A stretch of 60,934 bases of DNA. Origin: Pseudoflavonifractor phocaeensis (GTDB taxonomy: Bacteria > Bacillota > Clostridia > Oscillospirales > Oscillospiraceae). Under the pieces are notes generated by a model that was given only the letters and a program-made list of their open reading frames with translations, did no database searches and had not been told where the DNA came from. The DNA lies in assembly GCF_016901955.1 (NCBI RefSeq), contig NZ_JACJLC010000010.1, positions 1 through 60,934 on the forward strand, in the 5' to 3' direction. The translations under genes and the position numbers were made by a program. Below are positions 1 to 60,934 of the stretch, piece by piece; position 1 is the stretch's first letter, and the number at the start of each line of letters is the position of its first letter.

Positions 1-858
1 CCCACGCCCACACCCACACCCACAGTAACGCCCACGCCCACTCCCACGCCTACCCCGGATCCCACGCCTACGCCTGCCTTTACCCCTGGTCCGGTATACA
101 ACAACGTGAGCAATACTGCCACCATCACCAGCACCTCGGAGCTGATGAACGCTTTCCTGAAGATGATGGACGCACGGTTGCCCCAAGTTATCTTCCAGGT
201 TCCCAGAGGACAGGAAGAATTCTGCTTTGATCTGCTGGGGGAGCAGTTGCAGGAGGGCCGGTTTACCGATGTAAAGACCATGAATGGCAGTTGGAGCGTC
301 AATGGCGGGCAGCTGACGCTAAAGATCACCTATGACGACAGCGTGCGGGTAATGGCCTATATGGAGGGTAAGCTGGACACGCTTTCCAGCCAGGATATGG
401 CCCTGTATCAGAAGGCGGTGGAGGTCCACGACTCCCTGACGGACGCCACCATGAGCGAGTATGAACGGGTAAAGGCCTTCCATGACTATCTGTGCGATAC
501 AGTGACCTATGTGGATCAGGGGGACGTGAGCCACACCGCTTACGGAGCCCTGGTGAACGGCAAAGCGGTGTGCCAGGGCTATGCCCAGGCCATGGACCTG
601 CTGTGCTACCTCAGCGGGATCGAATGCCGATATGTGTCCGGCGAGGGCACCAACTCCCAGGGTGAGACCGGCCCCCACGGGTGGGTGAAGGTGAAGGTCG
701 ATGGGGTGTGGTATAATGCCGATCCCACATGGGCCGATCAGGTGACCTATATCTCCTATAAATATTTCCTGGTGTCCGACGACCATTTCTACGGACACAG
801 CTGGGTGGCGTATCCCCATCTGCCTGCCAGTACCACCGATTATCCGGACGGGCTGTAA
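1..858 (+). CDS. Transglutaminase-like surface protein (5' truncated by window edge)
   Basis: The reading frame is open from the first base, so only the C-terminal 285 residues are present and the GTG at 106 is not a real start. The first 25 or so codons are almost pure Pro-Thr (PTPTPT...), a flexible spacer common in exported Gram-positive proteins. A transglutaminase-like cysteine-hydrolase core follows, with the expected triad: Cys in GKAVCQGYA, His in GPHGW and Asp in NADPTWAD. The missing N-terminus probably holds a signal peptide or lipobox (inference). Substrate is unknown; related proteins act on proteins or peptides at the cell surface. The gene converges on the wal operon with a shared terminator between them. 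The protease/transglutaminase fold call is firm, the biological role is not. Confidence 0.82.
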   Translation, partial: PTPTPTPTVTPTPTPTPTPDPTPTPAFTPGPVYNNVSNTATITSTSELMNAFLKMMDARLPQVIFQVPRGQEEFCFDLLGEQLQEGRFTDVKTMNGSWSVNGGQLTLKITYDDSVRVMAYMEGKLDTLSSQDMALYQKAVEVHDSLTDATMSEYERVKAFHDYLCDTVTYVDQGDVSHTAYGALVNGKAVCQGYAQAMDLLCYLSGIECRYVSGEGTNSQGETGPHGWVKVKVDGVWYNADPTWADQVTYISYKYFLVSDDHFYGHSWVAYPHLPASTTDYPDGL

Positions 859-868
859 GCGCCCGGCA

Positions 869-902
869 AAAAGTGCCCGCCGCGATCGCGGCGGGCACTT
901 TT
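869..902. terminator. Bidirectional terminator
   Basis: A perfect inverted repeat with 16-bp arms (AAAAGTGCCCGCCGCG and its complement) around AT. It has an A-tract on one side and a T-tract on the other, so it can stop both the transglutaminase gene and the converging wal operon. Confidence 0.9.
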
Positions 903-907
903 CGTGC

Positions 908-1732
908 TTATTCCAGGGAAGTGAAGTCCCCGGTAAGTCCGTTGATATAGTAAACGCCGGTATCGGTGGCGATTCGCCATACCGGGGTGAGTTGTACCGA
1001 GCGGGACAGGCCGGAGGACAGATAGCCGGGAGTCATATCGGTGATGCGGCTGCACACGTACCCTCCCTCGTTGAGCCCGGCCAGGAAGCGGATCAGGATG
1101 CTGGAGGTGGAGAGCAGCCCGGTGTTGGAGGACAGTGTGGCGCTGCCATCCAGTCTTTGCCCCTCGACGAGCAGCAGCTGACCGTCGGACCAGTGGAGCG
1201 TGACCTGGCAGGAAAAAAGAGGGTAGCCGTCCCATTGCTGCCGGTAAGTGAGTACCTGTTCCCCGTCCTGTACGGCCTGTGACTCCAAAAGTCCGGAAAA
1301 GCCCATGGCGGTAAGACAGTCGGCGCTGGCCTGCTGGTAGTCCTCCCCGGCCTGGAGCGCCCACGTTCCGGGCTCCAGGGCAATGGAGAAGCTTCCGTTC
1401 ATGGAAAATTCAGCGGTACCGCCGCTGCCGCTATACCGGGAGCGCACCTCGCTGCCCTCCTCCTGGGTCACCTGGCCCAGCAGGGCGGAGGCTACCGCGC
1501 TTTCTCCGGTGCGGTCTCGGGTTACAGTGAGGAAGGGGAGGCTCAAATCGTCTGGAAAGTCCTCCAAATCAAAGGAGATGCCTCCCTGCTCCAGTACGGT
1601 GAGGGCGGCCTGCCTGGTCTCCTCGGTGTAGCGGCTGGCCCGGCGCGTCTGGGCCCCTACCAGAATCAGCAGAGCGGCATTTACCAGCACCAGCATGAGC
1701 AGAATTACGTTTTTTAGCTTGGACCATTCCAT
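908..1732 (-). CDS. yycI: YycI-like regulator of the WalK sensor kinase
   Basis: 274 residues with one N-terminal transmembrane helix (about residues 6-27, LKNVILLMLVLVNAALLILV) and an extracytoplasmic domain. It is the last gene of walR-walK-yycH-yycI, the conserved Firmicutes order. In Bacillus, YycI and YycH bind the WalK transmembrane region and tune its activity; sequence identity within this family is low, so the call rests largely on topology and position. The start has a G-rich ribosome-binding site (AAAGGGGGG). The gene begins 21 bp after yycH. No walJ or htrA follows; the operon ends at a terminator. Confidence 0.72.
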   Translation of the reverse strand: MEWSKLKNVILLMLVLVNAALLILVGAQTRRASRYTEETRQAALTVLEQGGISFDLEDFPDDLSLPFLTVTRDRTGESAVASALLGQVTQEEGSEVRSRYSGSGGTAEFSMNGSFSIALEPGTWALQAGEDYQQASADCLTAMGFSGLLESQAVQDGEQVLTYRQQWDGYPLFSCQVTLHWSDGQLLLVEGQRLDGSATLSSNTGLLSTSSILIRFLAGLNEGGYVCSRITDMTPGYLSSGLSRSVQLTPVWRIATDTGVYYINGLTGDFTSLE

Positions 1733-1753
1733 GGCAGTCCCCCCTTTCCGGTG

Positions 1754-3100
1754 TTATTGAGCGGCCCAGCCCGCCTGGACGGTGTCGCTCCCGTTGTCCC
1801 AGTAGCACAGCACCAGCTCTGTCTCCTGGGCGTCCAGTGCCTCCAGGGCGGCGGCAGCCTGACGTTCGGGCAGCACCAGACTGGTCTGCCCGCTCTCCTC
1901 ATACCGGCGGAAGGTGAGGGTAAAGCCGGTGAGCTGTCCGTCCTCCACGGTGAAACGGGCGGCGCAGCCCTCGTCGGACAGATTGACGGCAGAGCCGTTG
2001 AGACAGTAGCCGTAGCGTACCTCCAGACCATCCGCCGTCTCCTCCAGGCCCATCAGATAGAGCCGGGCAGAGCCGCAATACCGGCCCACCGTGCCGATGG
2101 CCAGGGCATAGGTGGTCTCAATGAGCTCCGTGGTGCCGTTGACCAGGCTGTCCTCCAGGGGATAGCGAGACTGGGTGTCCTCCGCGGTGGTATAGCTCAC
2201 CTGACCGTCGCTGCCCAGCTCCAGGGTCTCCTGGCCCTCCCGGATGCGGATGCCGTCTGGGATGGGGTAGTAGGAGGTATGGAAGGACAAGGCGGTCTGG
2301 ATCTCCTCGATAATGGTCTCGTCCAGGCCGGAGAGAGGGTTGACAGCACGGTATACCTGGGGGGCAAGGGAAGCGGAGGAGACCAATACATAGGGGTCCA
2401 ATCCGCTATAGCCGTTGGAGTCCCCCAGCTCAAAGGCAAAGGATACCCCGTTGCTTCCGTAGCCCGAGATGAGGGTGTCCATATGGTTTTCAAAGGCCAC
2501 AGAGGTTTCACAGGTATAATACAGGCCGTCATCCTCATTATGATAATACAGGGCCACCTGCTGATCGGGTTCCAGGGCTACTGTGAGCTGGCGGGCTGAG
2601 CCATTGAGCAGGGGATTATATACCCCTTCTCCGGTCCAGGCGCACAGGGTGTCCAGGGGAATGACGCCCAAAAAGTCAAACCAAACCCCGGGAGAACGGA
2701 GGGCGGCCCGCCACTCCGACTCGGGGACCTGTGCCGGGGCCTTGGCACTGGCAAGCGCCTCGCCCAGCAGGATCCCCAGACTGTCGTACAGGCGGTCCAC
2801 ATTGGCGGCGTCGTACTGGAGAGAAAACCGCTGGGTGCCGTCATACACCGACATACGTGTTGGCCGTGCGGAAACCGTCAGCGAGGTCTGGGTCCCGGCA
2901 GCGGGAGTGGACTGGGACTGCTGAGGATTCAGCAGGGCGGAGAGGGCCTCCGCCAGGGCGATAGGGCTGGCAGAGGTCCGATTGGGTACCAGGGCCAGCA
3001 GGGTGAGATACAGGGCGGACAGGGACAGCAGCAGGATAAGCAGGCTCTTCAGCCGTTCCAATCCCCGGTTCCGCCGGCGGCGGCCGTTACTCCTTTCCAT
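1754..3100 (-). CDS. yycH: YycH-like regulator of the WalK sensor kinase
   Basis: 448 residues. A basic N-terminus (RRRRNR) precedes one transmembrane helix (about residues 17-38) and a long extracytoplasmic region, the architecture of YycH/WalH. The start lies inside the end of walK (14-bp overlap), which indicates translational coupling. In Bacillus, YycH forms a complex with YycI and WalK at the membrane and modulates the WalRK cell-wall regulon. The assignment depends on topology and synteny more than on residue motifs. Confidence 0.72.
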   Translation of the reverse strand: MERSNGRRRRNRGLERLKSLLILLLSLSALYLTLLALVPNRTSASPIALAEALSALLNPQQSQSTPAAGTQTSLTVSARPTRMSVYDGTQRFSLQYDAANVDRLYDSLGILLGEALASAKAPAQVPESEWRAALRSPGVWFDFLGVIPLDTLCAWTGEGVYNPLLNGSARQLTVALEPDQQVALYYHNEDDGLYYTCETSVAFENHMDTLISGYGSNGVSFAFELGDSNGYSGLDPYVLVSSASLAPQVYRAVNPLSGLDETIIEEIQTALSFHTSYYPIPDGIRIREGQETLELGSDGQVSYTTAEDTQSRYPLEDSLVNGTTELIETTYALAIGTVGRYCGSARLYLMGLEETADGLEVRYGYCLNGSAVNLSDEGCAARFTVEDGQLTGFTLTFRRYEESGQTSLVLPERQAAAALEALDAQETELVLCYWDNGSDTVQAGWAAQ

Positions 3101-4877
3101 GGCGGGGACCCTCCGTCAGAAGTGTGATGCGTACGGTAAGGCCGGGGCCGGGCCGGTCCAGCAGCTCGATGACGCCTTCGTGCCGGTCGATGATCTCCTT
3201 GGCGATGGAGAGACCCAGGCCGGTGCCTCCGGACTCCCGGGAACGGGCCTTGTCCACCCGGTAGAACCGCTCAAAGATGCGGGCCCGGTCGGCCTGAGGG
3301 ATGCCGATGCCGTCATCGGCCACTTCCATCCATACCTTCCCCGGCCACTGGCCAGCGGAGATGCGGATGTGACCGCCGTCGGGGGTATACTTGATGGAAT
3401 TGGACACCACATTCATCATCACCTGGACGATGCGTTCCCGGTCGCCCACGATCTGGGGGATGCCCTCGGACAGCTTAAGCTCCACCTGGTGGCCGTGGCG
3501 TTGAGCCTCCATCAGGATGGCGTTGTACACGTCCTCCACCGCCTGGCGGAAGGAGAAGGGGGCCAGATTGAGCTCCGAGCGGCCGGAGTCGAACCGGGAC
3601 AGGGTGAGCAGATCCTGAACGATGTGGGTCATACGGTCGGATTCATTGAGGATGACTCCCAGGAAGCTCTTTTCGGTATTGGGGGGCAGCTCCCCGGCAT
3701 TGTCCACCAGGGTCTCGGCATAGGAGCGGATATTGGTCAGGGGGGTGCGCAGCTCGTGGGACACATTGGCCACGAATTCCCGGCGCATCTCTTCCGTCTT
3801 GTGCTGTTCGGTCACGTCGTGGATGACCACCAGCACGCCGCCCAGCCGTTCCTGGTCAAAGGGGGTGAGCAGCAGTTCCAGGCTTTTGCCTCCCACGCTG
3901 CGCACACCGTCCAGATAGCCGGGGGTCTCCACCGCCAGCACCCCCTGGAGGGGAGCGATGTCGGAGAAGAGGGTGTCGTAGTTCTCGCTGCCACCGATGG
4001 GAATGGAGCGGCCCAGCATGTCCTCGGCGGCGGGATTGGACTGGATCACAGCCCCGTCCCGGGAAAAGGCCACCACGCCGTCGGTCATGTGAAGAAAGAG
4101 CGTGCCCAGCTTGTTGCGTTCGTTCTCCACCTCCTCCAGGGTGTGGTGGAGCTGCTTGGCCATGTCGTTGAAGGTGCCGGTGAGGATGCCGATCTCATCC
4201 CGGGAGGCCACTTCGATTTTTTGGGAAAAGTCCCCGTGGGCCACCCGTTCCGCCCCTTCTGTCAGCCGTTCGATGGGGGTGATCAGGGTTTTGGACAGCA
4301 GGAAGGACAACATCACCGAAATGATGAGCCCAAAGACCAGAGCCTCCACGATCAGGGTGATGAGTTCGCTGTTCAAGGCGGCGGCGTTGGTGCCGTCGTC
4401 CCGGACGTAAATGATATACCGCTCGTCTCCCCGCTGCACCGCCACCGCCACATCCATATAGGCGGCGGAGGGATTGCTGTCGTCACTCTTCTCCTTGCCG
4501 GCCAGTACCCGCATCAGGTTGCGGGAATCCAGATCCACCGCCTGGTGGGCGTCCTGCTCGTCGGAGCCTGCCAGCCAATGGCCGTCGGTACCATCCAGAA
4601 CGTAGTATTTCCGGCTGCGGTTGTCCACCCCAAGCGTGCCGTTGTAGGTCTTCAGGATCTCGGCGATACTGGCCGCCCCGTTTTCCTCTCCGGGATTGGG
4701 AGTGCTCAGGTCGGCCCAAAATACCTCGTCCTGGAAGGCGGAGGCCATCTGGCTGTAAAAATCCTGGGTATAGTAGTTGGCCACAGAGTTGATGAGGAAC
4801 GCGCCCACAACGGTCATCAGCAGGATAATGAGCAGCGTCATGATGAGCATCAGCTTCATGTGCAGGCTGCGGAACAT
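3087..4877 (-). CDS. walK: WalK-type sensor histidine kinase
   Basis: 596 residues if translation begins at the ATG preceded by GAGAGGAG. The frame stays open about 35 codons upstream, but that part crosses a G/C hairpin and carries a less likely start. Domains in order: transmembrane helix 9-29, extracytoplasmic sensor 30-170, second helix 171-192, HAMP about 193-247, PAS about 255-360, HisKA with phospho-acceptor His374 (VSHELRTPL), and an HATPase with N box (SNSIKYTPDGG), G1 (DDGIGIP) and G2 (GGTGLGLSIA). This is the classic essential WalK/YycG layout. It phosphorylates the WalR encoded just upstream to control peptidoglycan hydrolase genes. Confidence 0.92.
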   Translation of the reverse strand: MFRSLHMKLMLIMTLLIILLMTVVGAFLINSVANYYTQDFYSQMASAFQDEVFWADLSTPNPGEENGAASIAEILKTYNGTLGVDNRSRKYYVLDGTDGHWLAGSDEQDAHQAVDLDSRNLMRVLAGKEKSDDSNPSAAYMDVAVAVQRGDERYIIYVRDDGTNAAALNSELITLIVEALVFGLIISVMLSFLLSKTLITPIERLTEGAERVAHGDFSQKIEVASRDEIGILTGTFNDMAKQLHHTLEEVENERNKLGTLFLHMTDGVVAFSRDGAVIQSNPAAEDMLGRSIPIGGSENYDTLFSDIAPLQGVLAVETPGYLDGVRSVGGKSLELLLTPFDQERLGGVLVVIHDVTEQHKTEEMRREFVANVSHELRTPLTNIRSYAETLVDNAGELPPNTEKSFLGVILNESDRMTHIVQDLLTLSRFDSGRSELNLAPFSFRQAVEDVYNAILMEAQRHGHQVELKLSEGIPQIVGDRERIVQVMMNVVSNSIKYTPDGGHIRISAGQWPGKVWMEVADDGIGIPQADRARIFERFYRVDKARSRESGGTGLGLSIAKEIIDRHEGVIELLDRPGPGLTVRITLLTEGPRHGKE

Positions 4878-4913
4878 GCCGTGGACCACTCCTCTCGTAA
4901 AAAGTTCAAAAAT

Positions 4914-4937
4914 GGGGCGGGGGCAAGCCCCCGCCCC
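4914..4937 (-). terminator. G/C hairpin between walR and walK
   Basis: A perfect inverted repeat (GGGGCGGGGGC, AA, GCCCCCGCCCC). On the minus strand it is followed by ATTTTT, so it looks like a leaky terminator or processing hairpin that would lower walK expression relative to walR. The function is inferred. Confidence 0.5.
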
Positions 4938-4962
4938 AAGGAAAACGAGTCTTTCCTGTACC

Positions 4963-4993
4963 GTAGGGGCCGATGCCCTCATCGGCCCGCCGG
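4963..4993. repeat. Dispersed GTAGGG-GATGCCC-CATC palindromic element, copy 1
   Basis: GTAGGG followed by a perfect 9-bp stem (GGGCCGATG / CATCGGCCC) around CCCT. A second element with the same plan but a different stem base pair lies at 36626-36648. The shared GATGCCCNCATC core with compensatory stem changes suggests a REP-type family. Confidence 0.5.
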
Positions 4994-5007
4994 AAACGCC
5001 GCCAGGG

Positions 5008-5721
5008 TCAGGCGTTGAAGTAGTAACCCAGACCCCGTCTTGTGACTACGAATTGAGGAGAAGCAGGATCATCCTCCACTTTCTCCCGCAAACGGCGGAT
5101 AGCCACATCCACCGCCCGCACGTCGCCCACATAACCCTCATAGTTCCAAACGTGCTCCATCAGGGCCTCCCGGGAGAACACCTTGCCGGGTTGGGCCCCC
5201 AGGAATTTGATGAGCTCATACTCCCGCTGGGTGAGCTCCAGGGCGTGCTGATCCTTATATACCACCATCAACTCCGGGTCGATGGAGATCCGACCCAGCT
5301 CGATGCGTTTGCCAGTGGCCGTAGGGGCAGCCGGAGCGGCCATCCCCGCCGCCATCTCGTTGCGGCGGATGTTTGCCTTCACGCGGGCCAGCAGCTCCCG
5401 CATGGAAAAGGGCTTGGTGATGTAGTCGTCGGCTCCCAGCTCCAGTCCCAGCACCTTGTCGGTCTCCTCCTCCCGGGCGGTGAGCATGATCACCGGGGTG
5501 GAGCGGTTTTCCCGCCGCAGGGAGCGGCATACCTCAAAGCCGTCCATTTTGGGAAGCATCAGATCCAGCAGGATCAGGTCGGGATTCTGCTCCAGAGCCA
5601 GCTGAAGTCCTGCCTGGCCGTCGTAGGCCTCCAGGGTCTCGTAGCCTTCCTTGGACAGGTTGAAGCTGAGGATATCGACGATATTCTTTTCATCCTCCAC
5701 AATCAGAATGCGCTTGTTCAT
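5008..5721 (-). CDS. walR: WalR-type response regulator
   Basis: 237 residues. Receiver domain with the acidic pair near residues 10-11, phospho-acceptor Asp53 (ILLDLMLPKMDG) and the conserved Lys in ITKPFS; an Ala/Pro/Thr linker; then an OmpR-type winged helix ending in VTRRGLGYYF. The ATG is chosen because AGGAGG lies six bases upstream; a TTG two codons earlier overlaps the Shine-Dalgarno. WalR controls autolysin and wall-metabolism genes after phosphorylation by WalK. It starts 16 bp after the NUDIX gene, so that gene is probably the first of the operon. Confidence 0.92.
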   Translation of the reverse strand: MNKRILIVEDEKNIVDILSFNLSKEGYETLEAYDGQAGLQLALEQNPDLILLDLMLPKMDGFEVCRSLRRENRSTPVIMLTAREEETDKVLGLELGADDYITKPFSMRELLARVKANIRRNEMAAGMAAPAAPTATGKRIELGRISIDPELMVVYKDQHALELTQREYELIKFLGAQPGKVFSREALMEHVWNYEGYVGDVRAVDVAIRRLREKVEDDPASPQFVVTRRGLGYYFNA

Positions 5722-5737
5722 GGTCAACCTCCTGTCC

Positions 5738-6274
5738 TTACAGATCCAGCAGCTGCTTGACCTTCAGCACCAGGGCTACCGTCTTGGCGTCCACGATCTC
5801 GCCGGACATGACCTGCTCCAGCAGTTGGGCAAAGGGCACCCGCTCCGCCTCCAGAAATTCGTCCTCGTCAGGGTGGCAGTCTCCTTGGGTCAGTTCCTGG
5901 GCCAGATACATGTGAAGTACCTCTGTAGAGAACCCGGGAGAGAGGTACAGACAGCCCAGGTAGGTCAGCTTGCCGCAGCGTACCCCCACCTCTTCCTCCA
6001 GCTCCCGCAGGGCGGCGGGACGGTGGTCCTCCCCCCGCTCCAGCTTGCCGGCGGGCAGCTCGGTGACCACATGCTGGAAGGGGTAGCGGAACTGACGCAC
6101 GATGCTGACGGTGCCGTCGTCAAACAGGGGCAGGATGGCCACGCCGCCGGGATGTTCCACCACTTCCCGGCCGGCCAGCTGGCCGTTGGGAAGCTCCGCC
6201 TGATCCAGTCTGACGGTGATGATTTTCCCCTCGAAGAGCGTTTTGCTCTCTACGGTCTTTTCCCACAGTTCCAT
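5738..6274 (-). CDS. nudF: NUDIX hydrolase, ADP-ribose pyrophosphatase type
   Basis: 178 residues from the ATG that follows AAAAGGGG; a longer frame exists but lacks a ribosome-binding site. The NUDIX box is complete: G-x5-E-x7-REL-x-EE-x-GV, beginning at GKLERGE. Upstream it has the family's antiparallel strands (EVVEHPGGVAILPL and VRQFRYP). Enzymes of this subgroup split ADP-ribose to AMP and ribose 5-phosphate with Mg2+. It is the first gene of the apparent nudF-walRK-yycHI transcript, an arrangement not seen in Bacillus. NUDIX membership is firm; the ADP-ribose substrate is inferred from overall similarity. Confidence 0.88.
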   Translation of the reverse strand: MELWEKTVESKTLFEGKIITVRLDQAELPNGQLAGREVVEHPGGVAILPLFDDGTVSIVRQFRYPFQHVVTELPAGKLERGEDHRPAALRELEEEVGVRCGKLTYLGCLYLSPGFSTEVLHMYLAQELTQGDCHPDEDEFLEAERVPFAQLLEQVMSGEIVDAKTVALVLKVKQLLDL

Positions 6275-6312
6275 CCTGCATATCCCCTTTTCTTCCAACG
6301 GATAGATGTTAT

Positions 6313-6534
6313 ATACCACCACGGCAAAGCCGGAGTGGTATCTTGCCAAGTTTTTCGGTTGCCCCGGAAGGGGCGAGAAAAACGGCTGAAATGAAATGTA
6401 TCATAGCCGCTTTGCGGCTAAGATACCATAACGGCAAGGCCGGGATGGTGTCTTGCCAGGTTTTTCGGTTGCCCCGGAAGGGGCGAGAAAAACGGCTGAA
6501 ATGAAATGTATAATAGCCGCTTTGCGGCTATTAT
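6313..6534. repeat. Two tandem copies of a 110-bp hairpin-rich repeat
   Basis: The unit at 6313-6422 is repeated at 6423-6532 with few substitutions. Each copy contains three short stems: GGCAAG/CTTGCC-type arms, GCCCC-GGAA-GGGGC, and TAGCCGC-TTT-GCGGCTA. In copy 2 the last stem grows to 11 bp (6510-6534). No open frame of note crosses it. It occupies the whole space between the minus-strand NUDIX gene and the plus-strand MecA-like gene. It could be a miniature transposable element or a tandem REP cluster; there are no spacers, so it is not CRISPR. Confidence 0.8.
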
Positions 6535-6650
6535 ACCATACCTTCCCTTTTTGCGCCACCCTGAGCTTTTCCATTCCCCCCAAACATTACAGCTATCCAA
6601 GGCTGGGCCTCGTCCCATATAATAGAGAGCAGCGAATGGAGGAGATGCCT

Positions 6651-7145
6651 ATGACCATCCAACCCATCGGCAGCGCCAGCGTTGCCCTGTACATCACCCC
6701 GGCCGACCTGGCGGAGCGCGGTCTCACCCCGGAGGACCTCACTCTGGAGGAGGCCCTGGAGCTGACTCGGACCGCCTTCCGTCAGGCGGGTATCCGCCTG
6801 GAGGGGAGCATCGAGATCGAGGCCTACCCGGAATCCTGTGGGGTACTGGTGTTTGCGCGGGTGGGCCGGGCCGAACAGCACTGGCTGTCCTTTGACAATC
6901 TGAAGCTGGCGGCTGCCGGGGCCCGATACCTGGACCAGCCCTTGCCTGACGGCGCCCTGCTATGGTGGGCGGGGCGATGGTGGCTCTCCCTGCCGCAGGA
7001 GGAATCCGGGGCCGCGGCCCGGCTGAGTGAGTTTGGCCGCACCGAGACCCACCGGCCCCATTTGGAGGCCTGGCTGGCCGAATACGGTCAGATGGTACTG
7101 CCTTCCCACGCCCTGTCTGCATTGGCCGGTGATTTTCCTGTCTGA
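6651..7145 (+). CDS. mecA: Compact MecA-like adaptor protein
   Basis: 164 residues. The ATG after GGAGGAG (six-base spacing) is used; one 6 bp upstream is too close to that site. The N-terminal half fits the MecA substrate-binding domain (a beta strand with PIGSASVALYITPADL, then a helix rich in LEEALELTRTAF). The C-terminus fits the ClpC-binding domain (LLWWAGRWWLSLP, LSEFGRT, LAEYGQMVL). Bacillus MecA is about 218 residues, so the linker here is very short. MecA delivers substrates to ClpCP. Its location beside smpB and ssrA, which also feed Clp proteases, supports a proteolysis role. Identity is judged from pattern alone. Confidence 0.7.
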   Translation: MTIQPIGSASVALYITPADLAERGLTPEDLTLEEALELTRTAFRQAGIRLEGSIEIEAYPESCGVLVFARVGRAEQHWLSFDNLKLAAAGARYLDQPLPDGALLWWAGRWWLSLPQEESGAAARLSEFGRTETHRPHLEAWLAEYGQMVLPSHALSALAGDFPV

Positions 7146-7206
7146 CCTATTGACAGATGTGATATAATATATTTCCAAGGCATCTGGCCTGGCGGGAGGT
7201 GGCGGT

Positions 7207-7680
7207 ATGGAGCACAAGGGCATGAAGGTGGTCGCCAAGAACAGCAAGGCCTATCACGATTACTTTATCGAGGAAAAGTATGAGGCGGGTATCGAGCTGG
7301 CAGGTACCGAGGTCAAGTCCATCCGCCAGGGCCATGTCAACCTGAAGGATTCCTTTTGTATCGTCAAGGATGGTGAGATGCACGTCCACGGGATGCATAT
7401 CAGCCCTTATGAGAAGGGCAATATCTTCAACAAGGATCCGCTGCGCACTCGCCGGCTGCTGATGCACAAACGGGAGATTTTGAAGCTTTTTGCCAAGGTC
7501 AAGCAGGACGGATATGCTCTGGTCCCCCTGTCTATCTACTTCCGGGGGCCTCGGGTGAAGCTGGAGGTGGGCCTGGCCAAGGGCAAAAAGCTGTACGACA
7601 AGCGGGAATCCGCCGCCGCCCGGGACGCCAAACGGGAGATGGACCGTACCATGAAGGCCCATCGCCGGGGCGGCTATTGA
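7207..7680 (+). CDS. smpB: SsrA-binding protein SmpB
   Basis: 157 residues, the normal family length. Family motifs are clear: an early beta-barrel with [16 protein letters not shown] and NLKDSF, the central [15 protein letters not shown], and a basic C-terminal tail ([13 protein letters not shown]) that enters the ribosomal mRNA channel. GGGAGGT lies six bases before the ATG. SmpB binds tmRNA and brings it to stalled ribosomes; the tmRNA gene lies 740 bp downstream with one cyclophilin gene between. Confidence 0.97.
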
Positions 7681-7716
7681 TTTGGGGGCAGTACCCCCAC
7701 GGAAAGGATGATATAC

Positions 7717-8238
7717 ATGGCTCAGAATCCCATTGTTACCTTTGAAATGGAAAACGGCGGCAAGATGGTGGCCGAGCTCTATCCCGATGTGGCCCCTAAT
7801 TCGGTCAACAACTTCATCAGCCTGGTGCAGTCCGGCTTCTATAACGGCTTGATCTTCCACCGGGTGATTCCCGGCTTCATGATCCAGGGCGGCTGTCCCC
7901 AGGGCACCGGTATGGGCGGCCCCGGCTACTCCATTAAGGGGGAGTTTTCCCACAACGGCGTGAAAAACGACCTGAAGCATGACCGGGGCGTGCTGTCCAT
8001 GGCCCGCGCCATGCACCCCAACTCCGCTGGCAGCCAGTTCTTCATCATGGTGGAGAAAGCCCCCCATCTGGACGGGGAGTACGCCGCCTTTGGCAAGGTC
8101 ATCGAGGGCATGGATGTGGCCGACGCCATTGTCAGCACCAAGCGGGACCGGATGGACCGCCCCTACGAGGACCAGCGGATGAAGTCCGTCACCGTGGAGA
8201 CCTTTGGCGTGGACTATCCCGCGCCCGAGAAGTGCTGA
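7717..8238 (+). CDS. Cyclophilin-type peptidyl-prolyl cis-trans isomerase
   Basis: 173 residues with the single-domain bacterial cyclophilin pattern: YNGLIFHRVIPGFMIQGG, the active-site Arg in FHRV, GVLSMARA, NSAGSQFFI and FGKVIEGMDV. It has no signal peptide, so it is cytoplasmic and catalyses proline isomerisation during folding. The ATG is taken over one nine bases upstream because GGAAAGGA sits eight bases before it. It lies in the same direction between smpB and ssrA. Confidence 0.95.
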   Translation: MAQNPIVTFEMENGGKMVAELYPDVAPNSVNNFISLVQSGFYNGLIFHRVIPGFMIQGGCPQGTGMGGPGYSIKGEFSHNGVKNDLKHDRGVLSMARAMHPNSAGSQFFIMVEKAPHLDGEYAAFGKVIEGMDVADAIVSTKRDRMDRPYEDQRMKSVTVETFGVDYPAPEKC

Positions 8239-8312
8239 GTATCATTTGAGTTCTACCGCCGGTCCACAGACCGGGATCGTTGTTCCAACCAGTGAATGCA
8301 ACCTCCCATCTC

Positions 8313-8420
8313 CCGCCGGAGCCCAGCGTAAGCGGGTCCGGCGGGAAGCGGAGGAGCAAGGGAGCGAAATGAGGGATGCCCAGGCCTGGGCGTCCCGAAT
8401 GGAGCGGACTTTGCGACAAC
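8313..8420. other. Structured region before the tmRNA gene
   Basis: Two clear stems: CCCGCCGGA with CCGGCGGG (about 8315-8355), and GGGATGCCCAGG with CCTGGGCGTCCC (about 8373-8397). The second is followed by GAATGGAGCGGACTTTGCGACA directly before the tmRNA. It could end the cyclophilin transcript and/or be a dispersed element. No clear promoter could be read. Confidence 0.4.
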
Positions 8421-8422
8421 GC

Positions 8423-8770
8423 GGGGGCGTACTGGTTTCGACGGGGACGTGGGGGCGGGAATAGCGGGCGGATGTGCCTGACATCCTAAAAACGGGCAAC
8501 TTATAAATTAAAGAACAACGATAACGTCGTTCTCGCCGCTGCTTAATTAGCGGCCGTCCTGTCCGGAAGGACCACGAGCCGGAACGGGGCGTCGATGAGT
8601 GGTGCACGTGTGTGCGCAAAGCTTTGAGCGCACCATGAACAATGAAGCTACCAAGTCCTGAAGTTTGACGGCCTGCGTCAGGATAAGGGAATGTAACCGA
8701 CCGTCTGCGCCCGGAGAGGTTCCCGAGGAAGCGTTTTCGGACGGGGGTTCGACTCCCCCCGCCTCCACCA
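8423..8770 (+). ncRNA. ssrA: Transfer-messenger RNA
   Basis: The 5' end GGGGGCGTACTGGTTTCGACGG and the 3' end GGTTCGACTCCCCCCGCC-TCCACCA are diagnostic. The 7-bp acceptor stem pairs GGGGGCG with CGCCTCC, leaving an encoded CCA. The resume frame reads from GCA as ATYKLKNNDNVVLAAA followed by TAA, matching the acidic/Ala C-terminus recognised by ClpXP/ClpAP-type proteases; the exact resume codon is inferred. Length is 348 nt, normal for one-piece tmRNA. It rescues stalled ribosomes with SmpB, encoded just upstream. Confidence 0.96.
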
Positions 8771-8777
8771 CAAGCAG

Positions 8778-8819
8778 CAAATCCGAACCCTGCGCCACTC
8801 GGTGCGGGGTTCGGATTTG
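8778..8819 (+). terminator. tmRNA terminator
   Basis: 13-bp perfect arms (CAAATCCGAACCC / GGGTTCGGATTTG) begin eight bases after the tmRNA CCA end and are followed by TGCTTTT. Confidence 0.85.
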
Positions 8820-9094
8820 TGCTTTTCCGGATGCCTGGGGCCGGCAAGGAGGACGGCGCGACATCGATGCTCTCTTTGAAATTTTCACCCACATTTAATA
8901 TAATGATATACAAAGCCTTGGATCCTGTTGCCTCAATCATTTTGTAGGTAAGATCATACCACTTACGGAACAAGGAATGAAGTGTCGATCCCATTTGTCA
9001 GGCTGATGTTATTATAAAACGGCTATCCTTGATAGGAGCGGGCCGGCCGTCAGTCGTGAAGATATTGGGAAAGAAGGAGAAAAGGGGAGAGCTC
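8820..9094. other. AT-richer gap between ssrA and sdaAB, no gene recognised
   Basis: About 275 bp, clearly poorer in GC than its surroundings at 8880-9030. A minus-strand frame (beginning MGSTLHSLF near 8994) covers it and runs on antisense through ssrA; I do not recognise it. The 3' ends of tmRNA genes are known integration sites, so this may be a scar, but no attachment repeat or integrase is visible. Confidence 0.4.
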
Positions 9095-9763
9095 ATGTCT
9101 TTTATCAGTGTATTCGATGTGTTGGGGCCCAATATGGTGGGCCCCTCCAGCTCCCACACCGCCGGGGCGGCGGTCATTGCCGGTTTGGCCAGGAAGCTGA
9201 TCGCGCCACCCTTGAAACGGGTAGACTTTACCCTCTATGGATCCTTTGCCAAGACCTATCATGGACATGGCACCGACCGGGCCCTGCTGGGCGGGATACT
9301 GGGGTTTGACACCGACGATCTGCGCATCCGGGAGTCCTTTCGGATCGCCAACGAACGGGGACTGACCTTTGCCTTTACGTCCAATGAGACCGAGACCGAT
9401 CTACACCCCAACACGGTGGATATTTGTATGGAAAATGCCGCCGGTCAGGTGATGACGGTACGCGGGGTATCTCTGGGGGGCGGCAAGGTGAAGATCGTCC
9501 GCATCAATGGGGTGGAGGTGGACTTTACCGGAGAGTACAGCGCCCTCATCGTGATCCACCGGGACACGCCGGGCGTGGTGGCCCACATTACTCAGGTACT
9601 CAGCGAGCATAATGTGAATATCGCCTTCATGCGCCTTTTCCGGGAGGCCAAGGGATATACCGCCTACAGCATCATCGAGTCGGACGGGAATCTGCCAGAT
9701 GATATTTCCGGCCAGCTCCGGGGCAATCCCAACATCCGTGATGTGATGCTGGTACAGTCGTAG
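9095..9763 (+). CDS. sdaAB: L-serine ammonia-lyase, iron-sulfur-dependent, beta subunit
   Basis: 222 residues. The N-terminal half has the serine dehydratase beta signature (GPNMVGPSSSHTAGA); the C-terminal part is an ACT-like domain (DTPGVVAHITQVLSEHNVNIAFM). The start follows AGGGGAGAG at normal spacing. It works with the alpha subunit encoded next to deaminate L-serine to pyruvate and ammonia, a fermentation entry step in Clostridia. The two-subunit form is the Gram-positive type. Confidence 0.96.
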   Translation: MSFISVFDVLGPNMVGPSSSHTAGAAVIAGLARKLIAPPLKRVDFTLYGSFAKTYHGHGTDRALLGGILGFDTDDLRIRESFRIANERGLTFAFTSNETETDLHPNTVDICMENAAGQVMTVRGVSLGGGKVKIVRINGVEVDFTGEYSALIVIHRDTPGVVAHITQVLSEHNVNIAFMRLFREAKGYTAYSIIESDGNLPDDISGQLRGNPNIRDVMLVQS

Positions 9764-9779
9764 GAGGGGAGGCTGTTTT

Positions 9780-10649
9780 ATGGATTTCAGAAGCGGAGCA
9801 GAGCTGCTGGCCCTGTGTGCCAGAGAGGACTGCCGGATCTCTCAGGTTATGCGCCGCCGGGAGTGTGCGCTGGGGGAGACCACGGACGACGAGATCCGGG
9901 GGCGAATGAGCCGGGTACTGGAGATCATGAGAGAGTCTACCGCCCGCCCTATCAAAACCGTCCAACGCTCCATGGGTGGGCTTATCGGTGGGGAGGCCCA
10001 GAGGCTGGCCGCCCACGCCGCCCAAAACCGGGCTATTTGCGGTCCGGTGCTCCAGCGGGCGGTGACCTACGCCATGGCGGTGCTGGAGGTCAATGCCTCT
10101 ATGGGCCTTATCGTGGCTGCGCCTACCGCTGGGTCCTCCGGAGTGGTGCCGGCCTTGCTACTGGCGCTTCAGGAGGAATATCATATTCCAGATCAGCGTC
10201 TGCTGGACGGACTGTTCAACGCCGGCGCCGTGGGCTATCTGGCCATGCGCAACGCCACTGTGGCCGGCTCTGTGGGAGGCTGCCAGGCTGAGGTGGGAGT
10301 GGCCGCCGCTATGGCGGCCTCCGCCGCGGTGGAACTGATGGGCGGTCAGCCTGGCCAGTGTCTGGACGCGGCCTCTACCGTGCTGATGAATATGCTGGGC
10401 CTGGTGTGCGACCCGGTGGGGGGGCTGGTAGAGTACCCCTGCCAGAGCCGCAACGCCGCCGGAGTAGCCAACGCCCTGGTGGCCGCCGAGCTGGCCCTCA
10501 GCGGCGTGCCTCAGCTCATCCCCTTTGATGAGATGCTGGCGGCCATGTACAATGTGGGCCGCCGGCTCCCTTCAGAGCTGCGGGAGACTGCCCTGGGAGG
10601 CTGTGCCGCCACGCCCGCTGCCTGTCAGCGGTGCGGCGGCTGCGGCTGA
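9780..10649 (+). CDS. sdaAA: L-serine ammonia-lyase, iron-sulfur-dependent, alpha subunit
   Basis: 289 residues. It carries the catalytic and Fe-S part: TAGSSGVVPA, GSVGGCQAEVG, and LVCDPVGGLVEYPC with cysteines expected to ligate the oxygen-sensitive [4Fe-4S] cluster; the C-terminus has a further C-x2-C-x2-C cluster (CQRCGGC). It starts 16 bp after sdaAB with AGGAGGGGAGG upstream, so the two are co-transcribed. Confidence 0.96.
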   Translation: MDFRSGAELLALCAREDCRISQVMRRRECALGETTDDEIRGRMSRVLEIMRESTARPIKTVQRSMGGLIGGEAQRLAAHAAQNRAICGPVLQRAVTYAMAVLEVNASMGLIVAAPTAGSSGVVPALLLALQEEYHIPDQRLLDGLFNAGAVGYLAMRNATVAGSVGGCQAEVGVAAAMAASAAVELMGGQPGQCLDAASTVLMNMLGLVCDPVGGLVEYPCQSRNAAGVANALVAAELALSGVPQLIPFDEMLAAMYNVGRRLPSELRETALGGCAATPAACQRCGGCG

Positions 10650-10665
10650 CCTTCAGACAAACAAT

Positions 10666-10703
10666 CGGCCCCGGCAGAAGGAGAAATCCCTCTGCCGGGG
10701 CCG
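10666..10703. terminator. Terminator after sdaAA, shared with the converging ABC operon
   Basis: 13-bp perfect stem (CGGCCCCGGCAGA / TCTGCCGGGGCCG) followed on the plus strand by GTTTATTTT. It sits directly between the convergent stop codons. Confidence 0.88.
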
Positions 10704-10717
10704 GTTTATTTTGTGCC

Positions 10718-13087
10718 TTAATGTTTGGGCCTGAGCCGGATGCCCAGGGCGAAGAGGACCGCGGCGGCCCCCAGCAGGACCAGCAAGCAGGGCCAGAGGC
10801 CCCGGGAGGCCTGAAGGGCCAGGCCGGGTGGGGTGAGCAGGGACACCCCCAGCAGCGCGGGGGAGAGTTGGGACAGGTCCAGGAAGCAGCCGCCGAGCAG
10901 ACACAGGATCAGGGCAAGGAAGGGAGCCAGCCCGTCGATCCGTCCATCCGTCTGGGTGACCCGGATAAGGGCCAGAGCCAGAGCAGAGACGCAAACGGCA
11001 TAGGCGATGGCGGCGCAGATAGCCCACAGGCCGGTGCCGCCGCCGCGGACCATGACGGCCAGGGAGGTCAGCAGGCCCAGGGCGGTAAGGGCCAGACAAT
11101 CGCTGCCGTAGGAAAGGGCCCGGCCAAAGGGGAGGGCCCACATGCGCCGCTCCACCAGACGGCCGTCCCGTCCGCCGGTCCAGGCGGCGGCAGTGAGGAG
11201 GGTGAACAGGACCATCAGCGCCGCAAAGCTGAGCTGGCTGGGGACAAAGGGAAGGGGGGCCTGGGCGCCGCTTTGGGTCTGCTGGTAGTACAGCGGGGGC
11301 ATGGAGGCCTCGGTCTCATCCATCAGCGCCTGGAGCCTGGCGGATTCCGCGGCGGTCAGGGAGCGGCCCAAATGAACCTGGGCGTCCCACTCTGCCCGGG
11401 CCCGGCTGCGCTGAACGGAGACCTGGCCGGCCACGATCTCCCGGGCGCCCTGGAGGGAGACCGCGGCGGCCGCCCCTTCGTAGCGCAAGGGAATCTGTCC
11501 GTCATCGGACAGGGCTTGCCCGTAGCCCTCCCCGATGGTGAGCAGGCCCTCCACCTCGCCCAGCAGGAGCAGGTAGCGCCCCTCCTCCGGGCCACAGAGC
11601 TGCAGGGAGAGTTCGGCGCGCCCGGTCAGCCGCTGGAGCAGTTCCTGGGAAGCGGCGCTTTGATCCAGATCGCACACCGCCAGGCAGAGCTGCTGCCTGC
11701 CGCCTGTCTGGACGGAGGCGGCGGCGCTCCCGCACAGTGCGGCCACTGCCAGCAAAGCGATAAGGCCACGCCACCCGCCTGCCATGGCTCTCAGCTTAAA
11801 GGCGGACAGGCCGGCGAGCCTGGACAAGAAAGCGTGCGGTCTGACGCTGAACTGTGGGCGTTCTCCAGCAACGGGCTCGGAGGATTCCACATGGGAGGAG
11901 ATGACCGGGCGTCCTGACCGGGAGGCCCGATTCAGAGCCAGGAGAGCGGCCAGAAGCCCGGCAACACCCATGACCGGCAGGGGCCAGAGCAGGCCGGGCA
12001 GCTCCTCCCATCCCAGCCCTGCCGCTCCGGCTTCCAGACCCAGAGAGGCATAATAGGGCAGGGTGAACTTTCCCAGCAGGGCCAGGGGTTTGGTCAGGAG
12101 ATGACGGGACCACAGAGTCCCGCCCAGCACCAGGGACAGGAAGAGGAGAAGGTTGCCCCAACGCTGCACCGAGGAGGGATCCCTTAGCCAGGCTGCCAGC
12201 CCCAGCAGCAGACCGAAGGCCGCGACCAGCAGGAGCAGGGCCAGCGCCAGAAACAGGAGCGGGGCCGCCGGGCGAAAGACGGCCAACATCAGAATCAGAG
12301 TAGGAAGAGTCAGCAGACAGGCCACAAGGAATTTGGAGCAGATAAAGGCTGCCATGGAGCCGCCCAGGGCCCTGTACCGGGGCAGTACGCCCAGACCCAG
12401 CTCCTCCGGAAGTGTCTTGACGGCGGAGATAGAGAAAAACAGAGCCAGCACCGACAGGACACAGGCGGCCGGCCTGCGCTCCAGGGCGCCCTGGAGATCC
12501 GTCTGTACAGCCTCATTTTCAAAGACGCCCTGACGGCCCAGAGCATCCTGGAGCAGGTTTACAGAGGCCTCATTGTAGAGGGCTTGCTGCTGCTCTTGGG
12601 AAAGGGTTCCGTAGCACAGCTTGTAGACAGCGGAGGAGGCCACCTGATTACCCCGGATAATATCCATTACTGAGCGAAAGATGGAGGAGATCAGGGCGGA
12701 TTCCAGGGGCATATCCTCATTCAGAATAATGGACACAGGGCAGTCTGTCATGGTGTAGAGGTCGTAGAAAAAATCTTTGGGAATGGTGATGACCGCCGCC
12801 GCCCCTTCCTGGAGGGCTTGCAGGTCATCGGACTCCTCTTCCAGGACAGTCACCTGGGAAAACAGCTCGATCCGCCGCATCTGGGCCAGCAGGGAGCGGG
12901 ACATGACGGTGTCGTCCTCATCCCGCACCGCGATAGGGAAGGGCTGTACATAGCTCTGGGTGGTCAAATCCCCCAGGCCCAGCCAAAGGGCCAGCAGCAG
13001 CACAAAGGGCAGGAGCAGGGCGGCAGCGCCGGAGCCGCTGAGAAACAGCTTCAGATCCTTATAGAGGGCGGCTTTCAATCCGGACAT
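10718..13087 (-). CDS. Double-length ABC-2 type permease
   Basis: 789 residues, about twice the usual ABC-2 permease. The N-terminal half (1 to about 400) has one helix near residue 25, an extracytoplasmic loop and a cluster of about five helices. The second half (about 420-789) repeats the plan: basic segment, helix near 440, extracytoplasmic loop (about 460-600), then five to six helices. This looks like two permease units fused in one chain, giving a complete transporter with the ATPase encoded just upstream (13-bp overlap). The substrate is unknown; ABC-2 exporters carry drugs, lipids, polysaccharides or peptides. Confidence 0.78.
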   Translation of the reverse strand: MSGLKAALYKDLKLFLSGSGAAALLLPFVLLLALWLGLGDLTTQSYVQPFPIAVRDEDDTVMSRSLLAQMRRIELFSQVTVLEEESDDLQALQEGAAAVITIPKDFFYDLYTMTDCPVSIILNEDMPLESALISSIFRSVMDIIRGNQVASSAVYKLCYGTLSQEQQQALYNEASVNLLQDALGRQGVFENEAVQTDLQGALERRPAACVLSVLALFFSISAVKTLPEELGLGVLPRYRALGGSMAAFICSKFLVACLLTLPTLILMLAVFRPAAPLLFLALALLLLVAAFGLLLGLAAWLRDPSSVQRWGNLLLFLSLVLGGTLWSRHLLTKPLALLGKFTLPYYASLGLEAGAAGLGWEELPGLLWPLPVMGVAGLLAALLALNRASRSGRPVISSHVESSEPVAGERPQFSVRPHAFLSRLAGLSAFKLRAMAGGWRGLIALLAVAALCGSAAASVQTGGRQQLCLAVCDLDQSAASQELLQRLTGRAELSLQLCGPEEGRYLLLLGEVEGLLTIGEGYGQALSDDGQIPLRYEGAAAAVSLQGAREIVAGQVSVQRSRARAEWDAQVHLGRSLTAAESARLQALMDETEASMPPLYYQQTQSGAQAPLPFVPSQLSFAALMVLFTLLTAAAWTGGRDGRLVERRMWALPFGRALSYGSDCLALTALGLLTSLAVMVRGGGTGLWAICAAIAYAVCVSALALALIRVTQTDGRIDGLAPFLALILCLLGGCFLDLSQLSPALLGVSLLTPPGLALQASRGLWPCLLVLLGAAAVLFALGIRLRPKH

Positions 13088-13737
13088 GGGGTTCCCTCCT
13101 CCGGTATGGGGCGACCCGCCTGAAGGGTGAGGACACGGTCACAGACCCGCTCCAGCTCGCCGGGCTGATGGGAGATCAGGGCAATGGCACATCCCATATC
13201 CCGCAGATGTTCCACCATGGACAGGATCAGCTCCACCGACCGGGCGTCCGCCCCCACGGTGGGCTCATCCAGCAGCAGGACCCTGGGAGTGATCATCAGG
13301 GCTGTGGCCAGGTGTAAACGGCGGCGCATGCCGCCCGAGTAGGAGGAGACCGGCTGCCTGCCCTTTTCGCTCAGGTCCAGCCGCTCCAGAAGCCAGCGGC
13401 TGCGGGTGGAAATGGCTCTGGGGGGCAGCCCGCAGGCCAGCCCCCAGAACCGCAGGTTTTCCAGGCCGGTGAGGGTATGGTAGAGAGAGAGTTCCTGGGG
13501 AACGTAGGCCACCTTGCCCACCGCCTGGGGGGCCAGCACATACTGGCCGGCATCGGGACGGAGCACCCCGGCCAATATGGCCAGGAGAGTGCTTTTTCCG
13601 GCGCCGTTGGAGCCCTTGATCCCCAGCACCTCGCCCTGAGCCAGAGTCAGCGAAAGGGGGCCCAGGGCGGGGACAGTGAGGCCCGGATACCGTTTCTCCA
13701 CCTGCCGCAGAGTACACAGTACAGGATTACCAGCCAT
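13075..13737 (-). CDS. ABC transporter ATP-binding protein
   Basis: 220 residues with all ATPase motifs: Walker A GSNGAGKST (42-50), Q-loop in VPQELSL, signature SYSGGMRRRL, Walker B VLLLDEPT, and the switch His in LISHQ. The compact size and downstream ABC-2 permease mark it as the motor of an exporter. It overlaps the gene before it by 11 bp and the gene after it by 13 bp, so the three genes form one translationally coupled operon. Confidence 0.95.
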   Translation of the reverse strand: MAGNPVLCTLRQVEKRYPGLTVPALGPLSLTLAQGEVLGIKGSNGAGKSTLLAILAGVLRPDAGQYVLAPQAVGKVAYVPQELSLYHTLTGLENLRFWGLACGLPPRAISTRSRWLLERLDLSEKGRQPVSSYSGGMRRRLHLATALMITPRVLLLDEPTVGADARSVELILSMVEHLRDMGCAIALISHQPGELERVCDRVLTLQAGRPIPEEGTPCPD

Positions 13738-15466
13738 AGCTGCTGTAGATCAGAGGCTCCAGGTTGCGGATCAGATCCTGATAGACGGCGTCGCCCAGCT
13801 CCTGGAACAGGGCGCCGTACTCATCATAGCTGTAGCTGCTGATGTCCTGGGGCAAGACGGCGGGGGCCTTTACGGAAGAGGTCTCGGTGGCGTCGATGGT
13901 CACGGTCAGGCTGCCGAAGGTGCCGCCGACGTAGCTGGGGTCGATCTGGAGCCGGAGGGTGTGCTCTACGCTCCCCCGGCCGGTGTCCGCCACCTCCAGG
14001 GAGAGACTGCCTGAGATCTGGTCGCTGTAGATCCGGAAAGAGCCCTGGGGGATGCCCAGAGGAGATTTCTTGCCGGTGTCCATGTCGTAGCTCAGGCCGA
14101 ACACGTTGCCATAGGGGACGGTAACGTCCAGGGTGCCGTTGGAGGCGGTCCCCTTTTTGGTGTAGGTGTGATTGACGGACAGCTGCGTCTCGCCATAGGC
14201 GGTGACGTAAAAGGCCTCTTCCCGGCCGTCGGCCTCCCGGCCCAGACATTCATAGGCCACCACACTGTCAGACTGACTGGTGTACAGCTGGATCATACGG
14301 ACCTCCCCGCCCTCCAGATAGAGGTCCCAGGTAAAGCCGGATTCTTCCACCTGTCGGCCGATATCAGCGGCATATCGCTCCAGTTCATCCGCCAGGCTCA
14401 GCAGAGCGTCGTCCAGCTGGGCCTCCAGGTCATACCCCTGGAAGATATCGGGACCAAAGGCCTCGGTAAGCATGTCGGGATTGACCACCTTCAGGATGAG
14501 TTCCCGCAGGTTATCGTCCTCCCGCAGGGACTGGGCCAGGGTGCGCAGCATACGTTCCACATCCTCAGCCTTGGGCTGGAAGCGGTACCGGGTCCCTTTG
14601 CACTCCTCTCCCAGGTGGGAGAGATAGAAGAAGACGTCCTTATCCACGGTCACATTCTCCTCGGTGACCACCGCGCACACCAGATCCAGATAGGACTGGA
14701 TCAGGGAACGCCACTCCTTGCCCGAGAGCTGGGGCAGGGTCAGACCGCTCAGGTCCACCTCCTGACCAGAGACGGTCCGGATGGTATCGGACAAATCCAG
14801 GGTATAATAGGTATCCTGGATCTCGGGCAAGTAGAAACTCGCTCTGCCCTGGTCGTAGGACAGATAGCCGGAGAGGATGGGGCTGCCCATCAGGGTGAGG
14901 GACGCGTCGGCCTGGAAGGAGTTCTGGTCCAGATCCAGTTTCAGCCCGATGGAGGAATCCCGCAGGTACTCGTTGATGACGCTGCTGTCCGTATTGGCGG
15001 TGATGGTCAGGTCAGAGGAGAACTGGCCGGTGCCGAAGGTGTCCACCCCTTCTTCAAACGCGGCCAGGGCCCGGTCCAGGAACAGCTCCTGCTGGCGGGA
15101 TACAAATTGCTTGGCAGGGGACTGGAAGAGAGACGGGATCACCAGCACACCTGCTACCACCGCCGCCACAGCCGCGGCGGCAACGATGCCGATGGTGATC
15201 TTGCGTTTGCGGGCCTTGGGGTCCACCGGGGGCTTCTCCGCCGTTTGGACTTTCGACGGAGAAGGGGCCTGGGGGGTGGAGACCTGATGGACGGGGGTTC
15301 CGCAGTTGACGCAGAAGGCAGAGTCCGGAGGCAGTCTTTCCCCGCAATTGATGCAGAATATGGACTCCTTGTCCGGCGCGGGCTGATTGGCCAGGGTCGT
15401 ACCGCACTTTAGGCAAAAGGTGTCGGCATCTTGGGCCTGACGGCCACAGTTGGGACAGATTTTCAT
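13727..15466 (-). CDS. Zinc-ribbon membrane-anchored protein with large extracytoplasmic domain
   Basis: 579 residues from the ATG six bases after AGGGAGGA. Two N-terminal zinc ribbons, each with paired C-x2-C knuckles (CPNCG/CLKCG and CINCG/CVNCG), are followed by a basic patch (KARKRK), one transmembrane helix (about 88-110) and some 470 residues probably outside the cell. The layout resembles the TcaA/YvbJ-type zinc-ribbon membrane proteins of Firmicutes, but the outer domain is not one I recognise. It is the first gene of the ABC operon, so it may sense a ligand for the transporter or act with it (inference). Confidence 0.75.
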   Translation of the reverse strand: MKICPNCGRQAQDADTFCLKCGTTLANQPAPDKESIFCINCGERLPPDSAFCVNCGTPVHQVSTPQAPSPSKVQTAEKPPVDPKARKRKITIGIVAAAAVAAVVAGVLVIPSLFQSPAKQFVSRQQELFLDRALAAFEEGVDTFGTGQFSSDLTITANTDSSVINEYLRDSSIGLKLDLDQNSFQADASLTLMGSPILSGYLSYDQGRASFYLPEIQDTYYTLDLSDTIRTVSGQEVDLSGLTLPQLSGKEWRSLIQSYLDLVCAVVTEENVTVDKDVFFYLSHLGEECKGTRYRFQPKAEDVERMLRTLAQSLREDDNLRELILKVVNPDMLTEAFGPDIFQGYDLEAQLDDALLSLADELERYAADIGRQVEESGFTWDLYLEGGEVRMIQLYTSQSDSVVAYECLGREADGREEAFYVTAYGETQLSVNHTYTKKGTASNGTLDVTVPYGNVFGLSYDMDTGKKSPLGIPQGSFRIYSDQISGSLSLEVADTGRGSVEHTLRLQIDPSYVGGTFGSLTVTIDATETSSVKAPAVLPQDISSYSYDEYGALFQELGDAVYQDLIRNLEPLIYSSYGW

Positions 15467-15537
15467 ACACATTCCTCCCTGAAACGGTCGCAGCGGATTT
15501 GCTGCCTGGACGTCCTGAGGCGTCCACACACACTATG

Positions 15538-15566
15538 ATTGTACGTTGAGATCTTTCGGAAGTCAA
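15538..15566 (-). promoter_or_regulatory. Sigma-A promoter of the zinc-ribbon/ABC operon
   Basis: On the minus strand TTGACT and TACAAT are separated by 17 bp, about 70 bp before the start codon. Confidence 0.7.
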
Positions 15567-15878
15567 CATAAAGTAACAAAATGTGCCATTGAAATGGACG
15601 CCGACAGACACGGTCCTGTCCGGGGTGGGGGGGGGTACGCCTGACTATTGTACTGTCCGCTCTGCGGTAGTATGTTGAAATCAACCTGAAAACACAGGGA
15701 AGTCCAAGGCTTTGCCCGGGAGTTGTTTTCCTGTTCCTGGCCTGGAGATATTGGGTGATACTCCATCAACAGTTTTTTAGATTGGTGCCAGAGCCAAAGC
15801 GGGAGTCGGATGGGTGACTGTAAAAATGACAATATATGGTTTAAATAAGCGCAAAACACCTATGTGGGTAGGCGCTTG
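15567..15878. other. Gene-free stretch with a G9 tract
   Basis: About 310 bp with no convincing open frame on either strand and lower GC than its neighbours. It contains a run of nine G residues near 15627. I see no terminator, tRNA or known riboswitch. Confidence 0.5.
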
Positions 15879-15907
15879 TTTACAAGCGGGACCCGGTTTG
15901 GTAAAAT
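15879..15907 (+). promoter_or_regulatory. Candidate sigma-A promoter of cstA
   Basis: TTTACA and TAAAAT with a 17-bp spacer, about 75 bp before the cstA start. Confidence 0.6.
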
Positions 15908-15981
15908 AGGGAAAGTTTCTGCCCAGGGGCGGGAATGGAACAGGCCGGAGCTCATTCTCTGGCCGGAAGGAGGTTATAGTG

Positions 15982-17730
15982 ATGAATGGTCTGATCATCA
16001 TGATCATCGCCATCGTGGTTTTGCTGGCGGCTTATCTGCTGTATGGCCGCTATCTGGCAAAAACCTGGGGCATCGACCCCAAGGCCAAGACCCCGGCCTA
16101 TGAGCTGGAGGACGGCGTGGATTACGTCCCCGCCGACACCAACGTGGTCTTTGGCCACCAGTTCGCGTCCATTGCGGGAGCCGCCGCCATCAACGGACCC
16201 ATCCAGGCCTCCGGCTTCGGCTGGCTGCCGGTGCTGCTGTGGATCCTGCTGGGGGGTGTGTTCTTCGGCGCCGTCCAGGACTTTGCCGCCATGTACGCCT
16301 CGGTGAAGAACAAAGGCCGCACCATCGGCTACATCATTGAGTCCTACATCGGCAAGACAGGGAAAAAGCTCTTCCTGCTGTTCTGCTGGCTGTTCTCCAT
16401 TCTGGTGGTGGCAGCCTTTGTGGATATCGTGGCGGGCACCTTTAACGGCTTCCAGACGGCGGCGGACGGGGTCATGACCCCTGTGCCGGCCAACGGATCG
16501 GTGGCCACCACGTCCATGATCTTCATTGTGGAGGCGATTCTTTTGGGCCTGCTGCTCCGCTACGGTAAGCGGAACAAGTGGGTCAACACCGCCATTGCCC
16601 TGGTCATGCTGGTGGCGGCCATTGTGCTGGGGCTCCAGTTCCCCCTGTACATCGGCCTGAACCAGTGGCATATCCTGGTGTTTATTTATGTGCTCATCGC
16701 CTCGGTGGCTCCCATCTGGATCCTGCTCCAGCCCCGGGACTACCTGAACAGCTACCTGCTTATCGCCATGATCGTGGCCGCGGTGGTGGGGGTCCTGGTG
16801 GCTCGGCCCGCTGTCAACCTGCCTGTTTTCTCCGGTTTTGTGGTGGGCGGCCAGAGCCTGTTCCCCTTCCTCTTCGTGACCATCGCTTGCGGCGCAGTGT
16901 CCGGATTCCATTCCCTGGTGTCCTCAGGCACCGCCTCCAAGCAGATCAAAAACGAGCGGTCCATGCTCCCTGTGTCCTTCGGGGCCATGCTGATGGAGTC
17001 TATGTTGGCGGTCATCGCTCTCATCGCCGTGGCCTCCTTCTCCTCCTCCGCCGAGACCGCCGCCCTGGGCTACGCCACTCCCACCCAGATCTTCGCCGGT
17101 GGGGTGACCAACTTTCTGGCGGTGCTGGGCCTGCCCCAGGATGTGGTATTCACCCTCATCAACCTGTCGGTGTCCGCCTTCGCCCTCACCTCTCTGGACT
17201 CAGTGGCCCGGGTGGGCCGGCTTTCCTTCCAGGAGCTGTTCCAGGACGATTCCATTGGGGCGCAGGACATGAGCCTTTTGCGTCGGGTGCTCACCAATAA
17301 GTATTTTGCCACCGTTCTCACGCTGGTGCTGGCCTACCTGCTGACCCAGGCGGGGTACGACTCCATCTGGCCCCTCTTCGGCGCCTCCAACCAGCTGCTG
17401 TCCGCCCTGGCCTTCCTGGCCTGCGCCGTGTTCCTCAAACGCACCAAGCGGAAGAACTTCATGCTATGGGTGCCTCTGTTCACCATGGCGGCGGTGACCT
17501 TCACCGCCCTGGGCATCACCATCGGCAAACTGGTGGCAGGGATTACCGACGGCACCTACCAGTGGGTGGCCGGAATGACCACCACGGTGGACGGCGCCAG
17601 CGTGCTCACCGCCTGGGGCGCCGGGCTCCAGCTCATCTTTGCTGTGCTCATCCTGGCCCTGGGCGTGGTCGTGGTGGTCCAGGGGGTGCGCAAGCTGCTG
17701 GAAAAGGTCCCAGCGGAACAGAGCGTATAA
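15982..17730 (+). CDS. cstA: CstA family carbon-starvation transporter
   Basis: 582 residues with many transmembrane helices. CstA signatures include DGVDYVPADTNVVFGHQFAS near the N-terminus, AGAAAINGP, a GFHSLVSSGT motif and a SVSAFALTSLDS region. The ATG is preferred to the adjoining GTG because GGAAGGAGG lies eight bases upstream. E. coli CstA is 701 residues; this is the shorter form. Family members import peptides or pyruvate, in some cases under two-component control; no such pair adjoins it here. It is a single-gene unit. Confidence 0.92.
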   Translation: MNGLIIMIIAIVVLLAAYLLYGRYLAKTWGIDPKAKTPAYELEDGVDYVPADTNVVFGHQFASIAGAAAINGPIQASGFGWLPVLLWILLGGVFFGAVQDFAAMYASVKNKGRTIGYIIESYIGKTGKKLFLLFCWLFSILVVAAFVDIVAGTFNGFQTAADGVMTPVPANGSVATTSMIFIVEAILLGLLLRYGKRNKWVNTAIALVMLVAAIVLGLQFPLYIGLNQWHILVFIYVLIASVAPIWILLQPRDYLNSYLLIAMIVAAVVGVLVARPAVNLPVFSGFVVGGQSLFPFLFVTIACGAVSGFHSLVSSGTASKQIKNERSMLPVSFGAMLMESMLAVIALIAVASFSSSAETAALGYATPTQIFAGGVTNFLAVLGLPQDVVFTLINLSVSAFALTSLDSVARVGRLSFQELFQDDSIGAQDMSLLRRVLTNKYFATVLTLVLAYLLTQAGYDSIWPLFGASNQLLSALAFLACAVFLKRTKRKNFMLWVPLFTMAAVTFTALGITIGKLVAGITDGTYQWVAGMTTTVDGASVLTAWGAGLQLIFAVLILALGVVVVVQGVRKLLEKVPAEQSV

Positions 17731-17756
17731 GCATCTCCATCCAAGCAATAAAAGCG

Positions 17757-17792
17757 AAAGGGGCTGTTGCAACTCAATGCAACAGCCCCTTT
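17757..17792. terminator. Bidirectional terminator between cstA and ilvC
   Basis: 15-bp perfect stem (AAAGGGGCTGTTGCA / TGCAACAGCCCCTTT) with a six-base loop and flanking A and T tracts. Confidence 0.93.
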
Positions 17793-17801
17793 TCGGTAAA
17801 T

Positions 17802-18821
17802 TCAGTTGGAGGCGGTGTCCAGGTCGGTATCTCCGCCCCAGATCATGTTCTTGCGCAGCTCCTCGCCCACGATCTCCATCTGGTGCTTTTTCAGCGCGGC
17901 CCGCTTGGAGTTGAAGAAGGTACGGCCGTTCTTGTTCTCGGCGATCCACTTGCCGGCAAAGGTGCCGTCCTGGATGTCGGCCAGCACGGCCTTCATGTTC
18001 TTCTTGGTCTCCTCATAGGGGAGGACCCGGGGACCGGACACATACTCGCCGTACTCGGCGGTGTCGGAGATGGAGTAGTTCATGGCAGCCACGCCGCCCT
18101 TGTTGATCAGGTCGATGATGAGCTTCATCTCGTGGATGCACTCGAAGTAGGCGTTCTCAGGCTCATAGCCGGCCTCCACCAGGGTCTCAAAGCCGCAGCG
18201 CATCAGGTCCACTACGCCGCCGCACAGGACAGCCTGCTCACCGAACAGGTCGGTCTCGGTCTCATCGTGGAAGGTGGTCTCCATGACGCCGGCCCGGGCG
18301 CCGCCGATGCCGGCGATGTAGGCCAGGGCGATCTTGTAGGCGTTGCCGGTGGCGTTCTGCTCCACGGCCACCAGGCAGGGCACGCCCTTGCCATTGACGT
18401 AGGTGGAGCGGACGGTGTGGCCGGGACCCTTGGGGGCGGCCATGAACACGTCCACGCCGGCGGGCGGCACGATCTGCTGATAGCGGATGTTGAAACCGTG
18501 GGCGAAAGCCAGGGCCTTGCCCTCGGTCATGTAAGGGGCGATGTCCTTCTTGTACACCTCGGCCTGGACTTCATCGTTGATGAGGATCATGACGATGTCG
18601 CCCCACTGAGCGGCTTCAGGAACAGTCTTGACCTGGAGCCCGGCGGCCTCCGCCTTGGCCCAGTTCTTGGAGCCCTGCCGCAGGCCCACGCACACGTCGC
18701 AGCCGGAATCCTTCAGGTTCATGGCATGGGCGTGGCCCTGGGAGCCGTAGCCGATGACGGCGATCTTCTTACCGTTCAGATAGGACAGGTCGCAGTCCTT
18801 CTCATAATACATCTTGGCCAT
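17802..18821 (-). CDS. ilvC: Ketol-acid reductoisomerase
   Basis: 339 residues, class I length. The NADPH-binding loop ([15 protein letters not shown]), the catalytic Lys region (PKGPGHTVR) and the metal-binding acidic residues ([17 protein letters not shown]) are present. The start follows AAGGAGT. The enzyme converts acetolactate or acetohydroxybutyrate to the dihydroxy acids of valine, leucine and isoleucine synthesis, the step after IlvBN encoded upstream. A 360-bp gap with a strong hairpin separates it from ilvN, so it may also have its own promoter. Confidence 0.97.
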
Positions 18822-18930
18822 TGTGATACACTCCTTGTAAATAGGTTTCGCTAGCTTGCAACGATGATAACACAGCAGCGGGAAAAAGAATGATAACTGT
18901 GATACAATCTTGAAAAAAAGAGTGAAGATA

Positions 18931-18969
18931 GGAGATATGGTATCCGGCTTTGCCGGATACCATATCTCC
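18931..18969 (-). terminator. Perfect 18-bp palindrome between ilvN and ilvC
   Basis: Arms GGAGATATGGTATCCGGC and complement around TTT. On the minus strand a T-rich run (CTTTTTTT) follows after about ten bases. It may end or attenuate the ilvBN transcript before ilvC. Its triplet loop matches the other small hairpins nearby, so it may instead be part of the repeat cluster. Confidence 0.6.
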
Positions 18970-18989
18970 ACGCTGTTTCTTATTCTTAG

Positions 18990-19218
18990 AGGAAATTCTT
19001 GCCCAGGTTAAACTCGGTCTGCCTTCCCAAATGCGCCTGCGCATTTGGGAGCCCTTCGGGCGGATTTGACCTCCTCGGCGGAAATGAATTCCGCCTGCGG
19101 CAAGGTTTTGCTGCGCAAAACGCTTGGACGCCGCACAGCGGCGGGCCGCCGTTGGCGGCCAGGAGCAGACCGATAGAAACGTTACAGGAAATTCTTGCCC
19201 AGGTTGAACTCGGTCTGC
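18990..19218 (-). repeat. Duplicated 3' end of ilvN flanking a string of small hairpins
   Basis: A 33-bp direct repeat (18990-19022 and 19186-19218, one mismatch) encodes the end of Ilv[12 protein letters not shown], in both copies with a stop after each. The 163 bp between holds back-to-back stems: CCCAAATGCGC/GCGCATTTGGG, GCCCTTCGGGC, GGCGGA/TCCGCC, TTTTGC/GCAAAA, GCCGC/GCGGC and GGCCGCC/GGCGGCC. A 12-bp inverted repeat (GGAGCAGACCGA / TCGGTCTGCTCC) also brackets the ilvN end (about 19162-19221). It looks like a miniature element inserted at the ilvN stop that rebuilt the C-terminus. Confidence 0.75.
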
Positions 19219-19739
19219 TCCTTGGTCTCGTCCTCGATGGTATAGGCGCCCCGCTCCAGGGCAACCATGCCGGTGCGCACCAGCTCCAGAATGCCGAAGG
19301 CCTCCAGCAGCTTTTGCATGGCCTCGGCCTTGGTCTCGTCGCCGATAAGGGCCAGGGTAAGGGACTTCAGGGACACGTCGATGATGGAGGCCCGGAAGAT
19401 GTTGGCAATCTGAATGACCTCGTTGCGGATATCGTGGGTCTCTGCCTTCACCTTGAACATGACCAGCTCACGGCGGATGGAACGCTCCGGCTTCAGCTCC
19501 TGGACGGAGTACACCGGATACTGCTTGCGCAGCTGGTTCATGATCTGTTCGATCATGGGGGCGTCGGCCCACACCTCGATGGTGATACGGGACACCGTGG
19601 GGTCATCGGTAGTGCCCACGGCCAGGGACTCAATGTTATAGCCCTTGCGGGAGAACAGCCGGGAGACCTGGGACAGGACGCCGGCGGCGTTTTCCACCAG
19701 CACCGAAAGGGTGCGGCGGGTGGCATTCATCTCATTCAT
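19182..19739 (-). CDS. ilvN: Acetolactate synthase small (regulatory) subunit
   Basis: 185 residues. An N-terminal ACT domain (RRTLSVLVENAAGVLSQVSRLFSRKG, with NIESLAVG) is followed by the IlvH-type C-terminal domain (ELVMFKVKAE, IFRASIIDV, FGILELVRTG). It binds the catalytic subunit and gives valine feedback inhibition. ATG is chosen nine bases after GAGGAGGG; an upstream GTG overlaps that site. The last 11 codons are duplicated downstream, and the family normally ends near GRGAY/ALERGA, so about 18 C-terminal residues here are an extension. Confidence 0.95.
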   Translation of the reverse strand: MNEMNATRRTLSVLVENAAGVLSQVSRLFSRKGYNIESLAVGTTDDPTVSRITIEVWADAPMIEQIMNQLRKQYPVYSVQELKPERSIRRELVMFKVKAETHDIRNEVIQIANIFRASIIDVSLKSLTLALIGDETKAEAMQKLLEAFGILELVRTGMVALERGAYTIEDETKEQTEFNLGKNFL

Positions 19740-19753
19740 TTTCCACACCCTCC

Positions 19754-21463
19754 TCAGTCCAGAATAAAGTCAGTGACCGGCGTACCGGCGGAGATCATGG
19801 GATGGACCATGGCGTCCTTGTCGATGGCGCACTCGATCACGTAAGGACGGCCGGCGGCCACGGCCCGGCGGAAGGCGGCCTCAAACTCCTGCTGGTTGGC
19901 GGCCCGCTCCCCCTGGATGCCGTAGGCCTCCGCCAGCTTGACGAAGTCGGGGCCCCGGTCCAGGTCGGTCTGGGAGAACCGCTTGTTGTAGATCAGATTC
20001 TGCCACTGACGCACCATGCCCAGGGTACGGTTGTTGAAGATCACCGTGATGACCGGGATGTTGTAGTGCTCAGCGGTGCACAGCTCGTGGCAGTTCATGC
20101 GGAAGCAGCCGTCGCCGGTACACTGGACCACCACCTTGCCAGGATTGCCCATGGCGGCTCCCATGGCGGCTCCCAGGCCGAAGCCCATGGTGCCGAAGCC
20201 GCCGGAGGTGATGAGCTGGCCGGGGCGGGAGAAGTGGTAGTACTGGGCGCACCACATCTGGTGCTGGCCCACATCGGTGGTGATGATGGCGTCCCCGTCG
20301 GTAACCTCCTGGATGGTCTCCAGGATCTCGTGGGGGTGGAGGATCTCGTCCTTCTTCAGGGGGACCTCCTTGTGGGAGAACACCCATTCCTTCCACTCCG
20401 GGTAGTCGTGGGCGGGCAGCTTGGCGTTGAGCAGCTCCAGCACCCGGCGGGCGTCGCCGATGATGTGGTGATCGGTGACCACGTTCTTGTCGATCTCCGC
20501 CCGGTCGATGTCGATATGTACGATCTTGGCGTTGGGGGCGAAGGTGGCGGGATCGGTGGCCACCCGGTCGGAGAACCGGCAGCCCACGGCGATGAGCAGG
20601 TCGCACTGGTCGCTGGCGTGGTTGGAGGCGTGGGAGCCGTGCATGCCGATCATGCCGGTAAACAGGGGATGGTTGCCGGGGCAGGCGCCGCCGCCCATGA
20701 TGGTGGAGGCCACCGGGGCGTTGAGGGTCTCAATGAACTTGCGGAACTGGGGCACCGCGCCCTTGGAGCGGATGACGCCGCCGCCCACCAGTACCAGGGG
20801 CTTCTGAGCCTCCTCGATCATGTCCAGCAGGGTCTGGATGTCCCCGGCGTCGGGCTCGGGGGCCTTCAGCTCATGGCTGGCCCGGCGGAGCATGGCGGCC
20901 AGACGGCCGTGGTTGGGGTGTTCGGCCAGGGGGAGGGGCTCATAGTCGGCCTCGGCGGCAGTGACATTCTTGGCGATATCCACCAGCACGGGGCCGGGGC
21001 GGCCGGTGCGGGCGATGGCAAAGGCCTCCCGCAGCACGTCGGCCAGGGTGTTGGGGTCTTTTACCAGATAGTTGCACTTGGTGATGGGCATGGAGATGCC
21101 GGTAATATCCACCTCCTGGAAGGAATCCTTGCCGATGAGGTTCTCACTGACGTTGCAGGTGATAAATACAACGGGGGAGGAGTCGTAGTAGGCGGTGGCA
21201 ATGCCGGTGGTCAGGTTGGTTGCGCCGGGGCCGGAGGTGGCAAAGCACACACCCACCTTGCCGGTGGAGCGGGCGTAGCCGTCGGCGGCGTGGGAGGCCC
21301 CCTGCTCATGGGCGGTGAGGATATGGCGGATCTTGTCCTTGTAGCCATGGAGCTCAAATTCGTCGTATACGTTCAGAATGGTGCCGCCGGGGTAGCCGAA
21401 TACGGTGTCCACACCCTGCTCCAGCAGACATTCCATCAGGATCTGAGCGGTTTTCATTCTCAT
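19754..21463 (-). CDS. ilvB: Acetolactate synthase large (catalytic) subunit
   Basis: 569 residues. Thiamine-diphosphate enzyme features: catalytic Glu in TAHEQGASHAADGYAR, SGPGATNL, the central FAD-binding domain (VASTIMGGGACPG), and the diphosphate/Mg motif beginning CTGDGCF and ending FNN. The start lies eight bases after AAAGGAGGT. It condenses two pyruvates, or pyruvate with 2-oxobutyrate, as the first common step of branched-chain amino acid synthesis. It is 14 bp from ilvN and stands behind a T-box leader, so expression should rise when the sensed tRNA is uncharged. Confidence 0.97.
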   Translation of the reverse strand: MRMKTAQILMECLLEQGVDTVFGYPGGTILNVYDEFELHGYKDKIRHILTAHEQGASHAADGYARSTGKVGVCFATSGPGATNLTTGIATAYYDSSPVVFITCNVSENLIGKDSFQEVDITGISMPITKCNYLVKDPNTLADVLREAFAIARTGRPGPVLVDIAKNVTAAEADYEPLPLAEHPNHGRLAAMLRRASHELKAPEPDAGDIQTLLDMIEEAQKPLVLVGGGVIRSKGAVPQFRKFIETLNAPVASTIMGGGACPGNHPLFTGMIGMHGSHASNHASDQCDLLIAVGCRFSDRVATDPATFAPNAKIVHIDIDRAEIDKNVVTDHHIIGDARRVLELLNAKLPAHDYPEWKEWVFSHKEVPLKKDEILHPHEILETIQEVTDGDAIITTDVGQHQMWCAQYYHFSRPGQLITSGGFGTMGFGLGAAMGAAMGNPGKVVVQCTGDGCFRMNCHELCTAEHYNIPVITVIFNNRTLGMVRQWQNLIYNKRFSQTDLDRGPDFVKLAEAYGIQGERAANQQEFEAAFRRAVAAGRPYVIECAIDKDAMVHPMISAGTPVTDFILD

Positions 21464-21492
21464 AGGTCTGTACCTCCTTTGGTAGAATAGGG

Positions 21493-21735
21493 AAAAACAA
21501 AACATGGCGGTTTCGTCCCATAGGACGAAGCCGCCATGATGCTCCGTGGTACCACCTAATTTCGCGGGGAGACCCCGCGCACTCTCTCCCCGATAACGTG
21601 GGGCGAACGGCCCTGCTTACCGAGCTCGGCAGGGCGGCTCCCGGGTGACCTTCCGGAGCGGCCTCCCGGGAGCTTACACCAGCCGCTCCCTCTCTGCGCG
21701 TTCGCGCCGTCCGTACTGTCCCGATCATCGCCTTT
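21493..21735 (-). promoter_or_regulatory. T-box leader of ilvBN, specifier read as GUC (Val)
   Basis: The minus strand carries the T-box sequence GGTGGTACCACGG (21544-21556). A terminator hairpin follows (CATGGCGG...CCGCCATG, 21503-21538) with a T-rich tract. Stem I landmarks are present: AGTA, AGAGAGGGAGC and GGTGTAAGC. Folding CGGACGGC with GCCGCTCCG places GAAG-GTC-A in the specifier loop, giving valine codon GUC (21647-21649). Uncharged tRNA-Val would then favour antitermination. The leader call is firm, the specifier is moderate. Confidence 0.9.
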
Positions 21736-21757
21736 GGGCTATGAAAGATTAGTCAAT

Positions 21758-21786
21758 ATGATAGCCGCCCCGGGGAGATTTGTCAA
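21758..21786 (-). promoter_or_regulatory. Sigma-A promoter of ilvBN
   Basis: Consensus TTGACA, a 17-bp spacer and TATCAT on the minus strand, placing the start just before the T-box leader. Confidence 0.85.
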
Positions 21787-21789
21787 TCC

Positions 21790-21980
21790 GAGTTTTGCAA
21801 CTTCTGCATTTTAACCAATTAAAGCAGGAAAGAACCGAGGGTATGCAATGGGAAGTGAACAAAAATAAACTAAAAAGTTTAGAAAATGAGTGGACTGAGG
21901 GAATATGTGCCCAAATCAGCGCAAGTTCAGAAAAACTTGCGGGTTTACTTGAAAAACAAAAGGAAATTTGATGGTTTTAA
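21790..21980. other. AT-rich intergenic stretch before the rnf operon
   Basis: About 190 bp, much lower in GC than the flanks. It has one small hairpin (CGCAAGTT / AACTTGCG, 21920-21941). A 63-codon plus-strand frame crosses it, but it lacks a good ribosome-binding site and is not called. Confidence 0.45.
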
Positions 21981-21981
21981 C

Positions 21982-22010
21982 TGGACATTCACACCAATAT
22001 GCTGTATGAT
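21982..22010 (+). promoter_or_regulatory. Candidate sigma-A promoter of the rnf operon
   Basis: TGGACA and TATGAT separated by 17 bp, about 75 bp before rnfC. Confidence 0.65.
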
Positions 22011-22084
22011 AATTCTGTTTGAGATACCGGTCAAACAACTCAAAACAGTACCCCGTGTGTGGGTCAGATTTGCGAGGTGGACCT

Positions 22085-23431
22085 ATGAAGCAAAGCTTTT
22101 ACGGCGGCGTGCACCCCCATGACCGGAAGGAATTGGCACGCCACAAGGAGACGGCGCCTCTCAGCGTCGCTCCAAAGCAGGTGGTCATCGCTATGGCAAT
22201 GCATATCGGTGCCCCCTGCAAACCCATTGTCGCCGTGGGAGACCATGTGAAGGTGGGCCAGAAGATCGGCGAGGTGGCCGGTCTGGGCGCCCCCATCCAC
22301 GCCTCCGTGTCCGGTGAGGTCAAGGCCATTGAGCCCCGGCCTTACGTGGGCGGCGGCAAATGCATGTCGGTGGTGATCGAGAACGACTTCCAGGATACCT
22401 GGGGCTCCGAGCTTACTCCTCATCCCGACTATACCAAGCTGAGCACCGACGAGTTGGTCAACATCATCAAGGAGGGCGGCCTCACCGGTATGGGTGGCGC
22501 TGGCTTCCCCACCCATGTGAAGATCAGCTCGGGCATCGGCAAGGTGGATACCGTCATCCTTAATGGTGCCGAGTGTGAGCCCTACATCACCGCCGACCAC
22601 CGGCTCATGCTGGAGAACGGCGAGAAGGTCATCGCCGGCCTGCGGATCCTCATGCAGTGCTTTGGCCTTAAGACCGGCGTCATCGGCGTGGAGGCCAACA
22701 AGCCCGACGCCATCGAGCACCTGCGCAACCTGGTGGGTGGCAGAGGAGACATCACTGTGGAGTCCCTGCGGACCCGGTACCCCCAGGGCGCTGAGAAGCA
22801 GCTCATCCAGCGTATCACCGGCCGTGAGGTGCCCCCCGGAGGCCTGCCTGCCCATGTGGGCTGCGCCGTGTTCAACGTAGGCACCGCCGCCGCCGTGTAT
22901 GACGCCGTAGTGGAGGGCAAGCCTGTCACCCACCGGGTACTTACCGTCACCGGCGACGCCATCCAGGAGCCCAAGAACCTGCGGGTGCCTCTGGGCGTGT
23001 CCTTCCAGCACCTGATCGATGAGGCCAAGGGCTTCAAAGAGGCCCCCGAGCGCATCCTCACCGGCGGCCCCATGATGGGCATCGCCCAGTACAACCTGGA
23101 CGTCACCTGCATCAAGGGCACCAACGCCGTGCTCTGCCTCACCAAGCGTGAGGCCGCTCCCGTGGTAGAGGAAGAGGTGTGCCTGCGCTGCGGCCGGTGC
23201 GTCAACGTGTGTCCCATGCACCTGACCCCCGTGTACATGCACCTGTACGCCGAAAAGGGCATGTGGAAAGAGGCGGAAGCCCTCAACGTGCTGGACTGCA
23301 TTGAGTGCGGCTCCTGCAACTACATCTGCCCCGCCCGCATCCATCTGGTCCAGTCTTTCCGGGTGACCAAGGGTGAACTGCGGAACCTGGCGGCCAAGGA
23401 AAAAGCGGCAAAGGAGGCGGCCAAAGCATGA
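22085..23431 (+). CDS. rnfC: Rnf electron transport complex subunit C
   Basis: 448 residues. The N-terminal part has the RnfC barrel-sandwich and FMN/NADH-binding regions (GAPIHASVSGEVKAIEPR, GLTGMGGAGFPTHVK, LNGAECEPYITADHRLM). The C-terminus has two [4Fe-4S] motifs, CLRCGRCVNVCP and CIECGSCNYICP. It is the peripheral NAD-facing subunit of the complex that couples ferredoxin oxidation by NAD+ to ion export. The ATG lies a few bases after GAGGTGG. It is first in rnfCDGEAB, the usual clostridial order. Confidence 0.97.
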   Translation: MKQSFYGGVHPHDRKELARHKETAPLSVAPKQVVIAMAMHIGAPCKPIVAVGDHVKVGQKIGEVAGLGAPIHASVSGEVKAIEPRPYVGGGKCMSVVIENDFQDTWGSELTPHPDYTKLSTDELVNIIKEGGLTGMGGAGFPTHVKISSGIGKVDTVILNGAECEPYITADHRLMLENGEKVIAGLRILMQCFGLKTGVIGVEANKPDAIEHLRNLVGGRGDITVESLRTRYPQGAEKQLIQRITGREVPPGGLPAHVGCAVFNVGTAAAVYDAVVEGKPVTHRVLTVTGDAIQEPKNLRVPLGVSFQHLIDEAKGFKEAPERILTGGPMMGIAQYNLDVTCIKGTNAVLCLTKREAAPVVEEEVCLRCGRCVNVCPMHLTPVYMHLYAEKGMWKEAEALNVLDCIECGSCNYICPARIHLVQSFRVTKGELRNLAAKEKAAKEAAKA

Positions 23432-24483
23432 ATGAGGAAAAGAAGCTGAATCTGACGGTGGCCTCGTCCCCCCACGTGGCCTCTCCCATCGATACCCAGA
23501 ACCTGATGAGGGATGTGCTCATCGCCCTGGTGCCCGCCCTGGTCATGGGCGTGGTGTTCTTCGGGCCCCGGGCCCTGGTGGCCACCCTGATCTCCGTGGT
23601 GGCCTGCGAGTTCTTCGAGTGGGGCTACCGCAAGCTGATGAAAAAGTCCATGTCCAACAAGGACCTGTCCGCCGCCGTCACCGGCGTGCTGCTGGCCTTC
23701 GTGTGCGCGCCCACCCTGCCCTACTGGATGCTCATCATCGGCGATTTCTTCGCCATCGTGGTGGTCAAGCAGCTCTTTGGCGGCCTGGGCCAGAACTTTA
23801 TGAACCCCGCCCTGGGCGGCCGGGCCTTCCTGATGCTGTGCTATCCCGTGGCCATGACCACCTGGATCGTTCCCGGAATCGGCACCGACAAGTGGGCCGG
23901 CCTGCTCTCCGGGTCCGTCACCCTCACCGGCGCCGACATCGTCACCGGCGCCACCCCCCTGTCTGCCGACTTCATGCATGGCGGCCTGCTGCCTGAGGCC
24001 TCCCTGCTGGACGCCTTTGTGGGCAATGTGGGCGGCTGTATCGGCGAGGTGTCCGCCCTCATGCTGCTGCTGGGCGGCCTGTACCTGATCTGGCGGGGGG
24101 TGATCCGGGCCCGCATCCCTGTGGCTTACATCGCCACTGTGGCGGTGCTCACCTTTATCTTCCCCATGGGCGGCAATGACCGGCTGACCTGGATGGCCTA
24201 TCAGCTGTGCACCGGCGGTCTGATGCTGGGTGCCTTCTTCATGGCCACCGACTATGTGACCAGCCCCGTCACCAAGAAGGGCGAAATTATCTTCGGCATC
24301 GGCTGCGGCCTGCTGACCGTGTTCATCCGCTACTTCGGCGGCTATCCCGAGGGCGTCTCCTACTCCATCCTGATCATGAACTGCTGCGTGTGGCTCATTG
24401 ACAAGGTGGGCAAGCCCAACCGCTATGGCGTCACCAAGGAAATGAAGGCCGCCGCCAAGGCCAAGGCCGGAAAGGAGGGCTAA
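23428..24483 (+). CDS. rnfD: Rnf electron transport complex subunit D
   Basis: 351 residues, integral membrane with about nine to ten helices. It has the RnfD/NqrB motifs, including the FMN-attachment region around SGSVTLTGADIVTGATPLS, in which a Thr binds flavin covalently, and the MGGNDRLTWMAYQL and FMATDYVTSPVT segments. It overlaps rnfC by four bases (ATGA), which implies translational coupling. Confidence 0.96.
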   Translation: MNEEKKLNLTVASSPHVASPIDTQNLMRDVLIALVPALVMGVVFFGPRALVATLISVVACEFFEWGYRKLMKKSMSNKDLSAAVTGVLLAFVCAPTLPYWMLIIGDFFAIVVVKQLFGGLGQNFMNPALGGRAFLMLCYPVAMTTWIVPGIGTDKWAGLLSGSVTLTGADIVTGATPLSADFMHGGLLPEASLLDAFVGNVGGCIGEVSALMLLLGGLYLIWRGVIRARIPVAYIATVAVLTFIFPMGGNDRLTWMAYQLCTGGLMLGAFFMATDYVTSPVTKKGEIIFGIGCGLLTVFIRYFGGYPEGVSYSILIMNCCVWLIDKVGKPNRYGVTKEMKAAAKAKAGKEG

Positions 24484-24486
24484 GCC

Positions 24487-25041
24487 ATGAGTGAAACTGC
24501 TGTGAAGAAAGAGACTGGCATGGCCACTCTGGTCATCGTGCTCTTTGCCATCTGTGCGGTCACCGCCCTGCTGCTGGGTCTGACCAACTATGTGACCAAG
24601 CCCTTTATTGAAGAGAACGCCCGGCTGAAGCAGGAGAAGGCCATGTCCGATGTGCTTCCTGCCGACAGCTATACTGAGGTCACCGACCAGTACACCGGCG
24701 GCGACGCTAGCGTGCTGAACATTTACAGTGCCGGCGACGCCGGCTACGTGGTGCAGGTGAAGCCCGCCACCTCTTTCAGCGGTAACTTCACTGTGATGGT
24801 AGGTGTGGACGCCTCCGGTGCCTGCACCGGCACCTCCATCGTCAGCACCGGCGAGACCTCCGGCCTGGGTTCCAACGCCAGTAAGCCCGCCTTTGCCGAT
24901 CAGTTCATCGGTAAGACCGGTACTGTGGCTGTGACCAAGGACGGCGGCGAGATCAACGCCATCACCGGCGCTACCATCACCTCCCGCGGCGTGTGCGAGG
25001 CGGTCACCTCCGCCATTGCCGCCGCGGCCAGCATGGGCTAA
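24487..25041 (+). CDS. rnfG: Rnf electron transport complex subunit G
   Basis: 184 residues. One N-terminal transmembrane helix (about 14-36) anchors an extracytoplasmic FMN-binding domain. The covalent flavin site is the Thr of the S/T-GAT motif in ITGATITSRGV near the C-terminus. It passes electrons within the membrane complex together with RnfD. The start codon is three bases from the rnfD stop. Confidence 0.96.
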   Translation: MSETAVKKETGMATLVIVLFAICAVTALLLGLTNYVTKPFIEENARLKQEKAMSDVLPADSYTEVTDQYTGGDASVLNIYSAGDAGYVVQVKPATSFSGNFTVMVGVDASGACTGTSIVSTGETSGLGSNASKPAFADQFIGKTGTVAVTKDGGEINAITGATITSRGVCEAVTSAIAAAASMG

Positions 25042-25055
25042 GGAGGGTACGAGTA

Positions 25056-25700
25056 ATGAATGTGAAAAAGCAATTTATGGACGGTATGTTCTATCAGAAC
25101 CCCGTTACCGTTCAGCTGCTGGGCATGTGCTCCACCATGGCCATCACCACCACTCTGTTCAACGGTCTGGGTATGGGCGTGTCCGTGCTGGTGATCCTGA
25201 CCCTGGCCAACATCATCATCGCCGCGCTGCGGAAAATCATTCCCAACAACATCCGGATCGCCTGCTTTATCGTGGTCATCGCCGGCTTTGTTACCATTGT
25301 TGACCTTTGCCTTCAGGCTTTTCTGCCCGATCTGTCCGCCAGTCTGGGCCTGTTCATCCCCCTGATCGTGGTAAACTGTATCATCCTGGGCCGTGCTGAG
25401 TCCTTCGCCTATAAGAACGGTGTGGTGGCTTCGGCGGTGGACGGCGTGTTCCAGGGCCTGGGCTACACCGTGATCCTGGTGATCATGTGCGTCATCCGCG
25501 AGCTGTTGGGCAACGGCACCTTCGGCGGCGGTCTGCTCAACGGCGGCGAGGGCATCCGGATCATCCCCGAGGGGATTCCCGCCCTGGGTATGATCCTGCC
25601 GGTGGGCGGCTTTATTACCCTGGCCTGCCTCATCGCTGCCATGCAGTACATGCTCCGCCCCAAGGACAGCAAGAAAAAGACTGAGGAGGTGGCCAAGTAA
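25056..25700 (+). CDS. rnfE: Rnf electron transport complex subunit E
   Basis: 214 residues with about six membrane helices, homologous to RnfA with inverted topology. Family marks are NPVTVQLLGMC, IPLIVVNCIILGRAE with the conserved Cys, and GNGTFGGG. AGGAGGG precedes the ATG, and an upstream in-frame extension is ignored. RnfA and RnfE form the membrane core for electron and ion transfer. Confidence 0.96.
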   Translation: MNVKKQFMDGMFYQNPVTVQLLGMCSTMAITTTLFNGLGMGVSVLVILTLANIIIAALRKIIPNNIRIACFIVVIAGFVTIVDLCLQAFLPDLSASLGLFIPLIVVNCIILGRAESFAYKNGVVASAVDGVFQGLGYTVILVIMCVIRELLGNGTFGGGLLNGGEGIRIIPEGIPALGMILPVGGFITLACLIAAMQYMLRPKDSKKKTEEVAK

Positions 25701-26290
25701 TGGATTGGGCACAACTGTTTACCGTGGCCCTGGGCGCCATCCTGGTCAATAACTTTATCGTGGCCCAGTTCCTGGGCATCTGCCCCTTCATGGGTGTGTC
25801 CAAGAAGGTGGAGACCGCCTCCGGTATGGGCCTTGCCGTTATCTTCGTTATGGGGCTGGCCTCCGCCATCTGCTGGCCCATCAACGAGTTCATCCTCATG
25901 AAGCTTGATTTGGGCTTCATGCAGACTGTGACCTACATCCTGGTCATTGCTGCTCTGGTACAGTTCATTGAGATGTTCCTGAAGAAGTCCATGCCCTCCC
26001 TGTATGAGGCCCTGGGCGTGTACCTGCCCCTGATCACCACTAACTGCGCAGTGCTGGGTGTGGTGCTCCAGAATACCCAGAACAGCTATGACTTCATCAC
26101 CAGTGTGGTGTACGGCGTCACCGGCGGTATCGGCTTCCTGGTGGTCATCGTCATCTTTGCTTCCATCCGGGAGCGGATGGAGTTTTCCGAGTGCCCCAAG
26201 GCCTTTGAAGGCTTCCCCATCGCCCTGATGGCCGCCGGCCTGGTGGCCCTGGCTTTCCTGGGCTTCTCCGGCCTGAAGGTCTTTGGTTAA
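25700..26290 (+). CDS. rnfA: Rnf electron transport complex subunit A
   Basis: 196 residues with six predicted helices. RnfA signatures are NNFIVAQFLGICPFMGVS near the N-terminus and YLPLITTNCAVLGV with its conserved Cys. It overlaps the rnfE stop by one base (TAATG). It is the RnfE partner in the membrane core. Confidence 0.96.
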   Translation: MDWAQLFTVALGAILVNNFIVAQFLGICPFMGVSKKVETASGMGLAVIFVMGLASAICWPINEFILMKLDLGFMQTVTYILVIAALVQFIEMFLKKSMPSLYEALGVYLPLITTNCAVLGVVLQNTQNSYDFITSVVYGVTGGIGFLVVIVIFASIRERMEFSECPKAFEGFPIALMAAGLVALAFLGFSGLKVFG

Positions 26291-26305
26291 GGAGGGCGGA
26301 AAAGT

Positions 26306-27184
26306 ATGGAAACTGTGATTTATGCTGTGGTCGTCCTGGCTGTGCTGGGCGCCATCTTCGGTCTGGTCCTGGCTGTGGCCGCCAAGGTGTTCGCTGTTGA
26401 GGTAGATCCCAAGGAAGAGGCTGTGTTGGCTTGTCTGCCCGGCGCCAACTGCGGTGGCTGTGGCTTTCCCGGCTGCTCGGGCTATGCTGCCGCTGTTGCC
26501 AAAGGAATCGCTCCTGTCAACGCCTGCGCTGCTGGCGGCGAGGCTGTGGCTGCCCAGATCGGCGAGATCATGGGCGTGTCCGCCGGCGCTTCTGTGAAGC
26601 AGATCGCCCAGGTGCACTGCACCGGCTGCGGTCAGAACTATAAGCAGTACAACTATGTGGGCCTCCACGATTGTGTGGCGGCCTCCAAGCTCCCCGGCGG
26701 CGGCGACCTGGGCTGCTCCTTCGGCTGCCTGGGCCTGGGCTCCTGTGAAAAGGCCTGCCCCTTCGACGCCATCCACGTCATCGACGGCGTGGCCAAGGTG
26801 GACGAGGAGAAGTGTAAGGCCTGCGGCAAGTGCGTGGACGCCTGCCCCCGGCACATCATCGCCCTGGAGCCCTACAAGACCCGCCGCCACGTCACCATCC
26901 CCTGTTCCTCCCACGACAAGGGTGTGGACGCCCGGAAGGTGTGCGACAACGGCTGTATCGGCTGCTCCCTGTGCGCCAAGAACTGCCCCAAGGAAGCCAT
27001 CACCATGGTCAACAACCTGGCTGTTATCGACTACGAGAAGTGCATCGGCTGCGGTATTTGCGCCCAGAAGTGCCCCCGCAAGCTGATCACCGTGGACGGC
27101 AAGGTGCCCGAGGTGAAGCCGGCTGCCCCCAAGGCTGCGCCGGCCGCCCCCAAGGCGGAGGCTGCCGCTCAGCCCAAGGAATAA
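26306..27184 (+). CDS. rnfB: Rnf electron transport complex subunit B
   Basis: 292 residues. An N-terminal membrane helix is followed by an Fe-S domain (CLPGANCGGCGFPGC) and a Cys-rich stretch with further cluster motifs ending SCEKACP, CKACGKCVDACP, GCIGCSLCAKNCP and CIGCGICAQKCP, so five or six clusters in total. This is the ferredoxin-accepting entry of the complex, of the long Acetobacterium/Clostridium type. The last 25 residues are Ala/Pro/Lys-rich and probably unstructured. A strong terminator follows at once, closing the operon. Confidence 0.96.
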   Translation: METVIYAVVVLAVLGAIFGLVLAVAAKVFAVEVDPKEEAVLACLPGANCGGCGFPGCSGYAAAVAKGIAPVNACAAGGEAVAAQIGEIMGVSAGASVKQIAQVHCTGCGQNYKQYNYVGLHDCVAASKLPGGGDLGCSFGCLGLGSCEKACPFDAIHVIDGVAKVDEEKCKACGKCVDACPRHIIALEPYKTRRHVTIPCSSHDKGVDARKVCDNGCIGCSLCAKNCPKEAITMVNNLAVIDYEKCIGCGICAQKCPRKLITVDGKVPEVKPAAPKAAPAAPKAEAAAQPKE

Positions 27185-27186
27185 GT

Positions 27187-27225
27187 AAAAAAATTCCGCG
27201 TCCCATCGGGACGCGGAATTTTTTT
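27187..27225. terminator. rnf operon terminator
   Basis: 18-bp perfect arms (AAAAAAATTCCGCGTCCC and complement) around ATC, with a long T-tract. It also serves the converging DUF1540 gene. Confidence 0.95.
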
Positions 27226-27244
27226 GCCCTTACGGCCGGTTTGC

Positions 27245-27415
27245 TCAGTGGTTGCCCAGCTGGAAGGAGGCGCACTCGGTGGAGGCGCACTTGGTGGCGT
27301 TGGGCTCGCAGCAGCCCACCTTGATCTCGTTCAGGGTGCAGTAGTTCTGGCCCTGGCAGTGATGGGCGCAGTTGGACACGGAGCACTTGATGCTGTTGTT
27401 CGGGGTCTGGTTCAT
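27245..27415 (-). CDS. DUF1540-type small cysteine-rich protein
   Basis: 56 residues, too short for most ORF filters. AAGGAGG lies seven bases before the ATG. Eight Cys and several His are arranged as in DUF1540 proteins: IKCSVSNCAHHC, NYCTLNEI, CCEPNATKC and TECASF. The family is thought to bind metal and is common in spore-forming Firmicutes; its function is unknown. The gene faces the rnf operon across a shared terminator. Confidence 0.85.
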   Translation of the reverse strand: MNQTPNNSIKCSVSNCAHHCQGQNYCTLNEIKVGCCEPNATKCASTECASFQLGNH

Positions 27416-27492
27416 TGCGATTACCTCCTTGATTCCGTGGTACGCCCTTAGTATGGCCGTCCCGGGGAGGATTATACGCCGTTTTTAAAAAA

Positions 27493-28326
27493 TCAGGCGG
27501 AAGGGTTGGTGGGATCCTCGTCCTCCAGTACTACGGTGGGGATAAACTGGGGGGCGAACTTGCCCTTGCCCCGGTTCTTTACATAGAAATAGCCAATGGT
27601 GGAAAAGACCACGGCGCCGATGAAATTGACCAGCAGGTCCTTCATGGTGTCGATGATGCCTATGTCCAGATAGCCCCCCAGGCCCAGGGACTGCTGGGCG
27701 CCGTCAGCGGTGACCACGATTACGTCGGTGATATTTTTGATGGACACCGGCACATTGCCTCCGGCGGGGTCCAGCATCACCGAACCGATGGAATGTACCA
27801 CCGTGTCCTTCTGCATGTCCAGCAGGAAGGTCTGGTCCATGAAGAACTCAAAGAACTCCCACAGCACCCCAATGGTCATGGAAAAGCAGAAGGCCACGAT
27901 GGACAAATAGACCGGCGTCAGACTGAATTTCAGCTTTTCATTCCGGTTAAGGATATCCAGCAGGGAAAAGCCGATGGCGGCGCAGAGGAAGCCGTTGAGC
28001 GTGTGGAGCATGGTGTCCCATCCGGGATACTGGATGTAGTAGGCTTGGATCTCCCCAAGGATCTCGGCGGCGAAAATAAACAGGAGAATGATGATCTCCA
28101 GCGTATCCGGAATGTCGATGCGAATCGATCGCTCGATAAAGGAGGGCAGGGTAAACAGGAACAGGGTAAGTACACAAAGGAACACATTTTCATAATTGCG
28201 ATGGAGCACCTGGGCCACCAGGGACGCGATCACCAGGGCGCGGAGGGTGACGTAGACGATGGTAACGCCCGGCCTGGCCCTGACCTGGTCCCTCAACCTG
28301 GGACGCTCGGGATGTGTATGCTTCAT
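27493..28326 (-). CDS. Integral membrane protein, possibly DUF2238/YjdF-like
   Basis: 277 residues. Seven or so helices from about residue 20 to 250, with polar loops and a charged C-terminal tail. The pair YPGWDTMLHTLNGFLCAAIGFSLLD and GVLWEFFEF resembles the core of the DUF2238/YjdF membrane family, but a loop of about 50 residues (QKDTVVHSIGS...) sits before the last helices. No catalytic function can be proposed. The start overlaps the stop of the gamma-carbonic anhydrase gene by four bases, so the two are co-translated. Confidence 0.6.
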   Translation of the reverse strand: MKHTHPERPRLRDQVRARPGVTIVYVTLRALVIASLVAQVLHRNYENVFLCVLTLFLFTLPSFIERSIRIDIPDTLEIIILLFIFAAEILGEIQAYYIQYPGWDTMLHTLNGFLCAAIGFSLLDILNRNEKLKFSLTPVYLSIVAFCFSMTIGVLWEFFEFFMDQTFLLDMQKDTVVHSIGSVMLDPAGGNVPVSIKNITDVIVVTADGAQQSLGLGGYLDIGIIDTMKDLLVNFIGAVVFSTIGYFYVKNRGKGKFAPQFIPTVVLEDEDPTNPSA

Positions 28327-28853
28327 AGGCCGCTCTCCTGTTCACCGGCGGGCGGCAGCAAAGAAGCAGACAGCGTCTGATAGGTTTGCGCCGAGCCCAG
28401 ATGCCCCTTCAGCTCTTCCTGACTCAGGGACCGCTTTACTTTGGCGGGGGAGCCTACCACCAGACTGCCGGGTGGGACGATGGTGTTTTGAGTCACCAGA
28501 GCTCCGGCGGCCACCAGGCTGCCCGCCCCGATGACACAGCCGTTAAGCAGGATGGCGCCCATACCGATGAGAGAGCCGTCCTCCACCGTGCAGCCGTGGA
28601 GAATAGCCCCATGGCCCACCGTCACATGGTCACCCACTACGGTGGGGCAGCCGTCGTCGCAGTGGACCACGCAGTTATCCTGGAGGTTGGAGCCTACCCC
28701 TACCCGGATGGAGCACTCGTCGCCCCGGAGGACCGCTCCGTACCAGATGCTGGACTGGGCCCCTATTTCTACATCTCCCACCACCACGGCGCTATGGGCC
28801 ACCCGGGCCTGGGAATGGATGCTGGGGTATTTCCCCTCAAAGGTCTGGATCAT
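28323..28853 (-). CDS. Gamma-carbonic anhydrase family (left-handed beta-helix) protein
   Basis: 176 residues with hexapeptide repeats of the left-handed beta-helix fold. The three zinc-ligand histidines are visible: VVHCDDG, VTVGHGAIL and LHGCT. The usual NLQDN and RGDE residues of the active site are also present. Members hydrate CO2 or have related acyltransferase-like roles (PaaY/YrdA group), so true activity is uncertain. It is the first gene of a two-gene unit with the membrane protein downstream. Confidence 0.9.
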   Translation of the reverse strand: MIQTFEGKYPSIHSQARVAHSAVVVGDVEIGAQSSIWYGAVLRGDECSIRVGVGSNLQDNCVVHCDDGCPTVVGDHVTVGHGAILHGCTVEDGSLIGMGAILLNGCVIGAGSLVAAGALVTQNTIVPPGSLVVGSPAKVKRSLSQEELKGHLGSAQTYQTLSASLLPPAGEQESGL

Positions 28854-28903
28854 GGAATCGATGTCCTCCCTGTTCAGATTACCGCTTGTGATACAGTGAG
28901 TTC

Positions 28904-28932
28904 ATTATAGCTTTCACCCAGAAAAACTGCAA
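28904..28932 (-). promoter_or_regulatory. Sigma-A promoter of the carbonic anhydrase unit
   Basis: Minus-strand TTGCAG and TATAAT with a 17-bp spacer, some 50 bp before the start. Confidence 0.75.
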
Positions 28933-28978
28933 GTCAAATCTGGAGGGGGGCGCATAAGATAAAGGGGAGGTGGAAACC

Positions 28979-29191
28979 ATGGAACTCAAACGCAATCAGA
29001 TCACCGTGGGGGAGCTGCTGGACAATCCGGCCAGTCGGACCGTGCTGCAGCGCCGGTTCCCCATGCTGTTCAAGCACCCCATCCTGGGGGCGGCCCGCTC
29101 CATCACCCTGGAGCAGATTCTGTCCGTGGCCCAGGCCTACGTATCACAGAAGAAGATCGATGAGACCCTCAACGAGCTGAAACGGGCGTAA
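28979..29191 (+). CDS. Small conserved helical protein
   Basis: 70 residues; AAGGGGAGG lies eight bases before the ATG. It contains T-V-G-E-L-L-D-N-P, a helix ending in RRFPMLFKHP and a C-terminal helix pair. Similar short modules occur, as I recall, at the C-termini of some clostridial glycosidases and esterases, but here it stands alone. Function unknown. It is followed by a good terminator, so it is a real single-gene unit. Confidence 0.65.
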   Translation: MELKRNQITVGELLDNPASRTVLQRRFPMLFKHPILGAARSITLEQILSVAQAYVSQKKIDETLNELKRA

Positions 29192-29193
29192 AT

Positions 29194-29229
29194 GATCCCC
29201 CGCTCCAACGAAGCTTGGGGCGGGGGATC
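29194..29229 (+). terminator. Terminator after the small helical protein gene
   Basis: 15-bp stem (GATCCCCCGCTCCAA with one G-T pair) and a six-base loop, followed by GCCTTTTTTT. Confidence 0.93.
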
Positions 29230-29237
29230 GCCTTTTT

Positions 29238-29780
29238 TTAGGCGGTACTGTGGCGGGACAGCCGGAGATACCACCGCAGGGAGCTGGTATCCCTGGTCCG
29301 GCGGAGAAGCATGGCGGTCAGAAGGGTATCCACCAGCAGGAATGTCGCCGCCGGCGGCGTCAGCCAGGCGGGGATGCGCGGCGCCAGCCAGGCTACCCAG
29401 GGATGAAGCAGCCAGTAGATCGCCACAGCGAGAGCACCCCAGTACAGGGCAAAGCGCAGGCACACGTGCCGGCCCAGGTGCATGGGCAGATGGGAGTAGT
29501 CCCAGAAGGTCACAAGAAAGACCTTCTCATAGAAGCAGCCGGTGAGCCATTCCACCCCGGTACACAGCAGCACCGCGGCGGGAAAGAGCAGGAGAGGATT
29601 CCCGCGCACCGCTTCCGGCAGCGCCAGCAGGCCCAGGGCCCCCAGACCGTACACCGGACAGATGGGAAGCAGCAGGCTGCACTTCCGGTCCTGCTTGGGC
29701 TCCCCGGTGGAGCGTGCATAGGCCACCTCCAGCAAAAAGCCCAGAAAACTGTAGATGAGAAAATACCAAAACCAAACCAC
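29238..29780 (-). CDS. Putative ABC-transporter permease-like membrane protein (PF06541 type)
   Basis: 180 residues from a GTG that has AAAGGAGGG six bases upstream; an ATG 21 bases earlier has no site. Five helices. Family features: FLIYSFLGFLLEV, LLLPICPVYGLGALGLL, GVEWLTGCFYEKVF and FWDYSHLPMHLGRHVCL. Despite the database name there is no ATPase partner nearby and the activity is unknown. Confidence 0.82.
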   Translation of the reverse strand: MVWFWYFLIYSFLGFLLEVAYARSTGEPKQDRKCSLLLPICPVYGLGALGLLALPEAVRGNPLLLFPAAVLLCTGVEWLTGCFYEKVFLVTFWDYSHLPMHLGRHVCLRFALYWGALAVAIYWLLHPWVAWLAPRIPAWLTPPAATFLLVDTLLTAMLLRRTRDTSSLRWYLRLSRHSTA

Positions 29781-29925
29781 ACTCCGCCCTCCTTTGCGCA
29801 TTCTAGTGTGGTCCCGGCGGGGCGGAATATGTGCGGCAATCTTCGCTGGAACCGGCAATTCCGTCCGGGACCGTTCCTCGTCAAAGGGGTCTGGGAAAAA
29901 GGATGGAAATTTGTCAATTCCGCTC

Positions 29926-29955
29926 TTGAAGAAGGAGGGGCAAATATGATACGAT
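29926..29955 (+). promoter_or_regulatory. Weak candidate promoter of pyrB
   Basis: TTGAAG and TACGAT with an 18-bp spacer, 31 bp before the start codon. Only a moderate match. Confidence 0.4.
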
Positions 29956-29986
29956 AGAAAAAATTCAAAAGGGGAAATGAAGCGTC

Positions 29987-31045
29987 ATGCGGCATTTGAT
30001 CGACTTTGGAGACCTGAGCAGAGCGGAGTGGGAATCCCTGTACCAGCGGTGCAGCGATATCATGGACCACCCCGCTGATTTTATGGATGCCTGCAAAGGC
30101 CGGGTTATGGCCAGCTTGTTCTATGAACCCTCCACCAGGACCAACTTTTCCTTCCAGACGGCCATGCTGCGGGTAGGAGGTACGGTGTTCGGTTTTGCCG
30201 ATCCCAAGTCCACCTCCACCGCCAAGGGCGAGACTCTGAAGGACACCATCAAAATGGTTTCCGGCTATGCCGACGTGGTGGTGATGCGTAACCCCAAGGA
30301 GGGGGCAGCCAAGGCCGCCTCCCTCTATTCAGACGTGCCCGTCATCAACGCCGGCGACGGCGGCCACATGCACCCCACCCAGACCACCGCCGACCTGACC
30401 ACCATCACCCGCCTGCGGGGGGGCGTGGACGGTCTGTCGGTGGGCCTGTGCGGCGATTTGAAGAACGGCCGCACTGTCCACTCTCTCATCAAGGCACTGG
30501 CAAAGTTCAAGGGGGTCAAATTCTATCTCATCGCCCCCCGGGAGCTGGCGGTGCCCGAGTATATCCGGGCCTTTATGCGGGAGCATGATCTGTGGTTCGT
30601 GGAGGTCACCGGTCTGGAGACCGTCATGCCCCAGCTGGACGTGCTCTATATGACCCGCATCCAGCGGGAGCGCTTTGTGGACCCCCTGGAGTATGAGCGG
30701 TGCAAGGGCGTGTACGTCCTCACCCGCCGCAAGCTGGACCGGGCCAGGAAGGACCTGCTGGTGATGCACCCCCTGCCCCGGGTGGACGAGATCTCCATCG
30801 ACGTGGACGACGATCCCCGGGCGGTGTACTTTGACCAGGCCCGGTACGGCATGTACGCCCGCATGGCGCTGCTCACCGACCTGGCCAACCAGGAGCGGGC
30901 CAAACCCGCCCCGGTGGAGATCGGCACCAAGCCCTTGTGCTCCAACCCCAACTGTATTACCCAAACCGAGCACTACCTGCCCCCCCTGGTGAAGCAGACC
31001 GGCGGGGTGGATTGTTGCGCCTACTGCGACAAGGAGCTGCGGTGA
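29987..31045 (+). CDS. pyrB: Aspartate carbamoyltransferase with fused PyrI-like zinc tail
   Basis: 352 residues. The catalytic part (about 1-305) has the carbamoyl-phosphate motif FYEPSTRTNFSF, the HPTQ motif, and MHPLPRVDEI for aspartate. Some 35-40 extra C-terminal residues carry C-x4-C (CSNPNC) and C-x2-C (CAYC) about 20 residues apart, the knuckle pattern of the zinc domain of the regulatory chain PyrI. The nucleotide-binding domain of PyrI is absent. It makes carbamoyl aspartate for pyrimidine synthesis. It is not next to other pyr genes. The last codons and stop are part of a 23-bp tandem duplication. Confidence 0.93.
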   Translation: MRHLIDFGDLSRAEWESLYQRCSDIMDHPADFMDACKGRVMASLFYEPSTRTNFSFQTAMLRVGGTVFGFADPKSTSTAKGETLKDTIKMVSGYADVVVMRNPKEGAAKAASLYSDVPVINAGDGGHMHPTQTTADLTTITRLRGGVDGLSVGLCGDLKNGRTVHSLIKALAKFKGVKFYLIAPRELAVPEYIRAFMREHDLWFVEVTGLETVMPQLDVLYMTRIQRERFVDPLEYERCKGVYVLTRRKLDRARKDLLVMHPLPRVDEISIDVDDDPRAVYFDQARYGMYARMALLTDLANQERAKPAPVEIGTKPLCSNPNCITQTEHYLPPLVKQTGGVDCCAYCDKELR

Positions 31046-31082
31046 GCGGAGGGGAGCGTCTGCGGTGAGCGGAGGGGAGCGT
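31037..31082 (+). repeat. 23-bp tandem duplication at the pyrB stop
   Basis: The unit CTGCGGTGAGCGGAGGGGAG plus CGT occurs twice in direct succession. The first copy contains the last two codons and stop of pyrB. It looks like a recent slippage duplication. Confidence 0.9.
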
Positions 31083-31087
31083 CCCCC

Positions 31088-31116
31088 TTGACAATTCCCC
31101 GAAAAATGCATATACT
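31088..31116 (+). promoter_or_regulatory. Sigma-A promoter of valS
   Basis: Consensus TTGACA, 17 bp, TATACT, just before the T-box leader. Confidence 0.88.
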
Positions 31117-31122
31117 ATCATC

Positions 31123-31362
31123 CAAAGACCAGGATGGGAAGGAGTACCCCCGCGAAAGGTACAGAGAGGAGCCGGTTGGTGCAAGGCTCCCCGGCGGCGT
31201 GGGGGAAGGTGGTCCCGGAGTCCCGTTTCCGAAGCCAGTAAGAAACGGCGGGTTCTCCCGTTACAGAGGCAATGAGTGTCCTCAGCTTTGAGGAAATTCA
31301 GGTGGTACCGCGGACTTGATCGGTTCGCCCTGAGCTACAGCTTGGGGCGGACCGTTTGTTTT
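31123..31362 (+). promoter_or_regulatory. T-box leader of valS, specifier read as GUG/GUC (Val)
   Basis: T-box sequence AGGTGGTACCGCGG (31300-31313), then a terminator hairpin (31321-31354) followed by TTTGTTTT. Stem I features are AGTA, ACAGAGAGGAGCC and GGTGCAAGG. Pairing CCCCCGCG with CGTGGGGG sets GAAG-GTG-G in the specifier loop (31209-31211); the overlapping GTC would also be Val. The organisation matches the ilvB leader closely. Confidence 0.93.
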
Positions 31363-31384
31363 GCCCCGAAAAGGAGTGTTACAG

Positions 31385-34030
31385 ATGAAAAAAGAGCTTC
31401 CGAAGGTTTACGAACCCCAGGAGGTGGAGGGCCGCATCTACGAGATGTGGGAGAAGAACGGCTGCTTTAAGGGCCATCGTGACCCGGACAAAAAGCCCTT
31501 CACCATCGTTATGCCGCCCCCCAACGTCACCGGCCAGCTCCATATGGGCCACGCCATGGACTCCACCCTCCAGGACATCCTGATCCGCTTCAAGCGGATG
31601 CAGGGCTACGCCGCCCTGTGGGTCCCCGGCACCGACCATGCCGGCATCGCCACCCAGATCAAGGTGGAGGAGGAGCTGCGCAAGAACGAGGGCCTGACCC
31701 GCTACGACCTGGGCCGGGAGAAGTTTTTGGAGCGGGTGTGGGACTGGAAGAACAAGTACGGTAACCGCATCGTGGAGCAGCAGAAGAAGCTGGGCGCTTC
31801 CTGCGACTGGAGCCGCTCCCGGTTCACCATGGATGAGGGCCTGTCCAAGGCCGTTCGCCACGTATTTGTCTCCCTGTACAAGAAGGGCCTTATTTACAAG
31901 GGCTCCCGCATCATCAACTGGTGCCCCAACTGCGTCACCGCCCTGTCCGACGCCGAGGTGGAGTACCAGGACAAGCCGGGCAACTTCTGGCACATCCGCT
32001 ACCCCATCCAGGGTGAGGAGGGCCGGTACGTCATCGTGGCCACCACCCGGCCCGAGACCATGCTGGGCGACACCGGCGTGGCCGTCAACCCCAACGACGA
32101 CCGATACAAGGATATCGTGGGCAAGAAGTGCATCCTGCCCCTGGTGGGCCGGGAGATGCCCATCGTGGCCGATGAGTACGTGGACATGGAGTTCGGCACC
32201 GGCTGCGTGAAGATGACTCCCGCCCACGACCCCAACGACTTCGAGGTGGGTCTGCGTCAGAACCTGGAGACCATCCGGGTGCTGGACGACAACGGTAAGG
32301 TGGTGGAGGGGTACGGCAAGTACTCCGGCATGGACCGCTACGAGGCCCGGAAGGCCATCGTGGCCGATCTGGAGGAGGGGGGCTACCTGGTGAAGGTGGA
32401 GCCCCACCAGCACAACGTGGGCACCTGCTACCGCTGCCACAACGACGTGGAGCCCTTGATCTCCGCCCAGTGGTTCGTGAAGATGAAGCCCCTGGCCCAG
32501 GAGGCTCTGCGGGTGGTGAACGAGGGGGAGGTCAAGTTCGTCCCCGACCGGTTCTCCAAGACCTACACCAACTGGATGGAAAACGTCCACGACTGGTGTA
32601 TTTCCCGCCAGCTGTGGTGGGGCCACCAGATCCCCGCCTGGACCTGCCAGGAGTGCGGCCACATCACCGTGTCTGAGGACGATCCCACCGAGTGCGAGCA
32701 CTGCCACTCCAAGAACATCAAGCAGGAGGAGGACGTGCTGGACACCTGGTTCTCCTCTGCCCTGTGGCCCTTCTCCACTCTGGGCTGGCCCGAGGAGACC
32801 GAGGATTATAAGTATTTCTATCCCACCGACGTGCTGGTCACCGGCTACGACATCATCTTCTTCTGGGTGGCCCGGATGATCTTCTCCGGTTGCGAACACA
32901 CCAAGAAGCCCCCCTTCCACACCGTGTTCATCCACGGCCTGGTGCGGGACGACAAGGGCAGAAAGATGTCCAAGTCCCTGGGCAACGGCATCGACCCCCT
33001 GGAGATGGCCAACCAGTACGGCGCCGACGCCCTGCGCTTCAACCTGGTCACCGGCAACTCCCCCGGAAACGACATGCGCTTCTACACCGAGCGGTGCGAG
33101 GCCATGCGCAACTTCGCCAACAAGATCTGGAACGCCAGCCGCTTCCTGATGATGAATCTGACCATCGACAAGTGTGAGCTACCGGAGAAGCTGGAGCTGG
33201 AAGACAAGTGGATTTTGTCCAAGCTCAACAGCGTCATCCCCGAGATCACTGAGAACATGGATCGCTATGAGCTGGGCGTGGCCGCCCAGAAGGTGTACGA
33301 CTTTATCTGGGACTCCTACTGCGACTGGTATATCGAATTGACCAAGACCCGCCTCCAGGGCGAGGACCAGGGGGCCAAGGAGCGGGCCCAGCAGGTGCTG
33401 TGCTATGTGCTCACCCAGACCCTCAAGCTGCTCCACCCCTTCATGCCTTATATCACCGAGGAGATCTGGCAGGCCCTGCCCCACGAAGGGGATTACCTGA
33501 TGCTCCAGCAGTGGCCGGAGTTCCACCTCAACCTGGCGTTCCCGGAGGAGGAGAAGGCCATGGAGCTCATTATGGACGCCATCCGGGCGGTGCGTACCCG
33601 CCGGGCCGAGATGAACGTGCCTCCCTCTAAGAAGGCCCACCTCACCGTGGCCACCCTGGAGCGGGAGGTCTTTACCGCCGGCATCCCCTTCCTCAAGCGC
33701 CTGGCCTACGCCAGCGAGGTCACGGTGACCAATGTGGCCGAGGTGGATGCTGACAGCGAGAGAGCCAAGGGCATGGTCACCGTTATTACCCATGCCGCCA
33801 AGCTCTTTTTGCCTCTGGCCGAGTTGGTGGACCTGGACAAGGAGCGTGCCCGGGTCGCCAAGGAACTGGACAAGAACCGCAAGGAGCTGGACAAGCTGGA
33901 GACCAAGCTCCAGAACCCCGGCTTTGTGAACAAGGCGCCCGCCCACGTGGTGGAGGCTGAGCAGGACCGGGCGGAGAAGCTGCGGGCCCTCATTGCCAAG
34001 CTGGAGGAGTCCGCCGCGTCCCTGAGTTGA
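31385..34030 (+). CDS. valS: Valyl-tRNA synthetase
   Basis: 881 residues, class I. The HIGH motif reads HMGH in [11 protein letters not shown], the KMSKS motif is intact ([14 protein letters not shown]), and the editing domain has [17 protein letters not shown]-terminal coiled-coil arm ([19 protein letters not shown]) is typical of ValRS. AAGGAGT precedes the ATG. It charges tRNA-Val, and its own T-box senses the uncharged form. A hairpin follows the stop. Confidence 0.98.
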
Positions 34031-34049
34031 TAAAAGAGTTGAAAACAAG

Positions 34050-34086
34050 AGAAACGCCGCCATCGAATGCGGATGGCGGCGTTTCT
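34050..34086 (+). terminator. valS terminator
   Basis: 15-bp perfect stem (AGAAACGCCGCCATC and complement). The T-tract is weak (GTGTCC). Confidence 0.7.
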
Positions 34087-34194
34087 GTGTCCATATTGTC
34101 ACTCTTTGTCACGCAACTGAGGTTGTGATTTTAAACTGATTGGGATAAAATAATGAAATCAATGATCCACACCCCGGGAAGGAGGCAAAACACC

Positions 34195-35010
34195 GTGAAA
34201 AAACTGCTGCCGCTGGCAGTCCTGCTGCTGGTACTGGTCGGGAGTCTCAGCGCCTGTGGAGGCCAGGACACGAAGCCTTCTCCGTCCCCGGAGCAGCCTG
34301 GGCAGGTGACCACGCCTCAGACCAGCCGGGAGCCGGAGACGACGCCCGCTCCCATCCCCGTCCATACCAACACCCCGGCGCAAAGCCCTGTTTCGGCCAC
34401 CACCCCCCCGGTGGTGGAGCCTCTGGTCAGCCCCACGGAGGATCCCGATCTGGAGCCCACCACGGAACCCACTGCCGAGCCTACCGGCCAGCCCACCGCC
34501 GAGCCTGTGGTCACCGAGACCCCGGCGGTCCAGGGCCCGGACGACGAGACCGTGCTGGAGGCCTATCGCATGGCGGAGGAGGCCTATGCCTGGTTCCGCA
34601 TCGCCCCTATGAGCTTTGACGCCACGGACAGCCGGGAGGTGAATGGCGTGACCTATTACCGGGTGGACCAGCCCGGCATGGACAGCACAGCCAGCCTTCG
34701 GGGCTATTTGAAGGGCCTGTTCTCCGACGACCTGGTGGAGAGTCTGCTGCCCTACGGTGGGACCCAGTATATTGATCTGGATGGAGCCCTCTATGTCCAG
34801 GATGGAGGTCGGGGCGCCAATATCTACCGGGGCGGTGAGTTTACCCAGGTGGTGCGGGGGGATGACCCTAACCGCCTGGTGGTGCGGGTCACCGTAGAAG
34901 TGGTGGACCCGGAGCAGGACGGGGCGGTTACCGGCTCCGAGACCTACGAATTCCCCTATGAAAAGGTGGGGGAACGGTGGATTTTTACCGATTTTTCCCT
35001 GGTCCGTTAA
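34195..35010 (+). CDS. Lipoprotein with IseA-like (DL-endopeptidase inhibitor) domain
   Basis: 271 residues from a GTG nine bases after GGAAGGAGG; an ATG 42 bases upstream lacks a site. The signal peptide ends in a lipobox (LSAC), so the mature protein is a membrane-anchored lipoprotein. Residues about 25-125 are a Pro/Thr/Glu spacer with repeated EPT units. The C-terminal 140 residues (AEEAYAWFRIAPMSF, TYYRVDQPG, LRGYLKGLFSDDLVESLL, YIDLDGALYV) look like the IseA/YoeB family, which blocks NlpC/P60 autolysins. An NlpC/P60 enzyme is encoded 4 kb downstream. Family call from pattern only. Confidence 0.6.
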   Translation: MKKLLPLAVLLLVLVGSLSACGGQDTKPSPSPEQPGQVTTPQTSREPETTPAPIPVHTNTPAQSPVSATTPPVVEPLVSPTEDPDLEPTTEPTAEPTGQPTAEPVVTETPAVQGPDDETVLEAYRMAEEAYAWFRIAPMSFDATDSREVNGVTYYRVDQPGMDSTASLRGYLKGLFSDDLVESLLPYGGTQYIDLDGALYVQDGGRGANIYRGGEFTQVVRGDDPNRLVVRVTVEVVDPEQDGAVTGSETYEFPYEKVGERWIFTDFSLVR

Positions 35011-35013
35011 GGG

Positions 35014-35042
35014 TTCGACAGGATCGGCGGGACAACTGTGAT
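35014..35042 (+). promoter_or_regulatory. Candidate promoter before spoIIAA
   Basis: TTCGAC and TGTGAT separated by 17 bp. I do not see a good sigma-H match, which would be expected for spoIIA, so this is tentative. Confidence 0.3.
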
Positions 35043-35045
35043 ACC

Positions 35046-35083
35046 ATCGCGGTATACCAATATTTGGTATACCGCGATTTTTT
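35046..35083 (+). terminator. Perfect palindrome with T-tract before spoIIAA
   Basis: 15-bp arms ATCGCGGTATACCAA and complement with loop TAT, then TTTTTT. It is a good terminator for the lipoprotein gene, but it ends only 20 bases before the spoIIAA start and contains two GGTATACC boxes, so it might also be an operator or attenuator. Confidence 0.8.
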
Positions 35084-35103
35084 ATGCTTGGGAGGGACAG
35101 GCC

Positions 35104-35409
35104 ATGGCAGTGACGTGCAGGGCGGAGGGCAGGCGCTTATACGCCGCCATTGAGGGAGAGGTGGACCACCACCGGGCCAGGGAGATCCTGGCCGAGCTGG
35201 ACCGCCAGCTCCAGCTGGTGATGCCCACCCAGGTGACCCTGGATCTGAAAGGGGTTACTTTTATGGACAGCTCGGGGATCGCCGTCCTGCTGCGGGTCTA
35301 CCGGCAGACCCTGGCCTGGGATGGCGCCCTGCGGGTGGTGGGTGTGCCGGAGCAGGCGGACAAGGTGCTGCGGGCCGCCGGCCTGGAGCGGCTGATCAAC
35401 ATTGAATGA
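35104..35409 (+). CDS. spoIIAA: Anti-sigma F factor antagonist SpoIIAA
   Basis: 101 residues, STAS domain. The phosphorylated serine is in the family motif FMDSSGIAVLL. GGAGGG is upstream of the ATG. Dephosphorylated SpoIIAA binds SpoIIAB and frees sigma F in the forespore. First gene of spoIIAA-spoIIAB-sigF, which marks the organism as an endospore former. Confidence 0.96.
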   Translation: MAVTCRAEGRRLYAAIEGEVDHHRAREILAELDRQLQLVMPTQVTLDLKGVTFMDSSGIAVLLRVYRQTLAWDGALRVVGVPEQADKVLRAAGLERLINIE

Positions 35410-35424
35410 GGGAGGACATACATA

Positions 35425-35865
35425 ATGAAAGCGATCAATGAGGCGGTGGTGACCTTTCTCAGCCGGTCAGCCAACGAGGGCTTTGCCCGCACCACGGCGG
35501 CCTGCTTCGCCGCCCAGCTGGACCCCACCCTGGAGGAGATCAACGACATCAAGACAGCGGTGAGCGAGGGGGTCACCAATTGTATCGTCCACGCCTATCC
35601 GGACAGGCTTGGGCTGGTGACTATGCGGCTGCGGCTATTCGGGGACAACACCCTGGAGATCCAGATCAAGGACAAGGGGGTAGGCATCCCCGATGTGGAG
35701 CAGGCCCGCAGACCCATGTACACCACCGGAGGAGAGGAGCGCAGCGGTATGGGCTTTACCATTATGGAGAGCTTTATGGATCTGGTAAAGGTGCGCTCCA
35801 CTCCCGGAAAGGGGACGGCGGTCACCCTCCGCCGGAAGATCTCCCGCCGGGTGGGCGGCGCCTGA
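35425..35865 (+). CDS. spoIIAB: Anti-sigma F factor / serine kinase SpoIIAB
   Basis: 146 residues with a GHKL-type ATPase fold: N box in DIKTAVSEGVTNCIVHAYP, G1 in IKDKGVGIPDVEQA, and a G2-type loop in ERSGMGFTIMESFMD. It holds sigma F inactive and phosphorylates SpoIIAA. It starts 15 bp after spoIIAA and its stop overlaps the sigF start (TGATG). Confidence 0.96.
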   Translation: MKAINEAVVTFLSRSANEGFARTTAACFAAQLDPTLEEINDIKTAVSEGVTNCIVHAYPDRLGLVTMRLRLFGDNTLEIQIKDKGVGIPDVEQARRPMYTTGGEERSGMGFTIMESFMDLVKVRSTPGKGTAVTLRRKISRRVGGA

Positions 35866-36575
35866 TGGGCGTGGCGGATACCCCCGACCTGCTGGCCGCC
35901 GCCCGGGCAGGGGACAACGAGGCCTGCGCCCGGCTCATTGAGGAAAACGGCGGGCTGATCTGGTCTATCGTCCGCCGGTACTTCGGCCGGGGTGTGGAGC
36001 CGGAGGACCTGTACCAGCTGGGTTGCCTGGGCTTTGTAAAGGCGGTACGGGGGTTCGATCCGGCCTTCGGTTGCCAGTTCTCCACCTATGCCGTGCCCAA
36101 GATCGCCGGAGAGATCCGGCGGTATCTCCGGGACGACGGGCCGGTGAAGGTGAGCCGGGGGCTGAAGGAGAGAGGGGCTCAGATCAAGTCGGCCCGGGAA
36201 AAGCTTACCGCCGCCCTGGGCCGGGAGCCCACCCTCACCGAGCTGTCGGCGGAAACCGGGCTGGAGCGGGAGGAGATCGCTGCCGCCGAGGAGGCGGGAC
36301 TGCCGGTGGCTTCTCTCCAGATGGAGACCGGGGACGGCCTTACCCTGGAGAGCGCTCTGGGCAGCGACGGCATGGAGGAGGGTATCGTTGAGCGGGAGGC
36401 CCTCCGGGGAGCCATCGACAGCTTGCCCGACCGGGAGCGGCAGGTCATCCTGCTGCGGTACTACCGGAGTATGACCCAGGAGCAGACCGCCCGGGTGCTG
36501 GGGGTGAGCCAGGTCCAGATCTCTCGTATCGAGCGCCGGGCGGTGGACAAGCTTCGGCGCAAGCTGGAAGAGTAG
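35865..36575 (+). CDS. sigF: RNA polymerase sigma-F factor (SpoIIAC)
   Basis: 236 residues. Region 2 (ENGGLIWSIVRRYFGRGVEPEDLYQLGCLG, FSTYAVPKIAGEIRRYLRDDG), region 3 (VKVSRGLKE) and region 4 with the helix-turn-helix (SMTQEQTARVLGVSQVQISRIE) are complete. Sigma F directs early forespore transcription. Start overlap with spoIIAB suggests translational coupling; no strong ribosome-binding site of its own is seen. Confidence 0.96.
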   Translation: MGVADTPDLLAAARAGDNEACARLIEENGGLIWSIVRRYFGRGVEPEDLYQLGCLGFVKAVRGFDPAFGCQFSTYAVPKIAGEIRRYLRDDGPVKVSRGLKERGAQIKSAREKLTAALGREPTLTELSAETGLEREEIAAAEEAGLPVASLQMETGDGLTLESALGSDGMEEGIVEREALRGAIDSLPDRERQVILLRYYRSMTQEQTARVLGVSQVQISRIERRAVDKLRRKLEE

Positions 36576-36625
36576 GGGGCGGGCGACCATGAAGGCTGCC
36601 TTTACGATGGACGGTGGTGATGGCC

Positions 36626-36648
36626 GTAGGGACGGATGCCCACATCCG
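36626..36648. repeat. Dispersed GTAGGG-GATGCCC-CATC palindromic element, copy 2
   Basis: GTAGGGACGGATGCCCACAT with a 6-bp stem CGGATG/CATCCG around CCCA. Same design as 4963-4993. Here it lies between sigF and the converging small gene. Confidence 0.5.
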
Positions 36649-36656
36649 CACGTGGC

Positions 36657-36935
36657 TTATCCATCCGTTTCCCAAAATCGTTCCAGCCGCCCTAGCTCCA
36701 GGCCCAGCTGGAGGCCCAGGCAGAAGGCGGCGTCCTGCGCCAGGGCGCTGACGGCTCCGTGGCTGTCCAGCAGGTCCAGCGCCTGCTCCCGGGCCTCCGA
36801 GGGCTGATGGGCGCAAAATGACTGCCACAGGGCTTGGCTGTCCTGCCTGGCCTTCCGATAGGAGGGCAGACAGGACAGTTTTTCATGGAGCAGGCGGGAT
36901 TGGAGCTGCTCCAGAAGGAAAAAGGGGACATCCAT
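36657..36935 (-). CDS. Small helical protein, DUF6809-like
   Basis: 92 residues. GAGGTGA precedes the ATG; a much longer open frame upstream is ignored because it crosses the promoter. Mostly helical, with a C-terminal AAFCLGLQLGLELGRL segment that recalls the clostridial DUF6809 family. Function unknown. It is divergent from an HTH regulator, with shared palindromic DNA between them, which suggests that the regulator controls it. Confidence 0.6.
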   Translation of the reverse strand: MDVPFFLLEQLQSRLLHEKLSCLPSYRKARQDSQALWQSFCAHQPSEAREQALDLLDSHGAVSALAQDAAFCLGLQLGLELGRLERFWETDG

Positions 36936-36953
36936 AGCGTTCACCTCACTACG

Positions 36954-36982
36954 GTTATAGCATATTGCAATATATGTGTCAA
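36954..36982 (-). promoter_or_regulatory. Sigma-A promoter of the small helical gene
   Basis: Minus-strand TTGACA and TATAAC with 17-bp spacing, overlapping the palindrome ATATTGCAATAT (36962-36973). Confidence 0.8.
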
Positions 36983-36986
36983 CAAG

Positions 36987-37009
36987 AATTATTGCATAAA
37001 GCAATAATT
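36987..37009. promoter_or_regulatory. Probable operator between divergent genes
   Basis: 9-bp arms AATTATTGC / GCAATAATT around ATAAA. The same ATTGC/GCAAT half sites recur in a perfect palindrome at 36962-36973 and as ATTGC near 37017, so they overlap both promoters. Confidence 0.55.
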
Positions 37010-37036
37010 TACACCTATTGCTGACAGCTATATAAT
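37008..37036 (+). promoter_or_regulatory. Sigma-A promoter of the HTH regulator gene
   Basis: TTTACA, 17 bp, TATAAT, close upstream of the TTG start. Confidence 0.8.
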
Positions 37037-37054
37037 ACAAGCGAGGTGGAGCGA

Positions 37055-37258
37055 TTGAAAGATTATAAAGAATTGATTCGGGAAAGACGACAGGAGAAAG
37101 GGATAAGCCAAAATCAACTGGCGAAGATGGTGGGGATCTCACAGCCCTATATGAATCAAATTGAGACTGGCGTGCGCAATCCCACCCTCCCCACGCTGAT
37201 GAAAATCTGCGAGATTCTGGAGATCTCTTTGTTTGGACAGGAGGAAACCAATTCATAG
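37055..37258 (+). CDS. XRE-family HTH transcriptional regulator
   Basis: 67 residues from a TTG with GAGGTGG five bases upstream; an in-frame GTG inside that site is less likely. Nearly the whole protein is one HTH_3 domain (RERRQEKGISQNQLAKMVG, ISQPYMNQIETG, NPTLPTLMKICEIL). With no other domain it is a likely dimeric repressor acting on the palindromes between it and the divergent gene, and so autoregulated (inference). Confidence 0.9.
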   Translation: MKDYKELIRERRQEKGISQNQLAKMVGISQPYMNQIETGVRNPTLPTLMKICEILEISLFGQEETNS

Positions 37259-37316
37259 CTTTTTACGTCTAAAGATAATAGGATAGACAATACTATAGAC
37301 AAGGAAGATGTAAAAA

Positions 37317-38285
37317 ATGGCAGACATACTCTATATCGTTGTGCCTTGCTACAACGAGGAGGAGGTCCTTCCTGAGACCTCCCGCCGGCTGCGGGAAAAG
37401 CTGGAGGGGCTGATGGCGGCGGGAAAGATCTCCAGGGAGAGCCGGGTGCTTTTTGTAAACGACGGCTCTAAAGACAAGACCTGGGAGATCATCTCCAAAC
37501 TCCATCAGGAATGCTCCCTCTTTTCCGGAGCCGACCTGACCCGCAACCGGGGCCACCAGAACGCCCTGCTGGCCGGGCTTATGACCGCCAAGGACCGGTG
37601 TGACATGGCCATCTCCATGGATGCCGACCTCCAGGACGACATCGACGCGGTGGATGCCATGGTAGATCAGTACTACGCCGGGTGCGATATCGTTTACGGC
37701 GTGCGCTCCTCCCGGAAGAAGGATACCTTCTTCAAACGCTTTACTGCCGAGGGGTTTTACCGGCTGATGAACGCCATGGGGGCGGAGACCGTGTTCAACC
37801 ACGCCGATTACCGGCTCATGTCCAAACGGGCCCTGGAGGGGCTGGCCCAGTTCAAGGAGGTCAACCTGTTCCTCCGGGGCATTGTACCCATGATCGGCTA
37901 CCGCACCGGCACCGTGGAGTATGAGCGGGGCGAGCGGTTCGCCGGAGAGAGCAAGTACCCCCTGAAAAAAATGCTCTCCTTTGCCATGGAGGGCATCACC
38001 TCCCTGTCGGTAAAACCCATCCGGATGATCACCGGCCTGGGGTTTGTGGTGTTCCTGGTCAGTATTGCCATGCTCATTTACTCCATCGTCCGCTGGGCTA
38101 TGGGGGAGACCATCCTGGGCTGGGCCAGCATGATCTGTTCGGTGTGGGCCATCGGCGGCCTGATCCTGCTCTCTCTGGGGGTCATCGGAGAGTACATCGG
38201 CAAGATCTACCTGGAGAGCAAGGCGCGGCCCCGCTTCCTGCTGCGGGAAGTACTGGAGGACAGAGATGGCCAAGCTGATCGATAA
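37317..38285 (+). CDS. GT2 family glycosyltransferase (GtrB/DPM type)
   Basis: 322 residues. GT-A catalytic domain: VVPCYNEEEVLP, FVNDGSKDKTW and the metal-binding SMDADLQDD. Two C-terminal transmembrane helices follow (about 235-290). This is the layout of polyprenyl-phosphate glycosyltransferases such as GtrB. AAGGAAGA lies upstream of the ATG. It overlaps the GtrA-like gene by 20 bp, so the pair probably makes and flips a lipid-linked sugar for wall polymer decoration. Confidence 0.92.
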   Translation: MADILYIVVPCYNEEEVLPETSRRLREKLEGLMAAGKISRESRVLFVNDGSKDKTWEIISKLHQECSLFSGADLTRNRGHQNALLAGLMTAKDRCDMAISMDADLQDDIDAVDAMVDQYYAGCDIVYGVRSSRKKDTFFKRFTAEGFYRLMNAMGAETVFNHADYRLMSKRALEGLAQFKEVNLFLRGIVPMIGYRTGTVEYERGERFAGESKYPLKKMLSFAMEGITSLSVKPIRMITGLGFVVFLVSIAMLIYSIVRWAMGETILGWASMICSVWAIGGLILLSLGVIGEYIGKIYLESKARPRFLLREVLEDRDGQADR

Positions 38286-38682
38286 TTCTATCCCTAAATT
38301 CCTGCTGGTGGGGGTGGGCAACACCCTGCTGTCCATGGTGCTCATGTTCCTGCTGGAGGGGCTGGGCTACTGGCCCTCTACCGCCATCGCCTATGTGGCC
38401 GGGGCGGTGATGAGCTTTTTCCTCAACCGGCACTTTACCTTCCACAGCGAGGAGACCTTTCTGCGCTCGGCGGTGAAGTTTGCCATCAATGTGGCAGTGT
38501 GCTATGTGGTGGCCTACGCTTTGGCCCAGCCCATTGCCGGCTGGGTGCTGGGCAGCACCGGCATGGACCCGGTATGGCAGGAGCGGCTCACCAAGCTGGG
38601 GGGCATGGCTCTGTACACCATTTTGAACTATTTTGGCCAGCGTTTTTTCGCCTTTCAGAAGGGAAACCGTGCCAACCCTTAA
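38266..38682 (+). CDS. GtrA-like flippase
   Basis: 138 residues with four membrane helices. GtrA features: IPKFLLVGVGNTLLS, AYVAGAVMSFFLNRHFTF and a C-terminal ILNYFGQRFFAF. The family is thought to flip polyprenyl-phosphate sugars across the membrane. Its AGGAGG site lies within the end of the GT2 gene, with which it is coupled. Confidence 0.92.
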   Translation: MAKLIDNSIPKFLLVGVGNTLLSMVLMFLLEGLGYWPSTAIAYVAGAVMSFFLNRHFTFHSEETFLRSAVKFAINVAVCYVVAYALAQPIAGWVLGSTGMDPVWQERLTKLGGMALYTILNYFGQRFFAFQKGNRANP

Positions 38683-38709
38683 ATTTGTGTGAACTTCGAC
38701 GGCCTGCCC

Positions 38710-38738
38710 TTGCGTCCGCAGATATTTCAGGTTAAAAT
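38710..38738 (+). promoter_or_regulatory. Candidate sigma-A promoter
   Basis: TTGCGT and TAAAAT with 17-bp spacing, before the coiled-coil protein gene. Confidence 0.6.
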
Positions 38739-38780
38739 AAGGCCAGCATCTCAGGGGATACCCCCAAGGAGGAAGTTGCC

Positions 38781-39131
38781 ATGGCATTTTTTGATGAGTG
38801 GAAAGACAAAGCCACCGATTTGGGCCGGGCCGGCATGGCCAAGTCCAAGCAGCTGATGGAGATCACCCGGCTGTCTCTGAGCAATTCCGGGGAGGAGGAC
38901 GCCATCCGCAAGGCCTATCTGGAGATGGGCAAGCTGTACTACGCCGAGCGGGGCGGAGCTCCCGAGCCTGCCTATCAGGCTCTCTGCCAGCGGATCACCC
39001 AGGCCAAGGCCACCATTGAGGAAAACAAGGCCCGTATCGCTCAACTCAAGCAGGAAGGCGTCCTTTCTGACGATGACATCATCCAGTCTACCGCCAAAGT
39101 GGAGGATGCGGACGTCCCGCCAGAGGAATAA
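38781..39131 (+). CDS. Small coiled-coil protein
   Basis: 116 residues, preceded by AAGGAGGAAG. Residues about 30-95 are helical with coiled-coil character (AIRKAYLEMGKLYYAERG, ITQAKATIEENKARIAQLK). The MAFFDEWKDKATDLG start and GKLYYAE segment occur in clostridial proteins that usually end in a zinc ribbon; that ribbon is absent here. Function unknown; cytoplasmic by composition. Confidence 0.75.
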   Translation: MAFFDEWKDKATDLGRAGMAKSKQLMEITRLSLSNSGEEDAIRKAYLEMGKLYYAERGGAPEPAYQALCQRITQAKATIEENKARIAQLKQEGVLSDDDIIQSTAKVEDADVPPEE

Positions 39132-39139
39132 TGGAACAT

Positions 39140-39185
39140 AAAACGTATCGCCCCTGCCGGGTTTTCGGCGGGGGCGATACGTTTT
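39140..39185 (+). terminator. Terminator of the coiled-coil protein gene
   Basis: Long stem (AAAACGTATCGCCCCTGCCG and complement with one bulge) with a T-tract. Confidence 0.9.
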
Positions 39186-39201
39186 CATTTTGAAATAAAA
39201 A

Positions 39202-39229
39202 GCTCCCCCGCTTGTATAAGCGGGGGAGC
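39202..39229 (-). terminator. Terminator of the NlpC/P60 operon
   Basis: 12-bp perfect stem (GCTCCCCCGCTT) with loop GTAT; on the minus strand TTTTTATTT follows. Confidence 0.9.
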
Positions 39230-39266
39230 GGATCACATTCCTTTGATTTTACCTGCCAAGCAAAGA

Positions 39267-40184
39267 TCACAGAATGCGGCGGGCGGTGAGGTACACGTTG
39301 GCGTAGTGGCCGCTGGTCAGCTGGCTGATCTGCACCTGATACTTATTGGTGGAAGCGTGGACAAACTGACCGTTGCCGATGTAGATGCCGCAGTGAGAGG
39401 CGGGGTAAGAAGTGTTATAGCGGAAGAACACGATATCGCCGGGCTGAAGATCGCTCTTGGAAACAGGAGTACCGTTCTGGAGCTGAGAGGAAGCGCCCCG
39501 GTTGAGTATGTAACCAAAGTGGCGATACACGTAATTGGTGAAGCCCGAGCAGTCGAAGCAGCTGGGGCCGTTGCCGCCGTACACATAGGGGGTACCCAGG
39601 AAGCTCAGCGCGTAATTCACGACCTGCTGTCCCATGCTGCTGGAGGTGGTGGTGCTGGTGGAAGTAGTCTCACCACGGGAACCGGCAGAACTCTTGCAGA
39701 TGTCCATGTATTCGCTGCTGACGTAGCCGGTGACGCCGCCGGAGGTGGTGATTTTATACCAGCCGTTGCTGATACCCACGATGGACACCACAGTGCCGTC
39801 GCTGAGGGAGGTCACCTTGCTGTAACCGGTGCCAGGCCCGCTGCGCACGTTGAGGACGGTGTTGCCCACATCCACCTTGCCGTAACCAATGGTCACGTTG
39901 GCGGTAGCGGTGACGTTCAGGTAGCCGCCGGACATATAGCCCTCGATGGTGTTGTAGTTCACCTTGTACCAGCCATTGCCAGCGTTCTCCATGATCACCA
40001 CGGTATCACCCTTGGAGGCAGTGGCCAGGATGGTGGAAGAGGTGCTGGCTTCGGCGCGGAGGCGGAGAGCGTCAGTGTTGACAGTGCCCACGCCCAGGCT
40101 GGCGGCGGAAGCGGCCACCACGCATACGGCGGAGAGAGCGACAGTCAGGAAGGCGGTGCGCAGAAGCTTGGCAGGTCTTATCAT
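39267..40184 (-). CDS. Exported SH3-domain NlpC/P60 peptidoglycan endopeptidase
   Basis: 305 residues. Signal peptide (about 1-28, cleavage after ASA). Two bacterial SH3 repeats (about 33-92 and 104-162; LRLRAEAS..., LNVRSGPGTGYS) bind the wall. A Ser/Thr linker leads to the NlpC/P60 domain (about 185-305) with catalytic Cys in CFDCSGF and His in ASHCGIYIG and QFVHAST. It should cut the D-Glu/meso-DAP peptide link, and so be a candidate WalR target and IseA-type substrate. GGAGGAAAA lies upstream. It is co-directional with the gene 36 bp before it. Confidence 0.95.
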   Translation of the reverse strand: MIRPAKLLRTAFLTVALSAVCVVAASAASLGVGTVNTDALRLRAEASTSSTILATASKGDTVVIMENAGNGWYKVNYNTIEGYMSGGYLNVTATANVTIGYGKVDVGNTVLNVRSGPGTGYSKVTSLSDGTVVSIVGISNGWYKITTSGGVTGYVSSEYMDICKSSAGSRGETTSTSTTTSSSMGQQVVNYALSFLGTPYVYGGNGPSCFDCSGFTNYVYRHFGYILNRGASSQLQNGTPVSKSDLQPGDIVFFRYNTSYPASHCGIYIGNGQFVHASTNKYQVQISQLTSGHYANVYLTARRIL

Positions 40185-40220
40185 TGGTAGTTTTCCTCCA
40201 TTCGTAGTCTTTGGTGTGAG

Positions 40221-40511
40221 TTACTTACCGGACAGGGCCCGGGTCAGCCAGACAGACGCCACGTCCATGGCAGCGTACAGGCTGTCCTTTTCAGTCTTTT
40301 TTACCACCCGGTCCCGGCTTTTGAGGTCGGGGTCGGTAAGCTGGAGCTGGACGGACACCCGAGTGGCCACATCCAGGTCCTGCTCCTTCTTTTGATCCAG
40401 GATCTGGAGCATGATGATATATTTCTCGGCCATGCTGCCGTAATAAATCAAACTGTCCTTACGGCGAAGAGGGTGGCCTTTATAAGTGAGAGGAATGGTT
40501 TTGGTTGCCAT
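40221..40511 (-). CDS. Conserved small protein of unknown function
   Basis: 96 residues, preceded by AAGGAGG. No motif recognised. It begins MATKTIPLTYKGHPLRRKD, is alpha/beta by composition with many charged residues, and has no signal peptide or membrane helix. A consensus promoter lies about 50 bp upstream and the autolysin gene follows, so both are probably transcribed together. Confidence 0.7.
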   Translation of the reverse strand: MATKTIPLTYKGHPLRRKDSLIYYGSMAEKYIIMLQILDQKKEQDLDVATRVSVQLQLTDPDLKSRDRVVKKTEKDSLYAAMDVASVWLTRALSGK

Positions 40512-40560
40512 TTTGGCCTCCTTCATGGAATTGTAACTGCTTTTTAAAAACTGTAACCAA

Positions 40561-40589
40561 ATTGTAACACGTTGTTTCTGATACGTCAA
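40561..40589 (-). promoter_or_regulatory. Sigma-A promoter of the small gene/autolysin unit
   Basis: Minus-strand TTGACG, 17 bp, TACAAT. Confidence 0.78.
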
Positions 40590-40596
40590 CCGTTTT

Positions 40597-41970
40597 TTAG
40601 AGATTTGTTGGATTTTTCCCGCCTTGACCCCCTGGAGAAGGGAAAGTGGACAGGTGTTTTGCCAAAACCAGACAGCTCCACACCAGCGCGGCCAGTACCA
40701 TCAGGCTCTCTCCCAGCATGGTGAAGACCTGATCGCACAGGTAGATGAGCAGGGTGTATTTCATCCGGAAGTAAGTGAGATAGGCGCTGAGTGAGGCCAG
40801 CTCCACCAGCACAGCCGCCGGCAGCCCGCGAAGAGAGGCGCAGGCCCAGGTCAAAGTGAGCACATCGGCCAGGAAGAAGTAGCGGTCATGCATATAGGGC
40901 AGCAAGAAGGGGACCCCAATGGTCAGCACCATCCCGCACAGCAGCAGTGTCCCGTCGTCCAGCCGATCCCGAAACAGAAAGGCGATTGCCAGCAGGATGG
41001 CCACCAGCAGGAAAGCTGCCAGAATGCCAAGCCGGGCCCAGGCAGTCTCGTCCACCTGGGCGCCATGGGGCAAAAAGGAATAGATGGAACCGCAGTTATA
41101 ATTGAGAGAACCAGCTCCATCCATGGTTTGTCCCACATATATCCCCAGCACATCTCCAAGGGGCTTGCCCAGCAGCAGAGCGGGCACGCAGGTCACGGCA
41201 TAGGCTGCGGGGGCCATCAAAAGATCCCGGAAGCGGGTGCGTTTGGCTATCCAAAAAATGGCCCACAGGGGGAGGATAAATACCGTTTGCAGCTTAAAGG
41301 AGAAGGCGATCCCCACCAGGGCGGCCGAGGTCTTGGGTTTGCCTTCCAGTGTACAGGCTAAGGCATGGATGGTGAGTGCCCCATAGATGGCGTCACACTG
41401 CCCCCAGTAGGCTCCATTAAGCATGACGGTGGGCAGCAGCAGCAGAGCGCAGAAACAAATCAAAGGGGGCAGCTTGTTTTGTCCGGAAAACCGCCCTGCC
41501 AATCGCAGCCCTCCCCAGGCCAGCGCCACATCGAAGCAGATGGAAAAAAGCTTGATGAGGTAGAGGTCGGGAAGGGGAATGTAGGAAATGGCGGCCAGGA
41601 AATAAAGATAGGGCACATTGTAATTGCCCACAGGAAGCTTGATGGCGGAGAAGCCGCCGTTGTCCCGGAAAAAGGCGGCCCATTGAGCCAGGAAAATTTG
41701 ATAATCTTCCGAGGCATAATCCAGCATGGTTGAGCGCAGGAAAAAGGCAAGGCCAATGGGCAACAGGGAAATACACAGCTGCTCCGGGGCGTAGCCGGCC
41801 CGGCCGAGCAGCAACAGGGCCAAACCCGCCAGAACGACAAAGGTCAGGAACAGAACCGTGCTGGTGAAAAGGCCCCCCTGGGATAGGGCGGACAAAGGGA
41901 GCAAACTCAAACCCAACAGGGCAAGACCGGCGCCGCTGGCGGAAAGGGAAAATGGAGTGATTCGATTCAT
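40597..41970 (-). CDS. GT-C type membrane glycosyltransferase (Gpi18-like)
   Basis: 457 residues with about 11-12 membrane helices. After the first helices comes a loop with an acidic pair (LDYASEDYQIFL) and the GNYNVPYLYFL segment, typical of polyprenyl-phosphate-sugar mannosyltransferases of the Gpi18/PIG-M-like group. Later motifs are GAYWGQCDAIYG and LPYMHDRYFF. It would transfer a lipid-linked sugar outside the membrane; the acceptor is unknown, and the GT2-GtrA pair nearby could supply the donor (inference). GAGGT precedes the ATG. It begins 65 bp after rpoC, across a weak hairpin. Confidence 0.82.
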   Translation of the reverse strand: MNRITPFSLSASGAGLALLGLSLLPLSALSQGGLFTSTVLFLTFVVLAGLALLLLGRAGYAPEQLCISLLPIGLAFFLRSTMLDYASEDYQIFLAQWAAFFRDNGGFSAIKLPVGNYNVPYLYFLAAISYIPLPDLYLIKLFSICFDVALAWGGLRLAGRFSGQNKLPPLICFCALLLLPTVMLNGAYWGQCDAIYGALTIHALACTLEGKPKTSAALVGIAFSFKLQTVFILPLWAIFWIAKRTRFRDLLMAPAAYAVTCVPALLLGKPLGDVLGIYVGQTMDGAGSLNYNCGSIYSFLPHGAQVDETAWARLGILAAFLLVAILLAIAFLFRDRLDDGTLLLCGMVLTIGVPFLLPYMHDRYFFLADVLTLTWACASLRGLPAAVLVELASLSAYLTYFRMKYTLLIYLCDQVFTMLGESLMVLAALVWSCLVLAKHLSTFPSPGGQGGKNPTNL

Positions 41971-41995
41971 GACAGTACCTCAGGCTCATAGCAAG

Positions 41996-42022
41996 GGGGG
42001 CGCCGCTTGACGCGACGCCCCC
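41996..42022 (-). terminator. Weak hairpin after rpoC
   Basis: 7-bp stem GGGGGCG/CGCCCCC with a further 3 bp above a mismatch. No T-tract follows on the minus strand, so read-through into the glycosyltransferase gene is likely. Confidence 0.4.
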
Positions 42023-42035
42023 AAAAAAGTCGGGA

Positions 42036-45824
<3,789 letters not shown>

Positions 45825-45846
45825 ATTTCTGCGCGTCCTCCCTTAG

Positions 45847-49557
<3,711 letters not shown>

Positions 49558-49711
49558 CGTAGAAAAAACACCTCGATTTCAATGTCTGGAGCCGATCCCG
49601 CCAGGGGAAGGCCCCGATTTGGCCTGCTGCTTTCCGTCAAATCATACAAATAGGGGTGGGAACGGCTGGGACGAACTCCCGGCCGCGTTGATAAAATATC
49701 CTGATTTCCTC

Positions 49712-49740
49712 TTGCGCTTTTGCCTGTCCTGTGTTACACT
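49712..49740 (+). promoter_or_regulatory. Candidate promoter of the sigma-54 activator gene
   Basis: TTGCGC, 17 bp, TACACT on the plus strand, lying inside the rpoB leader. It would give a leader of about 140 nt that contains the hairpin at 49837. Confidence 0.55.
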
Positions 49741-49793
49741 ATCTCCAGCGTAATATGGGATGGTAGGCGCAGTTTGGAAAATAAGAGCATTTA

Positions 49794-49823
49794 AGTATAC
49801 CATGCCGCCGCTGTGAAAGTCAA
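49794..49823 (-). promoter_or_regulatory. Sigma-A promoter of rpoBC
   Basis: Minus-strand TTGACT and TATACT with an 18-bp spacer, giving a leader of about 230 nt before rpoB. Confidence 0.75.
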
Positions 49824-49836
49824 CCATAACCATGCG

Positions 49837-49860
49837 AAAATCTGGAGCGATCCAGATTTT
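49837..49860 (+). terminator. Terminator-like hairpin in the leader of the sigma-54 activator gene
   Basis: AAAATCTGGA / TCCAGATTTT around GCGA, followed by TTTCTTT. It ends only 10 bases before the AGGGGGG ribosome-binding site, so it is placed to attenuate the gene. A very short frame ATGCCGCCGCTGTGA (MPPL) lies 20 bases before it. Confidence 0.7.
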
Positions 49861-49884
49861 TTTCTTTATCAGGGGGGATCGGGT

Positions 49885-51225
49885 ATGTGGAAGCCCTTTC
49901 TGGAGCAGCTGGGCGAGATCATCCGGGTGTGCGAGGACACCGACGGGGTGCTGCTGGCCAACAGGGACGGCATCGTGGAGTTCCAGCGGATCTTTGTGGA
50001 CAAGCTGTGGCAGTCCGGTGAGACGGTGGGCAAGCACATCTTTGACCTCTACCCCGAGCTGGACGAGGAGAGCAGCACCATCCTCCAGGCCCTGAAAACG
50101 GGCAAGCCTACCTTTAATGTATTGCAGGACATCAACAACCGCCGGGGGGAGCGGGTGCTGCTGGAGTCCACCACCCTGCCCATCGTGGTGGACGACCAGG
50201 TGGTGGGGGTGATGGACTCCTCCAAGTTCCACGTCATCGACCAGCGGATCATCCGGGGGGAGATGGGGGTGTCCACCCTGGACCGGATCATTACCCAGGA
50301 CCCGGCCATGCTGGCCCTGAAGGCCCGCATCCGGGACGCGGCCAAGCTGGACTCTACTGTGCTCATCTATGGGGAGACCGGCACCGGCAAGGAGCTGGTG
50401 GCCGAGTCCCTCCACAGCGAGGGCCGCCGGGCGGACAAGCCCTTCGTGTCCCAGAACTGTGCCGCTATCCCGGCCAACCTGCTGGAGAGCCTGTTCTTTG
50501 GTACCGAGAAAGGGTGCTATACCGGCGCCCTCACCCGAAAGGGCCTGCTGGAGGAGGCTGACGGAGGCACCCTCTTCCTGGACGAGATCAACTCCATGGA
50601 GATCAATCTCCAGGCCAAATTATTAAAGGTATTGGAGGAGAAGAAGGTGCGCCGGCTGGGGGGCAGCCGGGATATCCCCTTTGACGTGCGTATCGTGGCA
50701 GCGGTGAACGAGGAGCCCGCCAAGCTCATCCGGGAAAAGAGGATGCGGGAGGATCTGTATTATCGCCTGGGGGTGGTACGCCTCACCCTGCCGCCCCTGC
50801 GGGAGCGGCCGGGGGACATCCCCCTGCTGGCCCGGTTCTTCCTGGACCGGTTCAACCGGGAGATGGACCGGCGGCTGGAGGGGATCAGCGACCTGGCCCT
50901 CCGGCGGATGGAGCAGTACAGCTGGCCGGGCAACGTGCGGGAGCTGCAGAACGTGGTGGAGGGGGCCTTCTCTGCCTCCCGGTCCGGCTTGCTGACGGCG
51001 GAATATCTGGAGGAGCGGCTGAGGCTGCCCCTCCGGCAGGCGGAGGACAGCCCGGAGCCGGTTCAGCTGGAGGAGGGGTTCTCCCTGCCCCGGGCGGTGG
51101 AGCGGTACGAGCGGGAGCTGGTGCGCCAGGCCCTGGAGCAGTCCACCTCTCTGTCCCAGGCTGCCCGGCTGCTGGGGATCTCCCGGCAGAACCTGAAGTA
51201 CAAGATGCAAAAATTTTTGCTGTAA
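49885..51225 (+). CDS. Sigma-54-dependent PAS-domain transcriptional activator
   Basis: 446 residues from the ATG seven bases after AGGGGGG. A PAS-like sensor (about 5-120) is followed by the AAA+ domain (about 133-365) with Walker A GETGTGKE (163-170) and Walker B GGTLFLDE. The sigma-54 contact loop reads GCYTGA in place of the usual GAFTGA. A C-terminal Fis-type HTH (AARLLGISRQNLKYKMQKF) completes the RocR-like layout. The last codons overlap the first of three palindromes that are probably its own binding sites. It should switch on the amidohydrolase operon in response to a small molecule. Confidence 0.95.
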   Translation: MWKPFLEQLGEIIRVCEDTDGVLLANRDGIVEFQRIFVDKLWQSGETVGKHIFDLYPELDEESSTILQALKTGKPTFNVLQDINNRRGERVLLESTTLPIVVDDQVVGVMDSSKFHVIDQRIIRGEMGVSTLDRIITQDPAMLALKARIRDAAKLDSTVLIYGETGTGKELVAESLHSEGRRADKPFVSQNCAAIPANLLESLFFGTEKGCYTGALTRKGLLEEADGGTLFLDEINSMEINLQAKLLKVLEEKKVRRLGGSRDIPFDVRIVAAVNEEPAKLIREKRMREDLYYRLGVVRLTLPPLRERPGDIPLLARFFLDRFNREMDRRLEGISDLALRRMEQYSWPGNVRELQNVVEGAFSASRSGLLTAEYLEERLRLPLRQAEDSPEPVQLEEGFSLPRAVERYERELVRQALEQSTSLSQAARLLGISRQNLKYKMQKFLL

Positions 51226-51253
51226 AAAATTTTGCCGGTGCAAAAAATTTTGC
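51207..51253 (+). promoter_or_regulatory. Three tandem palindromic upstream activating sites
   Basis: GCAAAAATTTTTGC (51207-51220, perfect), GTAAAAAATTTTGC (51222-51235) and GCAAAAAATTTTGC (51240-51253). They lie 110-160 bp before the -24/-12 promoter, the normal enhancer distance for a sigma-54 activator, and directly follow or overlap the regulator gene. Confidence 0.8.
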
Positions 51254-51275
51254 CTCCCATCGGGAGGCATTGTGT

Positions 51276-51341
51276 GCGCCAGACCGCGCCCGCGCAGGGG
51301 ACCGGAGCCCGCCGGCCCTTATGCCCCAGGCGGTCTGGCGC
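51276..51341 (+). terminator. Terminator of the activator gene
   Basis: 11-bp stem GCGCCAGACCG / CGGTCTGGCGC with a 44-base loop and six following T residues. It insulates the operon from the regulator transcript. Confidence 0.85.
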
Positions 51342-51363
51342 TTTTTTGTGGAGAGCGGGCAGG

Positions 51364-51380
51364 TTGGCACGGCCTTTGCA
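51364..51380 (+). promoter_or_regulatory. Sigma-54 (-24/-12) promoter
   Basis: TTGGCACGGCCTTTGCA matches the consensus TGGCAC-N5-TTGCA, with GG and GC exactly 10 bp apart. It lies about 40 bp before the first gene of the amidohydrolase operon. Confidence 0.93.
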
Positions 51381-51418
51381 TTTGAATTTAGACAAATCAA
51401 ACAAACGAGGAAAGGAAG

Positions 51419-53008
51419 ATGGATATGAGGGTCCTGCGTTACAACGGCATTGTCACCTCCATGGACAGCGCCATGACCCGCTATGAGGCCATCGGCACCG
51501 AGGAGGGCAAGATTGTCTTTCTGGGCTCCAGCCGGGAGGGCCTGGCCCAGAGCTGGGATCAGACCACAGACCTGGGCGGGGCCATGGTGCTGCCCGGCTT
51601 CAACGACACCCACATGCACCTGCTCCACTACGCTATGTTCCGCCGGAACGTGCCCCTCTTCGGGGTCAAGACCATTGATGAGGTGGTGGACCGCTGCAAG
51701 GCCCGGATCCAGGCGGAGCGCCCGGACTACCTCATTGGCATGGGTTGGAACCAGGAGACCATGGAGGAGGGTCGGCTGCTGACCCGGGCGGACATGGACC
51801 GGATCTCCACTGATATCCCGGTGTGCATGCTGCGCACCTGCATCCACATTGCCGCCTGCAACTCGGTAATGCTGGAGCGTATCCGGGCGCTGAAAGATGT
51901 GGATCCGGAGGTGATGGCCCTGGTGGACTTTGAGAAGGGAATCCTCCGGGAGAATGCTGCCCGGCTGTACATGGACGTGCTGCCCCAGGCTGACGACGCC
52001 TATGTGCGCCAGCTCATCACCGAGGGCCAGCGGGCCCTCAACGCCGCCGGCATCACCTGCGTCCACTCCGACGACCTGATGGCCATTGCCGGCATGGATC
52101 CCATCCGACTTATCGGTATCTTTCGGGAGATGGAGGCCGACAGGGCCTTGACAGTGCGGGTTTACGAGCAGTGCCTGGTGGAGCCGGAGGACTTCGAGCG
52201 ACTCAAGGGGGTGCGCAGCGATCCCGCCGACCGCACCAGCTTTTTCCGTACCGGCCCCCGCAAGCTGCTCCAGGACGGCTCCCTGGGGGCCAAGTCTGCC
52301 GAGATGGTGGACGGTTATGTGGACGACCGGGACAACCACGGCATCCCCATTTACACCGAGGAGGAGCTGCTCCGCCGGGTGAAAGCCGCCCACGACGCCC
52401 ACATGGACGTGGCGGTCCACGCCATCGGAGATCTGGCCCTGAAAAAGGTGTGCGACGCGGTGGAGGGGGCGGAGCAGGCAAACCCCTGGCCGGATCATCG
52501 CCACGGCATCGTCCACGCCCAGACCACCACCCCTGCTCTGCTGGATCGGATGAAGGCTCTGGGGCTCCAGGCCTATATCCAGCCCATCTTCATCGACGCC
52601 GATATGAACATCATCGCCCAGCGGGTGGGGGAGGAGCATGCAAAGGATTGCTATAACTGGAAGGCAATGGAGGATTTGGGCCTCCGGGTCAGCGGCGGCT
52701 CCGACTGCCCGGTGGAGCCCTTCGACGTGCTGGACAACATGCGCTCCGCCATCACCCGGCAGAACCGGGCGGGGGACAAGACCTACCTGCCGGAGCAGGC
52801 CCTCACTGTGGAGCAGGCGGTGCGGTTGTTCACCTCCGACGCCGCCTGGCCCAGCCGGGACGAGGGGGTCCGGGGCACCCTGGAGCTGGGCCGTCAGGCT
52901 GACCTGGTGGTATTGGATCAGGACCTGTTTGCCATTGACCCCGCGACCTTCCCTCAGGTGAAGGTACTGGAGACCGTGCTCAACGGGATCACTGTGTATC
53001 ATGCGTAA
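51419..53008 (+). CDS. YtcJ-like metal-dependent amidohydrolase
   Basis: 529 residues. Amidohydrolase fold with the first metal motif HMH (GFNDTHMHL, about residue 64), further ligands in AVHAIGD and GIVHAQ, and the Asp of SGGSDCPVEP. The C-terminal strand region (GTLELGRQADLVVLDQDLF) closes the composite beta sandwich. An ATG six bases later is an equally good start. Substrate unknown; the group hydrolyses amides of small molecules. First gene of the sigma-54 operon and so part of an inducible catabolic path (inference). Confidence 0.92.
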   Translation: MDMRVLRYNGIVTSMDSAMTRYEAIGTEEGKIVFLGSSREGLAQSWDQTTDLGGAMVLPGFNDTHMHLLHYAMFRRNVPLFGVKTIDEVVDRCKARIQAERPDYLIGMGWNQETMEEGRLLTRADMDRISTDIPVCMLRTCIHIAACNSVMLERIRALKDVDPEVMALVDFEKGILRENAARLYMDVLPQADDAYVRQLITEGQRALNAAGITCVHSDDLMAIAGMDPIRLIGIFREMEADRALTVRVYEQCLVEPEDFERLKGVRSDPADRTSFFRTGPRKLLQDGSLGAKSAEMVDGYVDDRDNHGIPIYTEEELLRRVKAAHDAHMDVAVHAIGDLALKKVCDAVEGAEQANPWPDHRHGIVHAQTTTPALLDRMKALGLQAYIQPIFIDADMNIIAQRVGEEHAKDCYNWKAMEDLGLRVSGGSDCPVEPFDVLDNMRSAITRQNRAGDKTYLPEQALTVEQAVRLFTSDAAWPSRDEGVRGTLELGRQADLVVLDQDLFAIDPATFPQVKVLETVLNGITVYHA

Positions 53009-53046
53009 CGCGGGCCGCCGCGAACCATAGAAAGGAGCGTTTTTCT

Positions 53047-54273
53047 ATGAACCAGATGCTGGAGAAGGCCAAAGCCATCCAGGAGCAGATCATCGCCCAC
53101 CGGCGGTGCCTGCACCAGATCCCCGAAGTGGGCGTGTACACCCCCAAAACGGCGGAGTACGTGAAGGGGCAGCTGAAGGAGATGGGGATCCCCTGCCGGG
53201 ACTGCGGGGTCCACTCCCAGGAGGACCGGGAGAAGATGGTGTTCGCCGGCTACCCCGACGCCCCTACCTCCACCGGCGTGGTGGGCCTCATCGGCAAGGG
53301 GGAAGGACCCTGCATCCTGCTGCGGGCCGATATGGACGGCCTGCCTATGGAGGAGACCACCGGCCTGGACTTTGCCGCCAAAGGGAATACCGCCCACATG
53401 TGCGGCCACGACGCCCACGCCGCCATGCTGCTGGGCGCGGCCCGCATCCTCAAGGACATGGAGGATCAGCTCCCCGGCACGGTAAAGCTCATGTTCCAGC
53501 CCGGCGAGGAGATGGGCTACGGCTCCCGCACCATGGTGGAGGACGGCCTGCTGGAGAATCCGAAGGTGGACGCCGCCATGGCCCTGCACGTGGGGCCCCA
53601 GGTGGAAGTGGGCAAGCTGGACTATTCTCCCGGCGTGGCCTCCGGCGCCATGGCCACCTTTATCGTCAGCATCCAGGGCCGGGGCGGCCACTCCTCCGAG
53701 CCGCAGAAGACGGTGGACCCGGTGAACATTGCCACCCAGGTGTGCTCCGCCCTGAACATGCTCATCCCCCGGGAGGTGGACCCGGAGGCCTTCGCCACCA
53801 TGACGGTGGGCGCCCTCAACGGCGGCCACGCCTCCAACATCATCCCCGACACCGCGGAGATCATGGTCTCCTTCCGCACCCTGAGCCCTGAGGCCTACGA
53901 CCACCTGATCGAGCGCATCCCCGAAATTCTGGACCACTACGTGGCGGCCTGGCACGGCAGCTACACCACCCGGGTGCTCAAGACCCCCAGCACCGTGTGC
54001 GACCAGACCTTCTCCGAGGAGCTGGTCCCCTTCGTGGAGGAGATCCTGGGCCAGGGCAACGTCAAGCCCGTGCCTCCCATGAAGGGGGCCGAGGACTTCG
54101 GCCACGTGACCCGGCTGGTGCCCGGCTTCTACGCCTTCATGGGCGCCGGCGCCCCCGACCACTACCCCCTGCACAACCCCAACATGGTGCTGGACGAGAG
54201 CGCCTTCCCCCTGGGCTCCGCCATCCTGGCCAACTGCGCCGTGGAGTGGCTGAAGAAACACGCCGGTAAGTAA
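53047..54273 (+). CDS. M20 family amidohydrolase (N-acyl amino acid hydrolase type)
   Basis: 408 residues. Metal-site motifs of the M20D group: ADMDGLPMEE, MCGHDAHAAMLLGAA, FQPGEEMGYG, the dimerisation domain starting GRGGHSSEPQ, and KGAEDFGH near the C-terminus. Such enzymes remove acyl groups from amino acids (hippurate, acetyl-diaminopimelate, aminobenzoyl-glutamate). AAAGGAG precedes the ATG, 38 bp after the amidohydrolase gene. Two hydrolases and a carrier suggest stepwise use of an acylated amino acid. Confidence 0.93.
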   Translation: MNQMLEKAKAIQEQIIAHRRCLHQIPEVGVYTPKTAEYVKGQLKEMGIPCRDCGVHSQEDREKMVFAGYPDAPTSTGVVGLIGKGEGPCILLRADMDGLPMEETTGLDFAAKGNTAHMCGHDAHAAMLLGAARILKDMEDQLPGTVKLMFQPGEEMGYGSRTMVEDGLLENPKVDAAMALHVGPQVEVGKLDYSPGVASGAMATFIVSIQGRGGHSSEPQKTVDPVNIATQVCSALNMLIPREVDPEAFATMTVGALNGGHASNIIPDTAEIMVSFRTLSPEAYDHLIERIPEILDHYVAAWHGSYTTRVLKTPSTVCDQTFSEELVPFVEEILGQGNVKPVPPMKGAEDFGHVTRLVPGFYAFMGAGAPDHYPLHNPNMVLDESAFPLGSAILANCAVEWLKKHAGK

Positions 54274-54280
54274 CCACCCC

Positions 54281-54295
54281 TCCGGCTCCGCCGGA
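54281..54295 (+). repeat. Small hairpin with triplet loop
   Basis: TCCGGC-TCC-GCCGGA between the hydrolase and transporter genes. Same design as the hairpins at 6.3, 18.9 and 19.0 kb. Confidence 0.4.
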
Positions 54296-54320
54296 AACAC
54301 GCAAGAGGAGGTTTTTGAGA

Positions 54321-55715
54321 ATGGGAAACACACTGGAAAAGAAGAAAAGAGGCTTTAGTCTGCCCCACGTGTACATCGTCATCCTGATTCTGATGCTCAT
54401 CATCACCGCGATGACCTACATCATCCCCGCCGGCACCTACGCCCGGGACGCCGTCACCGGCGCCGTGGACCCCGACAACTTCACCTATATCGACCAGACC
54501 CCTGTGGGCTTTCTGCAGTTCTTCACTTCGCTGCATCAGGGCATCGTGGAGAGCTCCAACATCATCGGCTCCGTGCTGCTGATCAGCGGCTGCATCCAGA
54601 TCATCAACATGACCGGCGCCTTCTCCGCCGGCATCCAGGCCCTGATCCAGAAGACCAACGGCAAGGGCATCATCATGGTGGTGCTGTTCTTCACCCTGTT
54701 CGTTGGCCTGGGCGTCATCGGCTACCTGGACGCGCTGTATCCCTTCTACCCCATTATCATCTCCCTGTTCATCACCCTGGGCTATGATAAGATGGTGGGC
54801 ACCGCGGTCATCCTGCTGTCCACCGCCGTGGGCTTCACCTGCGGCATGGTCAACCCCTACACCACCGGCGTGGCCCAGACTCTGGTGGGCCTGCCCATGT
54901 ACTCCGGCATCGGCTTCCGCGCCGTGGGCCTGGTGGTGTTCTATGTCATCGCCCTGTTCTTCCTGCTGCGCTACTGCATCCAGATCAAAAAGGACCCCAA
55001 GAACAGCATCATGGGCGAGAACTATCTGGAGGAGCAGACCGCTCCCATGGAGTTTGAGAAGGGCCTGGTCTTTGACGGCAAGCGGGTGGTCCTCATCGTC
55101 CTCTTCCTGGCCACCGTGCTGCTCACCGTGGTGGGCTCCCTCCAGTGGAAGTGGGGCCTGCCGGAGATCGCCGCCATCTACTTCCCCGTGACCATCATCG
55201 GCGTCATCCTCTTCAGGATCAACCCCTCCCAGGCCTGCGTGGAGTTCGGCAAGGGCATGGCGGGCACCATCGCCCCCACCATGGTCATCGGCTTCAGCCG
55301 GGCGGTGTCCGTGCTCCTCACCGAGGGCAACATCACCGACACCATCATCCACGCCGTCTCCGGCGTGCTGGAGGGCAAGAGCCCCGTTATCACCCTGCTC
55401 ATCATCTTCCTGTTCGTCACCGGCTTCAACTTCTTCGTGGCCTCCGGCAGCGGCAAGGCCGTGGTCATGATGCCCATCCTCCAGCCCCTGGGCCAGGTGC
55501 TGGGCATCAACCAGCAGGTGCTGGTGCTGGCCTACCAGTACGGCGACGGCTTCACCAACACCTTCTGGCCCACCGCCGCTCTGCTGCAGCTCTCCCTGTG
55601 CGGCATGGACTACGGCCGCTGGTTCAAGTTCGCCTGGAAGGTCTACGCCTGCCTGATCGCCTCCGGCTTCATCCTGATCGTCATCGCCAACGCCATCGGC
55701 TACGGGCCCTTCTGA
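54321..55715 (+). CDS. YfcC family membrane carrier
   Basis: 464 residues with about 12 helices. Typical YfcC/ArcD-related features: YIVILILMLIITAMTYIIPAG at the N-terminus with GAYAR-like end, SSNIIGSVLLISG, GYLDALYPFYPI, VNPYTTGVAQTLVGLP and GFNFFVASGSGKAV. Members carry basic amino acids, C4-dicarboxylates or peptide-like anions. The ATG lies nine bases after AGAGGAGG. It is the last gene of the sigma-54 operon and probably imports the substrate of the two hydrolases. Confidence 0.9.
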   Translation: MGNTLEKKKRGFSLPHVYIVILILMLIITAMTYIIPAGTYARDAVTGAVDPDNFTYIDQTPVGFLQFFTSLHQGIVESSNIIGSVLLISGCIQIINMTGAFSAGIQALIQKTNGKGIIMVVLFFTLFVGLGVIGYLDALYPFYPIIISLFITLGYDKMVGTAVILLSTAVGFTCGMVNPYTTGVAQTLVGLPMYSGIGFRAVGLVVFYVIALFFLLRYCIQIKKDPKNSIMGENYLEEQTAPMEFEKGLVFDGKRVVLIVLFLATVLLTVVGSLQWKWGLPEIAAIYFPVTIIGVILFRINPSQACVEFGKGMAGTIAPTMVIGFSRAVSVLLTEGNITDTIIHAVSGVLEGKSPVITLLIIFLFVTGFNFFVASGSGKAVVMMPILQPLGQVLGINQQVLVLAYQYGDGFTNTFWPTAALLQLSLCGMDYGRWFKFAWKVYACLIASGFILIVIANAIGYGPF

Positions 55716-55732
55716 TTTCCTCCCGACTCCCC

Positions 55733-55771
55733 CCGGAAGGGCGGTCCGCTCCGTGCGGGCCGCCCTTCCGG
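55733..55771 (+). terminator. Terminator of the sigma-54 operon
   Basis: 16-bp stem CCGGAAGGGCGGTCCG with one mismatch in the complement and a seven-base loop. The T-tract is poor (CATTCC). Confidence 0.7.
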
Positions 55772-55823
55772 CATTCCGACGGGGAAAAGGCGGAAAAGCC
55801 TTGGAAATCCAGTGATTTTCTGA

Positions 55824-55852
55824 TTGACTTCCCTTTTGGGGTATGATATAAT
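55824..55852 (+). promoter_or_regulatory. Sigma-A promoter of the str operon
   Basis: TTGACT, 17 bp, TATAAT, about 80 bp before the L7Ae-like gene. Confidence 0.9.
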
Positions 55853-55938
55853 CCGGAATTGCGCAGGTGTGCCTGCCAGGGCCGAACAGAGGAGAAAAGT
55901 TCCTGATTTGGCCCATGAGACCGGAAGGAGGCGTCCTG

Positions 55939-56181
55939 ATGTTGACGGCGCTGAAGCAAGGACCAAGGGTGGTCGGCGTCAAGCAGACCAAAAGAGCCAT
56001 CAACGACGGGAAAGCCGCCTGTGTCTACCTGGCGGGCGACGCCGATCCCAGAGTGACCGCCCCGGTGGAGACCCTGTGCGCGGAAAAGGGGATCCCCGTG
56101 GAACGGGTGGCCCAGATGAAGGAACTGGGCTCCGCCTGCGGCATCGCCGTGGGCAGCGCGGTGGCCGCGCTGCTCCATTGA
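55939..56181 (+). CDS. L7Ae-like ribosomal protein (YbxF type)
   Basis: 80 residues, preceded by GGAAGGAGG. L7Ae/L30e fold with GVKQTKRAINDGKAACVYLAGDADP and a C-terminal MKELGSACGIAVGSA. Bacillus YbxF and YlxQ of this family bind K-turn RNA. It is the normal neighbour of rpsL, but here rpoC is not upstream of it. Confidence 0.93.
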   Translation: MLTALKQGPRVVGVKQTKRAINDGKAACVYLAGDADPRVTAPVETLCAEKGIPVERVAQMKELGSACGIAVGSAVAALLH

Positions 56182-56186
56182 TCTGG

Positions 56187-56221
56187 TTTTAACGGTATAA
56201 TTTTTGATTATCCCGTTAAAA
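56187..56221 (+). other. Hairpin between the L7Ae-like gene and rpsL
   Basis: TTTTAACGG pairs with CCGTTAAAA, and ATAAT with ATTAT inside. It may be a processing or regulatory structure in the leader of rpsL. Confidence 0.45.
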
Positions 56222-56255
56222 TATAAGTCTCAGAATCATAGAAAGGAGGAAAACC

Positions 56256-56678
56256 ATGCCTACGTTTAACCAGCTCGTGCGTAAGGGACGGGAAGCCGTG
56301 ACCTACAAGTCCAACTCCCCCGCCATGCAGAAGGGCCTGAACACCCTGAAGAACCGTGAGACCGACCTGCCTTCTCCCCAGAAGAGAGGTGTGTGCACCG
56401 CTGTTCGTACCTCCACCCCGAAGAAGCCTAACTCCGCCCTGCGGAAGATCGCCCGTGTGCGTCTGACCAACGGCTACGAGGTTACCGCTTATATTCCCGG
56501 TGTGGGCCACAACCTGCAGGAGCACTCCGTGGTTATGATCCGCGGCGGCCGTGTCAAGGACCTGCCCGGCGTTCGTTACCACATCATCCGCGGCACTCTG
56601 GATGCCCAGGGCGTTGCCAACCGGATGCAGGCCCGTTCCAAGTACGGCGCCAAGCGGCCCAAGGCCGGCAAGAAGTAA
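56256..56678 (+). CDS. rpsL: 30S ribosomal protein S12
   Basis: 140 residues. The decoding-centre segments are intact: [10 protein letters not shown] with Lys at the position of streptomycin-resistance mutations, and [23 protein letters not shown] precedes the ATG. Nothing here suggests streptomycin resistance. Confidence 0.98.
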
Positions 56679-56738
56679 TTTCAAGGAAATTATTTCTCAA
56701 CCATCTGAATGAATCAACGCGCGTCAAGCGCAAGGCAG

Positions 56739-56768
56739 TTGTCCTTGCAAAAAGCGCTTTCCTATATA
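56739..56768 (+). promoter_or_regulatory. Weak candidate promoter before rpsG
   Basis: TTGTCC and TATATA with an 18-bp spacer in the unusually long (200-bp) rpsL-rpsG gap. The gap may instead hold an S7 autoregulatory structure. Confidence 0.35.
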
Positions 56769-56878
56769 GATAGGGGCGTTTTCTGTGGGGCACTGGACAA
56801 GCAGGCACTTGTCTTACACGGGGGCGTTCATACGCCTTCGAGTACCTATGAAATCATACTATGAAGGAGGGAAGCAAA

Positions 56879-57349
56879 GTGCCCAGAAGAGGAAACGTAC
56901 CCAAGCGGGAGGTTCTGCCCGATCCCATGTACAACTCCGTCCTGGTGACCAAGCTGGTCAACAGCATCATGCTGGACGGTAAGAAGGGCGTGGCCCAGAA
57001 GGTGGTCTACGGAGCTTTCGACATCATCAAGGAGAAGACCGACAAGGATCCCCTGGACGTGTTCACCACCGCTCTGGAGAACATCATGCCGTCCCTGGAG
57101 GTCAAGGCCCGCCGCGTGGGCGGCGCCACCTACCAGGTGCCCATCGAGGTCCGGCCCGAGCGCCGGCAGACCCTGGGTCTGCGGTGGCTGACCAACTACT
57201 CCCGCGCCCGCAGCGAGAAGACCATGAAGGAGCGCCTGGCCGGCGAGATCATGGACGCCGCCAACAACCTGGGTTCCGCCGTCAAGAAGCGTGAGGACAC
57301 CCATAAGATGGCCGAGTCCAACAAGGCCTTCGCCCACTATCGCTGGTAA
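56879..57349 (+). CDS. rpsG: 30S ribosomal protein S7
   Basis: 156 residues from a GTG seven bases after AAGGAGGG, giving the standard length and the [15 protein letters not shown] start. An ATG 18 bases upstream would overlap the ribosome-binding site. Conserved helices [15 protein letters not shown] and [11 protein letters not shown] bind 16S rRNA. fusA follows after 14 bp. Confidence 0.98.
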
Positions 57350-57363
57350 GAAGGAGTTAGAGT

Positions 57364-59469
57364 ATGCCTAGGAAAGTTACCTTAGAGAACACCAGAAACA
57401 TTGGCATCATGGCTCACATCGACGCCGGCAAGACCACCACCACCGAGCGAATCCTGTACTACACCGGTGTCAACTACAAGATCGGTGAGACCCATGACGG
57501 CACCGCCACCATGGACTGGATGGCTCAGGAGCAGGAGCGCGGCATCACCATCACCTCCGCCGCCACCACCTGCTATTGGACCGGGTCCAAGCAGCAGTTC
57601 CCCCAGACCCGTATCAACATCATCGACACCCCGGGCCACGTGGACTTCACCGTGGAGGTGGAGCGCTCCCTGCGCGTGCTGGACGGCTCCGTCACCGTCA
57701 TGTGCGCCAAGGGCGGCGTGGAGCCCCAGTCCGAGACTGTGTGGCGCCAGGCAGACCACTACAAGGTCCCCCGCATGATCTACGTCAACAAGATGGACAT
57801 CATGGGTGCCGATTTCTACAACGTGCTCAACATGATCCATGACCGGCTGAAGTGTAACGCCGTGCCCATCCAGCTGCCCATCGGCTCCGAGGATACCTTC
57901 AAGGGCATCATCGATCTGGTGGAGATGGACGCCGACATCTACTATGACGAGCTGGGCAAGGACATGCGTGTGGAGGAGATCCCCGCCGACATGATGGAGC
58001 TGGCCCAGGAGTACCGCACCAAGCTGGTGGACGCCTGCGCCGACATCGACGACGAGATCATGGAGCTGGCCCTGGAAGAGAAGCCTATCCCCGAGGAGAT
58101 GCTCCGCCGGGCTCTGCGCAAGGGCACCATTGAGAACCTGCTGGTCCCCGTGACCTGCGGCACCTCTTACCGCAACAAGGGCGTGCAGAAGCTGCTGGAC
58201 GCCATCGTGGACTTCATGCCCTCCCCCCTGGACATCCCCGCCATCAAGGGTGTGGATCCCGACACCGAGGAAGAGGACGAGCGTCCCGCCGATGACAACG
58301 CCCCCTTCTCCGCTCTGGCGTTCAAGATCATGACCGACCCCTACGTGGGCCGTCTGTCCTTCTTCCGTGTGTACTCCGGTAAGCTCACCACCGGTTCCAC
58401 CGTGCTCAACAGCACCAAGAACCAGCGGGAGCGCATGGGCCGCATCCTGCAGATGCACGCCAACCACCGGGAGGATATCGAGGAGGTCTACTCCGGCGAC
58501 ATCGCCGCCGCCGTGGGTCTGAAGAACACCACCACCGGCGACACCCTGTGCGACGACAAGGCTCCCATCATCCTGGAGTCCATGGAGTTCCCCGACCCCG
58601 TCATCCGGGTGGCCATCGAGCCCAAGACCAAGGCCGGTCAGGAGAAGATGGGCATCGCTCTGGTGAAGCTGGCCGAGGAGGATCCCACCTTCAAGACCTA
58701 CACCGACGAGGAGACCGGTCAGACCATCATCGCCGGCATGGGCGAGCTCCACCTGGAGATCATCGTGGACCGTCTGCTCCGGGAGTTCAAGGTGGAGGCC
58801 AACGTGGGCGCGCCCCAGGTGGCCTACAAGGAGACCATCAAGAAGAGCGTGGAGCAGGACACCAAGTATGCCCGTCAGTCCGGCGGTAAGGGCCAGTACG
58901 GCCATGTCCGCATCACCGTGGAGCCCAACGAGCCCGGTAAGGGCTATGAGTTCCTCAACGAGATCACCGGTGGTGTCATCCCCAAGGAGTATATCCCCGC
59001 CGTTGACGCCGGTATCCAGGGGGCCATGCAGGCCGGTATTCTGGCCGGTTATCCCGTTGTGGATGTGAAGGTCCACCTGACCTTCGGCTCCTACCACGAG
59101 GTGGACTCCTCCGAGATGGCCTTTAAGATCGCCGGTTCCATGGCCTTTAAGGAGGCCTGCCGCAAGGCCAACGCCGTGCTGCTGGAGCCTGTGATGAAGG
59201 TTTCCGTCATCGTGCCTGACGAGTACCTGGGCAACGTCATCGGCGACCTGACCAGCCGCCGCGGCATGATCCAGGGCCAGGAGAGCCGCCCCGGCGCCAC
59301 CCAGGTGGACGCCCTGGTGCCTCTGGCCAGCATGTTCGGCTACGCCACTGACCTGCGCTCCTCCACTCAGGGCCGCGGCCAGTACTCCATGGAGCCCCAC
59401 AGCTATGTGGAGATCCCCAAGAGCATTGCCGACAAGATCATTGCCGAGCGGGGCCGTAAGGAAGACTGA
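57364..59469 (+). CDS. fusA: Translation elongation factor G
   Basis: 701 residues. GTPase motifs: [12 protein letters not shown] (P loop), DTPGHVDF (G3) and NKMD (G4), followed by domains II-V with GMGELHLEI and [10 protein letters not shown]. It drives ribosomal translocation. The full fusA-length domain IV is present, so this is EF-G and not a ribosome-protection protein. Confidence 0.98.
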
Positions 59470-59558
59470 TTTTCAGCTAACCGGACGGCGGAGGGCGCCG
59501 GAAGGCCCCTCCGCACCGCCGGTGTCATTGCTTTTCCTGGAAAAGCAAAATAAAAGTG

Positions 59559-59587
59559 TTGCATTTTACCCTGCAATGCTATACAAT
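59559..59587 (+). promoter_or_regulatory. Sigma-A promoter of tuf
   Basis: TTGCAT, 17 bp, TACAAT in the 180-bp gap after fusA. A GC-rich imperfect hairpin (about 59481-59521) before it may partly end the fusA transcript. Confidence 0.7.
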
Positions 59588-59649
59588 ATTTTCGCATTTA
59601 TGTGGAAATGACTCTCACTCATTTTGAGCAATTAAGGAGGACACTTAAA

Positions 59650-60852
<1,203 letters not shown>

Positions 60853-60865
60853 TCAATACTCCCTA

Positions 60866-60897
60866 AAAGAGGACCTGCCTTGCGGCAGGTCCTCTTT
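60866..60897 (+). terminator. tuf terminator
   Basis: 14-bp perfect stem (AAAGAGGACCTGCC / GGCAGGTCCTCTTT) with loop TTGC and GTTT after it. Confidence 0.93.
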
Positions 60898-60934
60898 GTT
60901 TATAGGAGGGTGGCCGACCGAAGGAAAAGCGTTG

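Follow-up and report, generated by a model that had tools for sequence, protein, structure and literature searches.

Between rpoB and the str genes of a Flavonifractor-like genome of 3.5 Mb lies a cassette that is probably a ligand-inducible sigma-54 catabolic operon importing and splitting an amino-acid amide, and that consists of a conserved core, the activator and amidohydrolase genes, and an exchangeable module, the transporter and second hydrolase. In the window (the whole stretch of DNA analysed, 60,934 nucleotides) the activator, amidohydrolase, M20 and carrier genes are all open reading frames on the + strand (49885-55715) and are matched to families by Pfam and NCBIfam, which upholds the gene set and location given in an initial annotation of this DNA. 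The features are as follows.

49836..49864, + strand: hairpin (stem 49836-49861) and T-run immediately preceding the activator, belonging to the region upstream of rpoB
49885..51225, + strand: sigma-54 activator (bEBP), 446 aa, from Pfam/NCBIfam, fold and loop motif
51207..51220: palindrome 1, GCAAAAATTTTTGC, 14/14, overlapping the last codons of the activator
51222..51235: palindrome 2, GTAAAAAATTTTGC, 13/14, conserved in orthologous regions
51240..51253: palindrome 3, GCAAAAAATTTTGC, 14/14, conserved in orthologous regions
51276..51347, + strand: intrinsic terminator of the activator gene, stem 51276-51341 then T-run, between palindromes and promoter
51364..51380, + strand: -24/-12 sigma-54 promoter TTGGCACGGCCTTTGCA, exact match, 44 bp before the amidohydrolase start
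51425..53008, + strand: YtcJ-like metal-dependent amidohydrolase (PF07969), 527 aa, from Pfam and alignment
53047..54273, + strand: M20D hydrolase (TIGR01891), 408 aa, from NCBIfam; relatives ILL2, YxeP and N-alpha-acyl-glutamine aminoacylase
54321..55715, + strand: DcuC-family (YfcC-like) membrane carrier, 464 aa, from Pfam/NCBIfam
55733..55771, + strand: strong 3' hairpin after the operon, with no T-run, from folding and sequence

Predicted sigma-54 control of the cassette

The activator had been described as a PAS-AAA-Fis protein, and this architecture holds: a PAS-fold sensor (residues ~1-120) precedes an AAA+ domain, which carries GETGTGKE and a GCYTGA loop, and a Fis-type HTH. The latter two domains both exceed their cut-offs, as in a bEBP (Sigma54_activat, 211.6 bits, cut-off 20.2; HTH_8, 40.8 bits, cut-off 22). 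The Pfam search of the activator returned no PAS match at E<=0.001; the PAS call is nevertheless right, because residues 1-134, modelled with AlphaFold2 at a mean pLDDT of 78.4, match PDB structures of PAS domains, with 8bjp as the best hit (E 2.5e-05). At the GAFTGA-loop position, GCYTGA is found in the window and three more rows of homologues, and 28 of the 36 rows have GSYTGA; the part of PMC6615313 that treats this loop accepts variants, GSFTGA and GAYTGA among them, and does not name GCYTGA. Identity as PrdR (NF041552) was rejected at 305.6 bits against an equivalog cut-off of 795. The genomic surroundings are also those of a bEBP, with a sigma-54 gene, a -24/-12 promoter and upstream sites all present; rpoN, whose absence had been set beforehand as one of two observations that would count against the cassette's interpretation, was found in the genome.

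The description of the -24/-12 promoter as textbook is justified, as TTGGCACGGCCTTTGCA is an exact match to TTGGCACNNNNNTTGCW, one of four in the genome and the sole one within the window, and a -24/-12 element is kept in all 15 orthologous regions; with one mismatch, the same pattern has 27 genome matches versus 14 for its reversed control. The three palindromic sites reported upstream, which are AT-rich, are all present, but conservation is confined to the second and third. Palindrome 1 is complete in only two of the 15 orthologous regions (the window and L016, the closest two), palindrome 2 is found in 15/15 at a match of at least 11/14, and palindrome 3 in 15/15 at at least 12/14. When up to one mismatch is allowed, GCAAAAWWTTTTGC has three genome matches, all within 47 bp at the cassette; their number is not unusual, because a reversed control of the pattern matches two places, but their clustering within 47 bp is unusual. 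Because two palindromes and the -24/-12 element are retained in 15/15 orthologous intergenic regions, over activator identities of ~60-98%, the predicted sigma-54 regulation of the cassette is well supported.

Beyond these orthologues, 22 loci with more distant activators were scanned for the palindrome, leaving out L039, which ends at a contig edge. Two sites at 13/14 were found in L038 and single 12/14 sites in L033, L034, L043 and L052, with none in the other 17 of the 22; a -24/-12-like site, defined by a looser pattern with no chance control, adjoins the activator in 17 of these distant loci.

The statement that the cassette has its own terminators is borne out for the activator gene, whose terminator interval can be folded as a stem followed by a T-rich stretch in 15/15 regions (a permissive search with no control). 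The 3' hairpin is strong (folded stretch -47.1 kcal/mol, z -4.40) but has no T-run, and the hairpin upstream of the activator (49836-49864) belongs to the rpoB locus, outside the cassette proper. A reading of the latter as an attenuator of the cassette was dropped, since rpoB regions without the cassette also carry hairpins at the same place. The rpoB-locus terminator leaves ~20 bp before the activator start, so that a promoter outside the cassette probably drives the activator, and “self-contained”, as the cassette had been called, is too strong a term.

Conserved core and exchangeable module

Loci from 14 genomes of the genus were examined: 11 have the order activator-amidohydrolase-M20-YfcC, whereas the remaining three carry BrnQ instead of M20-YfcC (L085, L086 and L088; the BrnQ proteins of L085 and L088 are each 76% identical to that of L086, the one tested with Pfam). 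In G078, a genome of another genus, the activator and amidohydrolase are accompanied by palindromes and TTGGTACGCCGTTTGCT, and M20, YfcC and an amino-acid carrier are all missing among the neighbouring genes checked. The four-gene order does recur in relatives, but it is not a core unit. On the amidohydrolase tree, in which several forks are weakly supported, gain of M20-YfcC takes two label changes. Because the searches scored only some of the first-look candidates in each genome, further members may have been missed; in G128 it was through M20 alone that the second amidohydrolase (28%) came to light.

Further loci combine the amidohydrolase with other partners. At L067 a 61% identical amidohydrolase lies beside a family-3 binding-protein ABC system, and this locus has no activator match and no good -24/-12 site. 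Amidohydrolases of 42% (L084) and 34% (L073) identity lie beside AGCS, the former in a separate sigma-54 locus with a divergent activator and TTGGCACAAATCTTGCC before the AGCS-amidohydrolase pair. L136 is also a separate sigma-54 locus, in which an activator (45%), TTGGCACATATTTTGCT, an amidohydrolase (28%), BrnQ, M20 (55%) and YfcC (46%) follow in a row; at L137 an amidohydrolase adjoins M20-YfcC and the -24/-12 site is absent.

Enzymes, carrier and candidate substrate

The amidohydrolase is placed in the YtcJ-like family (PF07969) by its score (Amidohydro_3, 320.8 bits, cut-off 29.7, covering residues 46-525 of 527) and by six metal-ligand positions; H63, H65, K280, H332, H364, D427 and H141 are invariant in 12/12 aligned homologues. 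Its AlphaFold2 model, built with 9 close sequences, has a mean pLDDT of 36.4. The family, which is large and in its vast majority uncharacterised, includes the metalloBSH of Bilophila, a YtcJ-like enzyme that hydrolyses taurine-conjugated bile salts and has the same metal-ligand set of His, His, Lys, His, His and Asp (PMC13081902); a conserved His of metalloBSH would correspond to H141 here, as judged by order and spacing and not from an alignment. Bile-salt cleavage by the present enzyme is a reading that the shared family and the gut habitat would suit, as would several shorter YtcJ-like Bilophila enzymes, most of them without predicted secretion, that are weakly active according to PMC13081902. 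We consider it highly improbable. MetalloBSHs are described as secreted, with an extra C-terminal domain, and as occurring mainly in Desulfovibrionaceae (PMC13081902), whereas the enzyme here is cytoplasmic by inspection, no secretion signal being seen at its N-terminus; the extra domain is missing, with Amidohydro_3 reaching residue 525 of 527; and the partner carriers in the operon are of amino-acid type.

The M20 protein scores 286.1 bits against TIGR01891 (cut-off 153.75), which places it in the M20D subfamily, and among its PDB relatives are IAA-amino-acid hydrolase and N-alpha-acyl-glutamine aminoacylase. The match to M20D aminoacylases and ILR1-like hydrolases (1xmb, 1ysj, 6slf; E 2.4e-60 to 1.1e-50) is at family level; compared with these enzymes, the protein here belongs to a narrow orthologue set. 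Plasmid relatives were found in 16 records (35-39% identity among the best 10), and none of the five of these records looked at has YfcC beside the M20 gene. On a Fusobacterium plasmid brnQ lies ~2.4 kb upstream of the M20 relative, and on an Enterococcus plasmid MFS pieces adjoin it.

Two hydrolases in series would also suit a route in which the amidohydrolase opens a hydantoin, lactam or cyclic dipeptide and M20 splits the linear product, and models from the hydantoin pathway of ergothioneine use do match, weakly. The scores of these models (ErtD, 22.7 bits, cut-off 600; ErtE, 18.4, cut-off 520) led us to reject membership of either family, M20 passing the TIGR01891 cut-off instead, and three of the 14 genomes have the amidohydrolase with no M20 in the operon; such ring opening is improbable.

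As to the third gene of the operon, the description as YfcC needs amendment while those of the amidohydrolase and M20 are supported by family scores: the carrier belongs to the DcuC family (PF03606, 262 bits, cut-off 23.1) and falls below the YfcC equivalog cut-off (NF008611, 243.4 bits against 500). Its amino-acid role is putative. PMC11477304 gives YfcC as a putative antiporter of basic amino acids and treats a C. difficile operon in which a YfcC-type carrier adjoins an M20D hydrolase, as here. That pair is under a lysine riboswitch, and the passages on it in PMC11477304 mention no YtcJ-like gene, whereas the present operon has predicted sigma-54 control; riboswitch control was set aside because an Rfam search of window positions 45000-60934 gave nothing at gathering score. 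The carrier might by analogy work as an antiporter, exporting the product amino acid by basic amino acid exchange, for energy or pH control and not for nutrition, and related activators (~39-47%) do adjoin arginine-deiminase-like and Na+/H+-antiporter-family genes. We find this doubtful, given the sub-threshold YfcC score and the replacement of the carrier by BrnQ in three of 14 genomes, which points to hydrophobic amino-acid uptake.

Orthologues and relatives of the amidohydrolase adjoin four kinds of transporter: DcuC-family (the window), BrnQ, family-3 binding-protein ABC and AGCS. Because four (putatively) amino-acid transporter kinds adjoin one enzyme family, genomic context leads us to favour an amino-acid amide as substrate, although the same four kinds are also compatible with an enzyme family of several different substrates. 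Distant amidohydrolases (~33-40%), for which some of the neighbours were scanned, adjoin peptide ABC parts and lactate-permease-like, NhaC-like, HerA helicase and S-layer genes, so the context of the family is not uniform. Oligopeptide ABC parts beside some of them (L071, L072), a gamma-glutamyltransferase upstream of the L074 amidohydrolase, and M28 peptidase and family-5 solute-binding genes neighbouring related activators would fit the use of dipeptides or peptides, with both hydrolases acting as dipeptidases and the carriers taking up small peptides or exporting surplus amino acids. This is unlikely, as orthologues of at least 60% identity with an adjoining transporter pair with BrnQ, DcuC-family or family-3 ABC systems and not with peptide transporters, and the best PDB matches of M20 are aminoacylase-type.

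Our best reading remains that an amide-linked amino-acid derivative is imported and hydrolysed, and we infer the substrate class to be amino acids N-blocked by an acyl group or in some other way, which may be branched-chain where BrnQ is the carrier. The inducible pathway proposed in the initial annotation keeps the support of conserved regulatory sites and the presence of rpoN, but the four genes do not form its core unit. Under the amino-acid amide reading, the cytoplasmic PAS domain probably senses the imported substrate or product; the activator would bind the two to three palindromes behind its own gene, loop over its own terminator, and contact and open the -24/-12 promoter before the amidohydrolase. 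The YfcC-like carrier may bring in or exchange the amino-acid derivative, the amidohydrolase, with a presumed dinuclear metal centre, would make the committed amide-bond cut, the M20D enzyme would add a second amide hydrolysis in this species, and the released amino acid would feed fermentation.

Relation to known systems and significance

The cassette belongs with the known clostridial sigma-54 amino-acid operons, and its target genes are new to the published table of 39 activator groups. In the one-component regulons described by Nie et al. 2019 (PMC6615313), a PAS-AAA activator lies beside its target operon with a -24/-12 promoter and amino-acid catabolism as the theme, as here; by comparison of gene names, amidohydrolase-M20-YfcC and amidohydrolase-BrnQ targets are absent from the 39 groups of their Table 1, and the cassette thus falls outside these EBP groups by its target operon. 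XcyR (malY-pepT) is the only entry in that table whose distribution names Flavonifractor (PMC6615313). Among the papers listed in literature searches, none describes the operon in its title or listed abstract, which is weak evidence of novelty.

A broader and distinctly more tentative possibility is that sigma-54-controlled YtcJ-like amidohydrolases with an exchangeable carrier (YfcC, BrnQ or AGCS), with or without M20, form a recurring, repeatedly assembled class in Clostridia that uses N-conjugated amino acids, in which the hydrolase activity would be new to the family and the PAS activator would sense the conjugate.

For the YtcJ-like amidohydrolases (PMC13081902), the combination of orthology, conserved promoter and activator sites, and swapped transporters narrows one subgroup to amino-acid amides, and the cassette offers a ready genetic switch for trying inducers. 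Should the substrate turn out to be an N-acyl amino acid of host or microbial origin, the operon would mark that metabolism in gut commensals.

A predicted sigma-54 cassette beside rpoB

Four cassette genes and their predicted regulatory sites lie next to rpoB, as follows.

49885-51225: activator gene
51207-51220: palindrome 1
51222-51235: palindrome 2
51240-51253: palindrome 3
51364-51380: -24/-12 promoter site, exact TTGGCAC-N5-TTGCA
51425-53008: amidohydrolase gene
53047-54273: M20 hydrolase gene
54321-55715: DcuC-family (YfcC-like) carrier gene
Flank, minus strand: rpoB
Flank, plus strand: L7Ae-rpsL-rpsG-fusA-tuf, the last three being what we take these genes to be from their sequence

Among the eight loci of the genome-contig collection closest to the window, six are from Flavonifractor and the other two, including the nearest (98%), are labelled Eubacteriales/Clostridiales; the window's genome is Flavonifractor or close to that genus.

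The initial annotation described a PAS-AAA-Fis activator, and all three parts were recovered: the AAA+ sigma-54 domain and Fis HTH by Pfam, and the PAS domain by a predicted fold for the first 134 residues (mean pLDDT 78.4) whose best PDB match is the CitA PAS domain (E 2.5e-05), the Pfam PAS model giving no match in these residues. Among 36 homologues, the sigma-54-contacting loop is GCYTGA in four and GSYTGA in 28. rpoN, whose absence had been named beforehand as counting against the proposal, is present on contig C256 of the window's own genome, which holds 10 Sigma54_activat matches, six of them strong (~170 bits or more).

Conservation of the regulatory region

With at most one mismatch, GCAAAAWWTTTTGC occurs at three places in the 3.5-Mb genome, all within 51207-51253; its reversed control occurs at two places in the same 3.5 Mb, so the cluster, not the count, stands out. 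The genome holds four exact -24/-12 sites, and 27 with one mismatch against 14 for the reversed control. We compared 15 orthologous regions (the window and fetched loci L016-L023, L090, L085-L088 and L066, the last from another genus), excluding L082, L089 and L091 as repeat fetches of the same genomes. The proposed -24/-12 promoter site is present in 15/15, in 13 via a pattern beginning TTGG and by eye in L085 (CTGGCATCCCGTTTGCA) and L088 (CTGGCACGAAAATTGCT). The three palindromic sites proposed with it are all present in the window, and palindromes 2 and 3 are kept in 15/15 regions at 11/14 or better, but palindrome 1 is full in the window and L016 only; most other regions keep its left half alone, which coding sequence by itself could explain. 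The activator's terminator, whose sequence varies among species, sits between palindromes and promoter, where a permissive search run without a control could fold a stem with a T-rich stretch after it in 15/15 regions. The predicted anatomy comprises enhancer sites, a loop and a promoter.

The hairpin upstream of rpoB

The claim that the cassette has its own terminators holds for that of the activator but not for the hairpin before the activator, which also occurs in cassette-free rpoB regions. Only ~20 bp separate this terminator-like hairpin from the start of the rpoB-adjoining activator, and the activator's own promoter is therefore not evident at this site. ATCTGGAGNNATCCAGATTTTTT occurs once each in 11 of 20 genus genomes, namely the 11 with an rpoB-adjoining cassette. 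Five of six cassette-free rpoB regions (L160-L164, compared by eye) have a hairpin with a T-run at the same place, its stem identical in L164 (another genus) and changed yet paired in the other four; the sixth (L165) has a larger hairpin slightly further on. By these comparisons, the hairpin reads as part of the rpoB upstream region.

On the plus strand at 49712-49864, a promoter-like TTGCGC-17-TACACT, recognised by conservation and not picked up by the promoter scan, and a T-run hairpin enclose ~115 nt that cross the minus-strand rpoB promoter TTGACT-18-TATACT in antisense. The same layout is seen within the genus in rpoB regions that lack the cassette, and also in G078, a genome of another genus; in genome G128 the promoter-like part recurs and the hairpin differs. 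The ~115-nt element has no Rfam match and is possibly a small RNA or leader.

Modular gene content across the genus

Of 20 genus genomes, 14 have an amidohydrolase orthologue (at least 75% identity), and the remaining six are all less than 90% complete; the loci of all 14 were examined, named contigs being paired to genomes via equal coordinates. The four-gene order sought in relatives was found in 11 of these (the window, L016-L023, L090 and L087), whereas BrnQ follows the amidohydrolase in place of M20-YfcC in three (L085, L086 and L088). The cassette adjoins rpoB in 11/14; G202, G205 and G213 have no cassette gene in the ~1.5 kb upstream of rpoB and carry it elsewhere. G078 keeps the palindromes and the promoter and, among the genes checked around them, has no cassette gene besides the activator (61%) and the amidohydrolase (63%). 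The unit is modular, and M20 and YfcC seem to have travelled together, since in L087 M20 (93%) and YfcC (87%) are closer to the window than amidohydrolase (76%) and activator (61%). On the amidohydrolase tree, several of whose forks are weakly supported, two switches between the BrnQ and M20-YfcC forms have to be assumed.

Separately, the L020 carrier (13455-14843) is 95% identical to the window's 54321-55712, against 79-87% for the other nine genus carriers compared, in conflict with the 88% of the L020 amidohydrolase; the carrier gene possibly recombined between species.

Parallel loci, rarity and substrate

Window-type amidohydrolases occur in 12/200 family genomes at E 1e-60 and, own genome counted, in 7/394 order and 2/391 class genomes at 1e-110; the enzyme is rare. 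Counted likewise, M20 occurs in 7/394 at 1e-130 and 1/391 at 1e-105. Two loci of G128 are relevant. L067 has a family-3 binding protein, a permease and an ATPase (the last by sequence reading) ahead of a 61% amidohydrolase, and neither an activator match nor a good -24/-12 was found; L136 has in one row activator (45%), TTGGCACATATTTTGCT, amidohydrolase (28%), BrnQ, M20 (55%) and YfcC (46%). L084 is from another family; there, TTGGCACAAATCTTGCC precedes an AGCS carrier and an amidohydrolase (42%), and the activator, which is built differently, is oriented divergently from them. L137 pairs M20-YfcC with a divergently oriented amidohydrolase (28%), and no -24/-12 was found there. L074 (G078; 6247-7896 and ~9119-10723) carries a gamma-glutamyltransferase-like gene, scoring just below the model cut-off, and ~1.2 kb downstream a second amidohydrolase (39%).

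The predicted metal ligands of the amidohydrolase (H63, H65, K280, H332, H364 and D427), as well as H141, are invariant in 12/12 aligned homologues. These residues align with Pyrococcus structures 3igh/3icj, and we infer their probable roles from the family as described in PMC13081902. Identity as metalloBSH was rejected: the window's YtcJ-like enzyme lacks that enzyme's C-terminal-domain feature. M20 aligns with IAA-amino-acid hydrolase ILL2, YxeP and N-alpha-acyl-glutamine aminoacylase. Because four kinds of putative amino-acid transporter stand beside one enzyme family, together with an aminoacylase-type M20, the likeliest substrate would be an N-blocked amino acid, and in the BrnQ form its side chain would probably be hydrophobic; the mixed neighbourhoods of distant family amidohydrolases count against this reading.

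Place among clostridial sigma-54 systems

Nie et al. tabulate 39 groups of activators in Clostridiales (PMC6615313 Table 1). By the gene names in that table, the cassette's target content matches none of the 39, and on this basis it is probably a new addition to clostridial sigma-54 activator systems.

Elsewhere in the window's genome, contigs C268, C278 and C292 (L138, L140 and L139) carry activators with exact or one-off -24/-12 sites. Pfam assigns BKACE, HpaB-family and acetyl-CoA hydrolase/transferase genes near them, and other neighbours are presumably, from their sequence, thiolase- and acyl-CoA-dehydrogenase-like; this suggests amino-acid fermentation under sigma-54 control.

More distant activators (~39-47%) neighbour arginine-deiminase/DDAH-like, M28, Na+/H+-antiporter-family and family-5 solute-binding genes, and 17 of 22 adjoin a -24/-12-like site by a looser pattern; on these grounds, the activators of this subfamily seem to have a general role in amino-acid catabolism.
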